In this document: positions 1 to 64,000 of the stretch, piece after piece
Layout: every line of letters starts with the position of its first letter
Numbering within the stretch: position 1 is the first letter of the stretch
Assembly (NCBI GenBank): GCA_012270555.1
Contig: JAAXIC010000031.1
Span: 121,350 to 185,349 of the forward strand
Length of the DNA: 64,000 bases
Reading direction: 5' to 3'
DNA from: Chloroflexota bacterium
GTDB lineage: Bacteria; Chloroflexota; UBA11872; VXOZ01
Made by a program: the position numbers and the translations under genes
Notes under the pieces: generated by a model
The model's database searches: none
Told to the model about the DNA's origin: nothing
Seen by the model: the letters and a program-made list of their open reading frames with translations, nothing else

Positions 1-95
1 TTGAGGACGGTATCTTTATGGTACACTATAGCCTTCGCAGGCAGGCCGCTCACCAGATTGCACGCTCTTTCGAGGTAGTTCTCTATGGCAAGTGA
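1..95 (+). CDS. 3' end of an unidentified upstream gene (partial)
   Basis: A frame open from base 3 runs for 30 codons to TGA at 93-95, overlapping the homoserine kinase start by 11 bases. The tail (ending SFEVVLYGK) reads like protein, and the overlap suggests an upstream partner in a threonine-pathway operon. Too little remains to name the family. Confidence 0.35.
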   Translation, partial: EDGIFMVHYSLRRQAAHQIARSFEVVLYGK

Positions 96-1005
96 CTTTC
101 CCGATATTCGCGTGCGCGTGCCGGCGAGCACCGCCAATCTGGGGCCGGGTTTCGATGCGTTCGGCATGGCGCTAACTGTCTACAATGAGTTCATGCTGCG
201 CACCGCAGAGAGCGGGTTGCACATAACCATCGCAGGTGAAGGTGAAAATGAACTGGCCGGCAATGAGGATAATCTCTTTGTGCGAGCCTTCACTCGTGTC
301 TTTGCGGAGGTAGGCCAAACCCCTCCTGCATTTCACTTGCACATGAAGAACTGCATTCCGCTCTATCGGGGGTTGGGCAGCAGCGCAAGCGCGGCGGTCG
401 GGGGTCTCGTGGCGGCCAATCATCTGCTGGGTAACACCCTTTCGCATGATCGCTTGCTGCAACTGGCGTGCGACATCGAGGGTCACCCCGACAACGTGGC
501 CGCCGCCCTGTTCGGGGGCTTAATTGTCTGCGTGGCGGAAGGCGGAGACATGCCGGCGTACGCGCGTGTGCCCGTACCACCGGACCTCCACGCGGTGGTC
601 TGTGTTCCCGATCAGCACCTGCCCACAGAGCTCGCCCGCAGTGTTGTGCCGCAAGAGGTGTCGCTCGGCGATGCGGTCTACAATGTCAGTCACGCTGCGT
701 TGCTGCTCACCGGCATCATGCGTGCGGATGAAGAGTGTATTCGTGCCGGCATGAGTGACCGCCTCCATCAGCCCTATCGCGCTACCATCTTCCCAGCGAT
801 GACGCCCATCATGGAGGCCGCGCTTGGAGCGGGCGCGTGCGGCAGCGCTCTCTCCGGGGCCGGGTCTTCAATCTTGGCACTAACTTTCCGCAATCCTGAT
901 GCCATTGCGGATGCGATGGTCAAGGCTGCGCATGACCACGACTCGCCGGCACGTTCGCTCGTACTTTCTTGCGCGGAAGAAGGCGCTTGCGTGGAGCCGC
1001 ATTGA
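85..1005 (+). CDS. thrB: Homoserine kinase
   Basis: GHMP-family kinase that phosphorylates homoserine with ATP, the penultimate step of threonine synthesis, in the cytoplasm. The 306-residue length is normal. The N-terminal RVPASTANLGPGFDAFG motif (residues 11-27) and the ATP-binding glycine/serine loop PLYRGLGSSASAAVGG (92-107) are intact, and GHPDNVAAALFGG follows as in the family. The C-terminal GSALSGAGSS motif is present. The ATG is preceded by a weak purine stretch and overlaps the preceding open frame, which suggests translational coupling. It converges on the adenine deaminase gene, with 84 bases between stops. Confidence 0.93.
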   Translation: MASDFPDIRVRVPASTANLGPGFDAFGMALTVYNEFMLRTAESGLHITIAGEGENELAGNEDNLFVRAFTRVFAEVGQTPPAFHLHMKNCIPLYRGLGSSASAAVGGLVAANHLLGNTLSHDRLLQLACDIEGHPDNVAAALFGGLIVCVAEGGDMPAYARVPVPPDLHAVVCVPDQHLPTELARSVVPQEVSLGDAVYNVSHAALLLTGIMRADEECIRAGMSDRLHQPYRATIFPAMTPIMEAALGAGACGSALSGAGSSILALTFRNPDAIADAMVKAAHDHDSPARSLVLSCAEEGACVEPH

Positions 1006-1089
1006 CCCAGAGGCAGGGCTAGCTGGCCGATTCTTGACCGGCCTCTCTCGGCAGGCACGAAACGCGTTCTCATACTCATGGAGTTCCGT

Positions 1090-2865
1090 TTATTCCACCA
1101 GAAGGGGCACCGGTGCAAAGGCGTCCACGTCCACCAGGCCGCGATTGGTGATCTTGAGATGAGGGATCACGGGAAGGGCGAGGAACGAAAGCAGCAGGAA
1201 GATGTTCTTGCTCGTCGTGCCCGTCAGTTTCGCCGCAGCCAGCAGCGAGCGGTAGTCCGCCACAACGGCATCCACACTTCCTGTTGACATAAGTCCGCCA
1301 ATGGGTAGAGGCAGCGCGGTAAGTGTACCGCCGACTGCGACGGCCATGCCGCCGCCGATCTCGATCACGTGATTGGCCGCCTGCGCCATGGCATGCTCAT
1401 CGACGCCGGCTACGATGAGGTTGTGGCTATCGTGGCCTACGGTTGAAGCAACCGCCCCCCGTTGCATGCCCAGCCCGCTGACGAAGCCGACCGAGCGCAG
1501 ACCGGTGCTTTGGTGACGCTCAATCACCGCAATCTTTATGGCGTCTTGTGAAATGTCAGCTTGGACGGCTCCGTCTTTGACCGGCAATCTGAGTACGCGG
1601 TTTTGCGTCGTCAGGCTTCCATCCACCGCGCCGATTATGCGAACGGCGGCCTCTCGCCCTGCACCGTCATAGGGAACCGCAAAGTCGGCAGCGGCCGGTG
1701 GGTATTTGACCGCAACCGAATGCAAAAGCCTGCCGTAGTCACAGGGAGCTTTGGACCACTCCGTGTTATTTCCGTCCCAGACCACTGTGCCGCGCTTGAT
1801 GACGGTAGTGCACTCAATGCTATCCAACGAGTCAAGAACCACAAGGTTGGCGATCTTGCCTGGGGCAATTTCGCCCATCTCGGCATGGCCGTGGTGGCGG
1901 AAGAAGCGTGAAAAGTAACGCGCAGGATGCAGCGTGGCCATGGCAATCGCCTGGATCGTCGCTTGCTCGCGGTCCAAGCCCGTGTGTTCCACAAGGATGT
2001 CGCGCGCGCGCCGCACGATCCGGTCGACGTGCCCGTGATGGTAGAGCTCGGCCGCGTCCAGATCGTCGCTGCAGAGCATGAAGCCGTCCAGGTCAATGCC
2101 CTGCTGGGCCAAGAACGGCAGAATTCGGTCCAAGTCCTTCGTGGCGCTACCGTAGCGGATAGCGACGTACATGCCGGCTTGTCTCTTTTTCAGCGCTTCC
2201 CGCCCTGTGCGCGACTCGTGGTCCGACATGATCCGATTAGTATCATCGTTCTTGCCGTTAGTGATGTAGAGCGTGAGGTCGCGACCTTCCACACCCGGCG
2301 CGTGGCCGTCTACGACTTTACCCAGCCGATAGGCGCTCTCTACTTTCGCCCGCGCGTCTCCCCAGCCATGGATGATGCCGGGAAAGTTCATCATCTCCGC
2401 CAGACCGTAGACGCGTGGGTGGGGGAGCAACTCCTCGACGTCCATAAGGCCGAGCGACGCGCCGGCGTCCTCGAATGACGTGGCCGGCACGCACGAGGGC
2501 ACACCGATGAAGATGTCGAGGGGAGCGACTTCCGCCTGTTTGAGAAATAGCTCGATGCCGTCTCTGCCGGCCACGTTGGCGATTTCGTGCGGGTCCACGA
2601 AGACCGCGGTGGTGCCGTGACGCACCGCGGTGCGCGCAAACTCAAGCGGGCTGAGCAAGCTGCTCTCGATGTGGAGGTGGGGATCGATAAAGCCAGGTAT
2701 AACGTACTGGCCGGCTACATCAAGAGTTTCTGCTGCTCTAAGTGTCGTAGCAATGCGACCAACGCTGTGAATAAGCCCGTCTTTGATGAGAATGTCGCCC
2801 GGGTAGCAGCGCTGCTTTACTACGTCAACGATCATACCGCCGCGTAGTACGAGATCAACGCTCAT
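1090..2865 (-). CDS. ade: Adenine deaminase
   Basis: Amidohydrolase-superfamily enzyme converting adenine to hypoxanthine and ammonia; 591 residues, the usual size. The metal-binding HxH lies in FIDPHLHIESS (H63, H65), followed by VDPHEIANVAG (90-100), a signature of this family. The C-terminal region has the family's conserved VGHDSHN and GGG motifs. Its ATG overlaps the hpt TGA in an ATGA arrangement, so the two are very likely translationally coupled. The product, hypoxanthine, is the substrate of the upstream enzyme, a coherent salvage pair. Confidence 0.93.
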   Translation of the reverse strand: MSVDLVLRGGMIVDVVKQRCYPGDILIKDGLIHSVGRIATTLRAAETLDVAGQYVIPGFIDPHLHIESSLLSPLEFARTAVRHGTTAVFVDPHEIANVAGRDGIELFLKQAEVAPLDIFIGVPSCVPATSFEDAGASLGLMDVEELLPHPRVYGLAEMMNFPGIIHGWGDARAKVESAYRLGKVVDGHAPGVEGRDLTLYITNGKNDDTNRIMSDHESRTGREALKKRQAGMYVAIRYGSATKDLDRILPFLAQQGIDLDGFMLCSDDLDAAELYHHGHVDRIVRRARDILVEHTGLDREQATIQAIAMATLHPARYFSRFFRHHGHAEMGEIAPGKIANLVVLDSLDSIECTTVIKRGTVVWDGNNTEWSKAPCDYGRLLHSVAVKYPPAAADFAVPYDGAGREAAVRIIGAVDGSLTTQNRVLRLPVKDGAVQADISQDAIKIAVIERHQSTGLRSVGFVSGLGMQRGAVASTVGHDSHNLIVAGVDEHAMAQAANHVIEIGGGMAVAVGGTLTALPLPIGGLMSTGSVDAVVADYRSLLAAAKLTGTTSKNIFLLLSFLALPVIPHLKITNRGLVDVDAFAPVPLLVE

Positions 2866-3536
2866 GGCTCTACCCTATTGGCGTAGAGCTGCTCACGGAC
2901 CGCAACGATGTACGGCAGCATGCGAAAACTCTCGCCGGCGTCGGTGCCGTAGCCGGCTACCCAGCGGTCGGGCACGTCGAATCCAACGAAATCAAGGGTC
3001 AAATTGGAGCGATTACGCGTCACCTCCGGCGACGGTTGCTCGAGGCGCTTTGACAGCAGGGCACAAATGCGCACCGAGCGGACGCCTGCAGCGAGCACGC
3101 GCTGCTTGAGGGCAGTGAGCGTAAAGCCCTGGTCTATCAGGTCTTCAACCAAGAGCACGTCCTTGCCCGCGAGACCTGCTGGCAGTCTCGCCATGCTCAC
3201 CTCGCGCACCTTTTCATCGGGCTGCTTGATGGTGTTGCCGTAGGTGCTCGTGCGAATGAACTCGCAGCGGAACTCCAGACCGCCAAGCCGCGAGATTTCG
3301 CGGCCAAGGTCTGCGGCAAAGACAAATGCGCCCTTCAGGACTACCAGTAGGATAAGCTCGCTGCTCTCGGCGCAAGCCGCATGTATCTGCTGCGCCAGAC
3401 CCGAAACCCGCTGTTGCAGCACTTCTTCGGGAATGAGGAGGCAATCTACTCTGTCTGCCAGGCCCGACGGCAACGGGTCGTCACGTCCGGTAGCCAGGCC
3501 GCCCTCTGGCACTGTGATGGTCCGATCAAAGCGCAT
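2862..3536 (-). CDS. hpt: Hypoxanthine/purine phosphoribosyltransferase
   Basis: Type I PRTase that transfers phosphoribose from PRPP to hypoxanthine or guanine. The PRPP loop VLLVEDLIDQGFTL is clear; the usual DTG is DQG here. The downstream VGFDVPDRWVAGYGTD matches the base-binding end of Hpt. The frame extends further 5' into the ceramidase-like gene, but I chose the ATG at 3536 (224 residues) because it removes that overlap and matches family length, although about 40 residues still precede the conserved core. It overlaps ade by 4 bases. Confidence 0.88.
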   Translation of the reverse strand: MRFDRTITVPEGGLATGRDDPLPSGLADRVDCLLIPEEVLQQRVSGLAQQIHAACAESSELILLVVLKGAFVFAADLGREISRLGGLEFRCEFIRTSTYGNTIKQPDEKVREVSMARLPAGLAGKDVLLVEDLIDQGFTLTALKQRVLAAGVRSVRICALLSKRLEQPSPEVTRNRSNLTLDFVGFDVPDRWVAGYGTDAGESFRMLPYIVAVREQLYANRVEP

Positions 3537-3591
3537 GGCAGTCAGTGTCTCTGCACGTTCGTAACCACTCAAGGTGTGTGTAAGTCTGAGA

Positions 3592-4929
3592 CTACTCTCC
3601 GGCTGCTGCCGTTTCGCGCGCGAGTTCCACGGCGGTATCGACGAAGAGTTTCTCAGCGTCACCTGAGTATCCTGACGGCGTCTGTGACCCGTGGCGATAG
3701 GCCATGACTTCGTAGCCGCCGTAGGGTATTGCATCAGCTGTCGGCACGTAGCCGATCATGCCGTTGGCGAGCTCGACGTGCAGCGCATCTAGGCCCAATT
3801 CGGCCTTCACGCGTTCTTGGACTGCCAAGCCATACTCGAGGAAGACTTCCCCCGGGTAGCTGGCAAAGACCAGGTTGCCCACCCGGATCACTTGGATTTC
3901 CGCCGTGGGCTCGAGGAGCAATGTGTCGGATTCGTACTCTGCGACGCGGTTGCGTACCCACTTCAAAGAGTCGCGGCTGATGCGTTCTCCCGTATCGGGC
4001 CAAGTCTCAGTTTCAAGCGCTTGCTTGTAAAAGGAGGCATCGGGAACCTCACGTAAAGGGATGGTCACCACGCGCTGGGCTACGGCCACACCTTCGAGTG
4101 GGGCGCACTCGATTGACTCGCGCGCGCTTACCACTTCGGCGCCCAAGCCGCGCCAGACGCTCTCGAGTTCTTCAAATGTGGCGGAGCGAAAGCGGCTGCC
4201 GTCGCTGGTGAAATTGGGCCGAGTGTTGCCGCAGCAGCCCAGCAAGAAGGCCGCAGTGTGGTCCTCGCCATAGGTATGCTCGACAAACGTCTTGGCGCCG
4301 CCCGCGTAGTCGGCGCTGAAGGCGTAGTTCGAAGCGCCCATGCTCGTTGAATGGCAGGCATAGTGGAACGCGGTGGCCAACGGCGTGCCATCCTCGGCAT
4401 CGAAGCGGAGCACGGCAACGGTATGATCGACGACGCCGTCAGGATTGGCACGCATTTCGGTCTTGCCGTCCGTGGTAAGCCGTCGGTTTACGGCCAGCGG
4501 GAAGGAGCCCGCACCCAGACCGCCAACAGCAGTCTGCAAGCGTCGATTCGCCACCTGCACACCACCTGCCAGCTTGCGCTCGAGTTCGCGCATGTAGGCA
4601 TTGTTGAATGGCGCGTCATACCGCCACTCTCGCGTCGTTGGGCCTGAGTGCGTGTGGGAGCACGTGATCATCACATGGCTGCCGGGTATGTCGGTCTGCT
4701 CCTCAACCAACGCGCGCACTGCGGCAGTGCTCTCTTCGGTAATGCCGACCAGATCGCACGTGACGATGGCAGCCTTCGTCTCACCATCCGAAAACACCAG
4801 AATCTTCGCATAGAGGTCGTCGTGAATGTCCTCCGCCCCATGGTCGCGCGCGCTGTAGCCTCCCATCCACGTACCGACGGAGGGCGTTATGTTTATGCTC
4901 GCCGCTCCCAACTGCACTTGGTTCGCCAT
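3592..4929 (-). CDS. Neutral/alkaline ceramidase N-terminal-domain-like protein
   Basis: 445 residues resembling the neutral/alkaline non-lysosomal ceramidase N-terminal family: an early AASINITPSVGTWMGGY segment, then CDLVGI and the zinc-site motif ITCSHTHSGP (88-97, with H92 and H94). There is no convincing signal peptide, and the C-terminal immunoglobulin-like domain of true ceramidases is absent, so the substrate is not assigned; many short members in environmental bacteria are uncharacterised hydrolases. It lies 55 bases upstream of hpt on the same strand and may share a transcript. Confidence 0.72.
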   Translation of the reverse strand: MANQVQLGAASINITPSVGTWMGGYSARDHGAEDIHDDLYAKILVFSDGETKAAIVTCDLVGITEESTAAVRALVEEQTDIPGSHVMITCSHTHSGPTTREWRYDAPFNNAYMRELERKLAGGVQVANRRLQTAVGGLGAGSFPLAVNRRLTTDGKTEMRANPDGVVDHTVAVLRFDAEDGTPLATAFHYACHSTSMGASNYAFSADYAGGAKTFVEHTYGEDHTAAFLLGCCGNTRPNFTSDGSRFRSATFEELESVWRGLGAEVVSARESIECAPLEGVAVAQRVVTIPLREVPDASFYKQALETETWPDTGERISRDSLKWVRNRVAEYESDTLLLEPTAEIQVIRVGNLVFASYPGEVFLEYGLAVQERVKAELGLDALHVELANGMIGYVPTADAIPYGGYEVMAYRHGSQTPSGYSGDAEKLFVDTAVELARETAAAGE

Positions 4930-4990
4930 GACATGTTCCTCTCTTTCCCGTTTTTGCTTGTGCTCAGCAGTTACGTTGCAACTCCTGACC

Positions 4991-6142
4991 CTAGTTTGCA
5001 GGATATTTTGCTGTCGTGCCAGTGTACTCTAGCTTGAGGGAAGCCGCGCAGAAATCGGCTACGTCCGCCGCGCGGCTTTCGATTGCGGCGCGTTGGGACC
5101 GGGAGAGCTGGCCGAAAGGCTCTACCGAAACCTGCAAGGTCTTGCCTCGCTGCCGGTGGGACCACACCCCGGCAATACGGCCGTTGATCAGTACAACCGG
5201 AGAAATCCAACCGGCCGCGCGGTACACGCGCTTGTAGTGGGCGTCGTCTATGAGGTGTGACTTGCTACGGTGTCCGAGTAGGTAAACGTCGAAGTGCGGC
5301 AGCAAGCGCACATCCTCGGTAGCAAGCGCCGCTTCCCGTAATATGTGCAGATCACGCTCAAGGATGGCGGCCTGACTTCCCTCAATATCGACGTTGCACA
5401 TCTCAGCTTGCAGCCTGCCCCAGATCCGGGAAGCGTCCTTGACGGCCAGGCCCGCCCAGGCGGCAAAGTCTTGCACCGTAGCAGGCCCATAGGCCCGGAG
5501 GTAGTGCTTCAGCAGCAAGTCTTCAGCCATTTCTCCTGGAATGTCTTCCCAATCCTTCAGCCATTGGTCGCGTCGCACAAACGTTGCTTCCTGACCCTGG
5601 TTCGGACCGAGGCAAAGGTTGCCCTGCAAGCAGACGTACTTGCCTAGCCCGCCCCAACCGTGCTCGAGCAACTCCTGGATCTGCGGGGCATCGTTGCGCA
5701 GACGCGGCGAGATAGCCTGTGAGACTTCGCGGCGGGTCAGCGGAGCAGCGCTCAGGGCCGTGAAGATGGCGTCTGCCATGGTCTCGATGGCGGCGGCATC
5801 CACACCAAACCGCGCCATCCAGCGCTGTTCCTGCTTCAGCCGATACGGTTTGAGCGCAGCCACGTATAGAGGGAGTTCACGCGCAGAGAGCACATGCAGC
5901 GTGCCGCGCATGCACCAGACTTTCACGAGAGTGCGGTCCTGCCAGAGTGCCCGTTCGATCTCCGGGGCAGTGAGGCCGTGAATTCGTGTCCGCAGCGCCA
6001 ACTGGGCGGCAGACATGACCTGCGCTTGCATACCGCACGTTGCGCTGACGACATCGAGCAGGTTACCTGCTGAGGCAGGCTGTCCGAGAAAGTGGCGCTG
6101 GAGCCGAAAGGCATGTACCTGAGACCACGTTACGCTACTCAT
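4991..6142 (-). CDS. Winged-helix AlkZ/YcaQ-like protein (possible DNA glycosylase)
   Basis: 383 residues of the HTH_42 / AlkZ-YcaQ superfamily. The family's WCMRGTLHVLSARE motif is present near residue 96. A Q-A-Q triplet (39-41) in GMQAQVMSAAQLALRTRI fits the QxQ catalytic signature described for AlkZ-type glycosylases that unhook bulky alkyl adducts. The family also contains uncharacterised members, so glycosylase activity is inferred. The ATG at 6142 has no strong ribosome-binding site. No biosynthetic cluster that would need self-protection is visible nearby. Confidence 0.75.
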   Translation of the reverse strand: MSSVTWSQVHAFRLQRHFLGQPASAGNLLDVVSATCGMQAQVMSAAQLALRTRIHGLTAPEIERALWQDRTLVKVWCMRGTLHVLSARELPLYVAALKPYRLKQEQRWMARFGVDAAAIETMADAIFTALSAAPLTRREVSQAISPRLRNDAPQIQELLEHGWGGLGKYVCLQGNLCLGPNQGQEATFVRRDQWLKDWEDIPGEMAEDLLLKHYLRAYGPATVQDFAAWAGLAVKDASRIWGRLQAEMCNVDIEGSQAAILERDLHILREAALATEDVRLLPHFDVYLLGHRSKSHLIDDAHYKRVYRAAGWISPVVLINGRIAGVWSHRQRGKTLQVSVEPFGQLSRSQRAAIESRAADVADFCAASLKLEYTGTTAKYPAN

Positions 6143-6200
6143 ATCGCAAAGCCCTTTTGCGCTAGCGTAAATCCGGGGAGAAAGCGCTCAAAAGCGAGAA

Positions 6201-6229
6201 GCTGCGTGCTACCCAAGGGAGCACGCAGC
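6201..6229 (-). terminator. Hairpin terminator after the Asp-box repeat gene
   Basis: A perfect 10-bp inverted repeat (GCTGCGTGCT / AGCACGCAGC) with a 9-nt loop lies 55 bases past the stop of the 6284-8269 gene. On the minus strand it is followed by a pyrimidine-rich tract containing CTTTT, which fits factor-independent termination. Confidence 0.55.
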
Positions 6230-6283
6230 CTTTCAGTTATCGCAAATGTGTGGGTCACACCAGACTACCAAGCGCCAAACGTA

Positions 6284-8269
6284 CTAGGCGTCGATATAGC
6301 GCCAGACGGTGCCGCCCAGCGAGACGGCCCACACCGCGTGGTCTTCGGCGTAATTGGGTGAAACCAGCAAGGAGACGATTGCCTTGTTGTCCAGCCCTTC
6401 ATTGATGTTTTGCCACGTAAGCCCTTCGTCAGCGGACTTGTAGACACCCCGGCTGGTGCCGGCATAGATCGTCGTATCCTCTTCATAGTTAGGGGAAATC
6501 GCCAAGCAAACTACCGCCGCGGTAGCCTCGCCGATGGCATCGCCGACCCAGAGATTCTTGCCGCGCCACATGGGGCGGAAGAAGCGCGTCGCCGTGGCAA
6601 TGAAGAAGTTGCTGTAGTCCTCGTCTGTACCCGAGTAGTTCGGCGGCATGGCGAAGCTAATCCACTGCGCTCCCGTCGCGTGAACGAGAATGCGCTTCCA
6701 GATTTCGCCGCCGTCGGCGGAACGCCACACGGTAATGGTGCTCGCGTAATCGCCTTGGGAAGCACGGAAGGTACCCAGCAGAAGGGTATTGTCATCAGCG
6801 AAATTCGGTGAGAGCGCTACGCCGATCACGTCTTCCTCGCCAAACGTCTCTTCGGCCCTTTCCCAAGATTGACCCGCGTCGCGGCTGAAGTACAACGCGC
6901 CGCCAGGCCCGCCGGCAACGACGAGGCGATCATCGGCAAAGGTGTTGGACACGGCAAGCACGCGGAGGTCTTGCGTCTCTTCGTCGATGCCCTCGTTACT
7001 GGCTTCCCAGTTCTGTCCGCCGTCGGCGGAAAGCGCGATGCCTTGGTGCGTCGCGGCAAAGACGGTCGTGTCGTTGGCATAATCCGGCGAGATCAAGAGC
7101 GATGCGACCTGCATCTCTTCCATGCCGGCGCCGGCCGGTTCCCAGGATACACCCTCATCGGTGGAGCGCAAGACGCCGTCTTCGAGACTTGTGGCAAAGA
7201 GCGTACCGTCTTGGTGGCAGTTCGGAGAAAGCGCCGTGCCCAGGAGCGAACGCGCGGCAAGGCCGGCCACGGCCGGTTCCCAATGCGCGGCGTCGCCATC
7301 GGCCCGTAGAGCGCCTTCGCGGTGTACGCCGGCTAAGACGATGTCGTCGTCACCGGTTCCCGTTGTCAACAGGCACAGCACCGACGAGTCTTGCTCGATG
7401 GCACTCTCCCAGGTCGCGCCGCCGTCGGTTGAACGGTAGATCGACCCTTCCGCGGTGCCGGCATAGGCGAGACTATCCGCTGCAAAATCGGGTGATAGGC
7501 AGAGCGCGTTGATGGATACACTATCCAGTCCGCTGTTCGCCTCCTGCCAGTTCGTGCCTCCGTCGGTAGACTTGAAGACGCCCATGTCCTCAGTACCGAC
7601 CAGAATCGTGCGGTCCTCGGCGAAATTCGGCGAAACGGCAATCGCCTGGATCGCCATGCTATCGAGCCCTCTATCCACCAGCCGCCACGCGCGGCCCTCG
7701 TCGAGCGTTCGATAGAGGCCGTCGCCGCCCGCTATGAATGCGGTCTGATCTTCCGCAAAGTCCGGCGAGATGGCTACGGCCTGAATGCTCAACTCCATGA
7801 TGCCGAAATTCGCCGAATTCCAGGTACGGCCGCGATTTGTCGACTTGAACACGCCGTCTTCCTGTGTGCCGGCCAGCATCACACCATCGTCGGCGAAGTT
7901 CGGCGAAACGGCCAGGCACGTCACAGAAGCGGCGCCCTGCCAGAAATCAAGTTGCTGCCAGGTCTCACCGCCGTTATCAGAACGATAGACGCCGCCCTCC
8001 AAAGCGCCTGCAAATGCTACTTCATGGTTCGCAACGTTGGGCGCGAAAGCGAGCGCCTGGATGTAAGGGCTCGTGATGCCTTCGTTGGAAATCTTCCACG
8101 TCTTGCCCCGATCTTCGGAGCAAAACACTCCGGCCATGGTACCGGCCAGTACCAGGTTGTTTTCGTTAAAGCTTGGCGAAACGGCAAGTGACGCAACTGT
8201 GCCACCAAGGCGCTGCCCAACCACCTCCCATGCTTGCTTTTCCATCACTGTCGGCCCGGACGTACTCAT
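6284..8269 (-). CDS. Asp-box (BNR/sortilin-like) beta-propeller protein
   Basis: 661 residues built almost entirely of about 50-55-residue repeats. Each has a core like LAVSPNFAEDxTxLAGT followed by an Asp box (SxDxGxTW), for example SDNGGETW, STDGGATW, SADEGLTW. I count eleven good Asp boxes and one degenerate copy (RADGDAAHW), enough for one large or two stacked propellers, similar to Ycf48/VPS10-type folds. No signal peptide is visible at the N-terminus, so it may be cytoplasmic or exported otherwise. No catalytic sialidase residues are recognisable; the role is unknown, perhaps protein or glycan binding. Confidence 0.75.
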   Translation of the reverse strand: MSTSGPTVMEKQAWEVVGQRLGGTVASLAVSPSFNENNLVLAGTMAGVFCSEDRGKTWKISNEGITSPYIQALAFAPNVANHEVAFAGALEGGVYRSDNGGETWQQLDFWQGAASVTCLAVSPNFADDGVMLAGTQEDGVFKSTNRGRTWNSANFGIMELSIQAVAISPDFAEDQTAFIAGGDGLYRTLDEGRAWRLVDRGLDSMAIQAIAVSPNFAEDRTILVGTEDMGVFKSTDGGTNWQEANSGLDSVSINALCLSPDFAADSLAYAGTAEGSIYRSTDGGATWESAIEQDSSVLCLLTTGTGDDDIVLAGVHREGALRADGDAAHWEPAVAGLAARSLLGTALSPNCHQDGTLFATSLEDGVLRSTDEGVSWEPAGAGMEEMQVASLLISPDYANDTTVFAATHQGIALSADGGQNWEASNEGIDEETQDLRVLAVSNTFADDRLVVAGGPGGALYFSRDAGQSWERAEETFGEEDVIGVALSPNFADDNTLLLGTFRASQGDYASTITVWRSADGGEIWKRILVHATGAQWISFAMPPNYSGTDEDYSNFFIATATRFFRPMWRGKNLWVGDAIGEATAAVVCLAISPNYEEDTTIYAGTSRGVYKSADEGLTWQNINEGLDNKAIVSLLVSPNYAEDHAVWAVSLGGTVWRYIDA

Positions 8270-8584
8270 CGATTCTCCTTCCTGATCGAATCACGCTCAT
8301 GTTCTATAGAGTTTTGCGTATCGAGACTGCTTAGTCTTTAGGATGCCCCTACTCTCACGCGCCGTGAAACGCGTGAGGCTGAGTAGAGATACTCTCCGCA
8401 GCAAGTCCTGAAATACACGACTAAACCGCGCCCTCATCAAGGGCGCGCAGTAAATAGCCGCTTGGTATATTACTGTAATGCTACCAGACCTTCAAGACAA
8501 ACACGAACTTCGCGCCATTTGGGCAGCATTTCGCATGCCGTTGAACTATACGAGGCTCTTTATGCGCGTTGCGTCTCGTGCACT
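8270..8584. other. Intergenic region with two perfect hairpins
   Basis: No gene is visible. An 8-bp palindrome CTCACGCG/CGCGTGAG lies at 8354-8377 and another, CGCGCCCT/AGGGCGCG, at 8427-8447. Neither is followed by a convincing T-run on either strand. The region separates the divergent 8269 start from the duplicated comM leader. Confidence 0.5.
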
Positions 8585-8836
8585 GGAGCTTGCAGTTAGC
8601 CCTATCTCTTCGTACCCTTAGAGGGGCAAATGCGATTTACTATTGCCATGCAATGGAGACTTGAGTGCTCGCGAAGATTTCGGCGGCTACGTTAGTCGGG
8701 TTCGAAAGTGCGCAGGCGGAGGTTGAGGTCGACCTCACCGACGGTCTGCCGTCATTTGTCATCGTGGGTTTGCCTGACACGGCTGTGCAAGAAGCGCGCG
8801 AGCATGCGCGCGGCCATTCGAAGTGCGGGCTTCAGT
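8585..8836 (+). repeat. Diverged duplicate of the comM leader and 5' coding region, copy 1
   Basis: About 250 bases resemble 10699-10950. The first block (GGAGCTTGCAG, then TCTCTTCGTACCC) and the start codon are exactly 80 bases apart in both copies. Similarity continues through about 165 coding bases and fades near 8836. Differences are scattered, so the duplication is not recent. Confidence 0.8.
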
Positions 8837-8838
8837 AG
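8665..8838 (+). pseudogene. Truncated comM 5' fragment
   Basis: From the GTG at 8665 the frame encodes the ComM N-terminus (LAKISAATLVGFESAQ, then DGLPSFVIVGLPDTAVQEARE) almost as in the complete gene at 10779. A 2-base deletion after the ARE codons shifts the frame, and TAG follows at 8836. A ribosome-binding site (GGAG at 8655-8658) is retained, so a roughly 57-residue peptide could be made, but the ATPase domains are absent. Confidence 0.8.
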
Positions 8839-8968
8839 CCTGCCTGGCGTACTGCACGCAGGTGCAGTAGAGCGGATGAGCCGCCCGCCGGTATGGTCTG
8901 TCGTCTATGATGCAAAGTGCAAATCAACCTGGATTGACCGTTTTTGGGCAGACTACAGGAGCGCCAAC

Positions 8969-10531
8969 GTGAAGGTATCCAACGTCAACACCCATAACAT
9001 CAGGGCGGCCATCGAACTTGGATGCAGGACGATGTCAAATGTGTTCAACGCCGATGACAACGACATCCCCTTCTTCGGGTCCGAGGTTCTCCCCAATCCC
9101 CGGCTCAGCTTCAGCATGGTCCACTCCGAATCTCATGTGCCGGGCAGGCACCTGAACGCCCTGCTGAATGCCGAAGACGCGGCTGGCGTCTCGATCTCGG
9201 AAGAGGTGATCGAGAAACACGCCGCAGCGGCCTTCTTCTCATATTCCGGCCCCGTGCCTCTGCCCATGAACCGCGACCGCGTGGACGGGCCCATCGAGAA
9301 CTTCAACGATCACAACGTGCGTGAGGGAATGCATGCCCTTTACGCCCTGGTCAAGTATCGAAACTCCGACATGGCGAGGGAAGTGGCCGAATCCAGCATT
9401 GAGTTCATCCTCGATGCGTGGGACCCGACGAACGGCTGGGACCGGGAAGGGATAACGAAAAACCACGGGATCCGCTGGACCCGGGAAACCACGTTTATTA
9501 CGGGCATCGGCCGCGCCATCGGCCCGCTGGTCAAGTACTACCGGGCCACCGGCTCGGGTAAGGCGCTCGAACTGGCGTCTCTGCTGGCGGAGAAGGCTAC
9601 GTCCGAGTTCTTTTTGCCGGACGGATCGTATGACCGCGAAAAGTTCGGCGTACACACGCACTCGACGACCTGCGTCATGTCCTCGCTGGCGCAGCTTGCG
9701 GATCTGACCGGCGACGCCGCATTGCTGGAGCGCGTACGGGCCTTTGCCGACAACGGGCTGTGGGAGATCCGCGACGAATTGGGCTGGGTGATTGAGAGCA
9801 GCGCCGACGACGTCCCACCTGACAAGGGAGAAGGCAACAACACCGGCGACATCGTCGAAACTGACCTGATACTCGGCCGGCACGGCTATCCCGGGTACTA
9901 CCAGGACGCCGAAAGGATACTGCGCGGGCACCTGTTGCCGTCCCAACTGCGCGACGTGGATTTCGTCCCCAAACCTGCCAATCCAGCAGACGAAGATGGT
10001 CTGAGAAGAGTGAGGGAACGGCACCTCGGAGCGTTCGGGTTTCCGGCGCCTTACGGCCACCGCCCGCTTGGGCTTGAGCGGGTCAGCTTCAACATGGACA
10101 TAGTCGGCGGGGTGGTCGGCACCCTCTGCGAAGTTCTCAGGGAGGGCGTCGTGAAAGGGCCCGATGGCGTACGGGTGAATCTGCTGTTGGACCAGGACAC
10201 GCCGGACGCGCGGGTGGAGGCGGGCACATCGTCAGGCCGCGTAAGCGTAACGACCAGACACGCGGCGCCACTTTGGATCAGATTGGCGCGGTGGGCCGAC
10301 AGGGCGTCGTTGCAGGTCAGGGGGGCGGAGGACTATCGGTTCTTGGGAGACTACCTGCTCGTCGCCCAACCTGAACCGGGCAAACCGATTTCACTGGAAT
10401 ACCCGGCGGCACGGACTGACATTGTGCTCGCTCACCGCACGCGCAACATCAGGACGGTCCTGGAAGGAGACGCGGTGGTGGCGATGGAAAACTTCGGCGC
10501 TGACTTGACGTTTTTCGACCTGCTCGACTGA
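8969..10531 (+). CDS. Putative (alpha/alpha)-barrel glycosidase-like protein
   Basis: About 520 residues. Alternating helical segments with aromatic and acidic residues (for example RWTRETTFITGIGRAIGPL, EGITKNHGIRW, HTHSTTC), followed by a beta-rich tail (VRVNLLLDQDTP to the end), recall six-hairpin glycosidases of the GH127/beta-L-arabinofuranosidase type. The family is not certain and catalytic residues are not assigned. I chose the GTG at 8969 because AGGAG lies 7 bases upstream; an ATG at 8876 is possible, and codons before about 8840 would lie in comM-derived sequence in another frame. It sits alone between two copies of the comM 5' region, so it looks acquired. Confidence 0.5.
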   Translation: MKVSNVNTHNIRAAIELGCRTMSNVFNADDNDIPFFGSEVLPNPRLSFSMVHSESHVPGRHLNALLNAEDAAGVSISEEVIEKHAAAAFFSYSGPVPLPMNRDRVDGPIENFNDHNVREGMHALYALVKYRNSDMAREVAESSIEFILDAWDPTNGWDREGITKNHGIRWTRETTFITGIGRAIGPLVKYYRATGSGKALELASLLAEKATSEFFLPDGSYDREKFGVHTHSTTCVMSSLAQLADLTGDAALLERVRAFADNGLWEIRDELGWVIESSADDVPPDKGEGNNTGDIVETDLILGRHGYPGYYQDAERILRGHLLPSQLRDVDFVPKPANPADEDGLRRVRERHLGAFGFPAPYGHRPLGLERVSFNMDIVGGVVGTLCEVLREGVVKGPDGVRVNLLLDQDTPDARVEAGTSSGRVSVTTRHAAPLWIRLARWADRASLQVRGAEDYRFLGDYLLVAQPEPGKPISLEYPAARTDIVLAHRTRNIRTVLEGDAVVAMENFGADLTFFDLLD

Positions 10532-10698
10532 CTGTGACACTTTGGCTTCGGGCTGCGGACTGATAGCACGCAATATCTCTCCAGCGGAACAGATATTCGA
10601 TACGTGCCGGAGACGGCAGTTTCTGCCGTTATGGGCGAATTCCGGCGGTTCAGCAACACACACTAGGCTCTCTAGTGGCGATTTGGTCCTGATGTGAA

Positions 10699-10950
10699 GG
10701 AGCTTGCAGTCAGCCTTGTCTCTTCGTACCCCAAGAGAGGCTCATATGACGAACTATCGCACAATTTAGGAGACTTGCGTGCTTGCGAAGATTTCGGCAG
10801 CCACGTTGGTCGGTCTCGAAAGCGCGCATGTGGAGGTTGAGGTCGACCTCGCCGACGGCCTGCCGTCTTTTGTCATCGTGGGCCTGCCCGACACGGCTGT
10901 GCAGGAAGCGCGCGAGCGCGTGCGCGCGGCAATTCGCAACGCGGGGTTCG
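10699..10950 (+). repeat. comM leader and 5' coding region, copy 2 (intact gene)
   Basis: Partner of the duplicate at 8585-8836. It comprises the 80-base leader and the first roughly 170 coding bases of the intact comM gene. The best-conserved leader block lies at 10699-10731. Conservation of the leader as well as the coding part shows that promoter and start were duplicated together. Confidence 0.78.
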
Positions 10951-12302
10951 TGTTTCCTCAGAAGCGGGTTACCGTCAATCTTGCACCTGCCGACGTGGCA
11001 AAGGAAGGCACCGGACTTGATGTCGCCATAGCTATTGGCATTCTGGTTGCCAGCGGTCAGTTGGCTGCGGAAGGGCTGGAAGAGTCACTATTTCTTGGCG
11101 AACTGGCGCTTGAAGGGGCGCTGCGGCACACGAACGGCATGCTGCCCCTCGTGTCCAATGCTCTCCGTTGGGGTATACGGGCCGCGTTTGTACCTGAGGC
11201 TAACGGTGCGGAGGCGGCGATCATCGCCGGTCTTGCCGTCTATCCGGCAACGCACCTGCGGCAACTGGTGTTGCATCTCAATGGCATGGAAGCTCTCGCC
11301 AGAGCCCAGCCGCCGGATGCCGTCGACAATGATACGGTCGTTTACGATGTCGATCTGGCGGACGTGAAGGGTCAGGAGCATGCCAAGCGGGCGTTGGAGG
11401 TGGCGTGCAGCGGCGGGCACAATGTGCTGTTTTCGGGTCCGCCGGGCACGGGCAAGTCCCTGCTCGCCCAGGCGGTGTCTTCGATCCTGCCGCCGCTCTC
11501 GCTGGAAGAAGCCATTGAGGTCAGCAAGATATATAGCGTCTGCGGCCTCTTGCAGACGGATGAGCCTCTGGTATTGAAGCGGCCGTTTCGTTCGCCCCAT
11601 CATACCGTCTCCCATGCGGGGCTGGTCGGCGGCGGCCGTTTTCCTCGGCCGGGCGAGATTAGCCAGGCGCACCGCGGCGTCCTGTTCCTCGATGAGATTC
11701 CTGAGTTTCCCACGAACTTGCTCGATATGCTCCGACAGCCGCTCGAATCCGGCGCGGTCACGATTTCGCGCGCTTCAGGTTCTTTGACATTTCCGGCCCA
11801 GTTTCTCCTCATTGGCGCTATGAACCCCTGCCCGTGCGGTTGGTACGGCGATCCGGTGCGCACGTGTACGTGCAATCCCGCCGTCGTCACGCGCTATCAA
11901 CGGAAACTGTCCGGGCCTTTGCTTGATCGTATTGACATACATGTCGAGGTGCCGCGTGTGGAATACGATAAGCTGACGGAAGACCGCCGGGGCGAACCCT
12001 CAGCAGACGTGCGGAAGCGTGTCATGCGTGCCCGCTGCGTTCAGCGGGAGCGCTTTGCCGCGCTGCCCTTCAAGACGAATGCCGAAATCGGCCCGCGGCA
12101 CGTGCGAGAGTACTGCACGCTCCAGCCGGAAGCGCAGAACCTGATGAGGACGGCCATGGATCGGATGCACCTCACTGCACGCAGCTTCCATCGCGTCCTC
12201 AAGCTCGCTCGCACGATCGCCGACATGGACGAGGCCGATACCATTGCCGTCCAACACCTCGCTGAGGCTCTGCAGTACCGGCCGAAGCTCAACACCAACT
12301 AG
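10779..12302 (+). CDS. comM: ComM/YifB Mg-chelatase-like AAA+ ATPase
   Basis: 507 residues, full length for the ComM/YifB family, hexameric helicases that promote branch migration during natural transformation. The N-terminal lon-protease-like fold (GLPSFVIVGLPDTAVQEARE) is followed by Walker A GPPGTGKS (220-227), the Walker B segment HRGVLFLDEIPEF, and the cysteine-containing MNPCPCGWYGDP insert typical of the family. The start is a GTG preceded by AGGAG at 10768-10772. A truncated copy of its own 5' end lies 2.1 kb upstream. No other competence genes are visible in the window. Confidence 0.93.
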   Translation: MLAKISAATLVGLESAHVEVEVDLADGLPSFVIVGLPDTAVQEARERVRAAIRNAGFVFPQKRVTVNLAPADVAKEGTGLDVAIAIGILVASGQLAAEGLEESLFLGELALEGALRHTNGMLPLVSNALRWGIRAAFVPEANGAEAAIIAGLAVYPATHLRQLVLHLNGMEALARAQPPDAVDNDTVVYDVDLADVKGQEHAKRALEVACSGGHNVLFSGPPGTGKSLLAQAVSSILPPLSLEEAIEVSKIYSVCGLLQTDEPLVLKRPFRSPHHTVSHAGLVGGGRFPRPGEISQAHRGVLFLDEIPEFPTNLLDMLRQPLESGAVTISRASGSLTFPAQFLLIGAMNPCPCGWYGDPVRTCTCNPAVVTRYQRKLSGPLLDRIDIHVEVPRVEYDKLTEDRRGEPSADVRKRVMRARCVQRERFAALPFKTNAEIGPRHVREYCTLQPEAQNLMRTAMDRMHLTARSFHRVLKLARTIADMDEADTIAVQHLAEALQYRPKLNTN

Positions 12303-12589
12303 CGCGCAACTTTCCTCGGGCGGAATGCCAGCGTGAGGCCGGCCCAACCGCACCTTCGTGGCCGTGCTGGTCCTGCGTTCAACGCGCCCGCGAATTGGCA
12401 GTGTTGCCGGGAATCGGTTGACGCACGGCCGATCTCGCGTGTCTGCCGTGACGCACGCCCAATCGCCCGGGATCCCTATAACGCCGCCTCAATCGGTGCG
12501 CTATAGTATTAGAGATGCCCTGCGTAACCTTCCGGTGGACGCTGTGCCTCTCGCCAACCACGCATTCAGCAAACTATGGGGATCCGGTA

Positions 12590-13972
12590 GTGAACAGCGA
12601 CTCAGGAACTGAAGCAAAAGTGAGCCAAGGTGGAACCGCGCCCGGAAACGGACGTTTTCGGGTGCTGGGTCTCTTCCAGGAGTTCGCTCACAATCAGGCA
12701 TCCAGCGGCATTGTGCTGCTGGCGTGCGTCATCGTCGCTATCGTGTGGGCCAACTCTCCTCTTGGCTCCTCATACTATGATCTCTGGCACCTTCACGTTG
12801 CTGTGAGATTTGGCGACTTCGTCTTCGATAAGCCGCTCGAATACTGGATCAACGACGGGCTCATGGCGATCTTCTTCTTCGTGGTCGGTCTTGAGATCAA
12901 GCGGGAAGTCATCGCCGGCGAACTTGCCTCGCCACGCAAGGCGATGTTGCCGATCATGGCCGCAATTGGCGGCATGCTCGTGCCCGCGGCGATCTTCCTG
13001 TGGTTCAATTTTGACGGACCCGGCCAACGTGGCTGGGGTATACCCATGGCTACCGACATCGCGTTTACGCTGGGCGTGATGGCGGTCCTGGGCAGCAAAG
13101 TGCCGACCCCCGTAAAGGTCTTCCTCACTGCGGTGGCAATTGTCGACGATATTGGCGCGGTACTTGTGATTGCCATTTTCTATTCGAGTGGCATCTCATT
13201 GATGGCGCTGGGGATCGCAAGTGTGTTTGTCGCGCTGCTCATCGCTGCTAATCGCCTGGGAATCCGCAGCACGCTCGTCTACATCATCTTGGGAGCCTGC
13301 GGGCTGTGGCCAGCCTTCATTGTTTCCGGCGTCCATCCCACCGTTGCGGGTGTCATCGCCGCCTTCACGATTCCGGTGCGGCGCCGCATCGACAGCGCGG
13401 AATTCACCAACCTGAGCCGCGTCTATATCGACGAGTTTGCTCAGGCGTCGGGTGACGGCGAAAGTTTGCTGGCGAATGAAGAGCAAGTGTCGTTGATGCG
13501 TTCAATCGAGCGCACGGCCTTGGGCGCCCAGTCGCCCTTGCAGCGCTTTGAGAACACGCTGCATCCCTGGACGGTATTCGGCATCATGCCGTTGTTCGCG
13601 CTGGCCAACGCCGGAGTCGCTATTAATGCAGACTTGGCCAGCTTTGTTGAAGAGCCGGTGGCGCAGGGAGTGGCATTGGGCCTGTTCGTCGGTAAGCCGC
13701 TGGGTATTGTACTCTTTTCCGTGGTCGCCGTGTGGCTGGGACTCGCCGTGCTGCCCAATCGCGTGCATTGGCTCCATGTGCTGGGCGCCGGCTGCCTGGC
13801 AGGTATTGGCTTTACCATGTCGCTCTTCATAGCCAATCTCGCCGTCGGAGGCACCGAATTGTTGGAAGCCGCGAAAGTCAGCATTCTGGTGGGCTCACTC
13901 TTAGCCGCAGTGCTCGGGTGGATGATCTTTCAAATTGCCCCCAAAATGGGTCGCAGCCAGGGTGACAAGTAG
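12590..13972 (+). CDS. nhaA: Na+/H+ antiporter NhaA
   Basis: Inner-membrane antiporter with about 12 hydrophobic segments. The sodium/proton-binding pair of aspartates is in AIVDDIGAVLVIAIFY, and the DIAFTLGVMAVLG and FFFVVGLEIKRE motifs are conserved. The frame opens at 12515, but I prefer the GTG at 12590: it follows a GGGGAT-type ribosome-binding site and gives 460 residues beginning just before the first amphipathic helix. It is slightly longer than the roughly 390-residue E. coli protein because of the N-terminal extension and a soluble loop after TIPVRRRID. Confidence 0.92.
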   Translation: MNSDSGTEAKVSQGGTAPGNGRFRVLGLFQEFAHNQASSGIVLLACVIVAIVWANSPLGSSYYDLWHLHVAVRFGDFVFDKPLEYWINDGLMAIFFFVVGLEIKREVIAGELASPRKAMLPIMAAIGGMLVPAAIFLWFNFDGPGQRGWGIPMATDIAFTLGVMAVLGSKVPTPVKVFLTAVAIVDDIGAVLVIAIFYSSGISLMALGIASVFVALLIAANRLGIRSTLVYIILGACGLWPAFIVSGVHPTVAGVIAAFTIPVRRRIDSAEFTNLSRVYIDEFAQASGDGESLLANEEQVSLMRSIERTALGAQSPLQRFENTLHPWTVFGIMPLFALANAGVAINADLASFVEEPVAQGVALGLFVGKPLGIVLFSVVAVWLGLAVLPNRVHWLHVLGAGCLAGIGFTMSLFIANLAVGGTELLEAAKVSILVGSLLAAVLGWMIFQIAPKMGRSQGDK

Positions 13973-14019
13973 CAAAAGCGCATTTTGCAGAGTTCTGTCC
14001 GCTGATAAGATTTGGGGAC

Positions 14020-15351
14020 CTAGCCAAAGAGGCGCATCAGGTTCTTGGGAATCTTGCCGGAAGCCAGCGATTTCATCAACGTCTGCATCTGGCGGAAACT
14101 GCTGAGGAGTTGATTGACTTCGGCGGGTGTCGTGCCGCTCCCGGCGGCTATGCGCCGCCGTCGCGACCCGTCGATGATGGCCGGATTGCGTCGTTCAGCG
14201 AGCGTCATCGAGTAGATGATTGCTTCCACACGCGCGAATTGCCGCTCGTCCATAGCGGCGGACATCGCGGGGTTGCGCATGTATTGACTCATGCCGGGAA
14301 CCATTTCGAGAACTTGACCCAACGAGCCCATCTTCTTGATCTGCTGCAATTGGTCGACGAAGTCCTCCAAGGTAAAGCTGGCGGTGCGAATCTTCTTTTC
14401 GATCTCGGCGGCTTGCTCAGCGTCGATGGTCTCTTCCGCGCGTTCGATGAGACTGAGCACGTCGCCCATGCCGAGAATGCGCGAGGCCAGGCGGTCCGGA
14501 TAAAACGGATCGAGGGGCTCGATCTTCTCGCCGCTGCCCAGAAAGCGGATGGGTATGCCAGTCACGCTCCGCACCGAGAGGGCCGCGCCGCCACGAGCGT
14601 CACCGTCGGTCTTGGTAAGAATCAAGCCTGTGAGCGGCACCTGCTCATGGAATGCCTGCGCGACGTTGACGGCTTCTTGACCGGTCATCGCGTCCGCCAC
14701 GAGGAGTACCTCTTGAGGCGAGATGGCTTCAGCGATTTCGTGAATCTCCGCCATCATCTCCGCGTCAATCTGAAGACGCCCCGCGGTATCCACAATCACA
14801 GTGCCTAGACGCTCACGCTTCGCTCGTTCTATGGCGGTGTTTGCGATGGTAGTGGGCTGCGCTTTCGTGCCCATGGCATGCACGGGCACGTCTATCTGTT
14901 TGCCGATAGTTTCAAGCTGGTCCACGGCGGCGGGACGGTAGATGTCCGCCGCAGCCAACAAGCAGCGCTGTCCCTGCTTGCGCAGCGCGAGGGCGAGCTT
15001 GCCCGCGGCCGTGGTCTTTCCCGACCCCTGCAAACCCACCAGCATGATGACGTGCGGCGGCGAACCACTCAGTGTGAGCGGCACGGGCTCGCCAAGCAGG
15101 TGGATGAGTTCCTCGTGGACGATCTTGATGACCTGTTGGCCCGGCGTGAGGTTCTCCATCACCTCGGCGCCAACCGCCCGCTCGCGCAGCGCTTTGAGAA
15201 AGCCCCGCACGACCCTAAAATTGACGTCTGCCTCGAGAAGGGCGAGGCGTACTTCGCGCAGGGCCGCATCCACGTCGGCCTCAGTGAGTTTGCCGCGTCC
15301 GCGCAACCTCTGAAATACGCCCTGCAAACGGTCGGAAAGTGTTTCAAACAT
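14020..15351 (-). CDS. ffh: Signal recognition particle GTPase Ffh (SRP54)
   Basis: 443 residues with the N-terminal helical bundle, the GTPase domain (GLQGSGKTTAAGKLA at 106-120, DTAGRL, TKTDGDARGG) and a methionine-containing M domain that binds 4.5S/SRP RNA and signal sequences (GQVLEMVPGMSQYM region). It directs nascent membrane proteins to the FtsY receptor encoded about 800 bases upstream in the same run. The gap to the preceding gene is 15 bases, so cotranscription is likely. Confidence 0.96.
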   Translation of the reverse strand: MFETLSDRLQGVFQRLRGRGKLTEADVDAALREVRLALLEADVNFRVVRGFLKALRERAVGAEVMENLTPGQQVIKIVHEELIHLLGEPVPLTLSGSPPHVIMLVGLQGSGKTTAAGKLALALRKQGQRCLLAAADIYRPAAVDQLETIGKQIDVPVHAMGTKAQPTTIANTAIERAKRERLGTVIVDTAGRLQIDAEMMAEIHEIAEAISPQEVLLVADAMTGQEAVNVAQAFHEQVPLTGLILTKTDGDARGGAALSVRSVTGIPIRFLGSGEKIEPLDPFYPDRLASRILGMGDVLSLIERAEETIDAEQAAEIEKKIRTASFTLEDFVDQLQQIKKMGSLGQVLEMVPGMSQYMRNPAMSAAMDERQFARVEAIIYSMTLAERRNPAIIDGSRRRRIAAGSGTTPAEVNQLLSSFRQMQTLMKSLASGKIPKNLMRLFG

Positions 15352-15366
15352 GACGTGCGTTCACCA

Positions 15367-16104
15367 TCAGAAATTCAGCTTGTTCGCTCCATGCGTTGCC
15401 ACGAGATTCTGGGACTCCAGGTACATCTCAAAAGACTCTCCGCAGTCTGCCCAAAAGCCCTTTAGAATATCGTACTCCAAGTTGCCTGCCTGGAGGTAGT
15501 GATTGTTGACGTCGGTAATCTCTAACTCGCCGCGTCCTGACGGCTGGAGTTTGGAAACCACGTCAAACACCCGCTCGTCGTAGAAATATATGCCGGTTTG
15601 CACAAGGTTCGACTTTGGATTAGCCGGTTTCTCCGTAATGCTTGTGATACGGTCGTTCTCGATCTCGACCACACCGTAGCTGGCCGGATTTTCAACCTGC
15701 GTCAGCACAACGCGCGCGCCCTGTCCTTGAGCCTCGAAATTGCGGCGGGCCTGCAGGAGATTTCCCTCGATGATGTTGTCGCCGAGCATGAGCAGCAAGG
15801 AGTCGCCATCCGCGAAGTCCCGGGTCAAGCCAAGAGCGTGGGCGATGCCTGCGGGACGATCTTGGTACGTGTAGTGCAGGCGCTTCAGCCCGAAGTCGCT
15901 GCCGTTGCCAAGCAAGCGCAGGAAGTCCCCGGCGTTATTGCCGCCCGTTACCAGCATGATGTCCGTTATACCGGCGTTCACCAGCGCTTGGATCGGATAG
16001 AAGACCATAGGCTTGTCATAAATCGGCAGCAAGTGCTTGTTGGTTACGCGTGTCAGCGGATCGAGGCGACTGCCGCTGCCGCCAACCAGAATGACGCCCT
16101 TCAC
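15367..16104 (-). CDS. Sugar-phosphate nucleotidyltransferase (RmlA-like)
   Basis: 245 residues; nucleotidyltransferase fold with the signature GGSGSRLDPLT (8-18) and NKHLLPIYDKPMVFYPI, close to glucose-1-phosphate thymidylyltransferases. It is about 45 residues shorter than RfbA/RmlA, lacking the C-terminal oligomer helices, as in compact RmlA-like enzymes. The nucleotide and sugar are not determinable by eye. It lies between ftsY and ffh with short gaps on both sides, an odd position for a cell-envelope sugar gene. Confidence 0.85.
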   Translation of the reverse strand: MKGVILVGGSGSRLDPLTRVTNKHLLPIYDKPMVFYPIQALVNAGITDIMLVTGGNNAGDFLRLLGNGSDFGLKRLHYTYQDRPAGIAHALGLTRDFADGDSLLLMLGDNIIEGNLLQARRNFEAQGQGARVVLTQVENPASYGVVEIENDRITSITEKPANPKSNLVQTGIYFYDERVFDVVSKLQPSGRGELEITDVNNHYLQAGNLEYDILKGFWADCGESFEMYLESQNLVATHGANKLNF

Positions 16105-16171
16105 GCTGAGGGTTCCTTTCCGCTGTCACCTGTAGCCAAATGCGGCATATCTCAATCGACTCGTGGAGCGT

Positions 16172-17113
16172 CTATGTGGGCACGGATTCGTTGAGCAGGG
16201 CACGCACAAAGCGCTGGCCGTCGAATGCATCCATATCGTTCAGTTGCTCGCCCGTACCGACCAACTTGATCGGTAGCTGCAATTCCCGTGCGATGCTGAA
16301 TACGCTCCCGCCACGGGCCGTGCTGTCAAGTTTGGTGAGGACAACGCCGGTGACCGGGATTGAATCGCGAAATACCTTAGCCTGATTGAGCGCGTTTTGA
16401 CCCGTAATGGCATCGATGACGAGCAAGGTCTCGATGGCGGCAGCGCCGACTCTGTTGGCGGCAATGCGCTGTACCTTGCGCAACTCGTCCATGAGGTTGG
16501 CCTTCGTATGCAAGCGGCCGGCGGTGTCCACGATGAGGTGCGAGGCGTTGCGGGCGAGCGCCGAATCGATGGCATCGAACACGACGGCGCCCGGGTCCGA
16601 CCCTGGCTGCTGGGCGATGATGGGAACGTCTATTCTCTCCGCCCAAACGCGTAGCTGATCGATGGCGGCGGCGCGAAACGTGTCTGCCGCCGCCAACAGG
16701 CACGTGTGTCCCTGCTCTTTCAGCCACTGCGCCAGTTTGGCCGTCATCGTGGTCTTGCCGGCGCCATTGACGCCTACCATCAAGATGACGGTAAGCGGCT
16801 GCACGGAAAGCATCTCTGCCGAGTCCGCGCCAAGCTGTGCTACAAGGAGTTCCTCGATAAGATCGTGCGCGTCCGCTGCCGAATCCAAGTTGGAATTCGC
16901 GATTCGTTCGCGGGCGCTCTCTATAAGTTCTACGGCAAGATACGGGCCTACGTCGGCCATGATGAGGGTTGCTTCCAGTTCTTCCCAGAAGTCCTCATCG
17001 AGCTGCACTCCAGGTCTAAAGAGATCGCGGAGGGCGGAAAAGGCGCCGCCGCGACTCTTCTCGACACTCTCTTCGAGCGACTTGCCGCCGAATATCTGCT
17101 TGAACTGTTTCAC
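16172..17113 (-). CDS. ftsY: Signal recognition particle receptor FtsY
   Basis: 313 residues. GTPase motifs GVNGAGKTTMTAKLA (114-128), DTAGRLHTKANLMDEL and TKLDSTARGG define the SRP receptor, and the NG domain is complete. The acidic A domain of proteobacterial FtsY is missing, as is common in other phyla, so membrane contact would rely on the N-terminal amphipathic helix (KQFKQIFGG). It is the first gene of the ftsY-nucleotidyltransferase-ffh run. Confidence 0.95.
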   Translation of the reverse strand: MKQFKQIFGGKSLEESVEKSRGGAFSALRDLFRPGVQLDEDFWEELEATLIMADVGPYLAVELIESARERIANSNLDSAADAHDLIEELLVAQLGADSAEMLSVQPLTVILMVGVNGAGKTTMTAKLAQWLKEQGHTCLLAAADTFRAAAIDQLRVWAERIDVPIIAQQPGSDPGAVVFDAIDSALARNASHLIVDTAGRLHTKANLMDELRKVQRIAANRVGAAAIETLLVIDAITGQNALNQAKVFRDSIPVTGVVLTKLDSTARGGSVFSIARELQLPIKLVGTGEQLNDMDAFDGQRFVRALLNESVPT

Positions 17114-17230
17114 AAAGTGGCTTTCCGTTTACGCGTATGGATGTCGCTCAGCGGTCTATCTTGCACAAACGCATCTTTCGTTCCACCCCGCTGAGCTTGG
17201 ACGGAATCTCATGGACATCGTTCCCGGTGG

Positions 17231-18064
17231 CTACTGCGTCAGATAGACGCCCACCTCCGTCAGCGAAGTATACTCAGTGCTCCCATAGTTACTGAGGATC
17301 ACCAGCTTTACGTACCACGTAGGCCGCGTTTCATACGTGAAGCGCTGCAAGAGCGAGCTCTCCGCCAGGGTGAAGGTGCCAACTTCTTCCCAGGGCCCCT
17401 CAGCAGATTCTGTGCTTACGTAAACGCGAAACTCCCGTACCCACGTTTCCGGCGGGCTCTGTTCGCTGGCTTGGAGTGTTACCGCGTTAGAGTACGCTTG
17501 GCTGCCGGCAAGCACGTTTCTCTCGATGGCAAAGACGAATTCTTGGGGGAATACGGCACTCTCGGACCGCCAATCCGGCACTTGTATGTCTGCCCAGCCG
17601 TCAACCAAGCGTTTCGCCAGGTGGTCGCCCTCCTCCTGCTCGCTCGAAGCAGCGACAACCTGCCCTCCAACAATCGCTTCAACGAGATTGAACCCTTCAG
17701 TCGTCTGCAGCGTGCCGCGGAAGGCGCGCGCCACGCGCGCGGCTTCTTCCGGCTCAAGCGTAATCGAGGCAAGCTGCCTGCCGATGATGCCGGCTGCCGC
17801 CGCGATGAGGACGAAGAAGAGCACCGTAAACACAACCGAGGAGCGGCGTGGCGCAACGTCCTTGAGTTTTTCCAGAAAAGGACGTTGACGGCGCGCTTGG
17901 ATGGCGTCGTATTGTGTAGCGCAAGGCTGGCAGAAGTTGCGTTGACCGCGTGCTGTCAAGCACTCTTTGCAGTAAACGGTTCCGCAGCGATCGCAGCGAT
18001 CGGTGGTCTTGCGATGCGGATGGTTGTAGCACGTGTACTGCTCACGCAGCAGAATCCTTGCCAT
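17231..18064 (-). CDS. B-box-type zinc-finger membrane protein
   Basis: 277 residues. The N-terminal 50 residues carry a B-box-like cysteine/histidine array (C12, H15, C24, C27, C32, C35, C45, C48). A single transmembrane helix follows at about 77-96 (VVFTVLFFVLIAAAAGIIG). The rest is a predicted extracytoplasmic beta domain ending with a discoidin-like pattern (WYVKLVILSNYGSTEYTSLTEVGVY). The zinc domain would be cytoplasmic. Function unknown; the zinc-finger/TM/beta-sandwich architecture is what can be seen. Confidence 0.7.
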   Translation of the reverse strand: MARILLREQYTCYNHPHRKTTDRCDRCGTVYCKECLTARGQRNFCQPCATQYDAIQARRQRPFLEKLKDVAPRRSSVVFTVLFFVLIAAAAGIIGRQLASITLEPEEAARVARAFRGTLQTTEGFNLVEAIVGGQVVAASSEQEEGDHLAKRLVDGWADIQVPDWRSESAVFPQEFVFAIERNVLAGSQAYSNAVTLQASEQSPPETWVREFRVYVSTESAEGPWEEVGTFTLAESSLLQRFTYETRPTWYVKLVILSNYGSTEYTSLTEVGVYLTQ

Positions 18065-18151
18065 AGCGACTGCCCAGGAACGGAATGCCGAGGTTGCCTC
18101 AAACTGCGCCGTATGCCGGGTGTCCCCAGCCGTTAGCTGCAGCGGACAAGG

Positions 18152-18367
18152 TTAGCGCACGGGACGGGGCTCCCGTACAGCATCGGTGACGCGTTCGTTT
18201 ACGTAGACATCCCCATTGCGAATTTTCAGATTAAAGAAGCAGTCCGGATTTATGCACACCCACGCCTTGAACGTCACCGAAGCGCCTTGGCCGCCAAAAT
18301 CGGAAAACGGCACCAGCACGCCCGTATGGCATTTCTGGCATTGGGGGAAGTTGATCGTGGTTTCCAT
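18152..18367 (-). CDS. Small zinc-ribbon-like protein
   Basis: 71 residues with two CxxC-like pairs, QCQKCHTG at residues 9-16 and VCINPDC in the middle, a spacing that fits a small zinc ribbon. An acceptable purine stretch (AGGAAGAGGG) precedes the ATG. It lies 87 bases upstream of the B-box gene on the same strand. Function unknown. Confidence 0.6.
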   Translation of the reverse strand: METTINFPQCQKCHTGVLVPFSDFGGQGASVTFKAWVCINPDCFFNLKIRNGDVYVNERVTDAVREPRPVR

Positions 18368-18625
18368 TGGTCCCTCTTCCTGTGTCCTCAGCCGCCACTT
18401 CTTTATATTTTCATTCGGTAGAAGTCAGGTGAAAGACTTAATCATTATACCATTGGGCTTCTAGGCGCTACTACAAGTGGCCTATGCCCTTGCCATAGGA
18501 GAAGCGCGCGAAATTCCTGCCCGGCGGCCACGGCTATGGGCAGGGGATGTAGCGTTTCGCCGGTAGAATTGGGGTAGACGAGCGGCCGGAGGCAGGAAGC
18601 CTCGCAAGAGTATAACGGAGCGCGA

Positions 18626-19399
18626 CTAAAGTTGGATGGTGCGACCGCCGTCCACAACAAACGACGCCCCTGTAATGTAAGAGGCATCGGCGGACGATAA
18701 GAACGCAATCATGTTGGCAATATCGCGCCCCGCTCCCAAGCGGCGCAGCGGTGTATTTTGCTGAACTCCGGCGGTGGCATCCGCGAGGGTTAAACCGTCC
18801 TCCGCCAGGTTTTCTCGCATCATGTCAGTGTCAATAGCGCCGGGGAGTACGCAATTGACCCTAATTCCATCGTCGCCGAACTCGGTTGCCATGGCGCGTG
18901 TCAGCCCTATGACCGCGCCTTTGGTTGCGGTGTAGGCGGTGGTGCGCGCCGTGGTAGCCAGAGCGCGCACGGAAGCGATGTTGATGATGCTGCCGCCTCC
19001 CGCTTCTTGCATGATGGGAATGCAGAACTTGCTGCAGAGAAAGAGAGCGGTCAAATTTACATCCAGCACCCGGTTCCATTGCTCCAGCGTCGTCTCGACA
19101 AGGGGCGTGTACAGGCCGATGCCGGCATTGTTGACGAGCACATCGATCCGGCCGAATTGGCCGAGCGCCGTCTGGGCCAAGCGTGCGGCGTCCGCTTCAC
19201 TGGCAACGTCCACTTGCACGCCCGTGGCCGCGCCGCCTGCAGCACTAATGTCACTCACGACCGCTGCCGCGGTATCACCGTTGAGGTCGGCCACGACGAC
19301 CGAGGCTCCTGCCTCCGAGAGCCGCTCCGCCGTGGCCCGGCCGATGCCGCGGCCGGCTCCAGTCACAATTGCCACCCTGTCGGTTAGTTGCATCAACAT
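18626..19399 (-). CDS. Short-chain dehydrogenase/reductase (FabG-like)
   Basis: 257 residues, classical SDR. The NAD(P)-binding GAGRGIG motif (15-21), the NNAG motif, the catalytic serine in IINIASVRA and the YTATK (YxxxK) pair are intact, and it ends with the usual YITGASFVVDGG. VVADLN at the end of the second strand favours NAD over NADP. Substrate unknown. It lies just downstream of the disrupted helicase gene. Confidence 0.88.
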   Translation of the reverse strand: MLMQLTDRVAIVTGAGRGIGRATAERLSEAGASVVVADLNGDTAAAVVSDISAAGGAATGVQVDVASEADAARLAQTALGQFGRIDVLVNNAGIGLYTPLVETTLEQWNRVLDVNLTALFLCSKFCIPIMQEAGGGSIINIASVRALATTARTTAYTATKGAVIGLTRAMATEFGDDGIRVNCVLPGAIDTDMMRENLAEDGLTLADATAGVQQNTPLRRLGAGRDIANMIAFLSSADASYITGASFVVDGGRTIQL

Positions 19400-19464
19400 A
19401 CTCTCTCCAAGAATCGGACAGTGTCACTTCTACACGTTTTCAGTCGAATTATTGATCGTTGCCA

Positions 19465-22252
19465 CTAGTCCTGTATAACCCTTGCGAGGCCGGCAGCGAT
19501 CATCGTGTATTCTACACGCACCCCTCTCTTGGACTCTTCCTCTTCAATTCGCTCATCGCGACGCCTCCTGGAGTTTCGTATTTGTGATTGACGCATTCTC
19601 TTGATGCGCTCCTCAGTGATCGGCATGAGTTGACGCCGGAGATTCTCTATATGTGAACTAAAGTGTCGATCCAGGCTGGCAATGCGTACATCGATCAGGG
19701 CATCATTATACTGCCTTTCAGACACTTCTTTGTCTTGCCTAACACTCGACGCATAGTTGTCAGCTGCATCCTGAAGTTGCAGGAATCTGCCCTCTTCAAT
19801 TTCGACTTCTGGCTTTCTATCGCCTTGATCACTTGGTAATTCCTTCAAGAACACCTTGGAATGAAATGGTTGAGGGTCAGAGTCATCAGTGGAGACAAGG
19901 ATAGGGACCAGAGTGCATTGGGGAGTAGCCGAGTGAATATCAAACCGGTAGAGAAAAAAAGCGAAGTCCCCATGGGGTGTCTCAGAACTTCGATCAATCC
20001 ATAGTGCGGTCTTGGGAATCCGGCGACCACCAGTCTTCCTAAAGTGAGCCAGTGCGGCTTGTGCCAACGGATGGTGCAAGGTCACGAACTCAATGTTTCT
20101 TCTCTTGGCCGTTTCAGCATCGAACGTAAGAGTCACTAGACGAGGTTCAGACTGTAGTCGTTTCAGGAATTGCTCATTCAAGGCCCTGTTTCTTTGGCTT
20201 GCCCGCGCACTTTTAACAAAGTAGTTGGCCAATTCGCTTCTTGGATAAACATAGAATGTGCGACCATCTTCACTTTGATCGAGATGCACGTGCGGAAGCG
20301 CGTCCGCAAGGAATGTCTCCACCAACGCACTGACTTCCTGGGCCGACACAAAACGGCCGGAAGATCGTATCTCCTCTATGTCGCGTTGAAGCAAGAAGTC
20401 CTGCCCCAAGAATAGGCCTTGTTCACTTTCGAATGCCTTCTGCTCTTGCCGGTGTCGTTCTAGGATTCGTACCGCGTTTTCGACCTTCAGTCTCTCCTCT
20501 TCTGCGGTTAAGCGTGCCAGGAAGATGTCGCGTGATAACCTGCTCACAACCTTACCGAGGATCGGCTCCAAGTCGCCAATTGAGGATTCGAATAGTCCAA
20601 TTCGGTTGTACAACCGCTCAAGAATACGAGTTTCGATAGTATCTTCGATTACCAGATTGTAAATCCTTATGCGCTTGTGTTGTTGTCCGAATCTATCAAG
20701 CCGGCCGATACGCTGCTCAACTCGCATGGGATTCCACGGTAAGTCATAGTTGAACATTGCGCCGCAGAACTCGAAGTCCAGACCTTCGGCGCCGACTTCT
20801 GTAGACACCATTATCTTCAGGTCGCTGCGATCTCGGAACGCGTCAATCCGGCGTTGTCTTTCTTCTAACGAGATCTGGCCGTGAATAGTCTCTACGGCGA
20901 GTCCTTCGCGAGTTAATCGGTCGAATAGATATTGAGCAGTACCACGGAAGAAAGAGAACACCAGCACTTTACAACTTGGGTCATCATCGAAAAGATGGCT
21001 GAGTGCTTTCTTGAACTCGTCGTACTTTGTGTCCTGGCTACCTAAATTCTCGCAGAGTCCAAGTAGCTCGGTAACTTGCTGACGATCGGTGCCAGTAAGT
21101 TGGCGGGCAGAAACATCATCTTCTCTGATGTCCGGATCTGTCATTTCGAGGTCTAATCCAATACTGGATGACTTGAGTGAGCGCTCAAAGTGTGCCTTTA
21201 GCGCCTGAATGCAACTTGCTGCCTGCCGTTCTCGTATGATTACTGCAAAAATCGAAATCTCGCCTGTGCCTTTTCGCTGGGAGTGCTGCCAGCGAACGAA
21301 GTCATCGACGGCATCGTAGAACTTCCTTTCTTCATGGTTTAGCTTCACTTCAATAGTAAAGGGGCTGCGCTTGGCAGTATCGGCTTGCACATCTCTCTTC
21401 CTAGTACGATTGAACACTCTGGCTAGTGTGTGGAGTTCTAGCAAGTCCCTCTCTACGCTGACTATCTCTTCATTACTTGGAGCGCCTTTTCGCCCTAGAG
21501 ATTTCATGGCTCTGCTATAAGTGGGGTTACTTGGATACATTTTCCCAAAGAGAGTGGACTCTACTGATCTTAATTCACGCCGCGCCCTTGAGAATCTACC
21601 CTGCGAAGCCAATCGAGACGCTCTGCTTATGAACATGTTCGGTCGAAGTCTCTCTTCGAAGTCCTCGAATCGTTCAAAGTCACCGGCGTCAATGAGCCGC
21701 ATCAAATTGAATAAATTCTCATTGCCTGTCTGTAGTGGAGTAGCAGAAAGAAGTACTAGAGCGTGCGATGGCTCGGTTATTGTAGTTGCAAGTGCAAATG
21801 ATTTTGTTGTTGGATTCCTCAGATGATGCGCTTCGTCAATGACTATCAGGTCAAAATCGACAGCTTGTTCATCAAGTTTTCCCCGAAATTCATCTCTGCG
21901 GAGCATCTCCAGCGAGCAAATGCCGCGCAACCTCACCGCATCTCCTAGTTCATATTGGTCATGCAGGAATCGTCTGAAGGATGCGGCATCCAATATGTCG
22001 AATTCTTCATCGAATCGAGAAATAAGCTCGCGGCGCCACTTCTCTCGAAGCCCGGCAGGGCAAATCACCAAGACTCGCTTCAAGTCACGGCGCGCAGATA
22101 GCTCTCTGTAAATCAGGGCTGCTTCTATCGTCTTTCCTAGTCCGACCTCATCCGCTATCAGAATGCGTTGGTTAGGTGACTTGAGGAATCTCAACACCGG
22201 TTTAAATTGGTAGGGATAGTATTCGATACGCGATGCGCCCAGCGAATACAAA
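19465..22252 (-). pseudogene. SNF2/RapA-type helicase, C-terminal part (interrupted by transposon)
   Basis: About 926 residues of a RapA/HepA-like SNF2 ATPase: Walker A DEVGLGKT, DEAH box, LLSATPLQT (motif III), and the helicase C-domain motif QRIGRLDRFGQ. A helical C-terminal extension rich in charged residues follows. There is no proper start: the frame can open only at a TTG (22251), with an in-frame TAA four codons upstream inside the transposon end. Its missing N-terminus is at 27335-27671; joined across one 8-bp target copy the reading frame is exact (DTLY then SLGASRIEYYPYQF), giving about 1,038 residues. It may be a solitary phage-defence helicase (DISARM DrmD-like, for example), but no partner genes are visible. 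Confidence 0.85.
22245..22252. repeat. Target-site duplication, left copy
   Basis: AATACAAA directly outside the left transposon end. It is identical to 27335-27342. Eight bases is the duplication length known for the IS1595 family. Confidence 0.9.
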
Positions 22253-22277
22253 ATAAATTACACCCATTCTAACCAAA
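22253..22277 (+). repeat. Left terminal inverted repeat
   Basis: Begins AT, then ATTACACC at 22257-22264 and TAACCAAA at 22270-22277. Aligned without gaps to the reverse complement of 27310-27334, 19 of 25 positions match. Confidence 0.82.
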
Positions 22278-22286
22278 AAGGAGAAA

Positions 22287-22304
22287 CCCCCGGGATTCCG
22301 GGGG
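22287..22304 (-). terminator. Terminator at left transposon end
   Basis: Seven-bp GC stem (CCCCCGG / CCGGGGG, loop AATC), followed on the minus strand by TTTCTCCTTTTT. It closes the minus-strand transcript of the 150- and 47-residue genes and would insulate the helicase fragment from read-through. Confidence 0.8.
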
Positions 22305-22328
22305 CTTCCTAGGTTATTCGAGTGCTCT

Positions 22329-22472
22329 CTAGTCCTTGCTCTCGCCTCCACTATTGCTTCCGCTACTATCCGAAGTGCCTGTGTCAGCAGGTGGAGTTCT
22401 GTCTGGTGCTGGTGGTGGAGGAGGGGGCTTATCTCCCTTTTCGGTTATTCTTTCTTCTCTCTTGTTCTCCAT
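22329..22472 (-). CDS. Small proline/serine-rich protein (47 aa)
   Basis: Short frame from ATG at 22472. The protein is charged at the N-terminus (MENKREERITEKGDK), has a run of six prolines, then an acidic Ser/Gly tail (SDSSGSNSGGESKD). No membrane segment; probably disordered. It starts 13 bases after the 150-residue membrane protein gene stops and just before a strong terminator, so it is the second gene of a two-gene transcript. Function unknown. Confidence 0.55.
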   Translation of the reverse strand: MENKREERITEKGDKPPPPPPAPDRTPPADTGTSDSSGSNSGGESKD

Positions 22473-22484
22473 GCATCTCACTTT

Positions 22485-22937
22485 CTAGTCTGGAAGATTG
22501 ACCCATGTGAACCATAGCAGAAGCACTGCACCTGCTGCGAATCCAAGTATGGCTATGCTATTCGTAATGTCAACCATTCTACGAATCCATGTCGAAGGCT
22601 CCTTCGCATCGTCCTCATGTTCAAACCTCGTAGCGTTCAGATATACCATCTGCTGACTAACTGAAATCCGGCCAAAAGTAAATGATACCAATGCTGCAAG
22701 CAGACTAAGTGTACAAGAACCCCACGAGCCAAAGACCAGGTGTGTGTGCCCCATATCATCCCACACTCTTTGTAACAACAGAAGCGACAGTCCGACTGTT
22801 CCGCTTGACAGAAAGATGACGGTCCGGTCCCGCATGTGTCCTTGACCAGTATACATCTGGTCCAACACCTTGCGATGATCAAGCAATGCTTGGTCATGAA
22901 GGCCAATAGGGTTAGATGGGTTCTTTGTGATTGCCAT
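22485..22937 (-). CDS. Three-helix membrane protein of the transposon
   Basis: 150 residues with a charged N-terminus (residues 1-36) and three hydrophobic segments at about 39-57, 69-88 and 126-147. A polar loop with EHEDDAKEPSTW lies between the second and third. The ATG has a strong GGAGG site 7 bases upstream. It is divergent from the transposase, with which it shares a 147-base intergenic region. Not recognised; perhaps a passenger with a membrane role, like the other small membrane proteins of this element. Confidence 0.7.
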   Translation of the reverse strand: MAITKNPSNPIGLHDQALLDHRKVLDQMYTGQGHMRDRTVIFLSSGTVGLSLLLLQRVWDDMGHTHLVFGSWGSCTLSLLAALVSFTFGRISVSQQMVYLNATRFEHEDDAKEPSTWIRRMVDITNSIAILGFAAGAVLLLWFTWVNLPD

Positions 22938-23014
22938 TCTAATCCTCCAAATGTACGAATGAGATGTTTATGTAGATTATAGCAAAACAACGCCCCAAAC
23001 AAGCCAAGCCATCC

Positions 23015-23043
23015 TTGACTTTGGTCAATCTCCGTAGTATAAT
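23015..23043 (+). promoter_or_regulatory. Sigma-70 promoter of the transposase
   Basis: TTGACT at 23015-23020, a 17-base spacer, and TATAAT at 23038-23043. An inverted repeat GTAGTAT (23034-23040) / ATACTAC (23055-23061) spans the -10 box and the predicted start, a likely operator for repression of transposition. Confidence 0.78.
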
Positions 23044-23084
23044 ATGAGTATAGAATACTACACAAAAGAGATTAGGTCAAGCCG

Positions 23085-24068
23085 ATGTCAAAGAAAGCGC
23101 CAGGCAAGCACTTCCGCACTGGCATATCGCTCATCGAGTTGTCTCAGATGTTCCCCGACGATGAGACGGCGGAGAAGTGGTTTGAGGAAATGCGCTGGCC
23201 TGACGGTGTAGTCATCTGCCCCTTCTGCGAATCCAAGCGCGTGACCGAGCGCGGCAGTCACCCGAACAACCCCTACCGCTGCAAGGACTGCCGCAAGTTC
23301 TTTTCGGTTAAGACCGGCGGCATCATGCACGCCAGCAAGATTGGCTATCAGAAGTGGGCGTTTGGCATCTACCTCATGACCACAGGCATCAAGGGCACGA
23401 GCAGCATGAAGCTGCACCGCGACCTGAGAATATCGCAGAAAGCCGCTTGGCACATGGCGCATCGCATCCGCGAGGTGTGGAAGGTAGACCATGACAAGTT
23501 CACCGGCACGGTTGAGGTAGACGAGACCTACGTGGGCGGCAAGGCCAAGAACATGACGCAGGAACGCAGAGAGCGATCCGGTGTTGGGAAAGCCGGTTCC
23601 GGCAAGGCTATCGTCGTCGGAGCTAAGGAACGGGAATCTGGCAAAGTGGTGGCAAAGGTGGTCAAAGGACGCACGTACAACCACCTGGTTGGCTTCGTTG
23701 ACAAGAACGTGAAGATGGGCGCCACGGTTTACACGGATGACAACAAGACTTATCGGACCCTGGAAGTTGGGTTCACCCATGAGGTTGTGAAACACAGCGC
23801 CAACGAGTACGCTCGCGGTGACGTGCACACCCAGGGGATTGAATCATTCTGGGCGAACTTCAAGCGCGGCTACCGAGGCGTGTATCACCACATGAGCCCA
23901 AAGCATCTCCAACGCTACGTAAACGAGTTCTCCGGGCGGCATAATGACCGCCCATCTGATACTAAAGTCCAGATGAATAACATAGCGAAAAACATGCTTG
24001 GTAAGCGATTGCGGTACGAGGACTTGATAGCAGACGAGGATAACAAACGTAAAAGGAGAGATGGGTGA
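23085..24068 (+). CDS. IS1595-family (ISXO2-like) transposase
   Basis: 327 residues. An N-terminal zinc ribbon (C45, C48, C66, C69) and WPDGVVICPFC are characteristic of IS1595/ISXO2 transposases. The catalytic domain shows VEVDETYVGG (D146), VYTDDNKTY (D218 or D219) and GIESFWANFKRG (E253 candidate). Length is normal and no frameshift is seen, so the enzyme may be active. The ATG overlaps no other gene and follows a consensus promoter; the TGA overlaps the start of the next gene. Confidence 0.95.
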   Translation: MSKKAPGKHFRTGISLIELSQMFPDDETAEKWFEEMRWPDGVVICPFCESKRVTERGSHPNNPYRCKDCRKFFSVKTGGIMHASKIGYQKWAFGIYLMTTGIKGTSSMKLHRDLRISQKAAWHMAHRIREVWKVDHDKFTGTVEVDETYVGGKAKNMTQERRERSGVGKAGSGKAIVVGAKERESGKVVAKVVKGRTYNHLVGFVDKNVKMGATVYTDDNKTYRTLEVGFTHEVVKHSANEYARGDVHTQGIESFWANFKRGYRGVYHHMSPKHLQRYVNEFSGRHNDRPSDTKVQMNNIAKNMLGKRLRYEDLIADEDNKRKRRDG

Positions 24069-24277
24069 TGAGCGATTCTGAGGCACCTGTTGAACATATC
24101 GCGCCCTTGGACGAGAGACTAGTGCGGCGTGAATTCAGAAGGCTTGGTATAGCTGATGGTGGCAAGTACGCCAACATGTTCAGAGAGGCGATACGAGACG
24201 GTCGGAAAAAGGCCAAGGCTTCAAACGTCAAAGAGCGCAACAAGGAAGATCGCGCTGACGACGCCGAGAGCAGCTAG
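24068..24277 (+). CDS. Small basic protein coupled to the transposase
   Basis: 69 residues from an ATG that shares its A with the transposase TGA (TGATG); a GTG one codon earlier is also possible. It has an acidic N-terminus, then a basic stretch (RRLGIADGGKYANMFREA, RDGRKKAKASNVKERNKED). It is soluble and probably helical. The overlap implies coupled translation, so it may assist or regulate transposition. I do not recognise the family. Confidence 0.6.
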   Translation: MSDSEAPVEHIAPLDERLVRREFRRLGIADGGKYANMFREAIRDGRKKAKASNVKERNKEDRADDAESS

Positions 24278-24291
24278 GCTATCCCAAACGT

Positions 24292-24322
24292 CAGTCTCCC
24301 AAATCACCAACTTGGGAGACTG
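24292..24322. terminator. Hairpin between convergent passenger genes
   Basis: Perfect 11-bp stem CAGTCTCCCAA / TTGGGAGACTG with a 9-nt loop, placed 15 bases after the stop of the 69-residue gene. Only short T-runs follow on either strand, so termination is plausible but not certain. Confidence 0.5.
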
Positions 24323-24439
24323 GCAACTAACCTCCCGCCTTTTAATGGGTAAGGATCGTGAAGGCGCCTCTCAGCCCCTCAGCCGGCCCGGCTACCATCT
24401 CTAGCAAGAGCGAATATATATTCGGGCGTCCTATCCACT

Positions 24440-24646
24440 TTATTTGCCCCTCTCGTCTAAGTTCCTAAGATGCGAGAGTATCTCTTTCAGAAGATTGCGA
24501 ATCTCCTGCAAGGTCACTGTGTCACGGATGGCCGCCTCTTCGGGACTGTTAGGCACGTATATGCCCTTTGAGCGGAGGCGCTCCTCTATCTCGTCGATGG
24601 ATTCTTGACCGCTCACGAAACTGCTACCTTTAGGTTGTGTCGTCAA
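24440..24646 (-). CDS. Small acidic passenger protein (68 aa)
   Basis: Starts at a TTG that overlaps the TGA of the preceding gene (TTGA). The sequence contains an IDEIEERLRSKGIYVP segment and a C-terminal amphipathic helix (TLQEIRNLLKEILSHLRNL), suggesting a coiled-coil or partner-binding protein. The codon pattern is protein-like. Function unknown. Confidence 0.5.
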   Translation of the reverse strand: MTTQPKGSSFVSGQESIDEIEERLRSKGIYVPNSPEEAAIRDTVTLQEIRNLLKEILSHLRNLDERGK

Positions 24647-24954
24647 CTTTTCAGGTTGCGTATTATGGCTTGATTCTTCAATGTTTGTTGTTTTGTTCTT
24701 TGCTCTTTCATTTCTTCAAGCGTTTCTTTCCCGGTCTTAGAAAGACCACCTACTGCAAACATGAACTCTCCATCATTGGTCAAATGAGGCGCGATTATGA
24801 AAAGGTCAGCATTGATGCTATCAGCTATTGCAGTTCGCACTTGGTCAAGTTTGTACTGATAGTGAGCCAGGCTGATTATCTGATGACCGCCTTCAAGCCG
24901 GTCCACAGTTTCAAGCAACTCAATTACAAGGTTGGTATGGTCGTCAGAGTTCAA
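24643..24954 (-). CDS. Passenger protein of unknown function (103 aa)
   Basis: The start is a TTG with AAGGGAG eight bases upstream. There is no membrane segment; the protein is mixed alpha/beta with a hydrophobic strand DLFIIAPHLTNDGEFMFAVGG and a basic helical tail (ETLEEMKEQRTKQQTLKNQ). It is first gene of a two-gene overlap operon with the 68-residue protein. Its 5' end lies close to the divergent RNA-gene promoter at 24979-25007. Not recognised. Confidence 0.55.
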   Translation of the reverse strand: MNSDDHTNLVIELLETVDRLEGGHQIISLAHYQYKLDQVRTAIADSINADLFIIAPHLTNDGEFMFAVGGLSKTGKETLEEMKEQRTKQQTLKNQAIIRNLKS

Positions 24955-24978
24955 GTTAACTACTCCCTTACAGAGCTA

Positions 24979-25007
24979 TTGCCAACTTCCTGTGATTGTG
25001 GTATACT
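24979..25007 (+). promoter_or_regulatory. Sigma-70 promoter of the structured RNA gene
   Basis: TTGCCA at 24979-24984, an exact 17-base spacer, and TATACT at 25002-25007. The predicted start is near 25013-25014. No protein gene follows on this strand before the terminator. Confidence 0.75.
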
Positions 25008-25096
25008 ATGGATGTAGCAACAAGCCAATATAGGGCTTGTTGCGGGCGAACACACGACTGGCTTTTATCTAGCTAAAGATATAGGGTGAGCGAAAA

Positions 25097-25129
25097 ATGC
25101 CATTCCTGGGACATGACTACGTAAAGTAG
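25097..25129 (+). CDS. Possible 10-residue leader ORF inside the structured RNA
   Basis: ATG to TAG encoding MPFLGHDYVK. GGGTGAG lies about 6 bases upstream, a usable ribosome-binding site, but it is buried in the GGGTGAGC/GCTCATTC stem. The stop lies in a small hairpin (CTAC gtaaa GTAG). It could be chance; if real it suggests translation-dependent switching of the RNA fold. Confidence 0.25.
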   Translation: MPFLGHDYVK

Positions 25130-25236
25130 CCACACCAGAATTGGTAAGTCTATGCGTTTCTGCATAGAGACTCCTTTCTAGCTCATTCCTTTTCCATTCT
25201 AGTGTGTTCGCCCGCAACAAATCCTATAGCTCAAAC

Positions 25237-25270
25237 GAAGAGCCAGTCTGAGACTGGCTCTTCGTCTTTT
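25237..25270 (+). terminator. Terminator of the structured RNA gene
   Basis: Perfect 13-bp stem GAAGAGCCAGTCT / AGACTGGCTCTTC with a single-base centre, then GTCTTTT on the plus strand. Confidence 0.85.
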
Positions 25271-25318
25271 GAGTATAGCATACTCCCTTTTACCCCGTGA
25301 GGCAATTGTGGGTGTTTC

Positions 25319-25453
25319 CTAGAACTTCAACCGCCTCGCCCACTCAATGACGGCTTTCCGAAACAGGAAGAGCACGCACACGCTGAAGATCAGTGCAACC
25401 ACGACCATGACCTCGGGGTGTTCCTGTATGTAGAGGATGGCTTGGTCAAACAT
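25319..25453 (-). CDS. Small single-pass membrane protein (44 aa)
   Basis: ATG at 25453 with GGAG 8 bases upstream. A short polar N-terminus (MFDQAILYIQEHPE) is followed by one transmembrane helix (VMVVVALIFSVCVLFLF) and a basic end (RKAVIEWARRLKF). The start overlaps the end of the superinfection-immunity-type gene by 8 bases, so translation is coupled. Probably works at the membrane with that protein; function unknown. Confidence 0.6.
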   Translation of the reverse strand: MFDQAILYIQEHPEVMVVVALIFSVCVLFLFRKAVIEWARRLKF

Positions 25454-25712
25454 TCTCTTTCTCCACATTCTCTTTCTCTTCGCCTTCCTGCTCTTGTCCT
25501 ACTTTTTGCACAACCGTGATATTGGTTTGTGCCTCCGTCCCAAATGCCATTATCAAGGCGATTACCCAGCCAATGATTATCCAGCCGAAGAAGAAGTTGA
25601 CGAGAGCAATCTGAACGGTATTCGACCGTTTTCGATACAGGGCAATGCCAACTGGAATGAAGTACAAACACAGCAAGAATACGAATAGGAGTATGCCGCC
25701 TATGGCTTCCAT
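25446..25712 (-). CDS. Superinfection immunity domain protein
   Basis: 88 residues from the ATG at 25712; the longer frame upstream overlaps the preceding gene and is not protein-like. Two membrane helices flank a conserved core (LYFIPVGIALYRKRSNT, then NFFFGWIIIGWVIALIMAF) matching the T4 Imm-type superinfection immunity family (Pfam Imm_superinfect). The tail is highly acidic with a duplicated EKENV. In phage T4 Imm blocks entry of superinfecting phage DNA; the role of bacterial and transposon members is not established. Third-last position in the secreted-Imm-44aa operon. Confidence 0.75.
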   Translation of the reverse strand: MEAIGGILLFVFLLCLYFIPVGIALYRKRSNTVQIALVNFFFGWIIIGWVIALIMAFGTEAQTNITVVQKVGQEQEGEEKENVEKENV

Positions 25713-25731
25713 GAGGACTGATTCCTTTCTG

Positions 25732-26514
25732 CTAACTGCAAAGTGTCTGCTGCTCGATTTTCGTGAGGTTATCCGAGAACAGCCTGGCTCTATCCAAGTG
25801 CGGGAACCACTCATTGGTTAGTCGCTGCTCGACAAGGCTTGGTTCAAGCGTCGTGGTGATTTCAACATAGACCTTGACACCATTCGTAATGTGAAAGACC
25901 CAAGCAGCGATTGGCGCATGGAACGCCTTACCCTGCCATGTGTCCGGTGTCTCGGCTATGATTATCTCCGCAGTGAAGTTGTAGACTGCGCTTTGGGAAC
26001 TGAGCCGTCTTTGCCATTCGGCAGACCCGTAGAGAGGCACGTTGCCTACCGGCTCAGATGTGATTGCGAACCACTTGTTCAGTTCAGTTTCATACCCTTT
26101 GATTGCTATTTGCATGGCTTGCACATACGCCCGGTCCTCCTGTGGGATGCACGCGATGCTCTCAGTGATGGGGGTATGGTCAACGTAGTCCGCTTCCCAG
26201 AAGTAGCGCTCGGTGTTGAGACGCCGCACAAGGCCATGAGGTCCGTTTATCCAGGTGCGGTAGCCGTCAGTAAAGGCCGTCCAGTTGTCGGCCTTGCGCC
26301 ACGCCATGAGGCCACCTGTGGTCTGCTGGTTGCTGTCGCCTATGGCGTTGTAGCGCTCGTTCTCGAGGCATTCGCCGACAATGTCGTGACCAATAAGGTC
26401 GCGCAGTGCCTTGAAGCCAAGACGGAACTCACAGTCAGCAGCGGCAATGGGAGTTGCCGTTAATAGCAGAAGGACAAAGGCAAAGAAGATCGAACGGGGT
26501 ACAAGCGAACGCAT
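25732..26514 (-). CDS. Secreted passenger protein (260 aa)
   Basis: A clear signal peptide (MRSLVPRSIFFAFVLLLL, cleavage near TPIAAA) precedes a domain with HDIVGECLENERYNAIGDS, TTGGLMAWRKADNWTAFTDG and YRTWINGPHGL, a motif I recall from secreted Chloroflexota proteins of unknown role. A second half (140-260) has no known motif. There are cysteines at C28, C49, C121 and near the C-terminus. The ATG has a strong GAGGAGG 9 bases upstream. It is the first gene of an operon with the Imm-type and 44-residue membrane proteins, 19 bases before the next start. Confidence 0.75.
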   Translation of the reverse strand: MRSLVPRSIFFAFVLLLLTATPIAAADCEFRLGFKALRDLIGHDIVGECLENERYNAIGDSNQQTTGGLMAWRKADNWTAFTDGYRTWINGPHGLVRRLNTERYFWEADYVDHTPITESIACIPQEDRAYVQAMQIAIKGYETELNKWFAITSEPVGNVPLYGSAEWQRRLSSQSAVYNFTAEIIIAETPDTWQGKAFHAPIAAWVFHITNGVKVYVEITTTLEPSLVEQRLTNEWFPHLDRARLFSDNLTKIEQQTLCS

Positions 26515-26556
26515 GAGGGTGCCTCCTCACGGTGAACACGATTAAACAATTGACTA

Positions 26557-26651
26557 GGCACAGTCAGTGTCTTAAGGTGAGCCCGCGAGGAGACCGATGT
26601 AGCATTGTTCAATCGTGTCTCCTGACTCACCTTAAGACTTTCAACTGTGCC
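26557..26651 (-). ncRNA. 5' leader hairpin of the passenger operon
   Basis: A 95-nt nested inverted repeat. The outer stem is GGCACAGT/ACTGTGCC (26557-26564, 26644-26651); the middle is a perfect 13 bp GTCTTAAGGTGAG / CTCACCTTAAGAC (26569-26581, 26626-26638); the inner is GGAGACCGAT with ATCG-T-GTCTCC (26589-26598, 26612-26622). The minus-strand promoter at 26659-26687 would start transcription at about 26652, so the operon RNA begins with this hairpin, 42 bases before the start codon region. It may stabilise the mRNA or act as a regulatory element. Confidence 0.65.
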
Positions 26652-26658
26652 TGCGTTC

Positions 26659-26687
26659 AGTCTATGAGGAAGCCCGCAAAGGGTCAA
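26659..26687 (-). promoter_or_regulatory. Promoter of the secreted-Imm-membrane operon
   Basis: On the minus strand TTGACC (26687-26682), a 17-base spacer, and TAGACT (26664-26659). The predicted start falls at the first base of the leader hairpin. Confidence 0.6.
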
Positions 26688-26730
26688 GGAACTGGAGGAA
26701 ATAACCGAAAAGGTGTCAAGAGGGATTAAG

Positions 26731-26759
26731 TTGACACGGAGAATCTGGACAGGCATACT
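26731..26759 (+). promoter_or_regulatory. Promoter of the tandem structured RNA
   Basis: TTGACA at 26731-26736, a 17-base spacer, and CATACT at 26754-26759. The predicted start is near 26766, ten bases before the first structured unit. It is divergent from the operon promoter at 26659-26687. Confidence 0.55.
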
Positions 26760-26775
26760 AAGAGCAAGCAAAGCC

Positions 26776-26927
26776 GCCAAGTGCAGGACCTTCTGTGGGG
26801 AACATCCCCCACTAGAGGCTTTCGAGCTGCACAAGGCAGAATGCCGGGCAAGAGCCGCTATCAAGCGCAGCGCCTACTGTAGAGAAATCTCTACTAGAGG
26901 TTTGGAAACCTGCGCAAGATAGCGGCT
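26776..26927 (+). ncRNA. Tandem pair of covarying structured RNA units
   Basis: Unit 1 (26776-26837) and unit 2 (26853-26927) share one plan. The basal stem is GTGCAG/CTGCAC in unit 1 and GCGCAG/CTGCGC in unit 2. The arm is GTGGGG/CCCCAC versus GTAGAG/CTCTAC. A small hairpin is GCT-TTCG-AGC versus GTTT-GG-AAAC. An AA/AA symmetric loop lies below the basal stem in both, and unit 2 adds a 10-bp outer stem (AGCCGCTATC / GATAGCGGCT). Paired changes preserve every stem, at least four compensatory pairs, so structure rather than sequence is conserved. An open frame (26713-26922) crosses it but would start upstream of the predicted transcript. Confidence 0.65.
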
Positions 26928-26985
26928 TTGCGACTCCAGTGTATCATCCCTCGGAAAGCAGAGAAACACCCGAAAAGGTGTCAAG

Positions 26986-27013
26986 TGGACTTACGCGTGT
27001 TTTGTGGTATAAT
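26986..27013 (+). promoter_or_regulatory. Promoter of the AT-hook gene
   Basis: TGGACT at 26986-26991, a 16-base spacer, and a perfect TATAAT at 27008-27013. Motif copies lie immediately upstream and 19 bases downstream, which suggests repression. Confidence 0.6.
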
Positions 27014-27096
27014 CAAGACGTGAGTTTTCATCGAAAAGGTGTCAGTAGGATTTATGGCATGGTAGTCTATAGGTACACAGAAAGGATGATGGTGCC

Positions 27097-27285
27097 ATGT
27101 CTAAATCCACCAAGTCAAAGGACGAGGACAAGTCTGAGATTCTCAGCGGTCCTCCCTCCGAGAGGCCCAAGCGCAAGCGCGGGCGACCTCTCAAAGGTCT
27201 TCCGCCCAGGATTCCCGACACTCCTGAGAACGTCGCAAAAGCTGTCGTGAGCGTCCCCCGCGACCGTGTCCCCCGCCCCGAATAA
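27097..27285 (+). CDS. Small AT-hook DNA-binding protein (62 aa)
   Basis: Highly basic centre with a canonical AT-hook, KRKRGRPLKG, flanked by acidic (DEDKSE) and proline-rich segments, then a PPRIPDTPENVAKAVV segment that I recall from other small AT-hook proteins of mobile elements. The ATG follows GAAAGGATG. It is probably the regulator of this block, binding AT-rich minor grooves such as the nearby -10 regions, or a transposition helper near the right end. The role is inferred from motif and position. Confidence 0.68.
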   Translation: MSKSTKSKDEDKSEILSGPPSERPKRKRGRPLKGLPPRIPDTPENVAKAVVSVPRDRVPRPE

Positions 27286-27309
27286 CCAGAGAAAAAACAC
27301 AAGAAAATC

Positions 27310-27334
27310 TTTGGTTATTTTAGGTGTAATCCAT
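27310..27334 (-). repeat. Right terminal inverted repeat
   Basis: Read inward on the minus strand it begins ATGG, then ATTACACC and TAACCAAA at the same spacing as the left end. 19 of 25 positions agree with 22253-22277. Confidence 0.82.
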
Positions 27335-27342
27335 AATACAAA
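27335..27342. repeat. Target-site duplication, right copy
   Basis: AATACAAA, identical to 22245-22252. Collapsing the two copies restores the helicase reading frame. Confidence 0.9.
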
Positions 27343-27671
27343 GTGTCTGACAGCGGGGAGCTAGTTTTGAGCAGGATGAACTCACGTAAGAAGACCTTGT
27401 GCGGCAGGTATTCAAGAGCCGGTCGAGTTGGGACAGCTTCTAGTTCATGCTCGCTTAGAGTTGGTTCGTCGGTAGCACTGAAGAATACCCTATAGTCAAA
27501 TCCTTCAGTACCACGAATTGGCTCTCTAATTATGAGTCCTTCGCGCGCAGGTTCTCTCTTTACCCGTACCCTGTCTCCAGGTTTGAAGAGCGGATTCTTT
27601 CCCTTTGATTGAGGTTGGGGCTTTAGAGTGGGCAATCGACTTCGTTTCTGATTGCTTTTTGTTCGTGCCAT
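27335..27671 (-). pseudogene. SNF2/RapA-type helicase, N-terminal part
   Basis: From the ATG at 27671, 112 helicase codons encode a basic leader and a small beta-domain (FKPGDRVRVKREPAREG, then YRVFFSATDEPTLSEHELE) that in this kind of SNF2 protein precedes the ATPase core. After DTLY the frame continues into the transposon for six codons (YGLHLK) and stops at 27315. The natural continuation, SLGASRIEYYPYQF, is found at the other edge of the transposon, 5.1 kb away. Alone this piece has no catalytic motif. Confidence 0.85.
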
Positions 27672-27791
27672 GTGCTGCTTAGCTCACACGGGTCGGCAAG
27701 TGACACACGCTTCTATCCGCATGCCATGCTTACATAGATCACCTGTATTCAAGGATCATCATTCCTCTCTCGCGTGAGCGCAGGTCTGTTC

Positions 27792-28634
27792 TTAGCGAAA
27801 CGTCAGTCTCGCCCATTCCCCTGCGCTCGTGACCGCGCTATCAGGATTGCCGCGGCTGCGCGCAATGTGACCCTCTTCCTTGCGCAGAGTGGGCTGCCTC
27901 GCATCTTGATAGCGCCAGTCGAAACTCCAGCGAATGCTGTCACTATGATTCGGCTGTCCGCGATGGAAAAGCAGATTCTGGAAGAGAACCACGTCCCCAG
28001 GATCGAGTTCAACGTCGATCGCTGATTGCACGTATGGGTCGAGGGATTCGCGGGCGATTTCCAAATAGTACTCGCGGCTCTCGTGGGGCACAGTGCCGAG
28101 TTTGTGCGTGCCGGGCACAAACTGCATGCAGCCGTTTGCCACGCGAGCCGGCACCAGCGGGCTCCATACATTGACCATGCGCTGCGTTTCTACCCCTTCT
28201 TTGGCTCCACTGCCCCGCTCCGTGTAGCCGCCATCCTGGTGCCAGAGAACCTCGGTGCCTTTCCATTCGGGCAGTTTGGGACGAGCCGTGTAATTCGGAT
28301 AGAGGCGTATCTCCGGTCCAATCAGGACTTCGACCACGTCGAGCAGGGCCGGATTGAAGAAGAGGTCGAAGAGACCCGCTAGGTGCAGTTCTCTGCGAAA
28401 CGACTTTGGCGCCTCTTCCAGGTGATGCTCGTAGAGCCGGAAGAAGCGCGTTTCGAATGGCTCCTCCTGCATCTCACTCGCTATCTTGCCGCTGGACACA
28501 AGCTGCTGCGCATGGTGGTCCACGAGCTCTTCCATGGCGGAACGCGCCTGTGCTACCACGTTTGTTCCCAGAAAGTCTTGGAGTTTGACGTAGCCTTGGT
28601 CGTTGAACTGCTCCCGCAGGGCATTCTCATCCAT
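27792..28634 (-). CDS. Phytanoyl-CoA dioxygenase (PhyH) family protein
   Basis: 280 residues; Fe(II)/2-oxoglutarate oxygenase. The metal triad is visible as WHQDGG (H132, D134) and LLFHRGQPN (H224). Regions before and after match PhyH-type enzymes (VPGTHKLG, DPGDVVLFQN). The substrate is unknown; the family is greatly expanded in SAR202-type and sponge-associated Chloroflexota. It is divergent from the oxidoreductase at 28962, with 327 bases between. Confidence 0.87.
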   Translation of the reverse strand: MDENALREQFNDQGYVKLQDFLGTNVVAQARSAMEELVDHHAQQLVSSGKIASEMQEEPFETRFFRLYEHHLEEAPKSFRRELHLAGLFDLFFNPALLDVVEVLIGPEIRLYPNYTARPKLPEWKGTEVLWHQDGGYTERGSGAKEGVETQRMVNVWSPLVPARVANGCMQFVPGTHKLGTVPHESREYYLEIARESLDPYVQSAIDVELDPGDVVLFQNLLFHRGQPNHSDSIRWSFDWRYQDARQPTLRKEEGHIARSRGNPDSAVTSAGEWARLTFR

Positions 28635-28857
28635 GCTGCTCTCCTCGCTCTATCGTTGGAGACATGAAGCGCTCTTGTTCCACCCAAAAGTGTCGCTCTA
28701 CCCAGCCGTTCAGGAGCATGGTAGCACAGAGATGGTTGGTGTTCGCGTCCATGCGGATTTGCGTGGATAGACCGTTTTTTTAAATAGAATCAGCAGTACA
28801 CATCGATGTTTCTCGTTACTAGTAGCCGTATCGTAGTTCGGCTATACTTGACACGAT

Positions 28858-28922
28858 GCGCAATTCACGCCGATGAGGACGCGCCTTGTTCGGGAGTGGC
28901 GCGCCTCATGCGTGAATTGTGC
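28858..28922 (+). promoter_or_regulatory. Long hairpin in the leader of the Gfo/Idh gene
   Basis: A 13-pair outer stem (28858-28870 with 28910-28922, one G-U) and inner stems ATGAGG/CCTCAT and GCGCC/GGCGC. A TATACT box at 28843-28848 just upstream may start the transcript, placing the hairpin at the RNA 5' end. No T-run follows, so it is not a simple terminator. The rest of 28635-28961 shows no gene. Confidence 0.5.
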
Positions 28923-28961
28923 ACATTGTATGTCTCATCATCTGAGAGGTAAGTGGAGAAA

Positions 28962-29864
28962 ATGCGCAAGATCGGTCTGGTGGATTTCGATACGTCCCAC
29001 GTGGTGCAGTTCACGAAGCGGCTCAATCACCTGGACATCGCGGAAGAGCAGTGGGTTGACGGCGGCAACGTCGTCATGGGGTATCCGGGTGAGTCACGGG
29101 TTTCGCCTGAGCGAGTTCCGGGCTATACGGAAGAGCTTCGGGAGATGGGCGTGCAGATCGTCGACAATCCGGTTGACATGATTGGTCACGTGGATGCTGT
29201 CTTCATCGAATCCAACGAGGGCAACCAGCATCTCGGCCACGCCAAGCCTTTCCTGGAAGCCGGACTGCCGCTCTTCATCGATAAGCCCTTTGCCGCTACC
29301 ACGGAGCAGGCACGGGCCATTGCCGGACTGTCGGCACAACACGGCGTGCCGATTTTTTCCGCATCGTCCTTGCGTTACACGGAAACGGTGATGGATGTAC
29401 AGGCTTCGTTGGCTGAGGATGGCGGCGCGCTTGGCGCCTTTGCATTTAGCCCAGGATCGGAACACTACGCCAATCCGGGTTTGCTCAACTACGGCATACA
29501 TGGTGTGGAGGTGCTCTATTCGCTTATGGGGCCCGGCTGCCAAGAGGTGTGGGCCGCACGGACGGATGGCGCGGACCACGTGACGGGACGTTGGGATGGC
29601 GACCGCTTGGGCACTGTCCGCACAATTCGTGACGGCAGCGCAGGCTATGGATTGACCGTTTTCTCGGCGAAAAGTACCGTCACGTCCAGCATCGATGCGA
29701 GCAATAACTACCGCAATCTCCTGCGTGAGATCATGAAGATGCTCGACACTGGCACGCCGCCGCTCGCTATCGAAGAGACCATCGAGATCATTTCATTTAT
29801 CGAGGCTGCTACCAGGTCGAGTCAGAATGGCGGCACACCGACAAGACTGGAGACTGCATCGTAG
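28962..29864 (+). CDS. Gfo/Idh/MocA-like oxidoreductase
   Basis: 300 residues. The N-terminal strand KIGLVDFDTSHVVQF is followed by a Rossmann-like fold and LFIDKPFA, equivalent to the EKP motif near the active site. The nucleotide-binding glycine motif is atypical (DFDTSHV in place of GxGxxG), a feature of a Gfo/Idh subgroup. It ends at the helical SFIEAATRSSQNGG typical of the family C-terminus. I prefer the ATG at 28962 over the GTG at 28953 because of spacing to GAGAGG. Substrate unknown. Confidence 0.8.
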   Translation: MRKIGLVDFDTSHVVQFTKRLNHLDIAEEQWVDGGNVVMGYPGESRVSPERVPGYTEELREMGVQIVDNPVDMIGHVDAVFIESNEGNQHLGHAKPFLEAGLPLFIDKPFAATTEQARAIAGLSAQHGVPIFSASSLRYTETVMDVQASLAEDGGALGAFAFSPGSEHYANPGLLNYGIHGVEVLYSLMGPGCQEVWAARTDGADHVTGRWDGDRLGTVRTIRDGSAGYGLTVFSAKSTVTSSIDASNNYRNLLREIMKMLDTGTPPLAIEETIEIISFIEAATRSSQNGGTPTRLETAS

Positions 29865-30180
29865 GCAATTTGCGCGTCTGCGCAAACGGTTGTTCCATCA
29901 GACACGTGGGGGACTCGCGGGAGCGCCGCAACGCGCTCTAACAAGACAAGAGAGCGCCGGTCTCAGCTTGAAGAGGGCAGAGGACAGCAATGCCTCCGTC
30001 CTCTTTTCTTCTGTGCAAAGAGAGGAGAATCCCCGCTCTGCGCTGATTTGAAGGGGCAGATTCAACCGTGTTGAGGTCAGCATGGCGGGGCCCGCACCAT
30101 GGGGATTTTTATATACCGGATTCAAGGTGCTACCATGAAGATAGAGCTACCGAACTATTGGAACACCTGAAGGAACCAAC
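29865..30180 (+). other. Intergenic region
   Basis: 316 bases without a gene. It contains a terminator hairpin for the upstream gene and the ribosome-binding site (GAAGGA) of the ArsA-like ATPase. TTTTTATATA at 30107-30116 may belong to a promoter for the latter. Confidence 0.5.
29979..30010 (+). terminator. Terminator after the oxidoreductase gene
   Basis: AGAGGAC / GTCCTCT stem (29979-29985, 29998-30004) followed by TTTCTT. Confidence 0.6.
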
Positions 30181-31359
30181 GTGGCACAACGCGTTCTGCT
30201 TTACACCGGCAAGGGAGGGGTTGGAAAGACCACCTGCGCCGCCGCCACCGCGCTGCGGTGTGCCGAACTCGGTCACCGCACGGTTGTTCTCAGCACCGAC
30301 TCTGCCCATAGTCTCGGCGACTCCCTCGACATAGAGCTCGGCCCGGAACCAACCAACATCGCGCCCAACCTCTGGGCGCAAGAAACTGATGTTTACTACA
30401 ATCTGCGCAAGCACTGGGGCACGGTGCAGGCATGGCTCAGCGCGCTCTTGGCCTGGCGCGGCATAGATGAAACGCTCGCTGAAGAAATGGCAATCCTTCC
30501 TGGCATGGAAGAATTATCGAGCCTGCTCTGGGTCAACATGCACCATGAGTCGAACGAGTATGACGTGGTGGTTGTTGATTGTGCACCGACTGCGGAGACA
30601 TTGCGGCTGCTGGCGTTTCCGGAGGATGCCCGCTGGTGGCTGGAACGCATACTGCCTTTGAAGAAGCGCGTGGCGCGGGTCGTCAATCCGGTGCTTGAAT
30701 CGGTTATCGGTATCCCCACGCCAGGCAGCGAGGTCTTCAACCAGGCTGAGGACCTGGTGCGGCAACTGGGAAGGCTGCGTGATCTGCTCGCCGACCGGAA
30801 TCGCGCCTCGATCCGATTGGTGCTCAATCCGGAACGGATGGTTATTCGTGAGGCGCAACGCACGCTTACGTACTTGTCTCTCTACGGCTACGGCACCGAT
30901 CTCGTGATCTGCAACCGCGTGCTGCCCGAGAGCGTACAGGACTCGTACTTCACCGCATGGCACGCGACGCAGCGCAAGCACTTGCAGTTCATCCACGAAG
31001 CCTTTTCACCCATACCGACACGGCGGGTGCCGCTTTTCGCACAGGAAGCCGTTGGCTTAGAAATGCTCGGACAGACCGCGCATGTTCTCTTTGCGGAAGA
31101 TGATCCCCTGAAGCTCTATTACGACGGACAAAGCCACTCAGTGCAGAAGGGTTACGTCTTGGACATCGAGTTGCCTTTTGGGCAGAAAGGGAAGATCGAC
31201 GTCGTGAAGCGGGGTGATGAGCTTACGGTGCGCATTGGCGCGTATCGCCGGAATCTCATTCTGCCCACAGTGCTCGCGCGCTTGTCCCCGGGCACCGCGC
31301 GGCTTGATGATCGCAACCTGCGCATCCCCTTCGTAGAACAGGTCGAGAGCGCGGTTTAA
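30181..31359 (+). CDS. ArsA-family ATPase with HSP20-like C-terminal domain
   Basis: 392 residues from a GTG with AAGGA upstream. The deviant Walker A YTGKGGVGKTT (8-18) and STDSAHSLGDSLD are diagnostic of the ArsA/Get3 group. The C-terminal 70 residues (YVLDIELPFGQKGKIDVVKR onwards) form the ArsA HSP20-like domain common in Chloroflexota and Actinobacteria. A single ATPase domain and no arsenite-binding cysteines argue against a true arsenical pump; a protein-targeting or chaperone-like role is more likely but unproven. It is 48 bases upstream of the SDR. Confidence 0.85.
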   Translation: MAQRVLLYTGKGGVGKTTCAAATALRCAELGHRTVVLSTDSAHSLGDSLDIELGPEPTNIAPNLWAQETDVYYNLRKHWGTVQAWLSALLAWRGIDETLAEEMAILPGMEELSSLLWVNMHHESNEYDVVVVDCAPTAETLRLLAFPEDARWWLERILPLKKRVARVVNPVLESVIGIPTPGSEVFNQAEDLVRQLGRLRDLLADRNRASIRLVLNPERMVIREAQRTLTYLSLYGYGTDLVICNRVLPESVQDSYFTAWHATQRKHLQFIHEAFSPIPTRRVPLFAQEAVGLEMLGQTAHVLFAEDDPLKLYYDGQSHSVQKGYVLDIELPFGQKGKIDVVKRGDELTVRIGAYRRNLILPTVLARLSPGTARLDDRNLRIPFVEQVESAV

Positions 31360-31407
31360 CACACTTACGTAAGGTCTTTCTCAGCCAGCAATGAAGGAGC
31401 CAATCGC

Positions 31408-32199
31408 ATGGATCTCGAGCTACGTGGCAAGACTGCAATCGTGTCCGCCGGAAGCAAGGGTCTTGGGAAAGCGATTGCCTTGGGCTTGGCACAGGAAGGC
31501 GCGCGGGTAGCGATTTGTTCACGCAACCCGGACAACCTGTCCCAAGCCGCCCAAGAGATACTGACGAAGACCGGATCCGAGGTGCTGGCTGTTCCGGTGG
31601 ACGTAACGAAGCCAGATGCGATCACCAATTTCGTCAATACTATCGTCCAGCGTCAAGGCAAGATCGACATTTTGGTGAATAATGCCGGCGGACCGCCGAT
31701 GGGCACATTTGCGGACTTCGAAGACGAGGACTGGGAAAGCGCGTTCAATCTTACGTTCATGAGCGTCGTCCGCTTTGTGCGCGAGGTGCTTCCCCACATG
31801 CGCAAGACCGGCGGCGGACGTATTATCAATGTGACCTCTACCTCCGTCAAGCAGCCGCTGGAAAACTTGCTGCTCTCAAATTCGATCCGTCCCGCCGTGA
31901 TCGGCTTAGCCAAGTCCCTGGCGACTGAATTTGCGGCTGACGGCATTTTGGTTAACAACATCTGTCCGGGCAGCATCTACACCGACCGCATAAAGGAGAA
32001 CGTCGCCGCGCAGGCAAAGTCTACCGGTCAGCCCGAGGAGAGCATCATGCATGAGTATGAAGCCAAGATTCCTTTGGGTCGCCTCGGAGAACCGGTGGAA
32101 CTGGCCGACCTGGCGGTCTTCCTGGCGTCAGAGCGTGCCAGCTACATTACGGGGGCGACGTTACAGGTAGACGGTGGTCTGATTCGTTCCATCATGTAG
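31408..32199 (+). CDS. SDR-family protein with altered active site
   Basis: 263 residues, SDR fold with a modified nucleotide motif (SAGSKGLG), NNAGGPP, the conserved serine in INVTSTSV and the C-terminal YITGATLQVDGG. Where YxxxK is expected the sequence is SNSIR (in LLLSNSIRPAVIGLAKS), so catalytic Tyr and Lys appear replaced by Ser and Arg. This is known in a divergent SDR subgroup. Function unclear. Its stop overlaps the convergent pyrD stop by 8 bases. Confidence 0.82.
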   Translation: MDLELRGKTAIVSAGSKGLGKAIALGLAQEGARVAICSRNPDNLSQAAQEILTKTGSEVLAVPVDVTKPDAITNFVNTIVQRQGKIDILVNNAGGPPMGTFADFEDEDWESAFNLTFMSVVRFVREVLPHMRKTGGGRIINVTSTSVKQPLENLLLSNSIRPAVIGLAKSLATEFAADGILVNNICPGSIYTDRIKENVAAQAKSTGQPEESIMHEYEAKIPLGRLGEPVELADLAVFLASERASYITGATLQVDGGLIRSIM

Positions 32200-33166
32200 T
32201 GAGGGCTTGTTCGCGCTGCGACCTGGCTATGGCTTCTACTTGGTGAGGTAGCGCCGCGCCGACAATGTCCTGAATGCTCTCCAGTCCTTCTTTCCCGCAG
32301 TAGGCTTGCAGGCCGGCAATGATTTCCAGAGGCGCGCGGTGGTTGTAGAAGTTCGCTGTGCCAATCTGCACCGCCGTCGCTCCCGCCATAAGGAACATCA
32401 GCGCATCCTCGGTGGTGCCGATGCCGCCGATGCCAATGATCGGAACGTCTACAAGCGGCGCCACGGCGTAAACAAGGCGGAGCGCAATGCTGCGCACGGC
32501 CGGGCCGGAGAGGCCGCCGGTGGTGGTAGCCAGCACCGGACACTTCTGCTCTACGTCGATGGCAAGGCCGGTCAGCGTATTCATGATTGCCAGCGCATGG
32601 GCCCCAGCCTCCGCCACCGCAATTGCCACCGGGCGTATGTCCGTGACATTCGGCGTTAGCTTGACGATCAAAGGGAGAGAGTTGCGTTCGCTCACTGCCT
32701 GAGTCAGTGCCCCAGCCATGTCAGGATCGGTACCAAAGTCCAGACCGTGAGCGACGTTTGGGCACGAGATGTTAAGTTCCAGGGCGGCAATGCCCGGCAC
32801 ACCATCGAGCAATTCGGCGATAGTGACGTATTCTTCCAAAGAAGCGCCGGCGACATTGGCAATGACCGGCACGTCCCATTTCGCCCAGAGCGGCGCCTTT
32901 TCGCGGACCAAGGCTTCCACCCCAACATTCTGCAAGCCGATGGCGTTGAGCATGCCGCCCGGCACTTCCACAATGCGGGGCATGGGGTTGCCGGTGCGCG
33001 GCTGCAGCGTGACGGCTTTCGCCGCAATGGCGCCGAGGCGGTTCACATCGTAGATGGGCGCGTATTCCGTGCCGTAGCCAAAAGTGCCGGATGCCGTTAT
33101 GACAGGATTTTTGAGAATGAGACCGGTGGGGTGGCTGGGCGCGATGTTGACTTCCAGCGTCGGCAT
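32192..33166 (-). CDS. pyrD: Dihydroorotate dehydrogenase (class 1B catalytic subunit)
   Basis: 324 residues. FMN-binding TIM barrel with the class 1 catalytic cysteine in [12 protein letters not shown] (C135), KLTPNVTDI, and the phosphate-binding [19 protein letters not shown]. The class 1B enzyme normally pairs with an iron-sulfur/FAD subunit PyrK; none is seen here. Catalyses the dihydroorotate-to-orotate step of pyrimidine synthesis. Confidence 0.92.
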
Positions 33167-33331
33167 GGTGCCTTACCTGACGGTACGGTCTCTCAAAGGG
33201 GATATGAAGCAGCGCCCAGAGCGCTCTGTCGTGGCAAATCGCATAGTCTATTGACATGCGCTTCCCGCTCGCTCTCTGCGAATCAACTGTACCACATGAC
33301 AAGCATGGGGTATACTGATACTGTTAATGTC

Positions 33332-33384
33332 CGTTCTCGTCCACTCGACTTAGGGGGATGGTTCCAGGACCAAAGCCGAGAACG
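33332..33384 (+). promoter_or_regulatory. Leader hairpin upstream of rpmE
   Basis: Perfect 8-bp arms CGTTCTCG (33332-33339) and CGAGAACG (33377-33384), following a TATACT box at 33311-33316. It ends 70 bases before the rpmE start. A ribosomal-protein leader is possible; no known L31 leader consensus was recognised. Confidence 0.35.
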
Positions 33385-33454
33385 CGCGGCACTGAAAAAG
33401 ACGGAGAACTGCGTTTTCCAGCCGGAAAACAGACTTTTCGAGAAGGTGAATGAC

Positions 33455-33673
33455 ATGAAAGCTGGCATACATCCAACGTATCACGAGAAGGCCACGATCG
33501 TTTGCAGTTGCGGGAACGAGATCACCACCGGCTCCACCTCGGAGTCGCTGCGGGTAGACCTGTGCTCAAAGTGCCATCCTTTCTACACCGGCCAACAGAA
33601 GCTGGTGGACACTGAGGGCCAAGTTGATCGTTTCATGCAGCGGTTGCGGCGCTCGAAACGGCTCCAGGAGTAG
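33455..33673 (+). CDS. rpmE: 50S ribosomal protein L31
   Basis: 72 residues: [20 protein letters not shown] at the start, and a second [13 protein letters not shown] motif, giving the zinc-binding (C+) form. The ATG at 33455 has GAAGGTGA 8 bases upstream; the much longer open frame in which it lies is not coding. It is the first gene of the rpmE-DUF1385-prfA-prmC cluster, an order common in many Gram-positive and Chloroflexota genomes. Confidence 0.95.
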
Positions 33674-33845
33674 TTTCCCGCCAGCCTCCCTCACCTCGCC
33701 GGGAGCGCTCAACTTCAGCACCTCAATGGTATTGAGCCAAAGTCTTTCTCTCTTTCCCGGGCTCTTCCGGTGGGTGAATTCAGAGTAATGGCTGCTGGGA
33801 GGGATACGAGGGTTGTGCCTGGCCGACAGTTCCAGGTGCAGACAC

Positions 33846-34760
33846 ATGACACGGCCTCTCTACGGTGGACAAGCAATTCTGGAAGGTGTGATGATGCGCG
33901 GTCATCGCCATGTGGCGGTGGCCGTCCGCCATCCTAAGGGGCACATCGTCACCCGCGCGGAGGCACTGCCGCACCGATTGCATAGGGGCATCATGAGCAA
34001 GATTCCCTTTGTGCGCGGCATGATCTTGTTGTGGGACGCCTTGACGCTGGGCACGCGGGCACTGGCGTTTTCCGCGCAGATTGCGGCAGCCGACGAGGAT
34101 GATGCCGGTGAACCGGAAGATCTGCCCACAGCAGCGTCCGTGCGCGGGACGATGCTCTCTACGTTGCTGTTTGGCATCGGCCTGTTTTTCGTGGCTCCGA
34201 TGCTCGTTGCCGGCATCTTTGCCAATCAAATCGGCAACGCCGTGCTGTTGAGCATTGTTGAAGGACTATTGCGTCTCTTGCTGTTGCTTGGATACCTCTG
34301 GCTGATTGGAGTTACACCGAAGATTGGGCGCGTCTTTGCGTACCATGGCGCCGAGCATAAGGCGGTGCATGCTCAAGAGCGGGGACTGGAATTAGAGCCC
34401 GCAGCCGTGCAGACGTGCTCCACCACGCATCCGCGCTGTGGCACGGCTCTGATACTGGTTGTTGTTGTGGTTGGCGTCGTTTTGTTCGCGCTGCTGGGAC
34501 ATCCGCCGCTGTGGTTGCGTATACTATCGCGTATACTGCTCGTGCCGGTGTTGATTGGGCTTTCTTACGAGTGGCTGCGCTTTTCAGCAAGACACTTCCA
34601 GCAATTCATCGTGCGGGCACTCGTATGGCCGGGCCTGCTGCTCCAGTCGTTGACAACACGGGAACCCGCTGACGAGCAAGTTGCCGTCGCTATAGCCGCC
34701 TTGCGGGCCGTGATCGCGGCGGATGAGAAAACACTGCAACCGACCCCGGCGAGCGCTTGA
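33846..34760 (+). CDS. DUF1385 family membrane protein
   Basis: 304 residues from the ATG at 33846. The family hallmark YGGQAILEGVMMRG is at residues 5-18, and AYHGAEHKAVHAQE with PRCGT in the middle is also conserved. Four or five membrane segments are visible. The function is unknown, but the gene is regularly found between rpmE and prfA, as here. The start was chosen for AGGTG 8 bases upstream and family length. Confidence 0.9.
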   Translation: MTRPLYGGQAILEGVMMRGHRHVAVAVRHPKGHIVTRAEALPHRLHRGIMSKIPFVRGMILLWDALTLGTRALAFSAQIAAADEDDAGEPEDLPTAASVRGTMLSTLLFGIGLFFVAPMLVAGIFANQIGNAVLLSIVEGLLRLLLLLGYLWLIGVTPKIGRVFAYHGAEHKAVHAQERGLELEPAAVQTCSTTHPRCGTALILVVVVVGVVLFALLGHPPLWLRILSRILLVPVLIGLSYEWLRFSARHFQQFIVRALVWPGLLLQSLTTREPADEQVAVAIAALRAVIAADEKTLQPTPASA

Positions 34761-34788
34761 GAAACTGCCTGAGGACATGTGACTAACG

Positions 34789-35859
34789 ATGCTAGAGAAA
34801 CTCGCCGAAATTGAAGCACGTTACCAAGAGCTTAACCAACTCATGGCTGAGAGCAGCAACGACATTCCTCAGCTCACCGCCTATGCAAAGGAACAGGCGT
34901 CGCTGGAGGAGGTAGTGCAGCTCTATAGCAACTTGCAACGCGTTGAGAGAGAGACCGCAGGCGCCGAGGAAGCGTTGGCTGAAGAAGAGGATGATGAACT
35001 CTTGGAGATGGCGCGTCTCGAGATACAGGAGCTTACGCACGAAAAGGATGCGCTCCTGGAGCAAATTCGGGCTGCGCTGGTGCCGAAAGACCCAAACGAC
35101 GACCGCAACGTGATTATGGAAATCCGCGCGGGCACCGGTGGAGAAGAAGCCGCGCTCTTTGCCGCCGACCTCTACCGCATGTATAGCCTTTATGCAGAGA
35201 AACAAGGGTGGAAAACGGAATTGCTTTCTTCGAACCCAACCGGAATAGGTGGCCTGAAAGAGATGATCTTCCTCGTCAAAGGACAGGGAGCTTATAGCCG
35301 GCTGAAGTTCGAGGGAGGCGTGCACCGGGTGCAGCGCGTTCCCGTTACTGAGACGAGCGGTCGCATCCACACGTCTACCGCCACGGTCGCCGTCTTGCCT
35401 GAAGCGCAGGAGATTGATGTCAGTATCAATCCGGACGAACTATCAATCGATGTCTACCGCGCCAGTGGTCACGGCGGTCAAAGCGTCAATACTACCGACT
35501 CTGCCGTGCGCATTACGCATCTTCCGACCGGCCTGGTAGTCACATGCCAGGATGAACGCTCGCAGCAGCAAAACCGGATGCGGGCGCTGGCGGTCTTGCG
35601 GGCGCGACTGCTGGAGATGGAACAACGCAAGCAGCAAGAGGAAGAGACCGCCATGCGCCGCAGTTTGGTCGGCACTGGCGAACGGAGTGAGAAGATCCGC
35701 ACCTACAACTTCCCGCAGAACCGCGTAACCGATCACCGCATCAACCTGACCATCTATACGTTGGACCAGATGGTGGACGGTAATCTTGACGGTATGGTTG
35801 ACGCACTTGTGACCACTCACGAATCGGAGCGCTTGGCTACGGCCGGTGCGGGGACATGA
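34789..35859 (+). CDS. prfA: Peptide chain release factor 1
   Basis: 356 residues, complete. The GGQ catalytic motif is at 229-231 ([17 protein letters not shown]) and the stop-codon-reading PxT tripeptide is PVT at 185-187 ([14 protein letters not shown]), which marks RF1 rather than RF2. It terminates translation at UAA and UAG. The next gene encodes its methyltransferase, which modifies the GGQ glutamine. Confidence 0.97.
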
Positions 35860-35992
35860 GGTTGCGTTTGGAAGCAGCGACCAGTCTTCCGGCTGTATAA
35901 GGTATCGAATTCGACAGTTGCCGCGCCGGTAGTATTCCTCTCGCGTAGTGTTTGCAGAGCAGACCTTCGTCTGCCATTGAGAGCCTCGTCAC

Positions 35993-36901
35993 GTGCTCAC
36001 TATCCGGGATGCTCTCGCTTGGGCTTCGCGCCGTCTGGAGATAAACGGCATCGCCTCGTACGCCTTGGATGCCCGTATTCTTCTACGGCATGCTCTGGGA
36101 TATTCCGATCTGGACTTAGTTCGCGGCGTAATGTATCTCTCGGAAGAGCAGGAAGTTAGATTTCGGGGGCTTGTTTCACGCCGCGAGCAGGGCGAGCCCA
36201 TTGCGTACCTCATCGGGAAGAAAGAGTTTATGGGGCTGGAATTGGCCGTAGATCAGCGCGTGCTTGTCCCCCGTCCGGAGACGGAATTACTCGTAGAAAA
36301 AGCCCTTGCGCTCTTTGGAAGCACATACGGGTCGGCTCCACCTTCTACGACAATGGTCAGTGACGAGTCTCACCCACTCATTGCCGATATAGGCACCGGC
36401 AGTGGCGCCATTGCCGTTAGCCTTGCCAAGAATCTGCCGCACGCCACAGTCTACGGTACGGATATTTCTGCCGACGCGCTGGCAGTAGCGCGAGGGAACA
36501 GTGTCACGCATGGTGTTGCAGCGCAGGTAACGCTTCTCCAAGGACACTTTTTGCAGGCACTTCCCGGGCCGATCTACGTCATAGTCTGCAATCCGCCGTA
36601 CATTCCTCAGGAAGAGATACCTGGACTGGATCGAGACGTGCGAGACTATGAGCCGACTGTCGCGCTCTCCGGCGGCAAGGACGGCCTGAATGCGTATCGG
36701 AGTATAATGCCCAACCTTTCTACCTATCTACTGCCTGGTGGATTCGCGCTCTTTGAGATAGGATTTGATCAAGCGGCGGCATTGAGGGCGCTCGCCGCCC
36801 GCCACTTGCCGGGGGCTCGTGTTGACGTGTATCAGGACCTGGCTGGCTTTGATCGTGTAGTGCAAGTCTCACAGGTTGTACCCGCCGATCCAGAGAGCTG
36901 A
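35993..36901 (+). CDS. prmC: Release factor glutamine N5-methyltransferase
   Basis: 302 residues. SAM-binding ADIGTGSGAIAVSLAK (131-146) and the amide-methylating NPPY motif (200-203) are clear, as is the N-terminal helical domain with LVPRPETE. Start: codon 1 at 35993 is GTG (the first ATG is much later), consistent with family length. It methylates the GGQ glutamine of RF1/RF2, and its place after prfA fits. Confidence 0.95.
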   Translation: MLTIRDALAWASRRLEINGIASYALDARILLRHALGYSDLDLVRGVMYLSEEQEVRFRGLVSRREQGEPIAYLIGKKEFMGLELAVDQRVLVPRPETELLVEKALALFGSTYGSAPPSTTMVSDESHPLIADIGTGSGAIAVSLAKNLPHATVYGTDISADALAVARGNSVTHGVAAQVTLLQGHFLQALPGPIYVIVCNPPYIPQEEIPGLDRDVRDYEPTVALSGGKDGLNAYRSIMPNLSTYLLPGGFALFEIGFDQAAALRALAARHLPGARVDVYQDLAGFDRVVQVSQVVPADPES

Positions 36902-36960
36902 GCACAGCGCTCTCACGCTGCTATGCGTCGAACTAGCGATCCTACGAGGATGAAAAGACT

Positions 36961-38229
36961 ATGCGCATCACCAACGTACGCGCCATCTGTACCGCGCCGG
37001 CAGGACTCGCGCTTGTCGTCGTCAAGATTGAGACGAGCACGCCCGGCCTCCACGGCTTGGGCTGTGCGACGTTTAGACAGCGCCCACTAACCGTTGTAAC
37101 TGCTGTCAATGAATACTTGCGTCCCTTCCTCGTTGGCAAGGACCCATCCGCCATCGAGGACATCTGGCAGTCGTCCTACTTGAGTTCCTACTGGCGCAGC
37201 GGCCCGGTGCTGAATAACGCCCTGGCAGGCGTGGATGCGGCGCTGTGGGACATTAAGGGCAAGATCGCGAACCTGCCCCTGTACCAGCTCTTTGGCGGTA
37301 AGTGCCGTGACTTCGTGCCGCTCTATACATCCGCCGGCGGCGACGATGTGCACGCGGCGGAAGAGTCCGTGCGTGGGTGGATGGAACAGGGGTACCGCTA
37401 CGTGAAGTGTTCCACGACCGAGCCGGGATATAAGAGCAACAGCGCCGGCAGCAACGCCACCGGTTGGCGGCGCGCGTCTCGAGGCGAGACTGCCGGCAAA
37501 TCAGGTGAAGAGGCCTTTGAAGTGGACCACAGTGTCTTGGAGGGCGCCTGGGAGCCGACACCGTACGTCCGCCAACTGCCGCGGCTCTTCGAACACCTGC
37601 GCAACCAATTGGGCGACAGTGTGGAATTGATCCATGACGTGCATGAGCGCGTTCCGCCTATTCAGGCAATTGGCCTGGCCAAAGCGCTTGAACCGTACAA
37701 CCTATTCTTCCTGGAAGACGCACTTGCGCCGGAGGATAACGCCTATTTTCGTATCATGCGCCAGCAGACCTCGACCCCCATCGCCATGGGCGAACTCTTT
37801 GTCAACCAGGCCGAGTACGTGCCCCTGATCCAGGAGCGGCTCATCGACTTCATACGGGTCCACATCTCCGACATTGGGGGCATTTCAGTGGCCCGTAAAC
37901 TGGCTACTTTCTGTGAATTCTACGGCGTGCGCACGGCCTGGCACGGCCCGGGGGACGTTTCGCCGGTGGGTCATGCGGCCAACATGCATCTGGACTTTGC
38001 CTGCCACAACTTCGGTATTCAGGAACAGCACTTGTTCAACCAAGCCGCGCAGGACGTGTTTCCCGGTATGCCGGAGATTCGCGACGGAGCGATGTGGTGT
38101 AACGAGCGCCCCGGTCTCGGCATCGAGCTCGACGAAGAGCTGGCCGCGCGTTTCCCCTTGCCGGAAATGCCGTACGGCGGCGGCTGGGCGCCCCTGCGCC
38201 GCTACGACGGCACCGTTAATCGGCCGTAA
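36961..38229 (+). CDS. RspA/mannonate dehydratase-like enolase-superfamily protein
   Basis: 422 residues. Starts MRITNVRAICTAPAG as in the ManD/RspA group. Metal and catalytic segments are recognisable: IHDVHERVPP, FFLEDALAPED, IAMGELFVNQ, and AWHGPGDVSPVGHAANMHLD. It ends with the family's GGGWAPLRRYDG. Members dehydrate D-mannonate or D-gluconate, and some have very low activity, so the substrate cannot be assigned. A loop of about 30 residues (near 155-190) rich in Gly, Ser and Asn is characteristic of this subgroup. Confidence 0.87.
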   Translation: MRITNVRAICTAPAGLALVVVKIETSTPGLHGLGCATFRQRPLTVVTAVNEYLRPFLVGKDPSAIEDIWQSSYLSSYWRSGPVLNNALAGVDAALWDIKGKIANLPLYQLFGGKCRDFVPLYTSAGGDDVHAAEESVRGWMEQGYRYVKCSTTEPGYKSNSAGSNATGWRRASRGETAGKSGEEAFEVDHSVLEGAWEPTPYVRQLPRLFEHLRNQLGDSVELIHDVHERVPPIQAIGLAKALEPYNLFFLEDALAPEDNAYFRIMRQQTSTPIAMGELFVNQAEYVPLIQERLIDFIRVHISDIGGISVARKLATFCEFYGVRTAWHGPGDVSPVGHAANMHLDFACHNFGIQEQHLFNQAAQDVFPGMPEIRDGAMWCNERPGLGIELDEELAARFPLPEMPYGGGWAPLRRYDGTVNRP

Positions 38230-38401
38230 GGCGCGCTATCGTGAATTTTTCCGAAGTCTCTTAGCGCGAGGGCGGCGCGCCGGGGGCCATTGGAATTGTG
38301 ACTGTTGGCCAATTTGTTGACAGATTGCTCTTTCGATCCGATCAGACAAGACCTAGAGAGCGCCTCTTTTCATCAGTACCTTGAGAAGGGCACGCAGGAC
38401 T

Positions 38402-38490
38402 CCGTCATTCCCGCGAAAGCTCGACCCGTGCCGGGGCGCGGAATCCATCTTCTCCGCGTGCCCTGGACTCCGGCATCCGCCGGAGTGACA
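38402..38490. repeat. Dispersed palindromic (REP-like) repeat
   Basis: Begins CCGTCATTCCCGCGAAAGC (38402-38420), the same motif as within moeA at 43994-44012 and 44081-44099 in the opposite orientation. It ends with ACTCCGG...CCGGAGTGAC, another inverted pair. Typical intergenic palindromic repeat. Confidence 0.7.
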
Positions 38491-38503
38491 GAACTCTCGC
38501 GCC

Positions 38504-38526
38504 CGCCTGCTATAATTAAGCAGGCG
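38504..38526 (+). promoter_or_regulatory. Palindrome containing the -10 box upstream of tRNA-Arg
   Basis: CGCCTGC / GCAGGCG arms enclose TATAATTAA; TATAAT is at 38511-38516. A GTGACA lies 20 bases upstream, which is not ideal spacing. A plausible tRNA promoter. Confidence 0.45.
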
Positions 38527-38558
38527 GTTCATTCACGTTCTCATCTTTACAAGCGCTC

Positions 38559-38634
38559 GCGCCTGTAGCTCAGTGGACAGAGCATCGGTCTTCGGAACCG
38601 AGAGTCGGGGGTTCGAATCCCTCCAGGCGTACCA
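38559..38634 (+). tRNA. tRNA-Arg (anticodon TCG)
   Basis: 76 nt folding as a standard cloverleaf: acceptor GCGCCTG/CAGGCGT (first pair G-U), D arm GCTC/GAGC, anticodon stem TCGGT/ACCGA with loop CTTCGGA (anticodon TCG, reading CGA), T arm GGGGG TTCGAAT CCCTC, and an encoded CCA end. It carries the discriminator A. Flanked upstream by a palindromic TATAAT region. Confidence 0.95.
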
Positions 38635-38746
38635 ACAGCTTACGCATAGCATACGAGCGGAAGGAATCACCTTTCCGCTCTTCTTTGACCGGACCTCAGG
38701 CGGCTTTGGACGGTCGGATCTGCGTAGTCCGGTGCGAGGGAGATTC

Positions 38747-39679
38747 GTGAAGACTACATCAGACGACAGCGTAATCCGCGCAACAGATCTAACCAAACGG
38801 TTCGGCGAGATTGTTGCCGTAGACGGGGTCTCTTTCCAGGTCAAGAAGGGCGAGACCTACGGCCTGCTGGGCCCAAACGGCGCGGGCAAGACCACCACCA
38901 TGCGCATGATCAGTGGGCTGTCACCACTCACCGCCGGCAAGCTGACAGTGGCGGACATAGACGTCACCAGCCAGGCAAGAGAGGTGCGAAACGTTTTGGG
39001 CGTAGTCACGCAGGAAGACGGCCTCGATACGGACCTTGACGCCAAGAGCAATCTAATTGTCTACGGATACACCGCCGGTCTTTCCCACGCGGAAGCGGAA
39101 AAGCGCGCAGACGCCGTGCTGATGTTCTTCGACCTGACCGACAAAGCGCATGAGGAAATCGACTACCTGTCCGGCGGTATGAAACGGCGTCTCGCAATTG
39201 CGAGGGCCTTCATGACGAGTCCACGAGTCATCGTACTGGATGAGCCCACAACCGGACTTGACCCGCAGGGCCGCAATCGCGTGTGGCAAGAGCTGGAGAC
39301 AATGAAGCAAGGCGGCGTGACGATCCTCATGTCCACGCACTACATGGATGAGGCCGCGGCCTTGTGCGACCGGCTCGCCATCATGCACCACGGCAGGATC
39401 CTCGCAGAAGGCACGCCGGACGAGTTGGTCACCCGGCACGCGGGCTCGGAAGTGGCGCAGGTGCGCGTATCCAACGGCGCGCGCCGGGATGTGGTGGACT
39501 GGATTGGCAATGCGGGTTTCGACTTTCGGGACGCCGGCGCGGTCATCACCGTCACGTCCCGCAACGGCGCGCGCCCGGACCTTACGGGTTTGGCTGGTGT
39601 GCGGGTCTCCTACCGGCCCTCCAACCTGGAGGATGTATTTCTCACCATGGCGGGTCGCGGGTTAACGGACGACGAATGA
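38747..39679 (+). CDS. ABC transporter ATP-binding protein (NodI-like)
   Basis: 310 residues from a GTG with AGGGAG upstream; the frame extends 5' over the tRNA and that part is not coding. Walker A GPNGAGKTTT, signature LSGGMKRRLAIARA and Walker B VIVLDEPTTGLDPQ are intact. The DrrA/NodI-type C-terminal extension (ARRDVVDWIGNAGF onward) is present. Its TGA overlaps the permease start (ATGATG), so the two are coupled. Exports an unknown substrate. Confidence 0.9.
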   Translation: MKTTSDDSVIRATDLTKRFGEIVAVDGVSFQVKKGETYGLLGPNGAGKTTTMRMISGLSPLTAGKLTVADIDVTSQAREVRNVLGVVTQEDGLDTDLDAKSNLIVYGYTAGLSHAEAEKRADAVLMFFDLTDKAHEEIDYLSGGMKRRLAIARAFMTSPRVIVLDEPTTGLDPQGRNRVWQELETMKQGGVTILMSTHYMDEAAALCDRLAIMHHGRILAEGTPDELVTRHAGSEVAQVRVSNGARRDVVDWIGNAGFDFRDAGAVITVTSRNGARPDLTGLAGVRVSYRPSNLEDVFLTMAGRGLTDDE

Positions 39680-40467
39680 TGGCCGCTGCAACAAGCACCT
39701 ACATCGCGGGCGTCAGGCTGCGCAGCATTGCCGGCATTTGGTACCGGCACGCCTTGGTGCTCAGGCGCAACCTGCTCACGTCCATTTCCTGGTACTTCGT
39801 TGAGCCTTTCGTGATTCTCGTGGCCATTGGCATCGGTGTGGGCACTTTGGTGGATGATGTTCAAGGCGTGCCATATGCGCGGTTTATTACTCCCGGTGTC
39901 ATCGTGGGCTCCGCCATGTTCCATGCCGTATTCGAGTGCGCTTGGGGAGGGTTCATGCGCATTCAGAAAGGTGTGTATGAAACCACGCTGACCGCGCCGG
40001 TGAGCACGCGGGAGGTCGCCATGGGCGACATATGCTGGACAATGACCAGGACAGTGGTCACGGCTGTGTGCATAGGGACGGTGGCGGCGGCATTTGGGTG
40101 GATTGACAATGTCTCCGGCGTGGGCGTCCTGCTCCCGGCGGCGCTGGTTGGCATGCAGTTTGGGGCGTTGGGGCTCATTTTTGCCGCGCTTTCGCCAAAC
40201 GTGCACATCCTGTCGCTGACATTCACCGTGGTGGCCAGCCCCCTCTATTTTTTGAGCGGCGCGTTCTTTCCCATCTCTTCCATGCCGGACTGGGTGGAGC
40301 CGCTCGCCTGGGCCGCGCCGCTGACGCCCTCCGTGCACTTGGCGCGGGGATTTGTCACCGGAGACCTGGCAATGTCGCACTTGTTCGCCGGCCTCTATGT
40401 CGTTGCTTGGATCATCGTACTCTTTCCTATCGCCGCCACCCTTATGCACCGCCGGCTGGTCAAGTGA
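39676..40467 (+). CDS. ABC-2 type permease (NodJ-like)
   Basis: 263 residues, six membrane helices. YETTLTAPVSTREVAMGDI and SPLYFLSGAFFPISSMP are typical of NodJ/ABC-2 exporters. The start codon is one of two overlapping ATGs at 39676 and 39679, coupled to the ATPase gene. With that gene it forms a two-gene exporter; the name NodJ is by resemblance and does not imply nodulation. Confidence 0.88.
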   Translation: MMAAATSTYIAGVRLRSIAGIWYRHALVLRRNLLTSISWYFVEPFVILVAIGIGVGTLVDDVQGVPYARFITPGVIVGSAMFHAVFECAWGGFMRIQKGVYETTLTAPVSTREVAMGDICWTMTRTVVTAVCIGTVAAAFGWIDNVSGVGVLLPAALVGMQFGALGLIFAALSPNVHILSLTFTVVASPLYFLSGAFFPISSMPDWVEPLAWAAPLTPSVHLARGFVTGDLAMSHLFAGLYVVAWIIVLFPIAATLMHRRLVK

Positions 40468-40811
40468 ACGCCGCCATTTCGGCATCGTTGAGAAGAGCCA
40501 GCTGTACCGCCCATTGAGAGCACATTGAGCCTGTGGCCGCCGCGAAGCGAGACTTTGAGCTAGCGGAGACTTGGCTGTAAGGACTCTTGTGGAGCGCAGT
40601 TGCATTTGGATAAGTGTAAGCTCGGCTACACTAGCTTGACCGCCAAAGTGCTACAGTGGAAAAACAAGGGCGATTGGTCTGGGTAGAGGTAGCAGACGCA
40701 ATTTGGTTTAGCATGCTGCCGCCGGACACCTGCATTTCTGCTCTGACGGGGCGCAATCTGATCCAAGAGGACAGCGGCGTTTTCTTGTAATTCTTCCAAG
40801 GAGGAAGCAGT
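40468..40811 (+). other. Intergenic region before the solute-binding protein gene
   Basis: 344 bases without a gene. It holds a strong ribosome-binding site (AGGAGG) just before 40812. TTGGAT (40606) and TACACT (40627) form a poor promoter candidate with a 15-base spacer. Nothing else is recognised. Confidence 0.45.
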
Positions 40812-42746
40812 ATGCGAATACACCGGGATTCAGCGCTGCAGGCGGCGCAGAGCCAAGACGAGGTCTTAGCCCCAAAGGCAGGCGGCAGCTTGTGGGCGGC
40901 TGTAGGGCTGCGAGGTTCCGTGCTCGGCCTGTTGGCAATTGTCTCCGTGCTACTTCTCTCTTCATGTGGCGTGGTTACCACAGTTGAACCCAGAGAGGAG
41001 CCCGCCCAGGAGCAACCCGACATTACGCGCGACTACGAGACGATTGTCGCCGATCTCAAGGATAATGCCGCAGACTTTGCATACGCCATCGGCAAGCCGG
41101 GCGGGCAGATTACGTATTCCACCATCGGTGAACCGCTGACCTTCAACTTGGCGCTTGCCAATGATGCTTCTTCATCCGGGTACCTCAGCTACCTTTTCGA
41201 GGGTCTCACCGAGACCTCGTGGCTGACCAATGAGGTGGAACCGGCCTTGGCGGAGTCCTGGGAACACTCTGAGGACGGATTGACTTGGACCTTCCACTTG
41301 CGCAAAGACGTGACCTGGCATGACGGTGAGCCCTTTACGGCGCACGATGTAGAGTTCACCTTCAACCGCATTGTCTACAACGATGACATTCCCACGAATG
41401 ATCGTGCCGCCTTTACGTTCCGCTACATCGACGCGGAGAGCGGCGAGTGGACCGAAGGCCGCATGACCGTCCGCACGCTGGATGAGTACACGGTCGAGTT
41501 CGTCCTGCCGGTGTCCTTTGCGCCGTTCCTGCGCTCCATGGGCCAATCGATCTATCCCAAGCACATTCTCGAGTCGTACGTAAACGACGGCACGTTCGAA
41601 TCCGTGTGGGACATTGAGACCGACCCGCAGGAGATCATCGGCACCGGACCCTTCACTATTGAACGATACGACACTGAAGAGCTGCTGGTGCTGCGGCGCA
41701 ATCCGAATTACTGGCTCAAGGACGCTGCCGGCAATTCCCTGCCGTACCTGGATTCAGTTGTCTATCACATCGTGGAGGACTTCGAGACCGAGCTGGAGAT
41801 GTTCCAGGCCGGACAGACCGACGCCCACGGAGTCTTGGGCGAAGAATATGAACACCTGAAGCCGTTCGAAGTCGAGGGGAACTACACCATCTACCGGCGC
41901 GGCCCCGGCTTTGGGACGTCGTTCCTCACCTTCAACATGAACCCGGGCTCGAACGCCGAGACCGGCGCGCCGTATGTTGCGCCGGAAAAACTGGCATGGT
42001 TTCAAAACACGCAGTTTCGCCAAGCGGTTGCCCACACGGTTGACAAAGCCGCGATCGTGGCGGAGATCCAGCATGGGCTCGGCTATCCGCAGTGGTCGTC
42101 TGTCAGTCCGGCGGCCGGAGACTTCCACAATCCCGGTGTACGCCGCTATCCCTATGACATCGCCGCGGCCAAGCAAATCCTGGACGAGCTCGGATGGGTG
42201 GATACCAACGGCGACGGTATTCGCGAGGACAAAGACGGCAATACCATCGAGTTCACGCTGGCGACGAACGGTGACAATAGCGTGCGTGCTGCCATCTCAC
42301 AGCGCATTGCCGCAGGCATGCTGGCGGCAGGCATCAAAGCAAACTATGAGTCAGTCGAATTCGGCGAACTTGTAAACCAGTTGACCGCCACCTACGACTG
42401 GGAAGCCATCGTCATCGGCCTGACCGGCGGCACGGACCCGTACAGCGGCATCGCGGTCTGGCACAGCAGCGAATTCCTGCACCTCTGGCACCCCAGCCAG
42501 CCGGAACCCGCCACCGAATGGGAGGCCGCGATCGACGAGCTTTATATTCAGGCCAGCCAGGAGCTCGACTACGCCAAGCGCGTGGAACTCTACCACCAAG
42601 CCCAGGCAATCGTCGCCGAAAACCTGCCCCTCATCTACACCACCCAGGGCGAACGCCTCACCGCCACCCGCAACGTGTTTGGAAATACAACCCCGACGCT
42701 GTATGGTCTGTGGGATATTCGATTTTTGTACCGGTTGGATCAATAA
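40812..42746 (+). CDS. ABC transporter solute-binding lipoprotein (family 5, peptide/nickel type)
   Basis: 644 residues. A roughly 36-residue hydrophilic stretch precedes the hydrophobic signal (VLGLLAIVSVLLLSSC), with lipobox cysteine C52. The mature part has the SBP_bac_5 pattern (FLRKDVTWHDGEPFTAHDVEF, then FQNTQFRQAVAHTVDK). There is no permease or ATPase of an Opp/Dpp type in the window, so its partners lie elsewhere. The long N-region before the signal is unusual; an internal start could exist but the AGGAGG site supports 40812. Confidence 0.87.
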   Translation: MRIHRDSALQAAQSQDEVLAPKAGGSLWAAVGLRGSVLGLLAIVSVLLLSSCGVVTTVEPREEPAQEQPDITRDYETIVADLKDNAADFAYAIGKPGGQITYSTIGEPLTFNLALANDASSSGYLSYLFEGLTETSWLTNEVEPALAESWEHSEDGLTWTFHLRKDVTWHDGEPFTAHDVEFTFNRIVYNDDIPTNDRAAFTFRYIDAESGEWTEGRMTVRTLDEYTVEFVLPVSFAPFLRSMGQSIYPKHILESYVNDGTFESVWDIETDPQEIIGTGPFTIERYDTEELLVLRRNPNYWLKDAAGNSLPYLDSVVYHIVEDFETELEMFQAGQTDAHGVLGEEYEHLKPFEVEGNYTIYRRGPGFGTSFLTFNMNPGSNAETGAPYVAPEKLAWFQNTQFRQAVAHTVDKAAIVAEIQHGLGYPQWSSVSPAAGDFHNPGVRRYPYDIAAAKQILDELGWVDTNGDGIREDKDGNTIEFTLATNGDNSVRAAISQRIAAGMLAAGIKANYESVEFGELVNQLTATYDWEAIVIGLTGGTDPYSGIAVWHSSEFLHLWHPSQPEPATEWEAAIDELYIQASQELDYAKRVELYHQAQAIVAENLPLIYTTQGERLTATRNVFGNTTPTLYGLWDIRFLYRLDQ

Positions 42747-42788
42747 GGTCTAGACAGGAAAGTCTGGGGCCAATAGCCCTCAAGTCCA

Positions 42789-42832
42789 GGAGCGGCGCTG
42801 AGAATTTTCAGCGCCGCTCCGGTTTATTCGTC
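42789..42832 (+). terminator. Terminator after the solute-binding protein gene
   Basis: 12-bp stem GGAGCGGCGCTG / CAGCGCCGCTCC (42789-42800, 42809-42820) followed by GGTTTATT. Confidence 0.8.
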
Positions 42833-42898
42833 TAGAGAATCATAAGTCAAATCCAGCTCACCGATGCGAGCCAGAACTCTTGCAGGAGAGTCTCGTAA

Positions 42899-43057
42899 CT
42901 AAAGGCTGTCGAAACGGTTGGAGAGGATTTCGTCGATGATGGCGACGGAGAAGAGCAGGACAAACGGGACGGCGAGCATGAGGAAGATCGCTGCGAGCGA
43001 GATGAAAAGGAGCACGGTGTCCGCTGTGCTGAGGGTTTCCATCCACTGAATCAACAT
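42899..43057 (-). CDS. Small membrane protein (52 aa)
   Basis: ATG at 43057 with GAGG 8 bases upstream. One long hydrophobic stretch (VLLFISLAAIFLMLAVPFVLLFS) fills the middle, flanked by short polar ends. It follows the 82-residue coiled-coil membrane gene on the same strand. Function unknown. Confidence 0.5.
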   Translation of the reverse strand: MLIQWMETLSTADTVLLFISLAAIFLMLAVPFVLLFSVAIIDEILSNRFDSL

Positions 43058-43210
43058 GGGTGACCTCTACTCGCCTTGCTGCATGGAATAACGGAAGCGT
43101 GCCCACACCTAGAGGCGTCGCTTTGCACTGAAGAGTGTACCATTGCAACGGGTATCAAACAGGGCAACCGCGCGGCTAACCGGAAATGCAAAGTGTCCGT
43201 TTTGGCGCGC

Positions 43211-43459
43211 TTAGAGCGGAAATATCTCCAAAGCTGCCAAGATGCCAACTACTACGATGGCTACCCCATAGAGGTGCAGCCGCATGCGCAACTCTAATTC
43301 GCGCATATCGGCCCTAATCACGTCTATATCGGATTTCGTTGCCAGCGACTCGTTCGATTCACCGAGGGCATCGAGCAAGCTCTTTGCCTGCGATTCGGTG
43401 AAGCCTCCCGCCTTGAGCGCCTCATACGTCTTGTGTGTGTCAAATACCGCCAATACCAT
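43211..43459 (-). CDS. Small coiled-coil membrane protein (DUF1640-like)
   Basis: 82 residues. An N-terminal FDTHKTYEALKAGGFTESQA segment, a predicted helix DVIRADMRELELRMRLHLYG, and a single C-terminal membrane helix (VAIVVVGILAALEIF) match the CCDC90/DUF1640 pattern (TxxAxxLxxAGF...QAEA, then a coiled coil and a tail anchor). The family is thought to be membrane-associated; its function in bacteria is unknown. Confidence 0.7.
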   Translation of the reverse strand: MVLAVFDTHKTYEALKAGGFTESQAKSLLDALGESNESLATKSDIDVIRADMRELELRMRLHLYGVAIVVVGILAALEIFPL

Positions 43460-43605
43460 ATCCCTTTTGCTTCGGGGCGCTTCACTAGCCTAGCCTAAAT
43501 GTACCAAACGGCAGGGTGGAAGACAATGTACAGCGGCAGGTTTCGTCACTTGACAGCGACCCTTGCAAGCCTGCGGGATGCAATTCTCCCAATTGCTGTA
43601 GCGTG

Positions 43606-45060
43606 TCATGCCTCTTCCGGCCAGTCGAGCATCTGCACGGTGACCTCGCTGCCTGGCTCGACATAATCTACATGCTCGGAGATGATGGCGAGGCCGTTGG
43701 CTTTGGCCAGAGAGGTGAGGAGTTGCGAGCCCTGCTCACCAGTGAGCCGCGCCGTGTAGCCGTGGTCGTCGCGCTCGACGATGACGCGCACGAATTGGCG
43801 CCGGCCGTGGTTCTCCATGCTGTCGAGAAACCGTGCCGTGACGGTGGTCTTGTGGAGGTGGGTGTGCCCCTGCATGACGAGGAGCGCCGGCCGGACGAAT
43901 TCTTCAAAGGTGACATAAGCGGAGACCGGGTTGCCGGGCAGGCCGACGACGGGTACACGACGATTTGATTCATCGGATGAAGGATGGATTCCCGCTTTCG
44001 CGGGAATGACGGGATCAGGCACCTCGGCAGGGACGGACCCCTCACCCTGGCCCTCTCCCCAAGGAGAGGGTTGGGTTCTCGCTTTCGCGGGAATGACGGA
44101 TGAGTCCGCGTCTGCTCCGGAAGAATCCGCACTGACTGATCCCTCAATGTGACCAAATGCCAGCGGCTTGCCGGGGCGCATGCGGATGCGCCAGAAGTCG
44201 ATCTCGCCTTCTGCTCCCAGCACGTTGCGTACCAGGTCGTAGTCGCCCATGGAGACTCCGCCAATGGTCACGATGAGGTCGCAGTCGTGGCAGGAGAGCA
44301 GCGCCTGGCGAATTTCCTCCACTGTGTCGCCGACCACGGCTAGGCGGCGCGGTATGCCGCCATACGCGGTGACGAGGGCTTCCAACGCGTGGGCTGCGCT
44401 ATTGCGCACCTGTCCGGGCTGCAACGGCTCTGCGATGTCAACCACCTCATCGCCGGTAGGGATAACGGCTACCACGGGCCGCCGGTAGGCCAACACCTGC
44501 GCTTTTCCCAGAGAAGCCATCACGCCAATCTCCGCCGCGCGAATCCGCTTGCCCTGAGTGAGCACCGTCTCGCCGGTTGTGATGTCCTCCGCGCGAAAGC
44601 GCACGTTGTCCTGGTACTCCGGCGGCAGCAGAATGCCGACGGTGGCAGGATCGCCGCTTGTGCCGGGAGGCGTGCCGAATTTCGCCCAGTCCGTGCGGTC
44701 GGTGTCCTCGAACGGCACCACGGCGTCGCTGCCCGCCGGCACCGGCGCGCCGGTCATGATGCGCACGGCCTCGCCGGGTCCCAGCGGCGCGTCCGGCACG
44801 GCGCCTGCAGCCAGGTCCCCGACAACGCGCAGCTTGACCGGACCAGCCTCGCTCGCCGCTTGTGTATCGGCAAAGCGCACGGCGTAACCGTCCATGGCTG
44901 AATTGTCGAAGGCGGGCACGTCCTCCGCGCTGACCACGTCCTCAGCCAGCACGCGGCCGAGGGTATCCATGAGAGGTACCGTCTCCGCTTCAAGTACCGA
45001 GAACTGCGAGACGATGCGCGCGAACGCTTCTTCGACGCTGAGCATGCGGTCTTTGGGCAT
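43606..45060 (-). CDS. moeA: Molybdopterin molybdenumtransferase MoeA
   Basis: 484 residues, about 70 more than usual. The core motifs are complete: FDNSAMDGYA, RIMTGAPVPAG, VIPTGDEVVD, GGVSMGDYD and VGLPGNPVSAYVTFEEFVRP. The excess length is a roughly 60-residue insertion (about 308-367) between AFGHIEGS and RRVPVVGLPGNP, encoded by dispersed palindromic repeats (VIPAKAR, VIPAKAG peptides). The frame stays open, so the protein may still fold with an extra loop. It inserts molybdenum into molybdopterin. Confidence 0.93.
   Translation of the reverse strand: MPKDRMLSVEEAFARIVSQFSVLEAETVPLMDTLGRVLAEDVVSAEDVPAFDNSAMDGYAVRFADTQAASEAGPVKLRVVGDLAAGAVPDAPLGPGEAVRIMTGAPVPAGSDAVVPFEDTDRTDWAKFGTPPGTSGDPATVGILLPPEYQDNVRFRAEDITTGETVLTQGKRIRAAEIGVMASLGKAQVLAYRRPVVAVIPTGDEVVDIAEPLQPGQVRNSAAHALEALVTAYGGIPRRLAVVGDTVEEIRQALLSCHDCDLIVTIGGVSMGDYDLVRNVLGAEGEIDFWRIRMRPGKPLAFGHIEGSVSADSSGADADSSVIPAKARTQPSPWGEGQGEGSVPAEVPDPVIPAKAGIHPSSDESNRRVPVVGLPGNPVSAYVTFEEFVRPALLVMQGHTHLHKTTVTARFLDSMENHGRRQFVRVIVERDDHGYTARLTGEQGSQLLTSLAKANGLAIISEHVDYVEPGSEVTVQMLDWPEEA
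43985..44105. repeat. Palindromic repeat insertion inside moeA
   Basis: Two copies of GCTTTCGCGGGAATGACGG (43994-44012 and 44081-44099) flank a CCTCACCCTGGCCCTCTCC-type element (44039 onward), the latter also present at 50723. They create the in-frame loop in MoeA. Confidence 0.8.
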
Positions 45061-45082
45061 GGCGGACCCTTGCGATAGAGAG

Positions 45083-46531
45083 CTACCCTTGCAGGTTGAA
45101 GACCACCAGCTTCAGGTCGGTCATCTCTTCGATGACGAATTTGGGACCCTCGCGACCCATGCCGCTCTCTTTCACGCCGCCGAACGGCATCTGATCGGCG
45201 CGGTAGCGGGAGGTATCGTTGATCATAAGCGCGCCTATGTGCACCTGCTTGGCGGCCTTCCAGGCGGTCTCCAGGTCGTTGGTGAAAATGCCGCCCTGCA
45301 GGCCGTAGCGGGAGTCATTTGCCAAAGCGATGGCTTCATCGATGTCGTCAAACACGGTCACGGTGACTGCGGGACCGAATAGCTCTTCCTGAAAAATCCG
45401 CATGTCGGAGCGCACGCCACTAATCACTGCCGGCGTTACGAACTGAGCATCACGCGCACCGCCGCAGTGCACGGTCGCGCCATCGGCAGCCGCTTCTTTG
45501 AACCATGCTTCCACACGCTCGGCAGCGCTGAGCGTGACCATGGGGCCGACGTCGGTGGTGTCTTCGTAGGAGGGCCCGACGTTCAGGTTTTCCACTTGCG
45601 GCACTAAGGCCGCCAGGAATTCCTCCTCGACGTCGCGATGCACAAGGATGCGTTGCGCCGAAGTGCACACCTGACCAGCGTTCATATAGCCGCCCTGGGC
45701 AACACCTTCAGCGGCTGCTTGCACGTCGGCGGTATTGTCGACGATGACGGGTGAATTCGCGCCCAATTCCAACGTGGCGCGGCGCAGGCCGATGCTGTTG
45801 CGTAGGTGCTTGCCGACTTCGGCGGAACCCGTGAATGAATACATGGCAAACCGCTCATCCTGAATGAGCCACTCGCCCAGGGTTGCGCCGCCGCCAACTA
45901 CGAGGTTCAGGTGACCAGCCGGCAAGCCCGCATCCAGGAAAGCCTGGCAGATCTTCACCGCCGTGACCGGTGTCGCGCTGGCGGGCTTGAGCACCACCGT
46001 GTTGCCGGCCGCAATGGCGGGGGCAATCTTGTGCGCCACGAGAATGGCGGGGAAGTTGAATGGCGAGATGCAGCAGATCACCCCAATCGGCTGGCGCATG
46101 GTGAACGCCAAGCGTTTCTCGGAGGCCACGGCAGCCTCTACCGGAATCTGCTCGCCGTGAATGCGCTTTGCTTCTTCCGCTGCCACGAGGATCGTGCTGG
46201 CGGCGCGTCCCACTTCCATACGCGCTTCTTTGATGGGCTTGCCGCCCTCCATGCTCATGTGGAAGGCGATGTCCTCGACGCGCTCGGTGAGAAGCTGGGA
46301 CGCCTTGTAGAGGATTTCGTAACGCTGATTTGGGGAGAGTTCCTGCTTGTCGAAGGCCCGCTGTGCCGCCTCGATGGCGGAGTCTAGTTCGTCTTGTGTC
46401 GTTTCCGGCAGCGTAGCGAATACCTGGCCGTTATTGGGGCTCCGTACTTCCAGCAGCTTGCCGTCACGCCGCTCAAGCCACTCCCCGTCTATCAGTAGTC
46501 CAAAGTGCTTTGGTTCTGTCGTCACTGCCAT
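45083..46531 (-). CDS. NAD(P)-dependent aldehyde dehydrogenase
   Basis: 482 residues with the catalytic cysteine C289 (NAGQVCTSAQRI) and general base E255 (LELGANSP). SPFNFPAILVAHKIAPAIAAG and MPFGGVKESGMGREGP are conserved. It resembles succinate-semialdehyde, lactaldehyde or related dehydrogenases; the substrate is undetermined. It lies 22 bases upstream of moeA on the same strand and may be cotranscribed. Confidence 0.9.
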   Translation of the reverse strand: MAVTTEPKHFGLLIDGEWLERRDGKLLEVRSPNNGQVFATLPETTQDELDSAIEAAQRAFDKQELSPNQRYEILYKASQLLTERVEDIAFHMSMEGGKPIKEARMEVGRAASTILVAAEEAKRIHGEQIPVEAAVASEKRLAFTMRQPIGVICCISPFNFPAILVAHKIAPAIAAGNTVVLKPASATPVTAVKICQAFLDAGLPAGHLNLVVGGGATLGEWLIQDERFAMYSFTGSAEVGKHLRNSIGLRRATLELGANSPVIVDNTADVQAAAEGVAQGGYMNAGQVCTSAQRILVHRDVEEEFLAALVPQVENLNVGPSYEDTTDVGPMVTLSAAERVEAWFKEAAADGATVHCGGARDAQFVTPAVISGVRSDMRIFQEELFGPAVTVTVFDDIDEAIALANDSRYGLQGGIFTNDLETAWKAAKQVHIGALMINDTSRYRADQMPFGGVKESGMGREGPKFVIEEMTDLKLVVFNLQG

Positions 46532-46788
46532 GGTTTATGTACTCCTTGAATCATCAAGTTAGTGTCATGCTGGTTCCATATCACCATAGCATAGGCACTC
46601 GCTTACGTACATGTGCGCTACATGCCAGTAGCGTTGTGCTCCCTGGCAGCGAATTGTGACACGCGACCTGAAGCGCAACGGTGCTATGATGGCCCTGAAC
46701 GCCGGCGTTTCGGGAGGGCAACAACCGAGCAGTTTATGCATCCGTTATTATATTGACATAACAACCAGATGTGAGAGGAGAATGATAC

Positions 46789-47319
46789 GTGCCACTACTG
46801 CCGTATAAAGGGGTAATGCCTCGCATTGGCAAGAATGTCTTCATCGCAGAGAATGCGTACGTCATTGGCGACGTAGAGTTGGGGGATTACGCCAGCGTGT
46901 GGTACGGGGCGGTGCTGCGCGGTGACTTTGCGCCCATTGTCATTGGATCGCATACCAGCATTCAAGAGAACTGCGTCGTGCACACCGACCACGGGTATCC
47001 GTCGCTGGTCGGTTCCCACGTTACGACCGGGCATACTGCGGTCATCCATGGCGCCAGCGTGGGCGATCACTGCATCATCGGCATGGGCGCGCTGCTCCTC
47101 AATGGCGCGTCGGTGGGACCGGAAAGCATCGTCGGCGCGGGCGCAGTGCTCGCGGAAGGGAAGGAGTTCGCGCCGCGTTCTCTTATTCTTGGCGTGCCGG
47201 GCAAGGTGCTGCGCGAGGTCACCGACCAGGAGCTTGCGCGCATCTATAGCAATGCGGAGACCTATTTGGGCTATGCGCGGGAGTACTTGGAAGCGCGGGG
47301 GCAGTACGAGGAAGAGTAA
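46789..47319 (+). CDS. Gamma-carbonic anhydrase-like hexapeptide protein (YrdA type)
   Basis: 176 residues from a GTG with AGGAG upstream. Left-handed beta-helix repeats (FIAENAYVIGDVELGDYASV and others) run through most of the protein. Metal-site candidates are H65 (CVVHTDHG), H82 and H87 (GHTAVIHG). The C-terminal helix (LARIYSNAETYLGYA) is as in YrdA/CaiE-like members. Some such proteins have carbonic anhydrase activity, others do not. Confidence 0.87.
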   Translation: MPLLPYKGVMPRIGKNVFIAENAYVIGDVELGDYASVWYGAVLRGDFAPIVIGSHTSIQENCVVHTDHGYPSLVGSHVTTGHTAVIHGASVGDHCIIGMGALLLNGASVGPESIVGAGAVLAEGKEFAPRSLILGVPGKVLREVTDQELARIYSNAETYLGYAREYLEARGQYEEE

Positions 47320-47456
47320 CCGGCCTAGGAGATCAGGCGCTTGTGCGAATCGGCGTGGGCTGTCTGTAGCTGCAACCGGTTAGCAACCGGCCAGCGTTTC
47401 AATCCTTTGCGGGACCAATGGGCACACAACATCACAGGACTTCCTCTCAGCGGCCC

Positions 47457-48269
47457 TCACTCACCCTCGACCTCACCGATGGGCTCGCCGCAGTGGGGGC
47501 AGACTGCCGGTTCGCCGCGATGTTTGCTCATCTCTCGCGCAAAGCCGGAGGCAAGTATGCCAGCCGGCAAAGCGAACATGCCGATGCCCATCACGGCCAC
47601 AATCGCGCCGAGAAAGCGCCCGAGCGGTGTTATCGGCGCCACGTCGCCGTACCCCACCGTTGTTAGCGTGGCCACTCCCCACCACATGGCCGCCGGGATG
47701 CTGGAAAACTTATCGGGTTGCGCTTCGTGCTCCACGAGATAGAGAAAACTTGAGCCAAGCACGAGCAAGACGCCGGCGACAAACAAGGCCACCATCAATT
47801 CCGAGCGTTCGCTGCGGAGCACCTTGCCAAAGATGCGCATCGACTCGGAGTAGCGGCTCAGCTTCAGGAAGCGCAAGAGGCGGAAGAAGCGTAGGGCGCG
47901 GATGATGCGCAGGTCAATGGGCAGGAACATGGGGAGGTAGAAGGGCAGTATGGCCAGCACATCCACGATCGCGTGCCATGAGCCGGCAAAGCGAAGCCGT
48001 CCTGTGACCGGATGCGCGTAGCGCCGGTTCGCGACGCACGTCCACAGGCGCAGCACGTACTCCACCGTGAACACCCCCACCGAGAAGACCTCGAAGAATT
48101 GAAAGACCACGGCGTACTGCGTCGCCAGGTCTTCCACCGTTTCCACAATCACCGCGACGACGTTCAGGGCAATTAGAATGAATAGGAAGAGGTCCGTAAT
48201 GCGGCTGGCGGTGTCGTCCGGGTGGGCAACTTCAAGCAGTTCGTAAATCCTGCGCTGGATTCTTTTCAT
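47457..48269 (-). CDS. Voltage-gated potassium channel with zinc-ribbon tail
   Basis: 270 residues, six membrane segments. The S4 segment carries regularly spaced arginines (R121, R124, R127, R130, R133), and the selectivity filter TTVGYGD is at 203-209, so voltage-gated K+ selectivity is expected. The C-terminus has a CPHCGEPIGE motif after the last helix, a short metal-binding tail that is half of a zinc ribbon and may act in tetramers. Confidence 0.9.
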   Translation of the reverse strand: MKRIQRRIYELLEVAHPDDTASRITDLFLFILIALNVVAVIVETVEDLATQYAVVFQFFEVFSVGVFTVEYVLRLWTCVANRRYAHPVTGRLRFAGSWHAIVDVLAILPFYLPMFLPIDLRIIRALRFFRLLRFLKLSRYSESMRIFGKVLRSERSELMVALFVAGVLLVLGSSFLYLVEHEAQPDKFSSIPAAMWWGVATLTTVGYGDVAPITPLGRFLGAIVAVMGIGMFALPAGILASGFAREMSKHRGEPAVCPHCGEPIGEVEGE

Positions 48270-48329
48270 CTCACCTTGGTTTCCTTGTGAGAATGAGAAA
48301 CCATATCCAGGGAATCGCAGACCGGCTTC

Positions 48330-48806
48330 TCACTCCGAACCTTGTGTGCCGCAAAGATCTCTGCGTCTGAGGAGGTCTTTATGTGTTCGTGTCACACTCG
48401 TACTACGCAGCGTCGTATATACTCTTCCTTGAACACCATCAATGATCTGGCGATTCTTAAAGTCTATTTGGAGTTCCCGGTCGTTGGTAAAGAGCAGACG
48501 CGCTCCGCTCACTTTCGCCAGAGCAAGCACGTGCTGGTCGTTTGACTTGCAGATGTGTTCGTTTTGCAGCGCTTTGGTGGCTTCTATAACCTCCCGGCTC
48601 TGAATGTCTATTGCCTTATTTGCTCTAACGAGCTCCAGAAGTAACCTCTTGAATTTCTCTGACTTCTCAAGTTCTTGGCGCAGGCCGCTACCTACTACCA
48701 ATTTTCCTCTTCCTTTGGTCAGCCAGTCGAGGAAATAGGCTCCCGCTTCCGATGGCTTGTTGCCGAACAGTTGGTGCCCAACGTTAGCATCAACAATCGC
48801 GCACAT
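48330..48806 (-). CDS. PIN-domain protein, partner of the upstream ATPase
   Basis: 158 residues. The PIN acidic quartet is recognisable as D6 (AIVDANVG), E45 (GLRQELEK), D90 (CKSNDQHVLALA) and D109 (LLFTNDRELQID), so a ribonuclease activity is plausible. The start ATG abuts the ATPase stop (TAAATG), giving tight coupling. A typical VapB antitoxin is absent. With the ATPase it could form a toxin or defence module. Confidence 0.8.
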   Translation of the reverse strand: MCAIVDANVGHQLFGNKPSEAGAYFLDWLTKGRGKLVVGSGLRQELEKSEKFKRLLLELVRANKAIDIQSREVIEATKALQNEHICKSNDQHVLALAKVSGARLLFTNDRELQIDFKNRQIIDGVQGRVYTTLRSTSVTRTHKDLLRRRDLCGTQGSE

Positions 48807-50102
48807 TTACATTCCAATGAAGCGGCGCGTCTCGTCCAGGAAGAACTGGCGGTATCCTTCTGGCTCGTTCGAGATATTTCCATCTTCGTCCAAGCGGAGC
48901 GAGTGGATGGTCACATCAAGTTCATCTGGCTCGAAGAAGAGTATCGAAACGTCCTCTGGCTTAAGCTCGGTTTTCTTGTCACGGACGTCCATCCGCACAC
49001 GGTCGAGTATATAGTCGCTGTGTGTCTCTACAATGAGTTGCCGCTCGGGGCCCGCAAGGTTGCAAAAGAGGCTGCCGAGTGCAGCTTGCGCGCTGGGATG
49101 CAAGTGCACCTCTGGCTGCTGGAGCAGGAACATCGACGGTGAGTCCACGCGCAGCAATTCGGTAAGCAGTGGCAATGCTTGGCTAACTCCATAGCCAACG
49201 TCTATGAGGTTCCGCTTGGGGCCCTTGAGTCGCCGGCCAAACTTGCGAATCTGTACCTGGAAGGGCGATCCTTCAGTTTTACCAAGTAACTTGATGTCAA
49301 TTTCATCAAACAGTCCGGACTCTCTCCCAAACTCTTCGAGAGCATATCGGAGAACTGCCCATTCTTGCCTTTTGCGACTGGAGATGCTGGCAAGGTAAGT
49401 GGGTACGTATTCACCTTCAGGATCCCGCAAGGGGCGCGTTGGATCGTATGTGCGGCGAGGACGCGAACGGATGGGCGCACTAGCATATGGTCGCTTTCCT
49501 GTGACCACCAACCGTAGAGAGTTGTTGAGGTTTTCAGCCATTGCCTCTAGCTCATTCTCTAGTTCGGGACGACCGAACGCCGAAATAAACTCCATAAGAG
49601 GGAAGAGTATCAACTCTTCCTGCGAGAAAACCCTGTGCTCTGCAACTTTCTCGGTACTAAAATCTGGTGTGGCTAAGCGCAGCAGGAAATTGCCATCGTC
49701 TTGTTTTATTGCTTGGAACTCTATGCTTCCCCCTGTAAAGGCTCGTGTGACAGGGAAAGGGACTGCGTTGCGTTCGTCGAACATTACATAAAATAAAAAA
49801 TCTTGTTTTACTTTGTTAGGGATATTGGCATCCTTGTATTCGAACTCTGCACTAAAGGAGGTAGCGTGACTGCCTCGGCCACCACGATTATGTGCAATCT
49901 CTCGAAAGGTGCCGAGGTCGTAGGGATCCTCACGGAAATCCGGTACTCGTTCCTGGAATGCCACATCCCATAGCGCACGGATCAGCGCTAAGAATGATGT
50001 CTTCCCCGTACTGTTGTGGCCCACAAGGAGGGTGAGCGGGGCCAAGCGAGCCGACTGCTTCTCTCTGAAACATCGGTAGTTTTCGAGGGCTATGCGATTC
50101 AT
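48807..50102 (-). CDS. AAA ATPase (DUF3696/OLD-like), partner of the PIN protein
   Basis: 431 residues of the ABC-type SMC-like ATPase class: Walker A GHNSTGKT (28-35), a signature region in NLIDVGYGVSQALPLL, Walker B FLLQQPEVHLHPSAQA and the H-loop IVETHSDYILDR. The N-terminus MNRIALENYRCFREKQ is typical of such ATPases. Walker B has QQPE, the E being catalytic. It precedes the PIN gene with zero spacing. Ends with a short tail instead of a TOPRIM domain, so it is not an OLD nuclease itself. Confidence 0.87.
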   Translation of the reverse strand: MNRIALENYRCFREKQSARLAPLTLLVGHNSTGKTSFLALIRALWDVAFQERVPDFREDPYDLGTFREIAHNRGGRGSHATSFSAEFEYKDANIPNKVKQDFLFYVMFDERNAVPFPVTRAFTGGSIEFQAIKQDDGNFLLRLATPDFSTEKVAEHRVFSQEELILFPLMEFISAFGRPELENELEAMAENLNNSLRLVVTGKRPYASAPIRSRPRRTYDPTRPLRDPEGEYVPTYLASISSRKRQEWAVLRYALEEFGRESGLFDEIDIKLLGKTEGSPFQVQIRKFGRRLKGPKRNLIDVGYGVSQALPLLTELLRVDSPSMFLLQQPEVHLHPSAQAALGSLFCNLAGPERQLIVETHSDYILDRVRMDVRDKKTELKPEDVSILFFEPDELDVTIHSLRLDEDGNISNEPEGYRQFFLDETRRFIGM

Positions 50103-50235
50103 TGTTCGATTCTAACAACCGCATGTATGGGTTACAAGGTTCACGTCAAGAATACCCGCCTTGACGTAAATCGGTCGCTATGCAAAGATAGTAGGCGTCC
50201 CCGTAGTGTACACGTCGCCTCCCCTCTATTTGTCA

Positions 50236-50664
50236 ATGTCTTTTCAAGAGACGCCCTCAGAGCCGCCGCTCAAGCTCTTCACGTTGCAAGAAGCCAACGC
50301 CCTCTTGCCGCGCATACGTGCAATCGTCGCCCGTCTCCAGGAGATCTACGTTCTGTTTCAGCAACTCGCTGAAGGAAAGTCCTATCCTGCCTCATTGCAG
50401 CGCAGCAACGGCTACCCGAGGCCGGATGTGGCGTCGGCTTTGCCGCAGTTGCGTGAAATCCAAGCCCTGCGCGATGAGGCCGAGGCGTTGATCAAGGAAA
50501 TCGTGGAACAGGGCGTTGCGCTCAAGGACATCGAGCAGGGGTTGATTGACTTCCCGGCTGAACGCGATGGTCGCATCGTCTATCTCTGCTGGAAGCACGG
50601 CGAGGACGAGATTCGCTTCTGGCATGAACTCGATACCGGTTTCGCGGGGAGACAACCCCTCTAG
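50236..50664 (+). CDS. DUF2203 family protein
   Basis: 142 residues from the ATG at 50236 (a GTG at 50206 is also open). FTLQEANALLPRIRAIVARL is the typical start, and LIDFPAERDGRIVYLCWKHG with IRFWHELDTGFAGRQPL the typical end of DUF2203. Function unknown; usually a free-standing cytoplasmic protein. No good ribosome-binding site distinguishes the two starts. Confidence 0.85.
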   Translation: MSFQETPSEPPLKLFTLQEANALLPRIRAIVARLQEIYVLFQQLAEGKSYPASLQRSNGYPRPDVASALPQLREIQALRDEAEALIKEIVEQGVALKDIEQGLIDFPAERDGRIVYLCWKHGEDEIRFWHELDTGFAGRQPL

Positions 50665-50717
50665 GAGACCTGTGCGTGACTTTGACGAACACGCTGAATG
50701 AGGCTGGGACGGTTAAG

Positions 50718-50835
50718 ATTCCCCTCACCCCGGCCCTCTCCCCAGGGAGAGGGGGTCTTCCCCCCGGCCGGCACGGGCCGTGCGAAAGTCTCTCCTCAGG
50801 GAGAGGGAGTCTTCTCCCCTGCTGGCACGGTTCGT
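50718..50835. repeat. GC-rich tandem repeat before the ABC exporter
   Basis: Two diverged units of about 48 bases: CTCTCCCCAGGGAGAGGG (from 50741) and CTCTCCTCAGGGAGAGGG (from 50788), each followed by GTCTTC and a GGCACGG stretch. The CCTCACCCCGGCCCTCTCC motif also occurs within moeA. A dispersed repeat. Confidence 0.65.
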
Positions 50836-50914
50836 GCATTGGAGTGGAAGTCCGCGCATGCCCCGTACCCCGATATTGGGGCCTCCTCTGGGGAAAGATG
50901 GCACAGACTGTCTT

Positions 50915-52705
50915 ATGAACATTCTCCGTCGCCTCATAGCCGCGTCGTTCAAGTACCGCGGCTTTGCCTTACTCGCCTATGGCTCGTGGCTTGTCAGCAC
51001 GGTGTTGAGCTTGGTCACCCCTGCGCTCTTCAAGGAGATCATCGACAACGGCTTGACGCCCGGCGACCTCCGGTACATTGGCATCATGGGCGGCGTCATC
51101 TTGGCGGCTTCATTGCTTGCCGCGCTCTTCCTCTTTGGCCAGGCGTTCTTCACTGCTGTCGTCTCCCAGAGAACCGGCTACCAATTGCGCGCGCAACTCT
51201 ACGATCACCTGCAACACCTCTCTTTTGGCTTCCACGACAGAATCCAGGCCGGGGAGATGATCTCCGTTGCCTTGAGCGACATCGAGTTGGTGCAGGGCTT
51301 CGGTACCCAAGCCGTCATCAATATCCTCGACACGTTTCTCCGCTATGCCATCGTGCTCGGCATCATGTTCTGGCTGAGCGGTGAACTCGCCCTCTGGTCA
51401 CTGCCGCTTCTCCCCATTCTGGCTGTTGTCTCTTGGGTCTACGACAAGAAGGTGCGACCGGCGTACAGTTGGATTCGGCAGCAGCGGGAGCGGGTGGTCA
51501 TCGCCTTGGAGGAGGCCATCAACGGCGCCCGTGTGGTGAAGGCCTTTGTGCGGGAATCGCACGAACAGGAGAAGTTCGAGGGCGAAGGTCGCGAACTCGT
51601 GCGTCTCATGATGCGGGCCGTGAACGTCAATGCATGGCTGGGCCTGCTCATGAACATGGTCTCGGTGCTCGGCGTCGTCATCGTGCTGTGGCTGGGAGGA
51701 CGGTTGGTCATTGGCGGCGATCTCTCGATCGGCGCGCTCGTGGCATTTGTCACTTACTTTCAGATGCTCGTAGGTCCTACCCAGCAGCTCCCCGGGATTA
51801 TGGACAGCATTGCCACGAGCATTACCAGCGGTGAACGCTTCTACGGCGTGCTGGATACCCGCTCACCGGTGCGAGACCTGACCGGCGCGCACGAACTGCC
51901 GCCGGTGACGGGCCACGTGGTGTTTCAGGACGTGACGTTCGAGTATCAGCGCGGCTATGCCGTGCTGGAAGATGTCAACGTTGAGGCCGCGCCGGGCCAG
52001 ATGATCGCCATCGTGGGGCCCACCGGTAGCGGTAAGAGCACGCTGCTCTATCTGATCGCCCGGTTCTATGACGTCCGTGAGGGGTCGGTCAAAGTCGACG
52101 GCCACGACGTGCGGGACGTGACCCAGAATTCTCTGCGACAGCAGGTCGGCATCGCGCTCCAAGAGCCCATGCTGTTTGCGGACACCATGGCGAACAACAT
52201 CGCGTACGGACGACCTAACGCGAGCATGGAAGAGATCATCGCCGCGGCCAAGGCCGCCCAAGCCCATGACTTCATCATGGAATTCCCCAACGGCTACCAA
52301 CACCGCATTGGCGAACGAGGCGCCGGTCTCTCCGGCGGGCAGCGGCAGCGCACCGCGCTCGCGCGCACGCTGCTCCTGCGGCGTCCCATCATCATGCTGG
52401 ACGATGCGACCGCCAGCGTCGATACGGAGACGGAGTACAGAATCTATGAGGGTCTGAAGAACTATGCCGACAACTGCACCAAATTCGTGGTGGCCCAACG
52501 CGTCTCGACCATCAAGGAAGCGGACCTGATTCTCGTCATGGAGAAGGGCCGCATCGTCGACCGGGGGACCCACGAGGAACTCATACAACGTGAGGGATTC
52601 TACGCGCGCATCTATGACATCCAACTCCGGGACCAGGAGCGCATGGCCGCGCTAGCGCGTGAAGCGGGCTGGGGCGCGAACGGAGATGAAACAACCCATG
52701 GCTGA
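50915..52705 (+). CDS. ABC exporter half-transporter with degenerate ATP site
   Basis: 596 residues from the ATG at 50915; the 45 upstream codons of the frame lie in a GC-rich repeat and are unlikely to be translated. Six membrane helices precede the ATPase. Walker A is GPTGSGKS and the signature LSGGQRQRTALA is intact, but the Walker B is IIMLDDATASVD (Asp replacing the catalytic Glu) and the switch His is Gln (VVAQRVST). It therefore carries the non-hydrolysing site of a heterodimer; its partner is the next gene. Confidence 0.88.
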   Translation: MNILRRLIAASFKYRGFALLAYGSWLVSTVLSLVTPALFKEIIDNGLTPGDLRYIGIMGGVILAASLLAALFLFGQAFFTAVVSQRTGYQLRAQLYDHLQHLSFGFHDRIQAGEMISVALSDIELVQGFGTQAVINILDTFLRYAIVLGIMFWLSGELALWSLPLLPILAVVSWVYDKKVRPAYSWIRQQRERVVIALEEAINGARVVKAFVRESHEQEKFEGEGRELVRLMMRAVNVNAWLGLLMNMVSVLGVVIVLWLGGRLVIGGDLSIGALVAFVTYFQMLVGPTQQLPGIMDSIATSITSGERFYGVLDTRSPVRDLTGAHELPPVTGHVVFQDVTFEYQRGYAVLEDVNVEAAPGQMIAIVGPTGSGKSTLLYLIARFYDVREGSVKVDGHDVRDVTQNSLRQQVGIALQEPMLFADTMANNIAYGRPNASMEEIIAAAKAAQAHDFIMEFPNGYQHRIGERGAGLSGGQRQRTALARTLLLRRPIIMLDDATASVDTETEYRIYEGLKNYADNCTKFVVAQRVSTIKEADLILVMEKGRIVDRGTHEELIQREGFYARIYDIQLRDQERMAALAREAGWGANGDETTHG

Positions 52706-54539
52706 GCGCGCGCAACAGTCGTCGCCCCCTGCGACCGACAGCAGCCAGAAGCCGGGCAAGCCTCCCGCAGAGTTGGCCGACGACGAGGAAGTGATCAAGA
52801 GCGAGTTCGATCTCAAGATCATCGCGCGCATGTTCGGCTATACGGCCGGGTTCCGACCGCAAATTGCGGGGGCGGTTGTCGTCACGTTCATCTACACGGT
52901 GGCCAGCGTGCTCAGGCCCTACTTGCTCAAGCTCGCTATCGACGGTCCCCTCGCGACCGGCGATCTGCGCGGACTTGACATACTTGTCCTACTCTACCTG
53001 TTTGCCGGACTCATCCTCTTTAGCGCCATGGGAGCGCGCCGGTGGCTCCTAAGCTGGCTAGGCCAGCAGTTGCTCTTTTCGCTGCGGCAGGGCCTCTTCG
53101 AGCACCTTCAACGGCTTTCGCTGGGGTTCTACGACCGCAATCGCGCGGGACGCATCATCACCCGCGTCACCAGTGACGTACGTGACATCAATCGGCTCGT
53201 GACGGAAGGCATTGTGAACACCGCCACGGACCTCTTCGTCCTGGTGGGCATCCTCTTCATGATGCTTTACATGCACTGGCAACTGGCGCTCTTGACCTTC
53301 ATCGTCTTGCCCGGTCTCATTGCCGTGGCTTTCTACTTCAAGGGTAAGTCCCGCAGCGCCTGGCGTGTGGCGAGAGAGGACCGCAGCGTGATGAACGGCA
53401 ATTTTGCCGAGAGCATCCTCGGCGTGCGGGTCACCCAAGCGTACACGCGTCAGGCGGAGAATCTGCGCCGCTTTCAGGAGCTGAGCGATCGCTACGTCGG
53501 CTCCACGCTCAGGGCAAACGGCCTTTCGGCTGCGTTTTCTCCGACTGTGAGTATTATCAATGCGGTTGCCATCGTGATCATCATCTGGTTTGGGGGTGTG
53601 GCCGTCGTCCAAGGGACGATCACGCTGGGCATCGTGGTGGCCTTCCTCACCTACGTACAACGCTTCTTCCAACCCTTACAGAGCATCTCGGCGAGGTTCG
53701 ACCAGATGCAGTCGGCAATGGCGGCAAGCGAACGGGTGTTCGCGCTCCTTGACCAGGAGCCGGATATCGTCAACGCGCCGGATGCCAAGTCTCTGCCGGC
53801 GGTGCGCGGCCATGTACGCTTCGACAATGTCGTCTTCGAGTATGTCGAGAATACGCCTGTGCTGCACGGCATTTCACTGGAGGCCCAGCCGGGCGAGCTC
53901 ATCGCTATTGTAGGGCACACGGGCGCGGGCAAGACCTCGATCATCAACGTGCTTTGCCGCTTTTACGACATAAAATCGGGTGCGGTCACTATCGACGGCT
54001 ACGACATTGGCAGTGTCACTGTCGAAAGCCTGCGCGAGCAGATTGGGCTTGTCTTGCAGGAACCCTTCCTCTTCTCCGGTACGGTCAAGGAGAACATCCG
54101 CTACGGCAGGCTCGATGCGACGGATGAGGAAATCGAGGTGGCGGCCAAGGCAGTACGCCTTCATGACTTTGTAGAGGCACAACCCTTTCGCTATGAAACA
54201 TTGGTTGGTGAGCGGGGCACGCAACTCTCCATCGGCCAGCGGCAACTGCTCTCATTTGCGCGGGCCCTGATCGCCGATCCGCGAATTCTCGTGTTGGATG
54301 AAGCTACGTCAAGCGTCGATACAGAAACCGAACAGCAGATTCAGGAGGCCCTCGCGCTGCTCATGCAGGGCCGCACAAGCTTTGTGATCGCTCACCGCTT
54401 GTCCACCATCCAGAATGCCACCCAAGTCATCGTCATGGACAAGGGTAAGATTGTCGAGAAGGGAACGCACCAGGAACTGCTGCGGCAGCGAGGCACCTAC
54501 TTCCAACTCTACACGATGCAGTTCGCCGATCAGGAATAG
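52698..54539 (+). CDS. ABC exporter half-transporter, catalytic partner
   Basis: 613 residues from the ATG at 52698, overlapping the first gene by 8 bases (earlier in-frame starts exist at 52659 and 52686). It has a Pro/Ser-rich N-terminal tail, six membrane helices, Walker A GHTGAGKT, Walker B ILVLDEATSSVD with the catalytic Glu, and the switch histidine (IAHRLST). Its signature is LSIGQ, not LSGGQ. This combination is complementary to the partner's and matches TM287/288-type heterodimeric exporters. Substrate unknown, possibly multidrug or lipid. Confidence 0.88.
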   Translation: MAERAQQSSPPATDSSQKPGKPPAELADDEEVIKSEFDLKIIARMFGYTAGFRPQIAGAVVVTFIYTVASVLRPYLLKLAIDGPLATGDLRGLDILVLLYLFAGLILFSAMGARRWLLSWLGQQLLFSLRQGLFEHLQRLSLGFYDRNRAGRIITRVTSDVRDINRLVTEGIVNTATDLFVLVGILFMMLYMHWQLALLTFIVLPGLIAVAFYFKGKSRSAWRVAREDRSVMNGNFAESILGVRVTQAYTRQAENLRRFQELSDRYVGSTLRANGLSAAFSPTVSIINAVAIVIIIWFGGVAVVQGTITLGIVVAFLTYVQRFFQPLQSISARFDQMQSAMAASERVFALLDQEPDIVNAPDAKSLPAVRGHVRFDNVVFEYVENTPVLHGISLEAQPGELIAIVGHTGAGKTSIINVLCRFYDIKSGAVTIDGYDIGSVTVESLREQIGLVLQEPFLFSGTVKENIRYGRLDATDEEIEVAAKAVRLHDFVEAQPFRYETLVGERGTQLSIGQRQLLSFARALIADPRILVLDEATSSVDTETEQQIQEALALLMQGRTSFVIAHRLSTIQNATQVIVMDKGKIVEKGTHQELLRQRGTYFQLYTMQFADQE

Positions 54540-54559
54540 GCAGCTAAGCAAGCGCAGTT

Positions 54560-55504
54560 CTAACCTGCAGTGGATCCCGGTTCGGTTGCGGCATTATGAA
54601 CCGCGTCCTCGCGCTCCCGACGCCATAACAGGGCGAAGGCGATGAACGCCAATAGAGTGAGCGGCACAAGCCCGGTGACACCAAGCGGCGCCCGAATGAG
54701 AGAATCGGCATCCAGCAAGAGGAGCAGCGGCAAGCCGGCGGTTGCATTAATGAGGCCGTGACCAAACGCGGCAGCCAACACGCTCTTTGTCTCTTGGCGC
54801 AGCCACGTGAGTATTACGCTCCACCCAACGGTGAACCAGACCATCAGGAGCACGCCCAAGTAGGGATGACCGGGGTAGTTATAGCCCATGTAGATTGCCG
54901 GCGCGTGCCATATACCCCAGATCAAGCCAATGACAAGGCTCGCGCGACCCATGCCGAGCGGCGCCAACTTCGCCAGCAGATAGCCGCGCCAACCAAGTTC
55001 CTCGCCGAGAGCAAAGAGACTGTTGAAAAGCGCCGCAAGTGTAAAGCTGCCGATTATGGTGACGAACGTTACAAGTATTGGGTCGTTAAAGGGATAAGGC
55101 TCGTCTACGATTTCGCTGCTCAACGGTTCAAGCGCCGCGTTGATCTCCTGGAATCCCAGTCCAACGCTGAGGACCATGGCCGCGATGAGAAAGAGTACCA
55201 CGAAAATGTAGATGCTGCCGTAGCGGTCAAGGTTGCCGCGCTGCATGCCAAGCTCGCGCGCGGACATTGGCGTAATGTAGCGGCTGCAAATGATCGCGCC
55301 GACGCCCGGTCCCCACATAGCCAGCAGCGAGCCGACGGTAAATACGAATAAGTTTTCCAGGCCGCCCAAGAGGTAGACAACCGCCCATATTCCCCAGGTC
55401 AGGCCGAAGGCCAAGCCGAGGAATACGCCAATCCCGCGCCACTCGATTGCGGGTGTGGCGCTAGTCTGCTCAGGTTGCCTTGCAGGCGGCTGGCTTGGCT
55501 GCAT
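54560..55504 (-). CDS. CPBP-family intramembrane metalloprotease
   Basis: 314 residues, about eight hydrophobic segments. The CPBP/Abi motifs are present: GEELGWRGYLL (EExxxR) , WGIWHAPA, and AFGHGLINA with the third metal-binding His. Some relatives process prenylated proteins or bacteriocins; the substrate is unknown. The gene is convergent with the ABC exporter pair, 20 bases apart. Confidence 0.88.
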   Translation of the reverse strand: MQPSQPPARQPEQTSATPAIEWRGIGVFLGLAFGLTWGIWAVVYLLGGLENLFVFTVGSLLAMWGPGVGAIICSRYITPMSARELGMQRGNLDRYGSIYIFVVLFLIAAMVLSVGLGFQEINAALEPLSSEIVDEPYPFNDPILVTFVTIIGSFTLAALFNSLFALGEELGWRGYLLAKLAPLGMGRASLVIGLIWGIWHAPAIYMGYNYPGHPYLGVLLMVWFTVGWSVILTWLRQETKSVLAAAFGHGLINATAGLPLLLLLDADSLIRAPLGVTGLVPLTLLAFIAFALLWRREREDAVHNAATEPGSTAG

Positions 55505-55516
55505 TCTGTTGGTTTT

Positions 55517-56620
55517 CTACCGCTGTAAGATCGCAGGCCGTGCGATGGTCTTGCCTTGCCACTCCACCGAGTGCATCGGCCAATCTGTGGAGGCCGCTGA
55601 AAGCACTTCTATGCCCTCCGCCGTAACCAGGGTCGTGTCCTCGCTCTTGACGCCTGCGATACTTGGATTCCACGCAAAGGCTTGATTCAACTGTATCACC
55701 TCTTGGCTTGCGGGCGAGGCCTTATAGTCACGGGACTCGTAGCCACACGCGCCACCTTGGTGATGGAACCGCCATTCGTCCGCGTACCCAGCCTTTGAGT
55801 ACTCATTCACGGCGTCGGCAAACACATCGCTCGCCGGGCGGCCCGGCACCGAACCGAGAATGAAGGCCGCATCAACCTGTGCGCACGCGGCTGACTTTGC
55901 CTGGATCTCCGCTGGGATGTCCCCGAAATGTACTAAGCGCGAGACTGAGCAGATCAGACCGTGCTGGCGGGCGCACAGCACGAGCATGGCGTACTTGTCC
56001 AGTTGCTTTGCCGTGGGAATGGGATGCCGGTAACGAAAGATGCGCTCATCGGTGGCCACGAGCGTCAGCGCCGCTTGGATCCCCTGAGCAATGGCTTTGC
56101 CGGCGATGAGGCTAGCGATGGCATGCTCCGTCATGCCGGGCGCGATCTCGTGGGCGGCCAGTTCGAGTACCTGTGCGGCCGCCTGGCCCAGCGCGCGATA
56201 GCGCTCGATCTCTTGCGGCATTAACTGAAAGCGCAGCCGGGCAATATCACTGGCTAGCTTCTGTGCGCCCGGAATGTCGGTGTCGGTGCCGGTGCGCTTG
56301 CCTTGCGCGACCGTGTTCCAGTGCACCACTTGGGGCCGGTCGACGTGCCAGTATGGGGCAACGGGGGTCCACGCCGGGGGCACGAGGCCTTCTTCATTTT
56401 GAAAGCGCGGCATCTCGATGCGGTCCGCCACCAATGCTTTTTCAGCGGGCGTGTAGATCAGGTGGGCTCCGGCGTGTTCCGTAGCAATCATGATGAACCC
56501 GTCGCGCCCGCCCGTTGCCCAGGCAAAGTTCGCCAGACGCCCTAGCACTAAGGCATCGAGACTATGGTCTTCCAGGAATTCGGCAATACGTTCATGTTTT
56601 GCTTCTAATTCATCAACCAT
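55517..56620 (-). CDS. M24-family peptidase-like protein lacking metal ligands
   Basis: 367 residues with the pita-bread fold pattern of M24 aminopeptidases and an N-terminal creatinase-like domain (ERIAEFLEDHSLDALVL). The metal-binding positions are altered: the two Asp positions appear as LVLCARQHGLICSVSRLV (no Asp), the glutamate of the EPG motif is NP (WNPSIAG), while the His (FHHQGG) and final Glu (KSEDTTLV) remain. It is probably not a normal metallopeptidase. It sits just 12 bases downstream-adjacent to the CPBP gene start on the same strand. Confidence 0.78.
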   Translation of the reverse strand: MVDELEAKHERIAEFLEDHSLDALVLGRLANFAWATGGRDGFIMIATEHAGAHLIYTPAEKALVADRIEMPRFQNEEGLVPPAWTPVAPYWHVDRPQVVHWNTVAQGKRTGTDTDIPGAQKLASDIARLRFQLMPQEIERYRALGQAAAQVLELAAHEIAPGMTEHAIASLIAGKAIAQGIQAALTLVATDERIFRYRHPIPTAKQLDKYAMLVLCARQHGLICSVSRLVHFGDIPAEIQAKSAACAQVDAAFILGSVPGRPASDVFADAVNEYSKAGYADEWRFHHQGGACGYESRDYKASPASQEVIQLNQAFAWNPSIAGVKSEDTTLVTAEGIEVLSAASTDWPMHSVEWQGKTIARPAILQR

Positions 56621-56707
56621 TGGTATTCCTCTCGCTCCAAGACAATCCTCTGCTCTAGTTCGTTCACTTGTCAGCCCAGCGTCGGCTCCGGGAAACCGGA
56701 ATGGCCC

Positions 56708-57337
56708 CTATGCGTCCCATGCATATTGTCGTATGAATGCCCGTGCGTTCTCAAGGGCTCGGGCGCGATGGCTGATGCGATTCTTCTCGTCTGCCGCAAG
56801 TTCCGCCATCGTTCGGTTCTGCTCAGGAAGAAAGAAGAGCGGGTCGTAGCCAAATCCGCCGCTGCCGCGGGGCTGATCCGCAATGAGGCCGTCACATGTG
56901 CCGTTCGCAGTGCACAGCACCTCTCCGCCCTTTGCCAGCGCCATTACGCACCGAAAGCGCGCTGCTCGCTGGGGCCAAGGAACGCCCCTGAGGTCTTGGA
57001 GCAGTCTGGCGTTGTTTGCTTGGGCGTTGCCCGCGGGACCGCTGTAGCGCTTTGACAGCACCCCGGGTCTGCCGCCGAGTGCGTCAACCTCCAGGCCGGA
57101 ATCCTCCCCTAACACCAGATGCGGCGTTTGCCCCGCCACAAACAGCGCCTTGTGCGTGGCGTTTTCAAGAAAAGTTGCGTATGGCTCATCCTCAGGCAGT
57201 GCGAGGCCGAGGTCGGTGGCGGTTGCGAGCGCTATGGGAACGTCCTGCAAGAGGCGCCGCAGTTCCTCAACCTTGCCGGGGTTTCCCGTGGCAAGAACGA
57301 GCAGCGGCTGTGGGCGTTGTTTCGATGTGCTTTCCAT
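56708..57337 (-). CDS. rdgB: XTP/dITP diphosphatase (RdgB/HAM1)
   Basis: 209 residues. LVLATGNPGKVEELRRLL at the N-terminus, LGEDSGLEVDALGGRPGVLS and the GGFGYDPLFFLPEQ motif identify the enzyme that removes non-canonical purine triphosphates. It has the normal size, with the ISHRARAL end motif intact. Confidence 0.94.
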   Translation of the reverse strand: MESTSKQRPQPLLVLATGNPGKVEELRRLLQDVPIALATATDLGLALPEDEPYATFLENATHKALFVAGQTPHLVLGEDSGLEVDALGGRPGVLSKRYSGPAGNAQANNARLLQDLRGVPWPQRAARFRCVMALAKGGEVLCTANGTCDGLIADQPRGSGGFGYDPLFFLPEQNRTMAELAADEKNRISHRARALENARAFIRQYAWDA

Positions 57338-57622
57338 ATACGCCGATATGGATTCTCTAGTGGTTGGTTGCTTCTACAGGCTCAGGAAAATAGCGCTGGC
57401 TGAGGTCTTGCTGAGCGATATGCAAGCAGCCGTTTTGGACAAGAACGGACGTGTTTGCTAGCGGCAGACTGCTCAAAAGACACAGGCGGGCCGGTTCTTT
57501 AACTCAGTGGAGCGGCTAGGCACGAGACCTGTTGCGGTGGTGCAGCAAGGAGGAAGATTCGGACGGGTCTCTTTCCCTATAGTTGGAGCGGCTAAGGTCA
57601 GTCTCACCCGCACGGCAGCGGT

Positions 57623-59011
57623 CTACTGGGCGGGCCGTAAGATGTGCCACACGCTGGCGATCTCTTGCTGCAGTTCGGTGCTCTGCTCAAGCTCTCTGTT
57701 GATCTTGTCGCAGCCGTACATGACCGTAGTGTGATCGCGGCCGCCGAGGATTCTGCCAATCTCCGGCAGCGAGACTTGCGTTTCTTCTCGCATCATGTGC
57801 ATCGCTATCTGACGCGGCCGGGCAATCGTCTTATCGCGTTTGGGCCCGATGAGGTCCGCCACCCGCACGCGAAAGTGCGTGGCGACGGCGTTGAGAATCT
57901 GTTCAGGCGTGAAAGCGTCTTTACGCACATTGAAGAGCAAACCGTCCAGGACTTCCGTCGCCAGTTCCTGGGACGGCTGCTGGTTGTTCAGCTTTGCAAA
58001 CGCCAAGAGTCGCGTCAGGGATCCCTCAAGTTCTCTCACGTTGCTTACGAGATGCGTTGCCAGGAACTCGAGGACTTCGTGCGAGACAACTGCGTCTTCC
58101 TCCTCGGCCCGTTCGCTCAGGATGGCGATGCGGGTCTCGAGGTCCGGGGGTTGGATGTCCGCGATCAAGCCCCAAATGAAGCGGCTGCGTAGACGTTCGG
58201 TAAGCGTCTCGATGCTGTTTGGCTGCCGGTCGCTGGAGAGCACGATCTGCTTGCCGATTTCATGGTACGCATTGAACGTGTGAAAAAACTCCTCTTGCGT
58301 CTGTTCCTTGCCGGCGAGAAACTGCACGTCGTCAATGAGGATAATGTCCGCGCTGCGGTAGCGGTCACGAAACTCATCGATGCGCTTGTTCTTGATGGCG
58401 CGAATGAACTCGTTCGTGAATATTTCGCACGTGACGTAGACGATGTGGCAGTCGGGCTGGGTCTGCATCACTTCATTGCTAATGGCGTGCAGCAAGTGCG
58501 TCTTACCCAGACCCGCGTCGCCATAGATGAAGAGCGGATTGTACGCTTTTGCGGGGCGTTCCGCCACCGCTTGCGCGGCTGCCGCGGCCAAGCGGTTTCC
58601 CGCGCCTATCACAAAGCGATCGAACGTAAATTTCGCGTTGACCATGCTCTGTGTGCCGGCGCCGCGCGGCAATCGCGATTGCTCAACCCGTGGGGCGGCA
58701 GGTGCTGCCGTCGCTGATCCGTCCGTGGCTGAGACTTGACGCGCCTGTTCCGGGATGGATGAGGATACCTCGTACACGACCGAGACCTCTTGGTGACAGA
58801 GACGCGCCAGTATCTGCTCTACCAGAGCGTGGTAATTCCTCTCCACCACCTCTTTGGCAAAGGTATTGGGCACACCTACCCGAAAGGGAGAGCCATTGGT
58901 ATCGATGAGATGGGTGTTGCGGAGCCAGGCAGTAAACTGTCCGCGCGGCACCTCTAGTTCAAGTTCGCCGAGGACAGTTTGCCAAAGCGTTCGTGGGTCT
59001 AAGCTAGACAT
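57623..59011 (-). CDS. dnaA: Chromosomal replication initiator DnaA
   Basis: 462 residues from the ATG at 59011 (LWQTVLGELELEVPRGQFTAW starts domain I); the frame continues 81 codons further 5' but that part is not DnaA-like. Walker A is GDAGLGKTHLL, sensor and arginine-finger regions are intact, and the domain IV DNA-binding motif GGRDHTTVMYGCDKI is exact. No good ribosome-binding site precedes either ATG. Its neighbours are rdgB and trxA instead of dnaN/recF, and I saw no TTATCCACA-type boxes in the flanking sequence. Confidence 0.94.
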   Translation of the reverse strand: MSSLDPRTLWQTVLGELELEVPRGQFTAWLRNTHLIDTNGSPFRVGVPNTFAKEVVERNYHALVEQILARLCHQEVSVVYEVSSSIPEQARQVSATDGSATAAPAAPRVEQSRLPRGAGTQSMVNAKFTFDRFVIGAGNRLAAAAAQAVAERPAKAYNPLFIYGDAGLGKTHLLHAISNEVMQTQPDCHIVYVTCEIFTNEFIRAIKNKRIDEFRDRYRSADIILIDDVQFLAGKEQTQEEFFHTFNAYHEIGKQIVLSSDRQPNSIETLTERLRSRFIWGLIADIQPPDLETRIAILSERAEEEDAVVSHEVLEFLATHLVSNVRELEGSLTRLLAFAKLNNQQPSQELATEVLDGLLFNVRKDAFTPEQILNAVATHFRVRVADLIGPKRDKTIARPRQIAMHMMREETQVSLPEIGRILGGRDHTTVMYGCDKINRELEQSTELQQEIASVWHILRPAQ

Positions 59012-59241
59012 TGAGAAAGGGGAAAGGAGAGAGGCGATATCTCTACTCAACATGCTATCAAATCTGCGGTGCGAGGGCAAGCTGTGCGTGTCTACCTGTC
59101 TTTCGTTGCGTGCACGGAGTGAATGGGATGCACAGCGACCAACCGCGGGCTTCAAGGGTTGAAATTCACGAGAATCTCTGTCATAGTGAAAGCAGAATAT
59201 GCGCAACGCTGGCACTCCCGCTCGGCAAGAAAGAGGAAGCA

Positions 59242-59580
59242 ATGGCTGATCCAATCACAGTAACCGATGATAGCTTCACGAAAGACGTAACGGAATCTGC
59301 ACTTCCTGTCGTCGTCGACTTCTGGGCATCATGGTGCGGCCCCTGCAAGATGGTGGAACCAATCGTCAAAGAGCTCGCCAATGAGCTTGAGGGCAGGGTG
59401 GTGTTTGCTAAGGTCAATACCGACGATAACCTGGAGACGCCAACGCGCCTGGGCGTGCAGGGAATCCCGACCCTCATCTTCTTCCGCGACGGTCAAGAGG
59501 TTGGGAGAGTGGTAGGCTTTCGGCCCAAAGCGCAACTGCTGAAGGCAATCGAGGCCGATCTCTTGCAGACCGCGTCGTAG
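59242..59580 (+). CDS. trxA: Thioredoxin
   Basis: 112 residues from the ATG at 59242 with AGAGGAAG upstream. The active site is WCGPC (31-35), with cis-Pro in GIPTLIFF and the usual beta-alpha fold. No signal peptide, so cytoplasmic. It is divergent from dnaA with about 230 bases between. Confidence 0.96.
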   Translation: MADPITVTDDSFTKDVTESALPVVVDFWASWCGPCKMVEPIVKELANELEGRVVFAKVNTDDNLETPTRLGVQGIPTLIFFRDGQEVGRVVGFRPKAQLLKAIEADLLQTAS

Positions 59581-59616
59581 GGGTCCTGCAGATAGCAAGT
59601 CTCCGCCAAAGAAGTA

Positions 59617-59652
59617 GCTAGCCGGTTCAACTGAACCGGCTAGCATTTTGAT
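59617..59652 (+). terminator. Terminator after trxA
   Basis: Perfect 13-bp stem GCTAGCCGGTTCA / TGAACCGGCTAGC (59617-59644) with a two-base centre, then ATTTTGATT. Confidence 0.85.
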
Positions 59653-59727
59653 TCTAAAGTCATTCAGCGGTGTTTGCCCGTGCCCCGCCGCCAAGAATCC
59701 AGGTAAGTGCGGCGCAAGCCTGGCGGT

Positions 59728-61272
59728 CTACTCTCCTTGGGCAACGTCGAGGATCATGGTGTGGATCAACTGCTCCACCGGGGCCAGATCGTCGGTAAAG
59801 ACCTGGGTCTCCACGGTGGTGAGTTCGCGGTAGTGCTCCGATGCCACGGCGAGAACCACGCGCAGCCGGTCGTCGACGTCCTGGCTGACGAGCAGCGGCT
59901 GAATGTTGTCGAGGAAGTCTTGCGGCGAGCTAGACTGGTTGGTGGCCACGACAATGCTGTTGATCGTGCCCGGAATATCGATGATGTAGACATTCGGGAA
60001 GACCGCCTTCATCGTGCCGGCGATGGTGTGCACCAACCGAAAATCGGTGGCCGTGCGCCCGACATTTATGACCGCTACGCCGTTTGGCGTCAGCCGGTCG
60101 CGTACATGCTGGAAATACTCTTTCGTAGTCATTTGAAACGGTATATACGGCTGCTGGTAGGCGTCGGTACCGATGAGGTCGTACTTGCGGTCGTCGGTCA
60201 TGAGAAAGTAGCGGCCGTCTTGCGCGACCACTTCCAGATTGGGTTCATTCATATCGAAGAACTGGCGCCCGACCTCCACAATTTCGGGATCGATTTCAAC
60301 GCCGACGATCTTAATCGGTCCATAGATCTGCGTCATTTGCTTGGGCACGGTACCCGCGCCAAGCCCGATCATAAGAACGCGTTGAAGGTCGGCGGGCGCG
60401 ACGTCTGGAGCAAAATACGGGGCCACTAAGTAGTAGTCCCAGGGGCCACCTGTGAGCAGCCGCTCGGGATGGTAAATCGAGTGTGTCGCTTGCCCTTCGT
60501 TCAGTTCAAGGTGACGCGTGCTATCCTCCATCTCGATCACACGAATGTAGTTGTAGGCAGATTCCGCTTCTTCAATCACAACGCCTTCGTCCGCAGGCTT
60601 GATCGTCACCTGGGGCACAATTGTCAGCCCCACGAGCACGAGCACGAAGATTAGCGGATAGAGTCTCCTTCTCCCTAAGGCGATGATTGAGAGGATAAGC
60701 AGCGTGAAAGCAAACGTGAGAAACGTGTTGCGCGTGCCGATGTTTGGCACCAGCACGAGGGTGGGCAAGAAAGCGCCCAGCAAGCTGCCGACGGTCGAAA
60801 TCGCGTAGAGCTGGCCCGCCACGCTGCCTGATTGCCGCACGTCTCCATCTTCCAAGGACAACCGAATCGCAAAGGGCGAAACGCAACCGAGCAACGTAAT
60901 CGGGACTGCAAGCAGGAGCAACACTACCAAGAGTGAGCCCCAAAAGACGCCGAGAGAGTAGGTAGCGAATGCGACTTGGGAGTACTGCAAAATGGGGCGG
61001 GAGATAAACGGCAGCACACCAATCAATACCGCTGCCACCGCCGTCAACTGGTAGAGCACCTCTTCTCGTGGATAGCGGTCGGCCAAACGTCCGCCAAGGT
61101 AGTAGCCTAATGTCAGGTAGAGCAGCGTAAACCCGATGACGTTCGCCCATACAAAGAGCGACGTACCGAAGAACGGGGCGATGAGCCGAGACAAAGCAAT
61201 CTCCGTCCCTAAACTCGAAATACCGCCCACGAACACAATGAGGATGAGTAGAGTGCGTGAAGTTCTCGACAT
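59728..61272 (-). CDS. Membrane-bound spermidine synthase-like protein
   Basis: 514 residues: about seven membrane helices in the N-terminal half (FVGGISSLGTEIALSRLIAPF at the start) fused to a spermidine-synthase-like Rossmann domain (MIGLGAGTVPKQM, then VEIDPEIVEVGRQFF). This fused MFS/spermidine-synthase type is widespread in uncultured bacteria. The catalytic Asp region differs from true polyamine synthases (YDLIGTDAYQQ), so the product is uncertain. It lies 38 bases downstream of lgt on the same strand. Confidence 0.84.
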   Translation of the reverse strand: MSRTSRTLLILIVFVGGISSLGTEIALSRLIAPFFGTSLFVWANVIGFTLLYLTLGYYLGGRLADRYPREEVLYQLTAVAAVLIGVLPFISRPILQYSQVAFATYSLGVFWGSLLVVLLLLAVPITLLGCVSPFAIRLSLEDGDVRQSGSVAGQLYAISTVGSLLGAFLPTLVLVPNIGTRNTFLTFAFTLLILSIIALGRRRLYPLIFVLVLVGLTIVPQVTIKPADEGVVIEEAESAYNYIRVIEMEDSTRHLELNEGQATHSIYHPERLLTGGPWDYYLVAPYFAPDVAPADLQRVLMIGLGAGTVPKQMTQIYGPIKIVGVEIDPEIVEVGRQFFDMNEPNLEVVAQDGRYFLMTDDRKYDLIGTDAYQQPYIPFQMTTKEYFQHVRDRLTPNGVAVINVGRTATDFRLVHTIAGTMKAVFPNVYIIDIPGTINSIVVATNQSSSPQDFLDNIQPLLVSQDVDDRLRVVLAVASEHYRELTTVETQVFTDDLAPVEQLIHTMILDVAQGE

Positions 61273-61310
61273 GTTTGCGTCTAAGGCTCCTCCCTGGCCG
61301 CAGGCCAGAA

Positions 61311-62156
61311 CTAAGCTGTTTGCGCGTTGCTATTCCGATATTCCTGTCGTAACCAAAGCGCAAGCAGGATACCGGCGAGCGCGACAATGATGCCGGTCAC
61401 CTGCGCTTGCTTCAATTCCCAAAGCACGATCTCATTCAGCCGCCAGATGAAGATGATGATCTGTGCAACGGAGTATCCCACCAGATAGAGGGCGAATATC
61501 ATCCCTGGCGTTTGGAAGCGGTGCCGCAACGGCCAGAGAATGGCAAAGAGCACGGCATTGCCCAAGAGCTCATAGACCGCCGCGGGATGATATGCAACGG
61601 TTGTGCTTGGCGCGAAGGTCGCGGGATGCGTATACAGAAACGCCCACGGGAGCTCGGAGGGATAGCCAATTACGTCGCCGTTCACGATGTTGCCGATGCG
61701 CCCAATGCCTTGCGCAGGCAGCGCAAGTATGGCGGCGGCGTCCAGCACGGGCCACAGCCGTATGTTGGTACGCCAGCACGTAACCAAGAGCGCGATCACC
61801 ACGCCAAAGATGCAACCGTAGAATGCCATGCCGCCTTCCCAGGTAGCAATTATGCGCCAAGGCTGCTGTAGGTATGGGTCGAGGGGTTGCTGAATGACGT
61901 AGTAGAGCCGCCCGCCAATAAAGCCGGCGATAGCTGCCGGCCAGAAAAGCGTATTGATCTGATCGTCATTGATGCCGCGTTCGTTGGCGTACTTGCGGAT
62001 GGTCCAAACGCCGGCCAGGATCCCCAAGACGTACATCAGGCCATACCAGCGAAAGGCAATGGGTCCTATTTGCACCAAGACGGGGTCCAAGTGGATGGTT
62101 ATGACGGACGGTATGAGCATGGCTGTTGTAAAGGCGTACCCCTGACTATGTATCAC
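61311..62156 (-). CDS. lgt: Prolipoprotein diacylglyceryl transferase
   Basis: 281 residues, seven hydrophobic segments. The Lgt signature GRIGNIVNGDVIGYPS is exact, with AFRWYGLMYVLGILAG near the start and the conserved HPAAVYE. It attaches diacylglycerol to the lipobox cysteine of lipoproteins such as the solute-binding protein at 40.8 kb. A second ATG 12 codons in (62120) may be the true start. Confidence 0.93.
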   Translation of the reverse strand: MIHSQGYAFTTAMLIPSVITIHLDPVLVQIGPIAFRWYGLMYVLGILAGVWTIRKYANERGINDDQINTLFWPAAIAGFIGGRLYYVIQQPLDPYLQQPWRIIATWEGGMAFYGCIFGVVIALLVTCWRTNIRLWPVLDAAAILALPAQGIGRIGNIVNGDVIGYPSELPWAFLYTHPATFAPSTTVAYHPAAVYELLGNAVLFAILWPLRHRFQTPGMIFALYLVGYSVAQIIIFIWRLNEIVLWELKQAQVTGIIVALAGILLALWLRQEYRNSNAQTA

Positions 62157-62161
62157 ATGGG

Positions 62162-63457
62162 TTAGGTAGCTATGGCCGCAGTCTCGCTGGCGGCACGCGC
62201 CAATTGGCCGCTCTCGCGGACGCGCCGGAGTTCGTGCAAGGTATCTTCAAGGGCCTCACACGTCTGCGCCACGTCCTCTGCTGTGTGCGAGAACGTAATG
62301 AAGTTCACGCCCCCGCGCCGAATGAGAACACCGCGCTGGGCCAGACCGGCGAGGAGGAACCGCCACATGAGACTCTCTTCTTCAGCATCTCCGGCGTCGA
62401 GGAAGCGTTCGCCGCCGATAGGCGCGAGACCGTAGGCTTCCAGCGCCACGCCGGCGCGCTGTGCGGCAGCGTTAATGCCGTCTCTCAGCAGTTCACCGGT
62501 CTGATGGAGGTGCTCATGCACGTTGTGCTTACGCATCACGCCCATCGTTGCCACCGCGGCAGCGAGTGAAAGCGCTTCACCCCCGTACGTGATGCTGATG
62601 ACCAGGTCTTCCGCCGCTTGCATTACCTCTTTGCTGCCGACGACGGCAGCCAACGGCATGCCGTTGGCCATGGCTTTGGCAAACGTCGCCATGTCCGGGG
62701 TCACGCCAAAGTATTCCTGCGCGCCGCCCATGGCCAGGCGAAAGCCGGTGACAATTTCGTCGTAGATGACGAGCGCGCCATGCTTGTGCGCCAGATCGTT
62801 CAGACCTTGGAGATAGCCCGGCTCCGGCTCTTTGCCCATGGATGCCGCATCCAAGGTTACGGCGGCAACCTGGTTGTCGTGTGTACGGAAAAGGTCCTCA
62901 AGATGATTGAGATCGTTGAACGTAAACTGTCTGATGCTTTGTTCTAAAGCCGAGGGTATGCCCCCGTCGTTGCGACTCGCGCTCCACCCGTCAGACCAAC
63001 CGCGATAGCCGTTATTGAGGATGAGCTCGCGTTTGGTGTAGGCCCGGGCAATGCGTGCCGCCGCGTTGTTTGCCTCTGCGCCTCCCTTGAGGAAGCGCAC
63101 CATCTCGGCGGCGGGTACGGCGTCGATGATGCTGTCTGCCGCTGCCACCTCGAGCGGTGACAACAGTCCATAGATGATACCTTTGCCAAGTTGCTCGGCG
63201 ATGGCCGCATCCACCTCTGGGTAGCAGTAGCCAAGCACGATGGGACCGAGGCCGTTGACAAAATCAATATACTCATTGCCGTCAATATCCCAAATGTGCG
63301 AGCCGCTGGCGCGCGCGGCGTAAATTGGGTAAGCGCCGAGAGCATAGGCGCTGGGCCGCTTGCTACTAGTCTGCGAACCGCCAGCAATAACCTCTTGGGC
63401 GTGCGCAAAGAGATCCAAGGACTCAGTGAAGTGTACGACAGTCTGTTGCGCCATCAC
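62162..63457 (-). CDS. Class III aminotransferase (glutamate-1-semialdehyde aminomutase-like)
   Basis: 431 residues. PLP-binding lysine in ATFAKAMANGMPLAAVVG, with YDEIVTGFRLA and GGAEANNAAARIARA conserved. The pattern matches GSA-aminomutase-type enzymes. No other haem genes are adjacent, and many environmental relatives act on other substrates, so hemL is not assigned. It is 3 bases after the nitrilase gene and 5 before lgt on the minus strand. Confidence 0.85.
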   Translation of the reverse strand: MMAQQTVVHFTESLDLFAHAQEVIAGGSQTSSKRPSAYALGAYPIYAARASGSHIWDIDGNEYIDFVNGLGPIVLGYCYPEVDAAIAEQLGKGIIYGLLSPLEVAAADSIIDAVPAAEMVRFLKGGAEANNAAARIARAYTKRELILNNGYRGWSDGWSASRNDGGIPSALEQSIRQFTFNDLNHLEDLFRTHDNQVAAVTLDAASMGKEPEPGYLQGLNDLAHKHGALVIYDEIVTGFRLAMGGAQEYFGVTPDMATFAKAMANGMPLAAVVGSKEVMQAAEDLVISITYGGEALSLAAAVATMGVMRKHNVHEHLHQTGELLRDGINAAAQRAGVALEAYGLAPIGGERFLDAGDAEEESLMWRFLLAGLAQRGVLIRRGGVNFITFSHTAEDVAQTCEALEDTLHELRRVRESGQLARAASETAAIAT

Positions 63458-63460
63458 CGC

Positions 63461-64000
63461 TTACTCCTCATGCTTGCCTTCAACAACGGCCGCCGTTTCG
63501 TGGGGATAGCCATTCGCTACCCAGTAACCCTGTTCCGTCAGTTTACCGTACGTTTCCGGTCGGCGGTGCTCCCACATGTTTTCGCGAAAGTTCGCTTCGC
63601 CCGAATCGCCCATGCTGCGCACAATGCGGGGGCGGTCAAGATCAATCTCGGCTACCGCCATGCCCCAGTAGCGCCCCAAGTCTGCCAGGAATAGGCCGTC
63701 GGGACCGATAACGCTGCTCCGATTTAGGCACATGCCGGGCATCCACGGCGCATCGCCGTCTATACCGTTGTTCACGGGACACACGTACACGCAATTGTCG
63801 ATAGCCCGCGACGTGATGACCGCCTCCCAGCCAACCTCGCCGTACATGCTGTACACCGTGGGATGGAAGATGATCTCAGCTCCCTGCAAGGCGAGAATGC
63901 GAAAGCCTTCCGGGAAGTTCACGTCGTAGCAGATTGTAATGCCAATCCTGCCTAAGTCCAGTTCGAACACCGGCCAGTCATGCCCTGGGACAATTCCCCA
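63461..64000 (-). CDS. Carbon-nitrogen hydrolase (nitrilase family), partial
   Basis: The C-terminal 180 codons; the gene continues beyond the window (in-frame codons run through position 64000, VPGHDWPVFELDLGRIGIT). The catalytic cysteine is in ITICYDVNFPEG and the fold pattern ALQGAEIIFHPTVYS fits. The catalytic Glu and Lys would be partly outside. Probably an amidase or N-carbamoyl hydrolase working with the neighbouring aminotransferase. Confidence 0.82.
   Translation of the reverse strand, partial: WGIVPGHDWPVFELDLGRIGITICYDVNFPEGFRILALQGAEIIFHPTVYSMYGEVGWEAVITSRAIDNCVYVCPVNNGIDGDAPWMPGMCLNRSSVIGPDGLFLADLGRYWGMAVAEIDLDRPRIVRSMGDSGEANFRENMWEHRRPETYGKLTEQGYWVANGYPHETAAVVEGKHEE

Follow-up and report, generated by a model that had tools for sequence, protein, structure and literature searches.

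The window analysed here (the whole 64,000-nt stretch of DNA from a Chloroflexota bacterium, with positions counted from its first letter) contains a helicase gene on the minus strand that is split by an element of 5,082 bp (22253-27334). The gene is cut after its first ~112 codons, leaving an N-terminal part at 27343-27671 (minus strand; ORF call and reconstruction of the joined frame) and a C-terminal part with SNF2 and Helicase_C domains at 19465-22252 (minus strand; domain search). The helicase matched the PADLOC DrmD model nearly end to end (2.8e-148), and the ORFs adjoining it are, by our reading of the sequence, presumably a short-chain dehydrogenase and a dioxygenase. The 8-bp sequence AATACAAA is present as an exact duplicate at the two borders (22245-22252 and 27335-27342), and imperfect 25-bp inverted repeats, identical at 19 of 25 positions, lie just inside it: ATAAATTACACCCATTCTAACCAAA at the left end (22253-22277, plus strand) and ATGGATTACACCTAAAATAACCAAA at the right (27310-27334, minus strand). 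Removing the 5,082 bp and one repeat fuses the flanks to an open helicase frame of 1,038 aa (SPLSDTLYSLGASRIEYYPYQF). The duplication, the inverted ends and the restored frame had each been proposed in a preliminary description of this DNA, and all three were recovered. A terminator-like hairpin (22282-22309, minus strand; 12-bp stem and T tail) points outward from the element.

The uninterrupted helicase gene, anticipated in a related genome, turned up in a congeneric genome (G002:C54, locus L003). The intact G002 helicase is 83% identical in amino acids over 1,038 aa, free of gaps; at the insertion point there is one AATACAAG, DNA identity across the junction is 85%, and the whole element, with the passengers between its ends, is missing. 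This empty site is stronger than any chance argument. The companion expectation, that the same ends would recur elsewhere around identical cargo, failed: no such copy was found in 150 relatives, a DNA search of these with the whole element matched pieces of the transposase and one host-type domain only, and the transposase is single-copy in its own genome assembly, on a contig of 281,739 bp. The suggestion that the insertion was fairly recent is plausible in view of the perfect duplication, the open transposase frame and the sister species' empty site, but there is no second copy by which to date it.

The transposase (23085-24068, plus strand) is complete and in open frame, and is preceded by a sigma-70-like promoter, TTGACT-17-TATAAT (23015-23043, plus strand; 11/12 match). 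It has an N-terminal zinc ribbon and a DDE domain, with Pfam matches to DDE_Tnp_IS1595 (1.1e-42) and Zn_ribbon_IS1595 (6e-10) and a match above cut-off to the NCBIfam IS1595 transposase model (9.6e-56). Alignment showed that the catalytic residues D146, D218, E253 and K260 are intact, each being shared by 100 or 101 of the 101 relatives aligned, and the zinc-ribbon cysteines C45, C48, C66 and C69 are conserved as well. These matches support its assignment as an IS1595-family DDE protein, and agree with the earlier view that the element belongs to this family and has an intact transposase. An N-terminal zinc ribbon is present in all IS1595 groups except IS1016.

The element is far above plain-IS size, as had been pointed out, and carries extra ORFs. 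The estimate of about nine extra small genes is fair as an upper count; some of these ORFs, e.g., those at 22329-22481 and 24440-24646, may not be genes. Left of the transposase is a predicted membrane protein of 150 aa (22485-22937, minus strand) without a Pfam or NCBIfam family, for which one weak match was obtained among 40 genomes of the class. ORF calls and domain searches gave, to its right, a 70-aa ORF without family overlapping the transposase stop (24065-24277, plus strand), a doubtful 68-aa ORF with no family above cut-off (24440-24646, minus strand), a 103-aa ORF with a weak, below-cut-off likeness to DUF2513 (24643-24954, minus strand; E 0.015) and a 49-aa one-helix membrane ORF (25319-25468, minus strand). 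The next ORF encodes a small membrane protein with an Imm_superinfect domain (25446-25814, minus strand; PF14373, 9.8e-15), which likely starts near 25712. Domains related to Imm_superinfect are common in the class, so the domain alone is no proof of phage exclusion. The last of the group is a secreted protein of 260 aa (25732-26514, minus strand; DNA search and comparison with host genes), whose N-terminal ~112 aa form a domain of host type, with 60-75% identity to four further genes in this genome; its sharing with these host genes suggests capture in the host lineage. At the DNA level, the secreted-protein domain (WRKADNWTAFTDGYRTWINGP, 26184-26442) recurs throughout the class, with 75-82% identity in the genus. 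PADLOC detected no defence family among the cargo of the window element.

Structured stretches had also been noted within the element, and folding upheld them, with z-scores of -9.1, -5.3 and -5.8 for three regions designated R1, R2 and R3. R1 (25013-25272, plus strand) is a candidate non-coding RNA formed from an inverted repeat that is 93% complementary and closed by a long-range helix of 27 bp (25029-25055 with 25202-25228). A promoter-like TTGCCA-17-TATACT, with TG before the -10, lies ahead of it (24979-25007, plus strand), and an intrinsic-terminator-like hairpin with a 14-bp stem and CTTTT stands at its end (25235-25265, plus strand). Within R1 there is a 10-codon ORF (MPFLGHDYVK) with a ribosome-site-like AGGGTGA (25096-25128). 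An Rfam scan of the whole element, R1 and R3 included, gave no match (best E about 1), which rules out R1 as a known RNA such as 6S. No copies of R1 were found in plasmids, and in blastn searches against all retrieved loci R1, R2 and R3 matched only themselves. R2 (26555-26656), upstream of the gene for the 260-aa protein, is a long and almost palindromic hairpin of three parts. A likeness between R2 and a hairpin beside an R3 copy in G002 was no better than that of shuffled controls and was dropped.

R3 (26771-26924, plus strand) consists of two units with one fold, unit A at 26771-26842 (fold and covariation) and unit B at 26855-26924, which shows two-sided base changes relative to unit A and to two copies in G002; a promoter-like TTGACA-17-CATACT lies ahead of them (26731-26759, plus strand). 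A model built from the two units detected a copy in an IS1595 element of G002 (L072, E 2.8e-5), and the model with the L072 copy added detected a second, chromosomal G002 copy between tRNA genes (E 3.8e-7). Across the four copies 96% of the pair cells are paired and two-sided changes occur in 11 of 22 pairs, against at most 46% paired and two such pairs in slid controls; since the alignment has four rows and was fitted to the model, this support, though strong for so few sequences, is provisional. We considered the possibility that the structured stretches are DNA features, nested hairpin repeats copied along with the element, and not RNAs. Hairpins fold on either strand and R2 is almost palindromic, as this explanation would have it; R3, however, scores 88 bits on one strand versus 20 on the other, its conserved single-stranded parts are asymmetric, a promoter-like site lies upstream, and half of its pairs carry the two-sided changes, so that we regard the DNA-feature explanation as rather unlikely. 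By fold and covariation, R3 is a candidate for a new RNA motif. A match to the model in G032 was rejected as chance, the DNA there reading as coding and without the conserved core.

The chromosomal copy in G002 (L278:6408-6462) lies between tRNA-Pro and tRNA-Ile genes, upstream of an ORF for a 57-aa membrane protein and with a gene containing the secreted host-type domain nearby. In the window, R3 is flanked by a 31-nt direct repeat in three plus-strand copies (26698-26728, 26963-26993 and 27024-27054; core CGAAAAGGTGTCA), which within the genome is confined to the element.

Relatives of the element were sought in the same class, where 14 related elements with 8-bp duplications, GGGGATTATATAC-type inverted ends and lengths of 1.9-4.4 kb were obtained, and by a transposase-alignment scan of 84,980 species genomes, from which the best 80 of at least 578 loci were taken. 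For 62 of these 80 the limits could be placed, with ends of 24 bp and duplications of 8 bp (61 exact and one with a mismatch; 78% A+T). Sixty of the 62 exceed plain-IS size at 1.7-5.4 kb, the other two being about 1.25 kb, and the median for those delimited among the best 80 is about 2.8 kb. By the same criterion, 46 relatives delimited on viral contigs, whose transposases are in nearly all cases ~42% identical, have a median length of 1.8 kb versus 2.9 kb for the genome set. Passenger carriage is the rule among the closest relatives of the window element, and the clade is a large lineage of transposons with cargo, most of it undescribed.

The usual order within the clade is a transposase near the left end, then the cargo, then a small basic protein near the right end. 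In the window this is a 62-aa protein (27097-27285, plus strand; clade HMM) in its customary position, 49 nt short of the end, with an AT-hook-like RGRP motif (KRKRGRP) followed by a TPENxA motif (IPDTPENVAKAV). Neither Pfam nor NCBIfam gave a match for it. A profile trained on 14 members was positive in 36 of 76 elements, 22 of them outside the training set, and 25 of the 36 proteins are encoded on the plus strand no more than 120 nt from the right end; among 80 viral-contig loci the match was convincing in the two closest relatives only. To judge by these profile matches the right-end protein is a marker of the transposon clade, and it is probably an accessory of transposition or of its regulation.

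IS1595 elements end in terminal inverted repeats with GG(G) tips. Most delimited relatives have GGG, whereas the window element, whose left end has otherwise the same layout as the GGGAATTATATAC ends of relatives, has ATA and ATG, which leaves its present mobility uncertain. The deviant tips would suit a decaying composite, in which a plain IS1595 element arrived before its extra genes and RNAs, these being added by other insertions or recombination, and the whole no longer moves as a unit; the same origin could be read from cargo genes that share no history with the cargo of relatives, from the host-genus domain in the secreted gene and from the single copy. Yet the 8-bp duplication is perfect, the transposase and its catalytic residues are intact, and the right-end protein is where the clade has it; moreover, with nearly all delimited relatives above plain-IS size there is no need to assume a plain IS as precursor at this site. 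We find the composite origin distinctly unlikely, and conclude, with a probability of about 0.95, that the window contains a complete passenger-carrying IS1595 transposon (tIS) that inserted into a then intact DrmD-like SNF2 helicase gene and that this transposon belongs to a clade spread over many phyla.

From what is known of the family, the DDE transposase of such a transposon would bind the ends of ~25 bp and move everything between them, so that the DNA between transposase and right end would travel along. In the clade this interval would act as a cargo bay of variable content, with the small basic AT-hook-like protein as its right border. The bay of the window element holds small membrane proteins, a secreted protein built on a host domain and no fewer than two candidate RNAs, R1 and R3 with its two units, with promoter-like sites upstream. 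This is probably regulatory or defence-type cargo, which would serve regulation or phage defence.

The cargo of the relatives is of another kind. Their 139 cargo ORFs include 28 N6/N4 DNA methylases and 15 HNH nucleases, along with five Mrr and two BglII-type endonucleases and one Mom, and the window element shares none of this enzyme cargo (methylases, nucleases). Rfam identified 10 tRNA genes inside seven IS1595-type elements (L072:9405-9479; L077:9100-9175 and 6514-6588; L079:845-917 and 3108-3179; L120:5822-5896; L134:10835-10910; L152:7340-7413 and 9012-9110; L163:6990-7068), nine of which were also called by ARAGORN. Those of L072 and L134 have the serine anticodon GCT in a body with a short variable arm, and in L077 anticodon loops of 8 or 9 nt are possible. 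In a further clade element, L080, tandem long hairpins (7572-7698 and 7710-7835) near the left end have similar cores and different outer stems.

Passenger-carrying IS1595 elements are usually known as scattered cases; in contrast, nearly every close relative here is loaded, with cargo differing from element to element. The kind itself is already established (PMC3129680, PMC11891212, PMC5704250), and what is new is the wider clade, the right-end protein and the RNA cargo. By their published descriptions, the tIS of this family, such as those of the ISNha5 group (Siguier et al. 2009, via PMC3129680 and PMC11891212), have in common with the window element an IS1595 transposase, terminal inverted repeats, an 8-bp duplication and passengers unrelated to transposition; on the same basis, the window element differs in its cargo, including the structured RNAs, and in its right-end protein. 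MTnSag1/tISSag10 and tISCpe8 likewise combine an IS1595 transposase with passengers, but they are mobilizable and tISCpe8 carries lincomycin resistance (PMC5704250), neither of which was seen among the scanned ORFs here. Such mobilizable members of the IS1595 family (PMC5704250) raise the alternative that the window element is an integrative mobilizable element, or a genomic island, and no more than employs a transposase of this family. We hold this to be highly improbable, since domain searches found no relaxase or conjugation gene in the scanned ORFs of the window element and there is none among the tallied cargo families of its relatives. The eukaryotic Merlin / IS1016 group shares the DDE_Tnp_IS1595 domain and the 8-bp duplications, but is without the N-terminal zinc ribbon that the window transposase has (PMC8101967).

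The best 80 of the at least 578 loci fall in 13 labelled phyla, including Chloroflexota, Pseudomonadota, Acidobacteriota, Gemmatimonadota, Rhodothermota, Nitrospirota and Binatota, and one bin of the clade is labelled Thaumarchaeota. Bins may contain wrong contigs, so a lone odd label such as that of the archaeon is no proof; several clade loci lie on contigs of 0.4-6 Mb. Phylum labels on the transposase tree require 28 changes, compared with a minimum of 12 and a shuffled mean of 38.7, which indicates some host signal and much mixing. Record titles for most of the best 80 loci point to marine-sponge MAG projects, and we take the SB06xx and Aplysina bins and the OX/CATO assemblies to be sponge projects too. 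The jk18x bins belong to an Ircinia study (PMC9531527), and the RHO, COS, IRC and CAR bins would correspond to the sponge species of PMC8163846. By this reading of project names about 75 of the best 80 loci are sponge MAGs, and the hosts have habitat in common more than phylum.

Robbins et al. (PMC8163846) reported an enrichment of restriction-modification genes in sponge symbionts; their introduction described evidence of lateral gene transfer among symbionts as lacking, and the study screened for transfers of this kind. The elements of the clade offer a concrete, testable carrier for such transfer. The new candidate RNA motif and the oddly constituted tRNA genes on these mobile elements are leads in their own right. 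It is about an even chance, in our judgement, that this IS1595-type lineage serves the marine sponge microbiome as a common vehicle for genes, extending over at least 12 phyla and ferrying DNA methyltransferases, restriction nucleases, unusual tRNA genes and new structured RNAs in the space from the transposase to the clade-specific right-end protein; if so, a shared IS1595 carrier would be one vehicle behind the restriction-modification enrichment of sponge symbionts.

Follow-up and report, generated by a model that had tools for sequence, protein, structure and literature searches.

The predicted RNA described here, R1 (positions 25013–25270, plus strand, ~258 nt), is carried by an IS1595-family transposon that occupies 22253–27334 (5,082 bp) of the window, that is, of the whole 64-kb stretch of DNA analyzed. 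The element is delimited by the terminal repeats ATAAATTACACC... and ATGGATTACACC..., and an 8-bp target duplication, AATACAAA, borders it on both sides (22245–22252 and 27335–27342). At the corresponding point in the congener G003 a helicase gene runs uninterrupted, representing the empty site. The family assignment is based on an ISXO2-like DDE transposase (23085–24068, plus strand) with profile matches to Pfam PF12762 (1.1e-42) and PF12760 (6e-10), together with the terminal inverted repeats and the 8-bp duplication; the transposase, both kinds of repeat and the empty site bear out the description of the RNA locus as transposon-encoded, given in an earlier note made from this DNA. In the window, the DrmD-like helicase gene is split by the transposon into two minus-strand pieces (19465–22251 and 27315–27671), the C-terminal one of which matches the PADLOC DrmD profile (2.8e-148) from profile position 92 onward, i.e., without the N-terminus.

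Among the other cargo genes of the element, one encodes a superinfection-immunity-like membrane protein (PF14373), and several encode small orphan proteins. An ORF for a short single-span membrane protein (25319–25450, minus strand) lies downstream of the PF14373 gene. A small RGRP (AT-hook-like) protein is encoded at the right end of the transposon (27097–27285, plus strand); at the loci L007 and L008, a similar GRP motif is found in short ORFs downstream of the related transposases. Three plus-strand copies of CGAAAAGGTGTCA (26706–26718, 26971–26983 and 27032–27044), which are possibly regulator boxes, lie around two plus-strand promoters at the same end of the element.

R1 is preceded by the promoter TTGCCA-17-TATACT with an extended −10 (TG) (24979–25007, plus strand), whose sigma-70-like score is the joint best in the 5-kb element, level with that of the transposase promoter. 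Within R1, a perfect 19-bp inverted repeat (25037–25055 and 25202–25220, plus strand) encloses a 146-nt loop and becomes 27 nt long at 93% when extended by 25029–25036 and 25221–25228. No other perfect inverted repeat with a spacer of up to 300 is as long anywhere in the 64-kb window, and when the element was dinucleotide-shuffled 200 times, the maximum reached was 13 bp. A terminator hairpin (25235–25265, plus strand), which would be the 5′ hairpin of a minus-strand transcript, is followed by CTTTTGAG, a weak and short U-tract. The consensus promoter and the perfect closing repeat around ~146 nt, both pointed out in the earlier note, are thus present, as is the terminator, its stem being 15 bp rather than the 13 bp given there; that the locus is an RNA gene appears plausible from its promoter, fold and terminator, although no homologs were found among the sequences searched. 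The plus strand also has a 10-codon ORF with an SD-like GGTGA, to which no weight is given because of its shortness.

The whole 258-nt transcript is predicted to fold with −109.4 kcal/mol (z −9.4). This strong z-score is due to the inverted repeat and the terminator, not to the core; the 146-nt core alone gives a z of only −1.96 on the plus strand and −3.0 on the minus strand, where it is the more stable. An alternative 10-bp hairpin near the 5′ end does exist as had been proposed (25017–25043, plus strand, with arms at 25017–25026 and 25034–25043), but its strength is not similar to that of the closing helix: with this hairpin forced, the fold is 6 kcal/mol worse, and at 37 °C the full-length chain forms it with a probability of 0.0003, compared with 0.9987 for the long helix, which still has a probability of 0.994 at 60 °C. 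The two folds hence do not form a bistable switch at equilibrium, contrary to the earlier suggestion, and only a transient folding path is left of it. In partial-transcript folding the 5′ hairpin is favored only in growing chains shorter than ~210–220 nt; the 3′ arm is then made and the long helix takes its place. Since it is favored only on incomplete chains, we regard the 5′ hairpin as, at most, a transient co-transcriptional intermediate in these folding models. An H-type pseudoknot between 25056–25066 and the terminator arm was set aside, by reasoning, as sterically unlikely.

Searches for relatives of R1 gave a uniformly negative result. The Rfam 15 covariance models have no relevant match at either gathering or permissive thresholds, in keeping with the statement in the earlier note that no known family could be assigned, and DNA similarity searches found nothing in phages, plasmids, E. 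coli, the congeners, the class or ~400 genomes of the phylum; one 19-bp match, located within a radical-SAM-like gene, is due to chance. A covariance model built from the single R1 sequence finds only R1 in 14 genomes, including the congeners and the hosts of related transposases, and no relative at the related transposon loci. Viral pattern scans gave chance matches or none, and transposase relatives from other MAGs showed no match to R1. Perfect inverted repeats of 16–22 bp with 79–88-nt loops do occur near other IS1595 transposases (L010, 3460–3579; L014; L166, 5064–5186), and were rejected as relatives because they have no sequence relation to R1. A retron-like nature, which had also been considered, is opposed by the lack of a reverse transcriptase among the scanned proteins of the element. 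Judged by these comparisons, the R1 locus is an orphan among the genomes and families searched.

Two further structured RNAs are predicted in the same element. R2 (26515–26657, minus strand) forms the leader of the secreted-protein/superinfection-immunity operon, and its covariance model finds R2 itself and leaders in the congeners G004 and G005 and gives another, weak match in G003; it does not find R1. Its members (L007/L176, L017/L177, L182, L180 and L183) precede passenger genes that IS1595-type elements carry in the congeners and, for L183, another secreted-protein gene. In an eight-row alignment, 18 pairs are changed on both sides versus 9.3 in shuffles, and 90% of the cells are paired versus 34–47% in slid controls, counts that lean towards the structure as three of the rows also built the model, one of the eight rows being the complementary strand of R2 itself. 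The helices P1 and P2 covary, several members have a crossing alternative helix, and a conserved SD is faced by a (nearly) invariant anti-SD of the GUCUCCUUGCGG type. With no family match in Rfam, R2 is, to go by its alignment, apparently a conserved, covarying and new translational switch; it is better supported than R1 and may be the better find. R3 (26760–26940, plus strand) consists of two tandem hairpins of ~51–60 nt with co-varying stems and a conserved ACUAGAGG, behind the promoter TTGACA-17-CATACT (fold z −6.3).

At the 3′ end of R1, an operator-like palindrome, AGTATAGCATACT (25272–25284), contains the −10 of a predicted minus-strand promoter, TTGCCT-17-TATGCT (25305–25277), which is only fifth by rank on its strand, and the plus-strand terminator of R1 ends at the predicted start of the minus transcript. 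In the whole 3.18-Mb genome the palindrome AGTATNCTATACT is present exactly twice, each time inside the IS1595-family element. The other copy (23047–23059) is situated between the transposase promoter and the transposase gene, where a divergent minus-strand promoter, TTGACC-17-TATTCT (23080–23052), likewise takes it as the −10. By analogy with the transposase copy, the copy at 25272–25284 probably marks a minus-strand promoter.

A transcript starting there would enter a 30-codon ORF lying opposite R1, inside the core (25073–25165, minus strand). This candidate peptide gene has the SD AAAGGAG five bases ahead of its ATG, a start codon inside a local stem of the minus strand, and the hydrophobic stretch LPILVWLLYVV, the hydrophobicity being moderate (19-residue mean of 1.1, under the typical membrane threshold). 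Only three other small ORF readings in the 64 kb equal it in SD and hydrophobicity, and an ORF of this kind would arise by chance in 258 nt with a probability of ~0.01–0.02, a figure for an ORF chosen after the fact. The homology search for the peptide yielded none, the two weak matches lying in long open frames. Farther downstream is a 103-aa ORF (24643–24954, minus strand; open to 24975, hence 103–110 aa), whose product matches Pfam DUF2513 weakly and below the cut-off (E 0.018) and has no homolog among 400 genomes. What seemed to be a viral homolog of the 110-aa form looks like a phage terminase gene and was discarded, and the AlphaFold/Foldseek analysis was of low confidence (pLDDT 53), uncertain in fold and uninformative. 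The complementarity of R1 to the start regions of the transposase and other element genes is no better than that of shuffles, and so no trans target is evident.

Given these features, it is most likely, if still tentatively so, that R1 is a single-copy structured RNA acting as a cis-encoded antisense RNA of the IS1595-family transposon. The proposal starts from what is directly observed, namely the element, the inverted repeat, the two palindromes and the fold energetics; transcription of either strand, pairing of R1 with the minus transcript, and a regulated product are what we infer from the sequence. In the predicted mechanism, R1 would be made from its strong plus-strand promoter, pass via the transient 5′ hairpin, and settle in one closed form with a 5′–3′ helix of ~26 bp. 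From the operator-controlled minus-strand promoter just past the 3′ end of R1, transcription would yield an RNA exactly complementary to R1, with the R1 terminator hairpin serving as its 5′ hairpin, and this transcript would cross the whole R1 region, including the 30-codon hydrophobic ORF, and reach the DUF2513-like gene. Pairing with R1 may block or destabilize the minus transcript, and may thereby hold down the level of a transposon regulator or of a small membrane-active peptide. We favor this mechanism because the R1 promoter is tied for best, the terminator lies at the minus start and the palindrome covers the minus −10; because an SD and a hydrophobic ORF are present on the minus strand, whose core is more stable; and because the long helix joining both ends is reached via a 5′ intermediate, as in type I toxin mRNAs. 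Counted against it are the lack of homologs in the searches, the fifth-rank minus promoter, the short U-tract, the only moderate hydrophobicity of the ORF, and the uncertain fold of the 110-aa protein.

The evidence may also be read in other ways. R1 might act in trans or by protein binding, the opposite strand having no role and the closed helix being a stability or protein-binding feature; this is possible though less likely, as the RNA unit on the plus strand is complete, having a terminator and a better promoter than the minus strand, and the long closed stem suits protein binding, whereas the core by itself hardly exceeds shuffles in stability, no Rfam family is found even at permissive thresholds, and no relatives were detected among the genomes searched. 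Alternatively, the inverted repeat might be a feature of the DNA, with the RNA fold as its by-product; the repeat would then be either an invertible segment or a nested MITE-like remnant with TATA on its flanks. The near-perfect 27-nt repeats with TATA at their borders, and a z-score that owes its strength to the arms and not to the core, agree with such an origin; it is nonetheless disfavored and, we consider, unlikely, because the arms have no other copy in their own genome or in ~400 genomes of the phylum, unlike those of a MITE, no recombinase occurs among the scanned element proteins, and the loop contains no promoter-like site. We give a similarly low probability to the view that there is no functional RNA at all, only a bidirectional terminator between convergent genes and a decaying repeat. 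The end of a convergent minus-strand operon is close by, the hairpin could act as a terminator in both directions, and conservation is altogether lacking; yet the perfect 19-bp repeat shows no decay, the promoter shares the top score in the element, and the palindrome is placed at the border.

Two narrower versions of the antisense proposal are to be graded separately. As a special case of it, R1 could be the Sib/Ibs-like antisense antitoxin of the opposite 30-residue peptide in a type I toxin–antitoxin pair. The SD AAAGGAG, the stretch LPILVWLLYVV and the start codon in a local stem of the minus strand are in line with this, and the promoters and terminator are so placed that the two predicted RNAs would overlap fully; we find the pair doubtful, however, in view of the frequency with which such an ORF arises by chance and its post hoc choice, a hydrophobicity below that typical of membrane segments, and a peptide without homolog. 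It is improbable, in our estimate, that the whole forms a new, self-contained control module, in which an element-specific operator is common to the promoters of the transposase and of the minus-strand cargo, with an exactly complementary, co-transcriptionally refolding antisense RNA between them. The antisense proposal itself, if true, would place a transposon-borne antisense RNA in the IS1595 family, for which, to our knowledge, none has been described, and one operator would tie cargo control to transposase control. The worth of R1 lies in a clear model open to test, not in a demonstrated system.

The role proposed for R1 is worth comparing with those of known RNAs. With 6S RNA, which the earlier note had named as a possible relative, R1 shares the size range and the long closed stem; it differs in having no match to RF00013 in the window, at a permissive threshold too, or elsewhere in its own genome, and in having a branched core under the 19-bp helix instead of the single stem with a large central bubble that characterizes 6S RNA. 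The RNA-OUT of IS10 is a transposon-encoded antisense RNA with a long stem that overlaps the transposase start. R1 is likewise a transposon-encoded candidate antisense RNA with a long stem, but lies downstream of the transposase gene, at a distance of ~0.9 kb, and has no unusual complementarity to its start region. In the Sib/Ibs type I pairs the antisense RNA covers a whole short hydrophobic ORF, as R1 covers the whole 30-codon hydrophobic ORF, although R1 is longer, has the 19-bp perfect closing repeat, resides on a transposon, and shows no sequence relation to them. The aapA3/IsoA3 type I system passes through transient 5′ hairpins before a helix joining both ends is formed (PMC6733600). 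Compared with hok/Sok and aapA/IsoA, R1 differs in that a convincing toxin ORF is missing from the strand that has the best promoter and the candidate peptide is encoded opposite; there is no sequence relation, nor is any masking of the SD by the closing helix evident. Common to these systems and, by prediction, to R1 are the transient 5′ hairpin followed by a very stable end-joining helix (PMC6733600), the antisense overlap and, possibly here, a small hydrophobic peptide, so that R1 would stand to the type I systems, by analogy, in a relation of resemblance, not of membership.

What the first reader, a model, noticed from the sequence alone, without database searches (positions are those of the whole stretch)
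26766..26927. Two tandem RNA-like units that keep structure through compensatory changes
Units at 26776-26837 and 26853-26927 differ in sequence, yet every stem is preserved by paired changes: GTGCAG/CTGCAC to GCGCAG/CTGCGC, GTGGGG/CCCCAC to GTAGAG/CTCTAC, and the third hairpin likewise. Internal duplication plus compensation is strong within-sequence evidence for a functional three-way-junction fold. A promoter (TTGACA-17-CATACT) precedes it. No known ribozyme core (for example hammerhead CTGATGA) is present.
Basis: seen in the sequence. Interest (0 to 1): 0.78.

Follow-up and report, generated by a model that had tools for sequence, protein, structure and literature searches.

The report
Tandem small RNAs inside a transposon
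A jumping gene in a bacterium, probably a sponge symbiont, carries two copies of a small, previously undescribed folded RNA; two more copies in a sister species keep the same fold by paired changes, so it is probably a functional small RNA, but what it does is not known.

Summary
Two tandem units (26776-26837 and 26860-26920) share one fold: P1, a 2x2 AA/AA loop, P2, P3a and a variable apical hairpin. A covariance model from the two units found a third unit in a sister species (33 bits). The improved model found a fourth (44.6 bits); the background of those model searches reached about 21-25 bits. Over four units, 8 of 18 pairs change on both sides, none on one side only, and all cells pair. 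Rfam has no match. Related units differ in length by 15-16 nt, which argues against a coding explanation.

The surroundings change the reading. The units lie near the right end of a 5.1-kb IS1595-family transposon (22253-27334; 8-bp target duplication AATACAAA) that interrupts a DrmD-like SNF2 helicase gene. The third unit also lies inside an IS1595 element. The fourth is intergenic, with a promoter-like site before it and a T-run after it.

Most likely this is a small structured RNA transcribed from its own promoter and carried as transposon cargo. Trans-acting sRNA is my first choice, cis attenuator second. A three-way junction is possible, but its third helix has only two pairs. The family was seen in only 2 of 6 genus members and nowhere else searched.

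The parts
22245..22252 (.). left copy of the 8-bp target-site duplication AATACAAA
   Evidence: identical to 27335-27342; removing the insert restores the helicase frame
22253..27334 (.). IS1595-family transposon with cargo; inverted ends ATAAATTACACC / ATGGATTACACC
   Evidence: ends, duplication and transposase family
27335..27342 (.). right copy of the target-site duplication
23085..24068 (+). IS1595 transposase (DDE_Tnp_IS1595 and zinc ribbon)
   Evidence: Pfam PF12762 E 1.1e-42, PF12760
26731..26759 (+). sigma-70-like promoter TTGACA-17-CATACT for the RNA
   Evidence: 10/12 match; 3 sites found in the region against 0.3 expected in shuffles
26776..26837 (+). RNA unit 1
26853..26927 (+). 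RNA unit 2 with full P1 (model core 26860-26920)
26698..26728 (+). direct repeat copy 1 (GAAAAGGTGTCA...), just upstream of the RNA promoter
   Evidence: the exact 12-mer occurs only 3 times in the genome
26963..26993 (+). direct repeat copy 2, overlapping the promoter of the small ORF
27024..27054 (+). direct repeat copy 3
26986..27013 (+). promoter-like site TGGACT-16-TATAAT (TG before the second hexamer) upstream of the small ORF
27097..27285 (+). 62-aa basic, GRP-containing small ORF that recurs in IS1595 elements of this genus
   Evidence: similar ORFs in L057 and L058 elements; no Pfam or NCBIfam match
25732..26514 (-). cargo: 260-aa secreted protein
   Evidence: relatives in all 6 genus members; no Pfam, NCBIfam or PADLOC family
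26515..26660 (-). structured leader of the 260-aa gene with a stem over the Shine-Dalgarno site
   Evidence: z -6.3; 10-bp stem CTCCTCGCGG/CCGTGAGGAG

Best explanation
The units are two tandem copies of a small, previously undescribed structured RNA of about 46-62 nt core: P1, a purine 2x2 loop RA/AA, P2 GYGCRG/CYGCRC, an asymmetric loop with conserved CUUUCUAG, P3a, and a variable tip. They are carried as cargo near the right end of an IS1595-family transposon. Shown: the fold is conserved by paired changes across four units at three loci in two species; two of the loci are IS1595 elements; no known RNA family matches. Inferred: it is transcribed on the + strand from TTGACA-17-CATACT as a short RNA. 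Inferred with less certainty: it acts in trans as a small RNA, by base pairing through the exposed CUUUCUAG/P3 loop or by binding a protein, and the P1/P2 stem protects it (in the fourth unit it also ends transcription). The direct repeats upstream of its promoter and of the neighbouring small ORF suggest the two are co-regulated.
For: Sequence-only alignment of the units in register. Unseen third unit at 33.1 bits, E 4.5e-6, in G002, and fourth at 44.6 bits, E 5.3e-7; the four inspected weaker hits (G080, G004:C68, G016 and the 29-bit own-genome hit) lie inside protein genes. Double-sided changes in 8/18 pairs, none one-sided. Third unit inside an element with TIR GGGAATTATATACC and duplication AATCTAAG. 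Fourth unit has TTGAAA-17-TATGCT upstream and GTTTTTGTTTT right after P1 on the same strand. Window promoter on the same strand. The two G002 units fold better on this strand.
Against: No expression data. Only four units, two of them tandem in one element. None in 80 other IS1595 loci within 7 kb, or in the 4 other genus members or 34 sponge-associated genomes, so it is not part of the IS1595 machinery. No T-run terminator after unit 2 in the window. Unit 1 folds slightly better on the opposite strand. In the third locus a tRNA-Ser gene on the other strand leaves little room for a promoter. No target is established.
Confidence: 0.5

Rival explanations
1. Cis-acting 5' leader or attenuator: the hairpin controls the next gene on the same strand by termination or by pairing with a Shine-Dalgarno leader; the window copy would be a tandem version upstream of the 62-aa ORF.
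For: In all three loci a same-strand ORF starts about 150-190 nt downstream (window ORF 27097; L057 transposase; L453 small membrane ORF). The fourth unit ends in a T-run. A G002 unit is strongly complementary to the SD leader of the L453 ORF (-54.1 kcal/mol, 0/200 shuffles; best non-unit window of about 3,350).
Against: The three downstream genes are unrelated. In the window and in L057 a separate promoter lies between unit and gene. Neither window unit has comparable complementarity to the leader or 5' regions of its own element.
Confidence: 0.25
2. DNA-level hairpin: the units are palindromic DNA sites (cruciform, or protein-binding sites for recombination or replication) and are not functional as RNA.
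For: Both strands fold about equally in the window units. Nearly all changes are full double changes, with few G-U states. The same element has other inverted repeats.
Against: The purine 2x2 loop is conserved as unpaired sequence in all four units, and CUUUCNAG in three. In the conserved helices the one wobble pair seen is on the unit strand (U-G in P1). Same-strand promoters in two loci and a T-run in one.
Confidence: 0.15
3. Guide RNA for transposition, similar in layout to the IS110 bridge RNA (two stem-loops with internal loops).
For: Two similar stem-loops with internal loops inside a transposon.
Against: The transposase is a DDE IS1595 type, and no IS110 transposase is in the genome. 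G002 has one unit per locus, and one of its loci shows no such element. 80 related transposase loci lack it.
Confidence: 0.04
4. Protein-coding repeat (69-aa zinc-finger-like frame 26713-26922) that only happens to fold.
For: The open frame exists.
Against: Related units differ in length by 15-16 nt and keep pairs, not codons; no family match.
Confidence: 0.02

Closest known systems
Small trans-acting bacterial RNAs (sRNAs) carried by mobile elements
   Same: Short, stable stem-loop, own promoter-like site, in one case a T-run; mobile-element cargo
   Different: No expression, target or Hfq/ProQ link shown; tandem copies; no Rfam match
IS110 bridge RNA
   Same: Two stem-loops with internal loops inside an insertion element
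   Different: Wrong transposase class (DDE, not DEDD); units not tied to the transposase clade; a unit also occurs with no IS1595 ends found around it
Riboswitches and attenuators (including tandem ones)
   Same: Structure conserved by covariation upstream of genes; hairpin with T-run in one locus
   Different: Downstream genes unrelated; separate promoters lie between unit and gene in two loci; no Rfam match
IS1595-family transposons with passenger genes
   Same: DDE transposase, inverted ends, 8-bp duplication
   Different: Carries tandem structured RNA; no such case appeared in 2 literature searches

Membership tests
IS1595-family transposon | DDE_Tnp_IS1595 transposase | tested here: met
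   PF12762 146 bits against cut-off 27
IS1595-family transposon | terminal inverted repeats and 8-bp target duplication | tested here: met
   AATACAAA on both sides; removal restores the interrupted frame; same in L057 and L058 elements
Structured RNA family with covariation | paired changes in independent homologues | tested here: met
   8/18 pairs changed on both sides, 100% of cells paired, 0/500 shuffles; only four units, and the alignment was fitted to the model
Known Rfam family | score above gathering threshold | tested here: not met
   only a tRNA at 38559 in the window; nothing overlapping units of the other loci
Bacterial sRNA | own promoter | tested here: inconclusive
   consensus sites in window and L333; consensus match is not proof
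Bacterial sRNA | detected transcript | not testable with these tools
   no expression data
IS110 bridge RNA | associated DEDD (IS110) recombinase | tested here: not met
   PF01548 absent from the genome; transposase is DDE
Self-cleaving ribozyme | match to a known ribozyme family | tested here: not met
   no Rfam ribozyme even at E 10; a new ribozyme cannot be excluded
Riboswitch or attenuator | conserved downstream gene class | tested here: not met
   transposase, basic small ORF and membrane small ORF follow the three loci

The most novel reading that the evidence does not exclude
A new RNA class carried by IS1595 elements that works with the element, for example controlling transposition or the recurrent small basic protein, with the repeats upstream forming one regulon.
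Probability: 0.1. Interest if true: 0.7.

Novelty: new member of a known kind. Interest (0 to 1): 0.42.

Why it matters
It shows that internal duplication inside one sequence can point to a real RNA family: the two units were enough to find two more in a sister species. DNA transposons of the DDE type are not known to me as carriers of tandem structured RNAs, so expression and function would be worth testing; patchy presence in one genus limits the reach.

Tried and rejected
IS110 bridge RNA: no IS110 transposase in the genome. Part of the IS1595 machinery: no unit in 80 related transposase loci with up to 7 kb flanks, 1.0 Mb. Weak model hits in G080, G004:C68, G016 and the own genome (20-29 bits): inside protein genes, so background; other hits of about 18-25 bits (G162, G067, G032 and others) were not all checked for genes and are treated as background by score. 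DNA patterns in viral contigs: hits gave at most 19 bits with the model; the hits of a second pattern were not followed. BLAST against phages and plasmids: none. RNA-RNA pairing with the leader in G002: strong for one G002 unit, weaker for others, so a lead only. The first-look filter of the whole-genome model search missed the third unit with the two-unit model, so negative genome searches are soft.

Full report
Observation. The two units are in the sequence as described and align in register from sequence alone. Each folds into a long stem: P1, a 2x2 loop AA/AA, P2 (GYGCRG/CYGCRC), an asymmetric loop and P3. Both fold better than dinucleotide shuffles (z -2.96 and -5.43), but the opposite strand folds about as well (z -3.31 and -6.27).

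Independent test. A covariance model of the two units (R1) found no convincing further unit in 400 genomes of the phylum under strict filters (best other hit 24.5 bits). When flanks of related transposases were searched directly, it scored 33.1 bits (E 4.5e-6) at L057:8337-8382 minus, in a species of the same genus. A three-unit model (R2) then found a fourth unit in the same species on another contig, G002:C63:21412-21457, at 44.6 bits (E 5.3e-7), while all other hits in 40 genomes stayed at about 21 bits or less. The third unit was unseen by R1 and the fourth unseen by R2, so these are fair tests. The weaker hits that I inspected lie in protein genes.

Covariation. Over the four units, 60 of 60 cells pair, 8 of 18 pairs change on both sides and none on one side only; shuffles never reach this, and sliding the partners destroys it. 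The alignment was fitted to the model, which leans towards the structure; the sequence-only alignment of the two window units shows five of the double changes without that help. The proposed third hairpin has 2 bp, kept in all four with one double change, but in unit 1 it is about 2 kcal/mol less favourable than the unbranched fold. The three-way junction is possible, not shown.

Surroundings. The 928-aa SNF2 helicase ORF (19465-22251 minus) starts at profile position 92 of a DrmD model, and its N-terminal piece is the ORF at 27315-27671 (inference from the restored frame). Between them lies an insert of 5082 bp with inverted ends and an 8-bp duplication AATACAAA; removing it with one duplication restores one open frame. 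Its transposase is of the IS1595 family. The RNA units therefore lie in transposon cargo, about 0.4 kb from the right end. The third unit lies in another IS1595 element (L057, about 4711-9096, duplication AATCTAAG), beside a tRNA-Ser gene. The fourth lies in an intergenic region 0.24 kb from a tRNA-Pro gene, with no IS1595 ends found. A small basic GRP protein recurs in the three elements of the genus that I read.

Strand. The window promoter TTGACA-17-CATACT is on the + strand. The fourth unit has TTGAAA-17-TATGCT upstream and GTTTTTGTTTT after P1 on the same strand. The two G002 units fold better on this strand, unit 2 equally, unit 1 worse. So + is the likelier strand, not proven.

Mechanism. 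I favour a short structured RNA made from its own promoter, acting in trans or through a protein. The cis-attenuator reading is the main rival: a same-strand ORF lies about 150-190 nt downstream in each locus. One G002 unit pairs strongly with the Shine-Dalgarno leader near the other unit, but the window units show no such pairing with the leader in their own element. These steps are inference.

Distribution. No unit in 80 IS1595 loci of other bacteria, many of them probably from sponge-associated genomes, nor in 34 of those genomes searched whole (candidates partly scored). Two of six species of the genus have it. This is a narrow, patchy family.

Literature. Searches for IS1595 with passenger genes or noncoding RNA and for structured RNAs in Chloroflexi showed no title describing such an RNA; I did not read the papers in full.

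Noticed in passing
19465-22251 minus and 27315-27671 minus: A DrmD-like (DISARM) SNF2 helicase gene is split in two by the transposon.
   Followed up: yes
26515-26660 minus; L453 about 8500-8650; L058 about 6430-6504: Strongly structured leader with a 9-11-bp stem over the Shine-Dalgarno site, recurring upstream of unrelated small or secreted protein genes in this genus; possible translational switch.
   Followed up: partly
26707, 26972, 27033: Three exact GAAAAGGTGTCA repeats, the only exact copies in the genome, near the promoters of the RNA and of the 62-aa ORF; possible operators.
   Followed up: partly
25029-25228: 27-bp inverted arms, 93% complementary, 146 nt apart; looks like a MITE nested in the transposon.
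   Followed up: no
L057:8405-8479: An IS1595 element in the sister species carries a tRNA-Ser(GCT) gene and a DNA methyltransferase as cargo.
   Followed up: partly
25732-26514 minus: The first ~118 residues of the 260-aa secreted protein recur in many longer proteins of the genus (4-14 matches per genome); no Pfam family.
   Followed up: no
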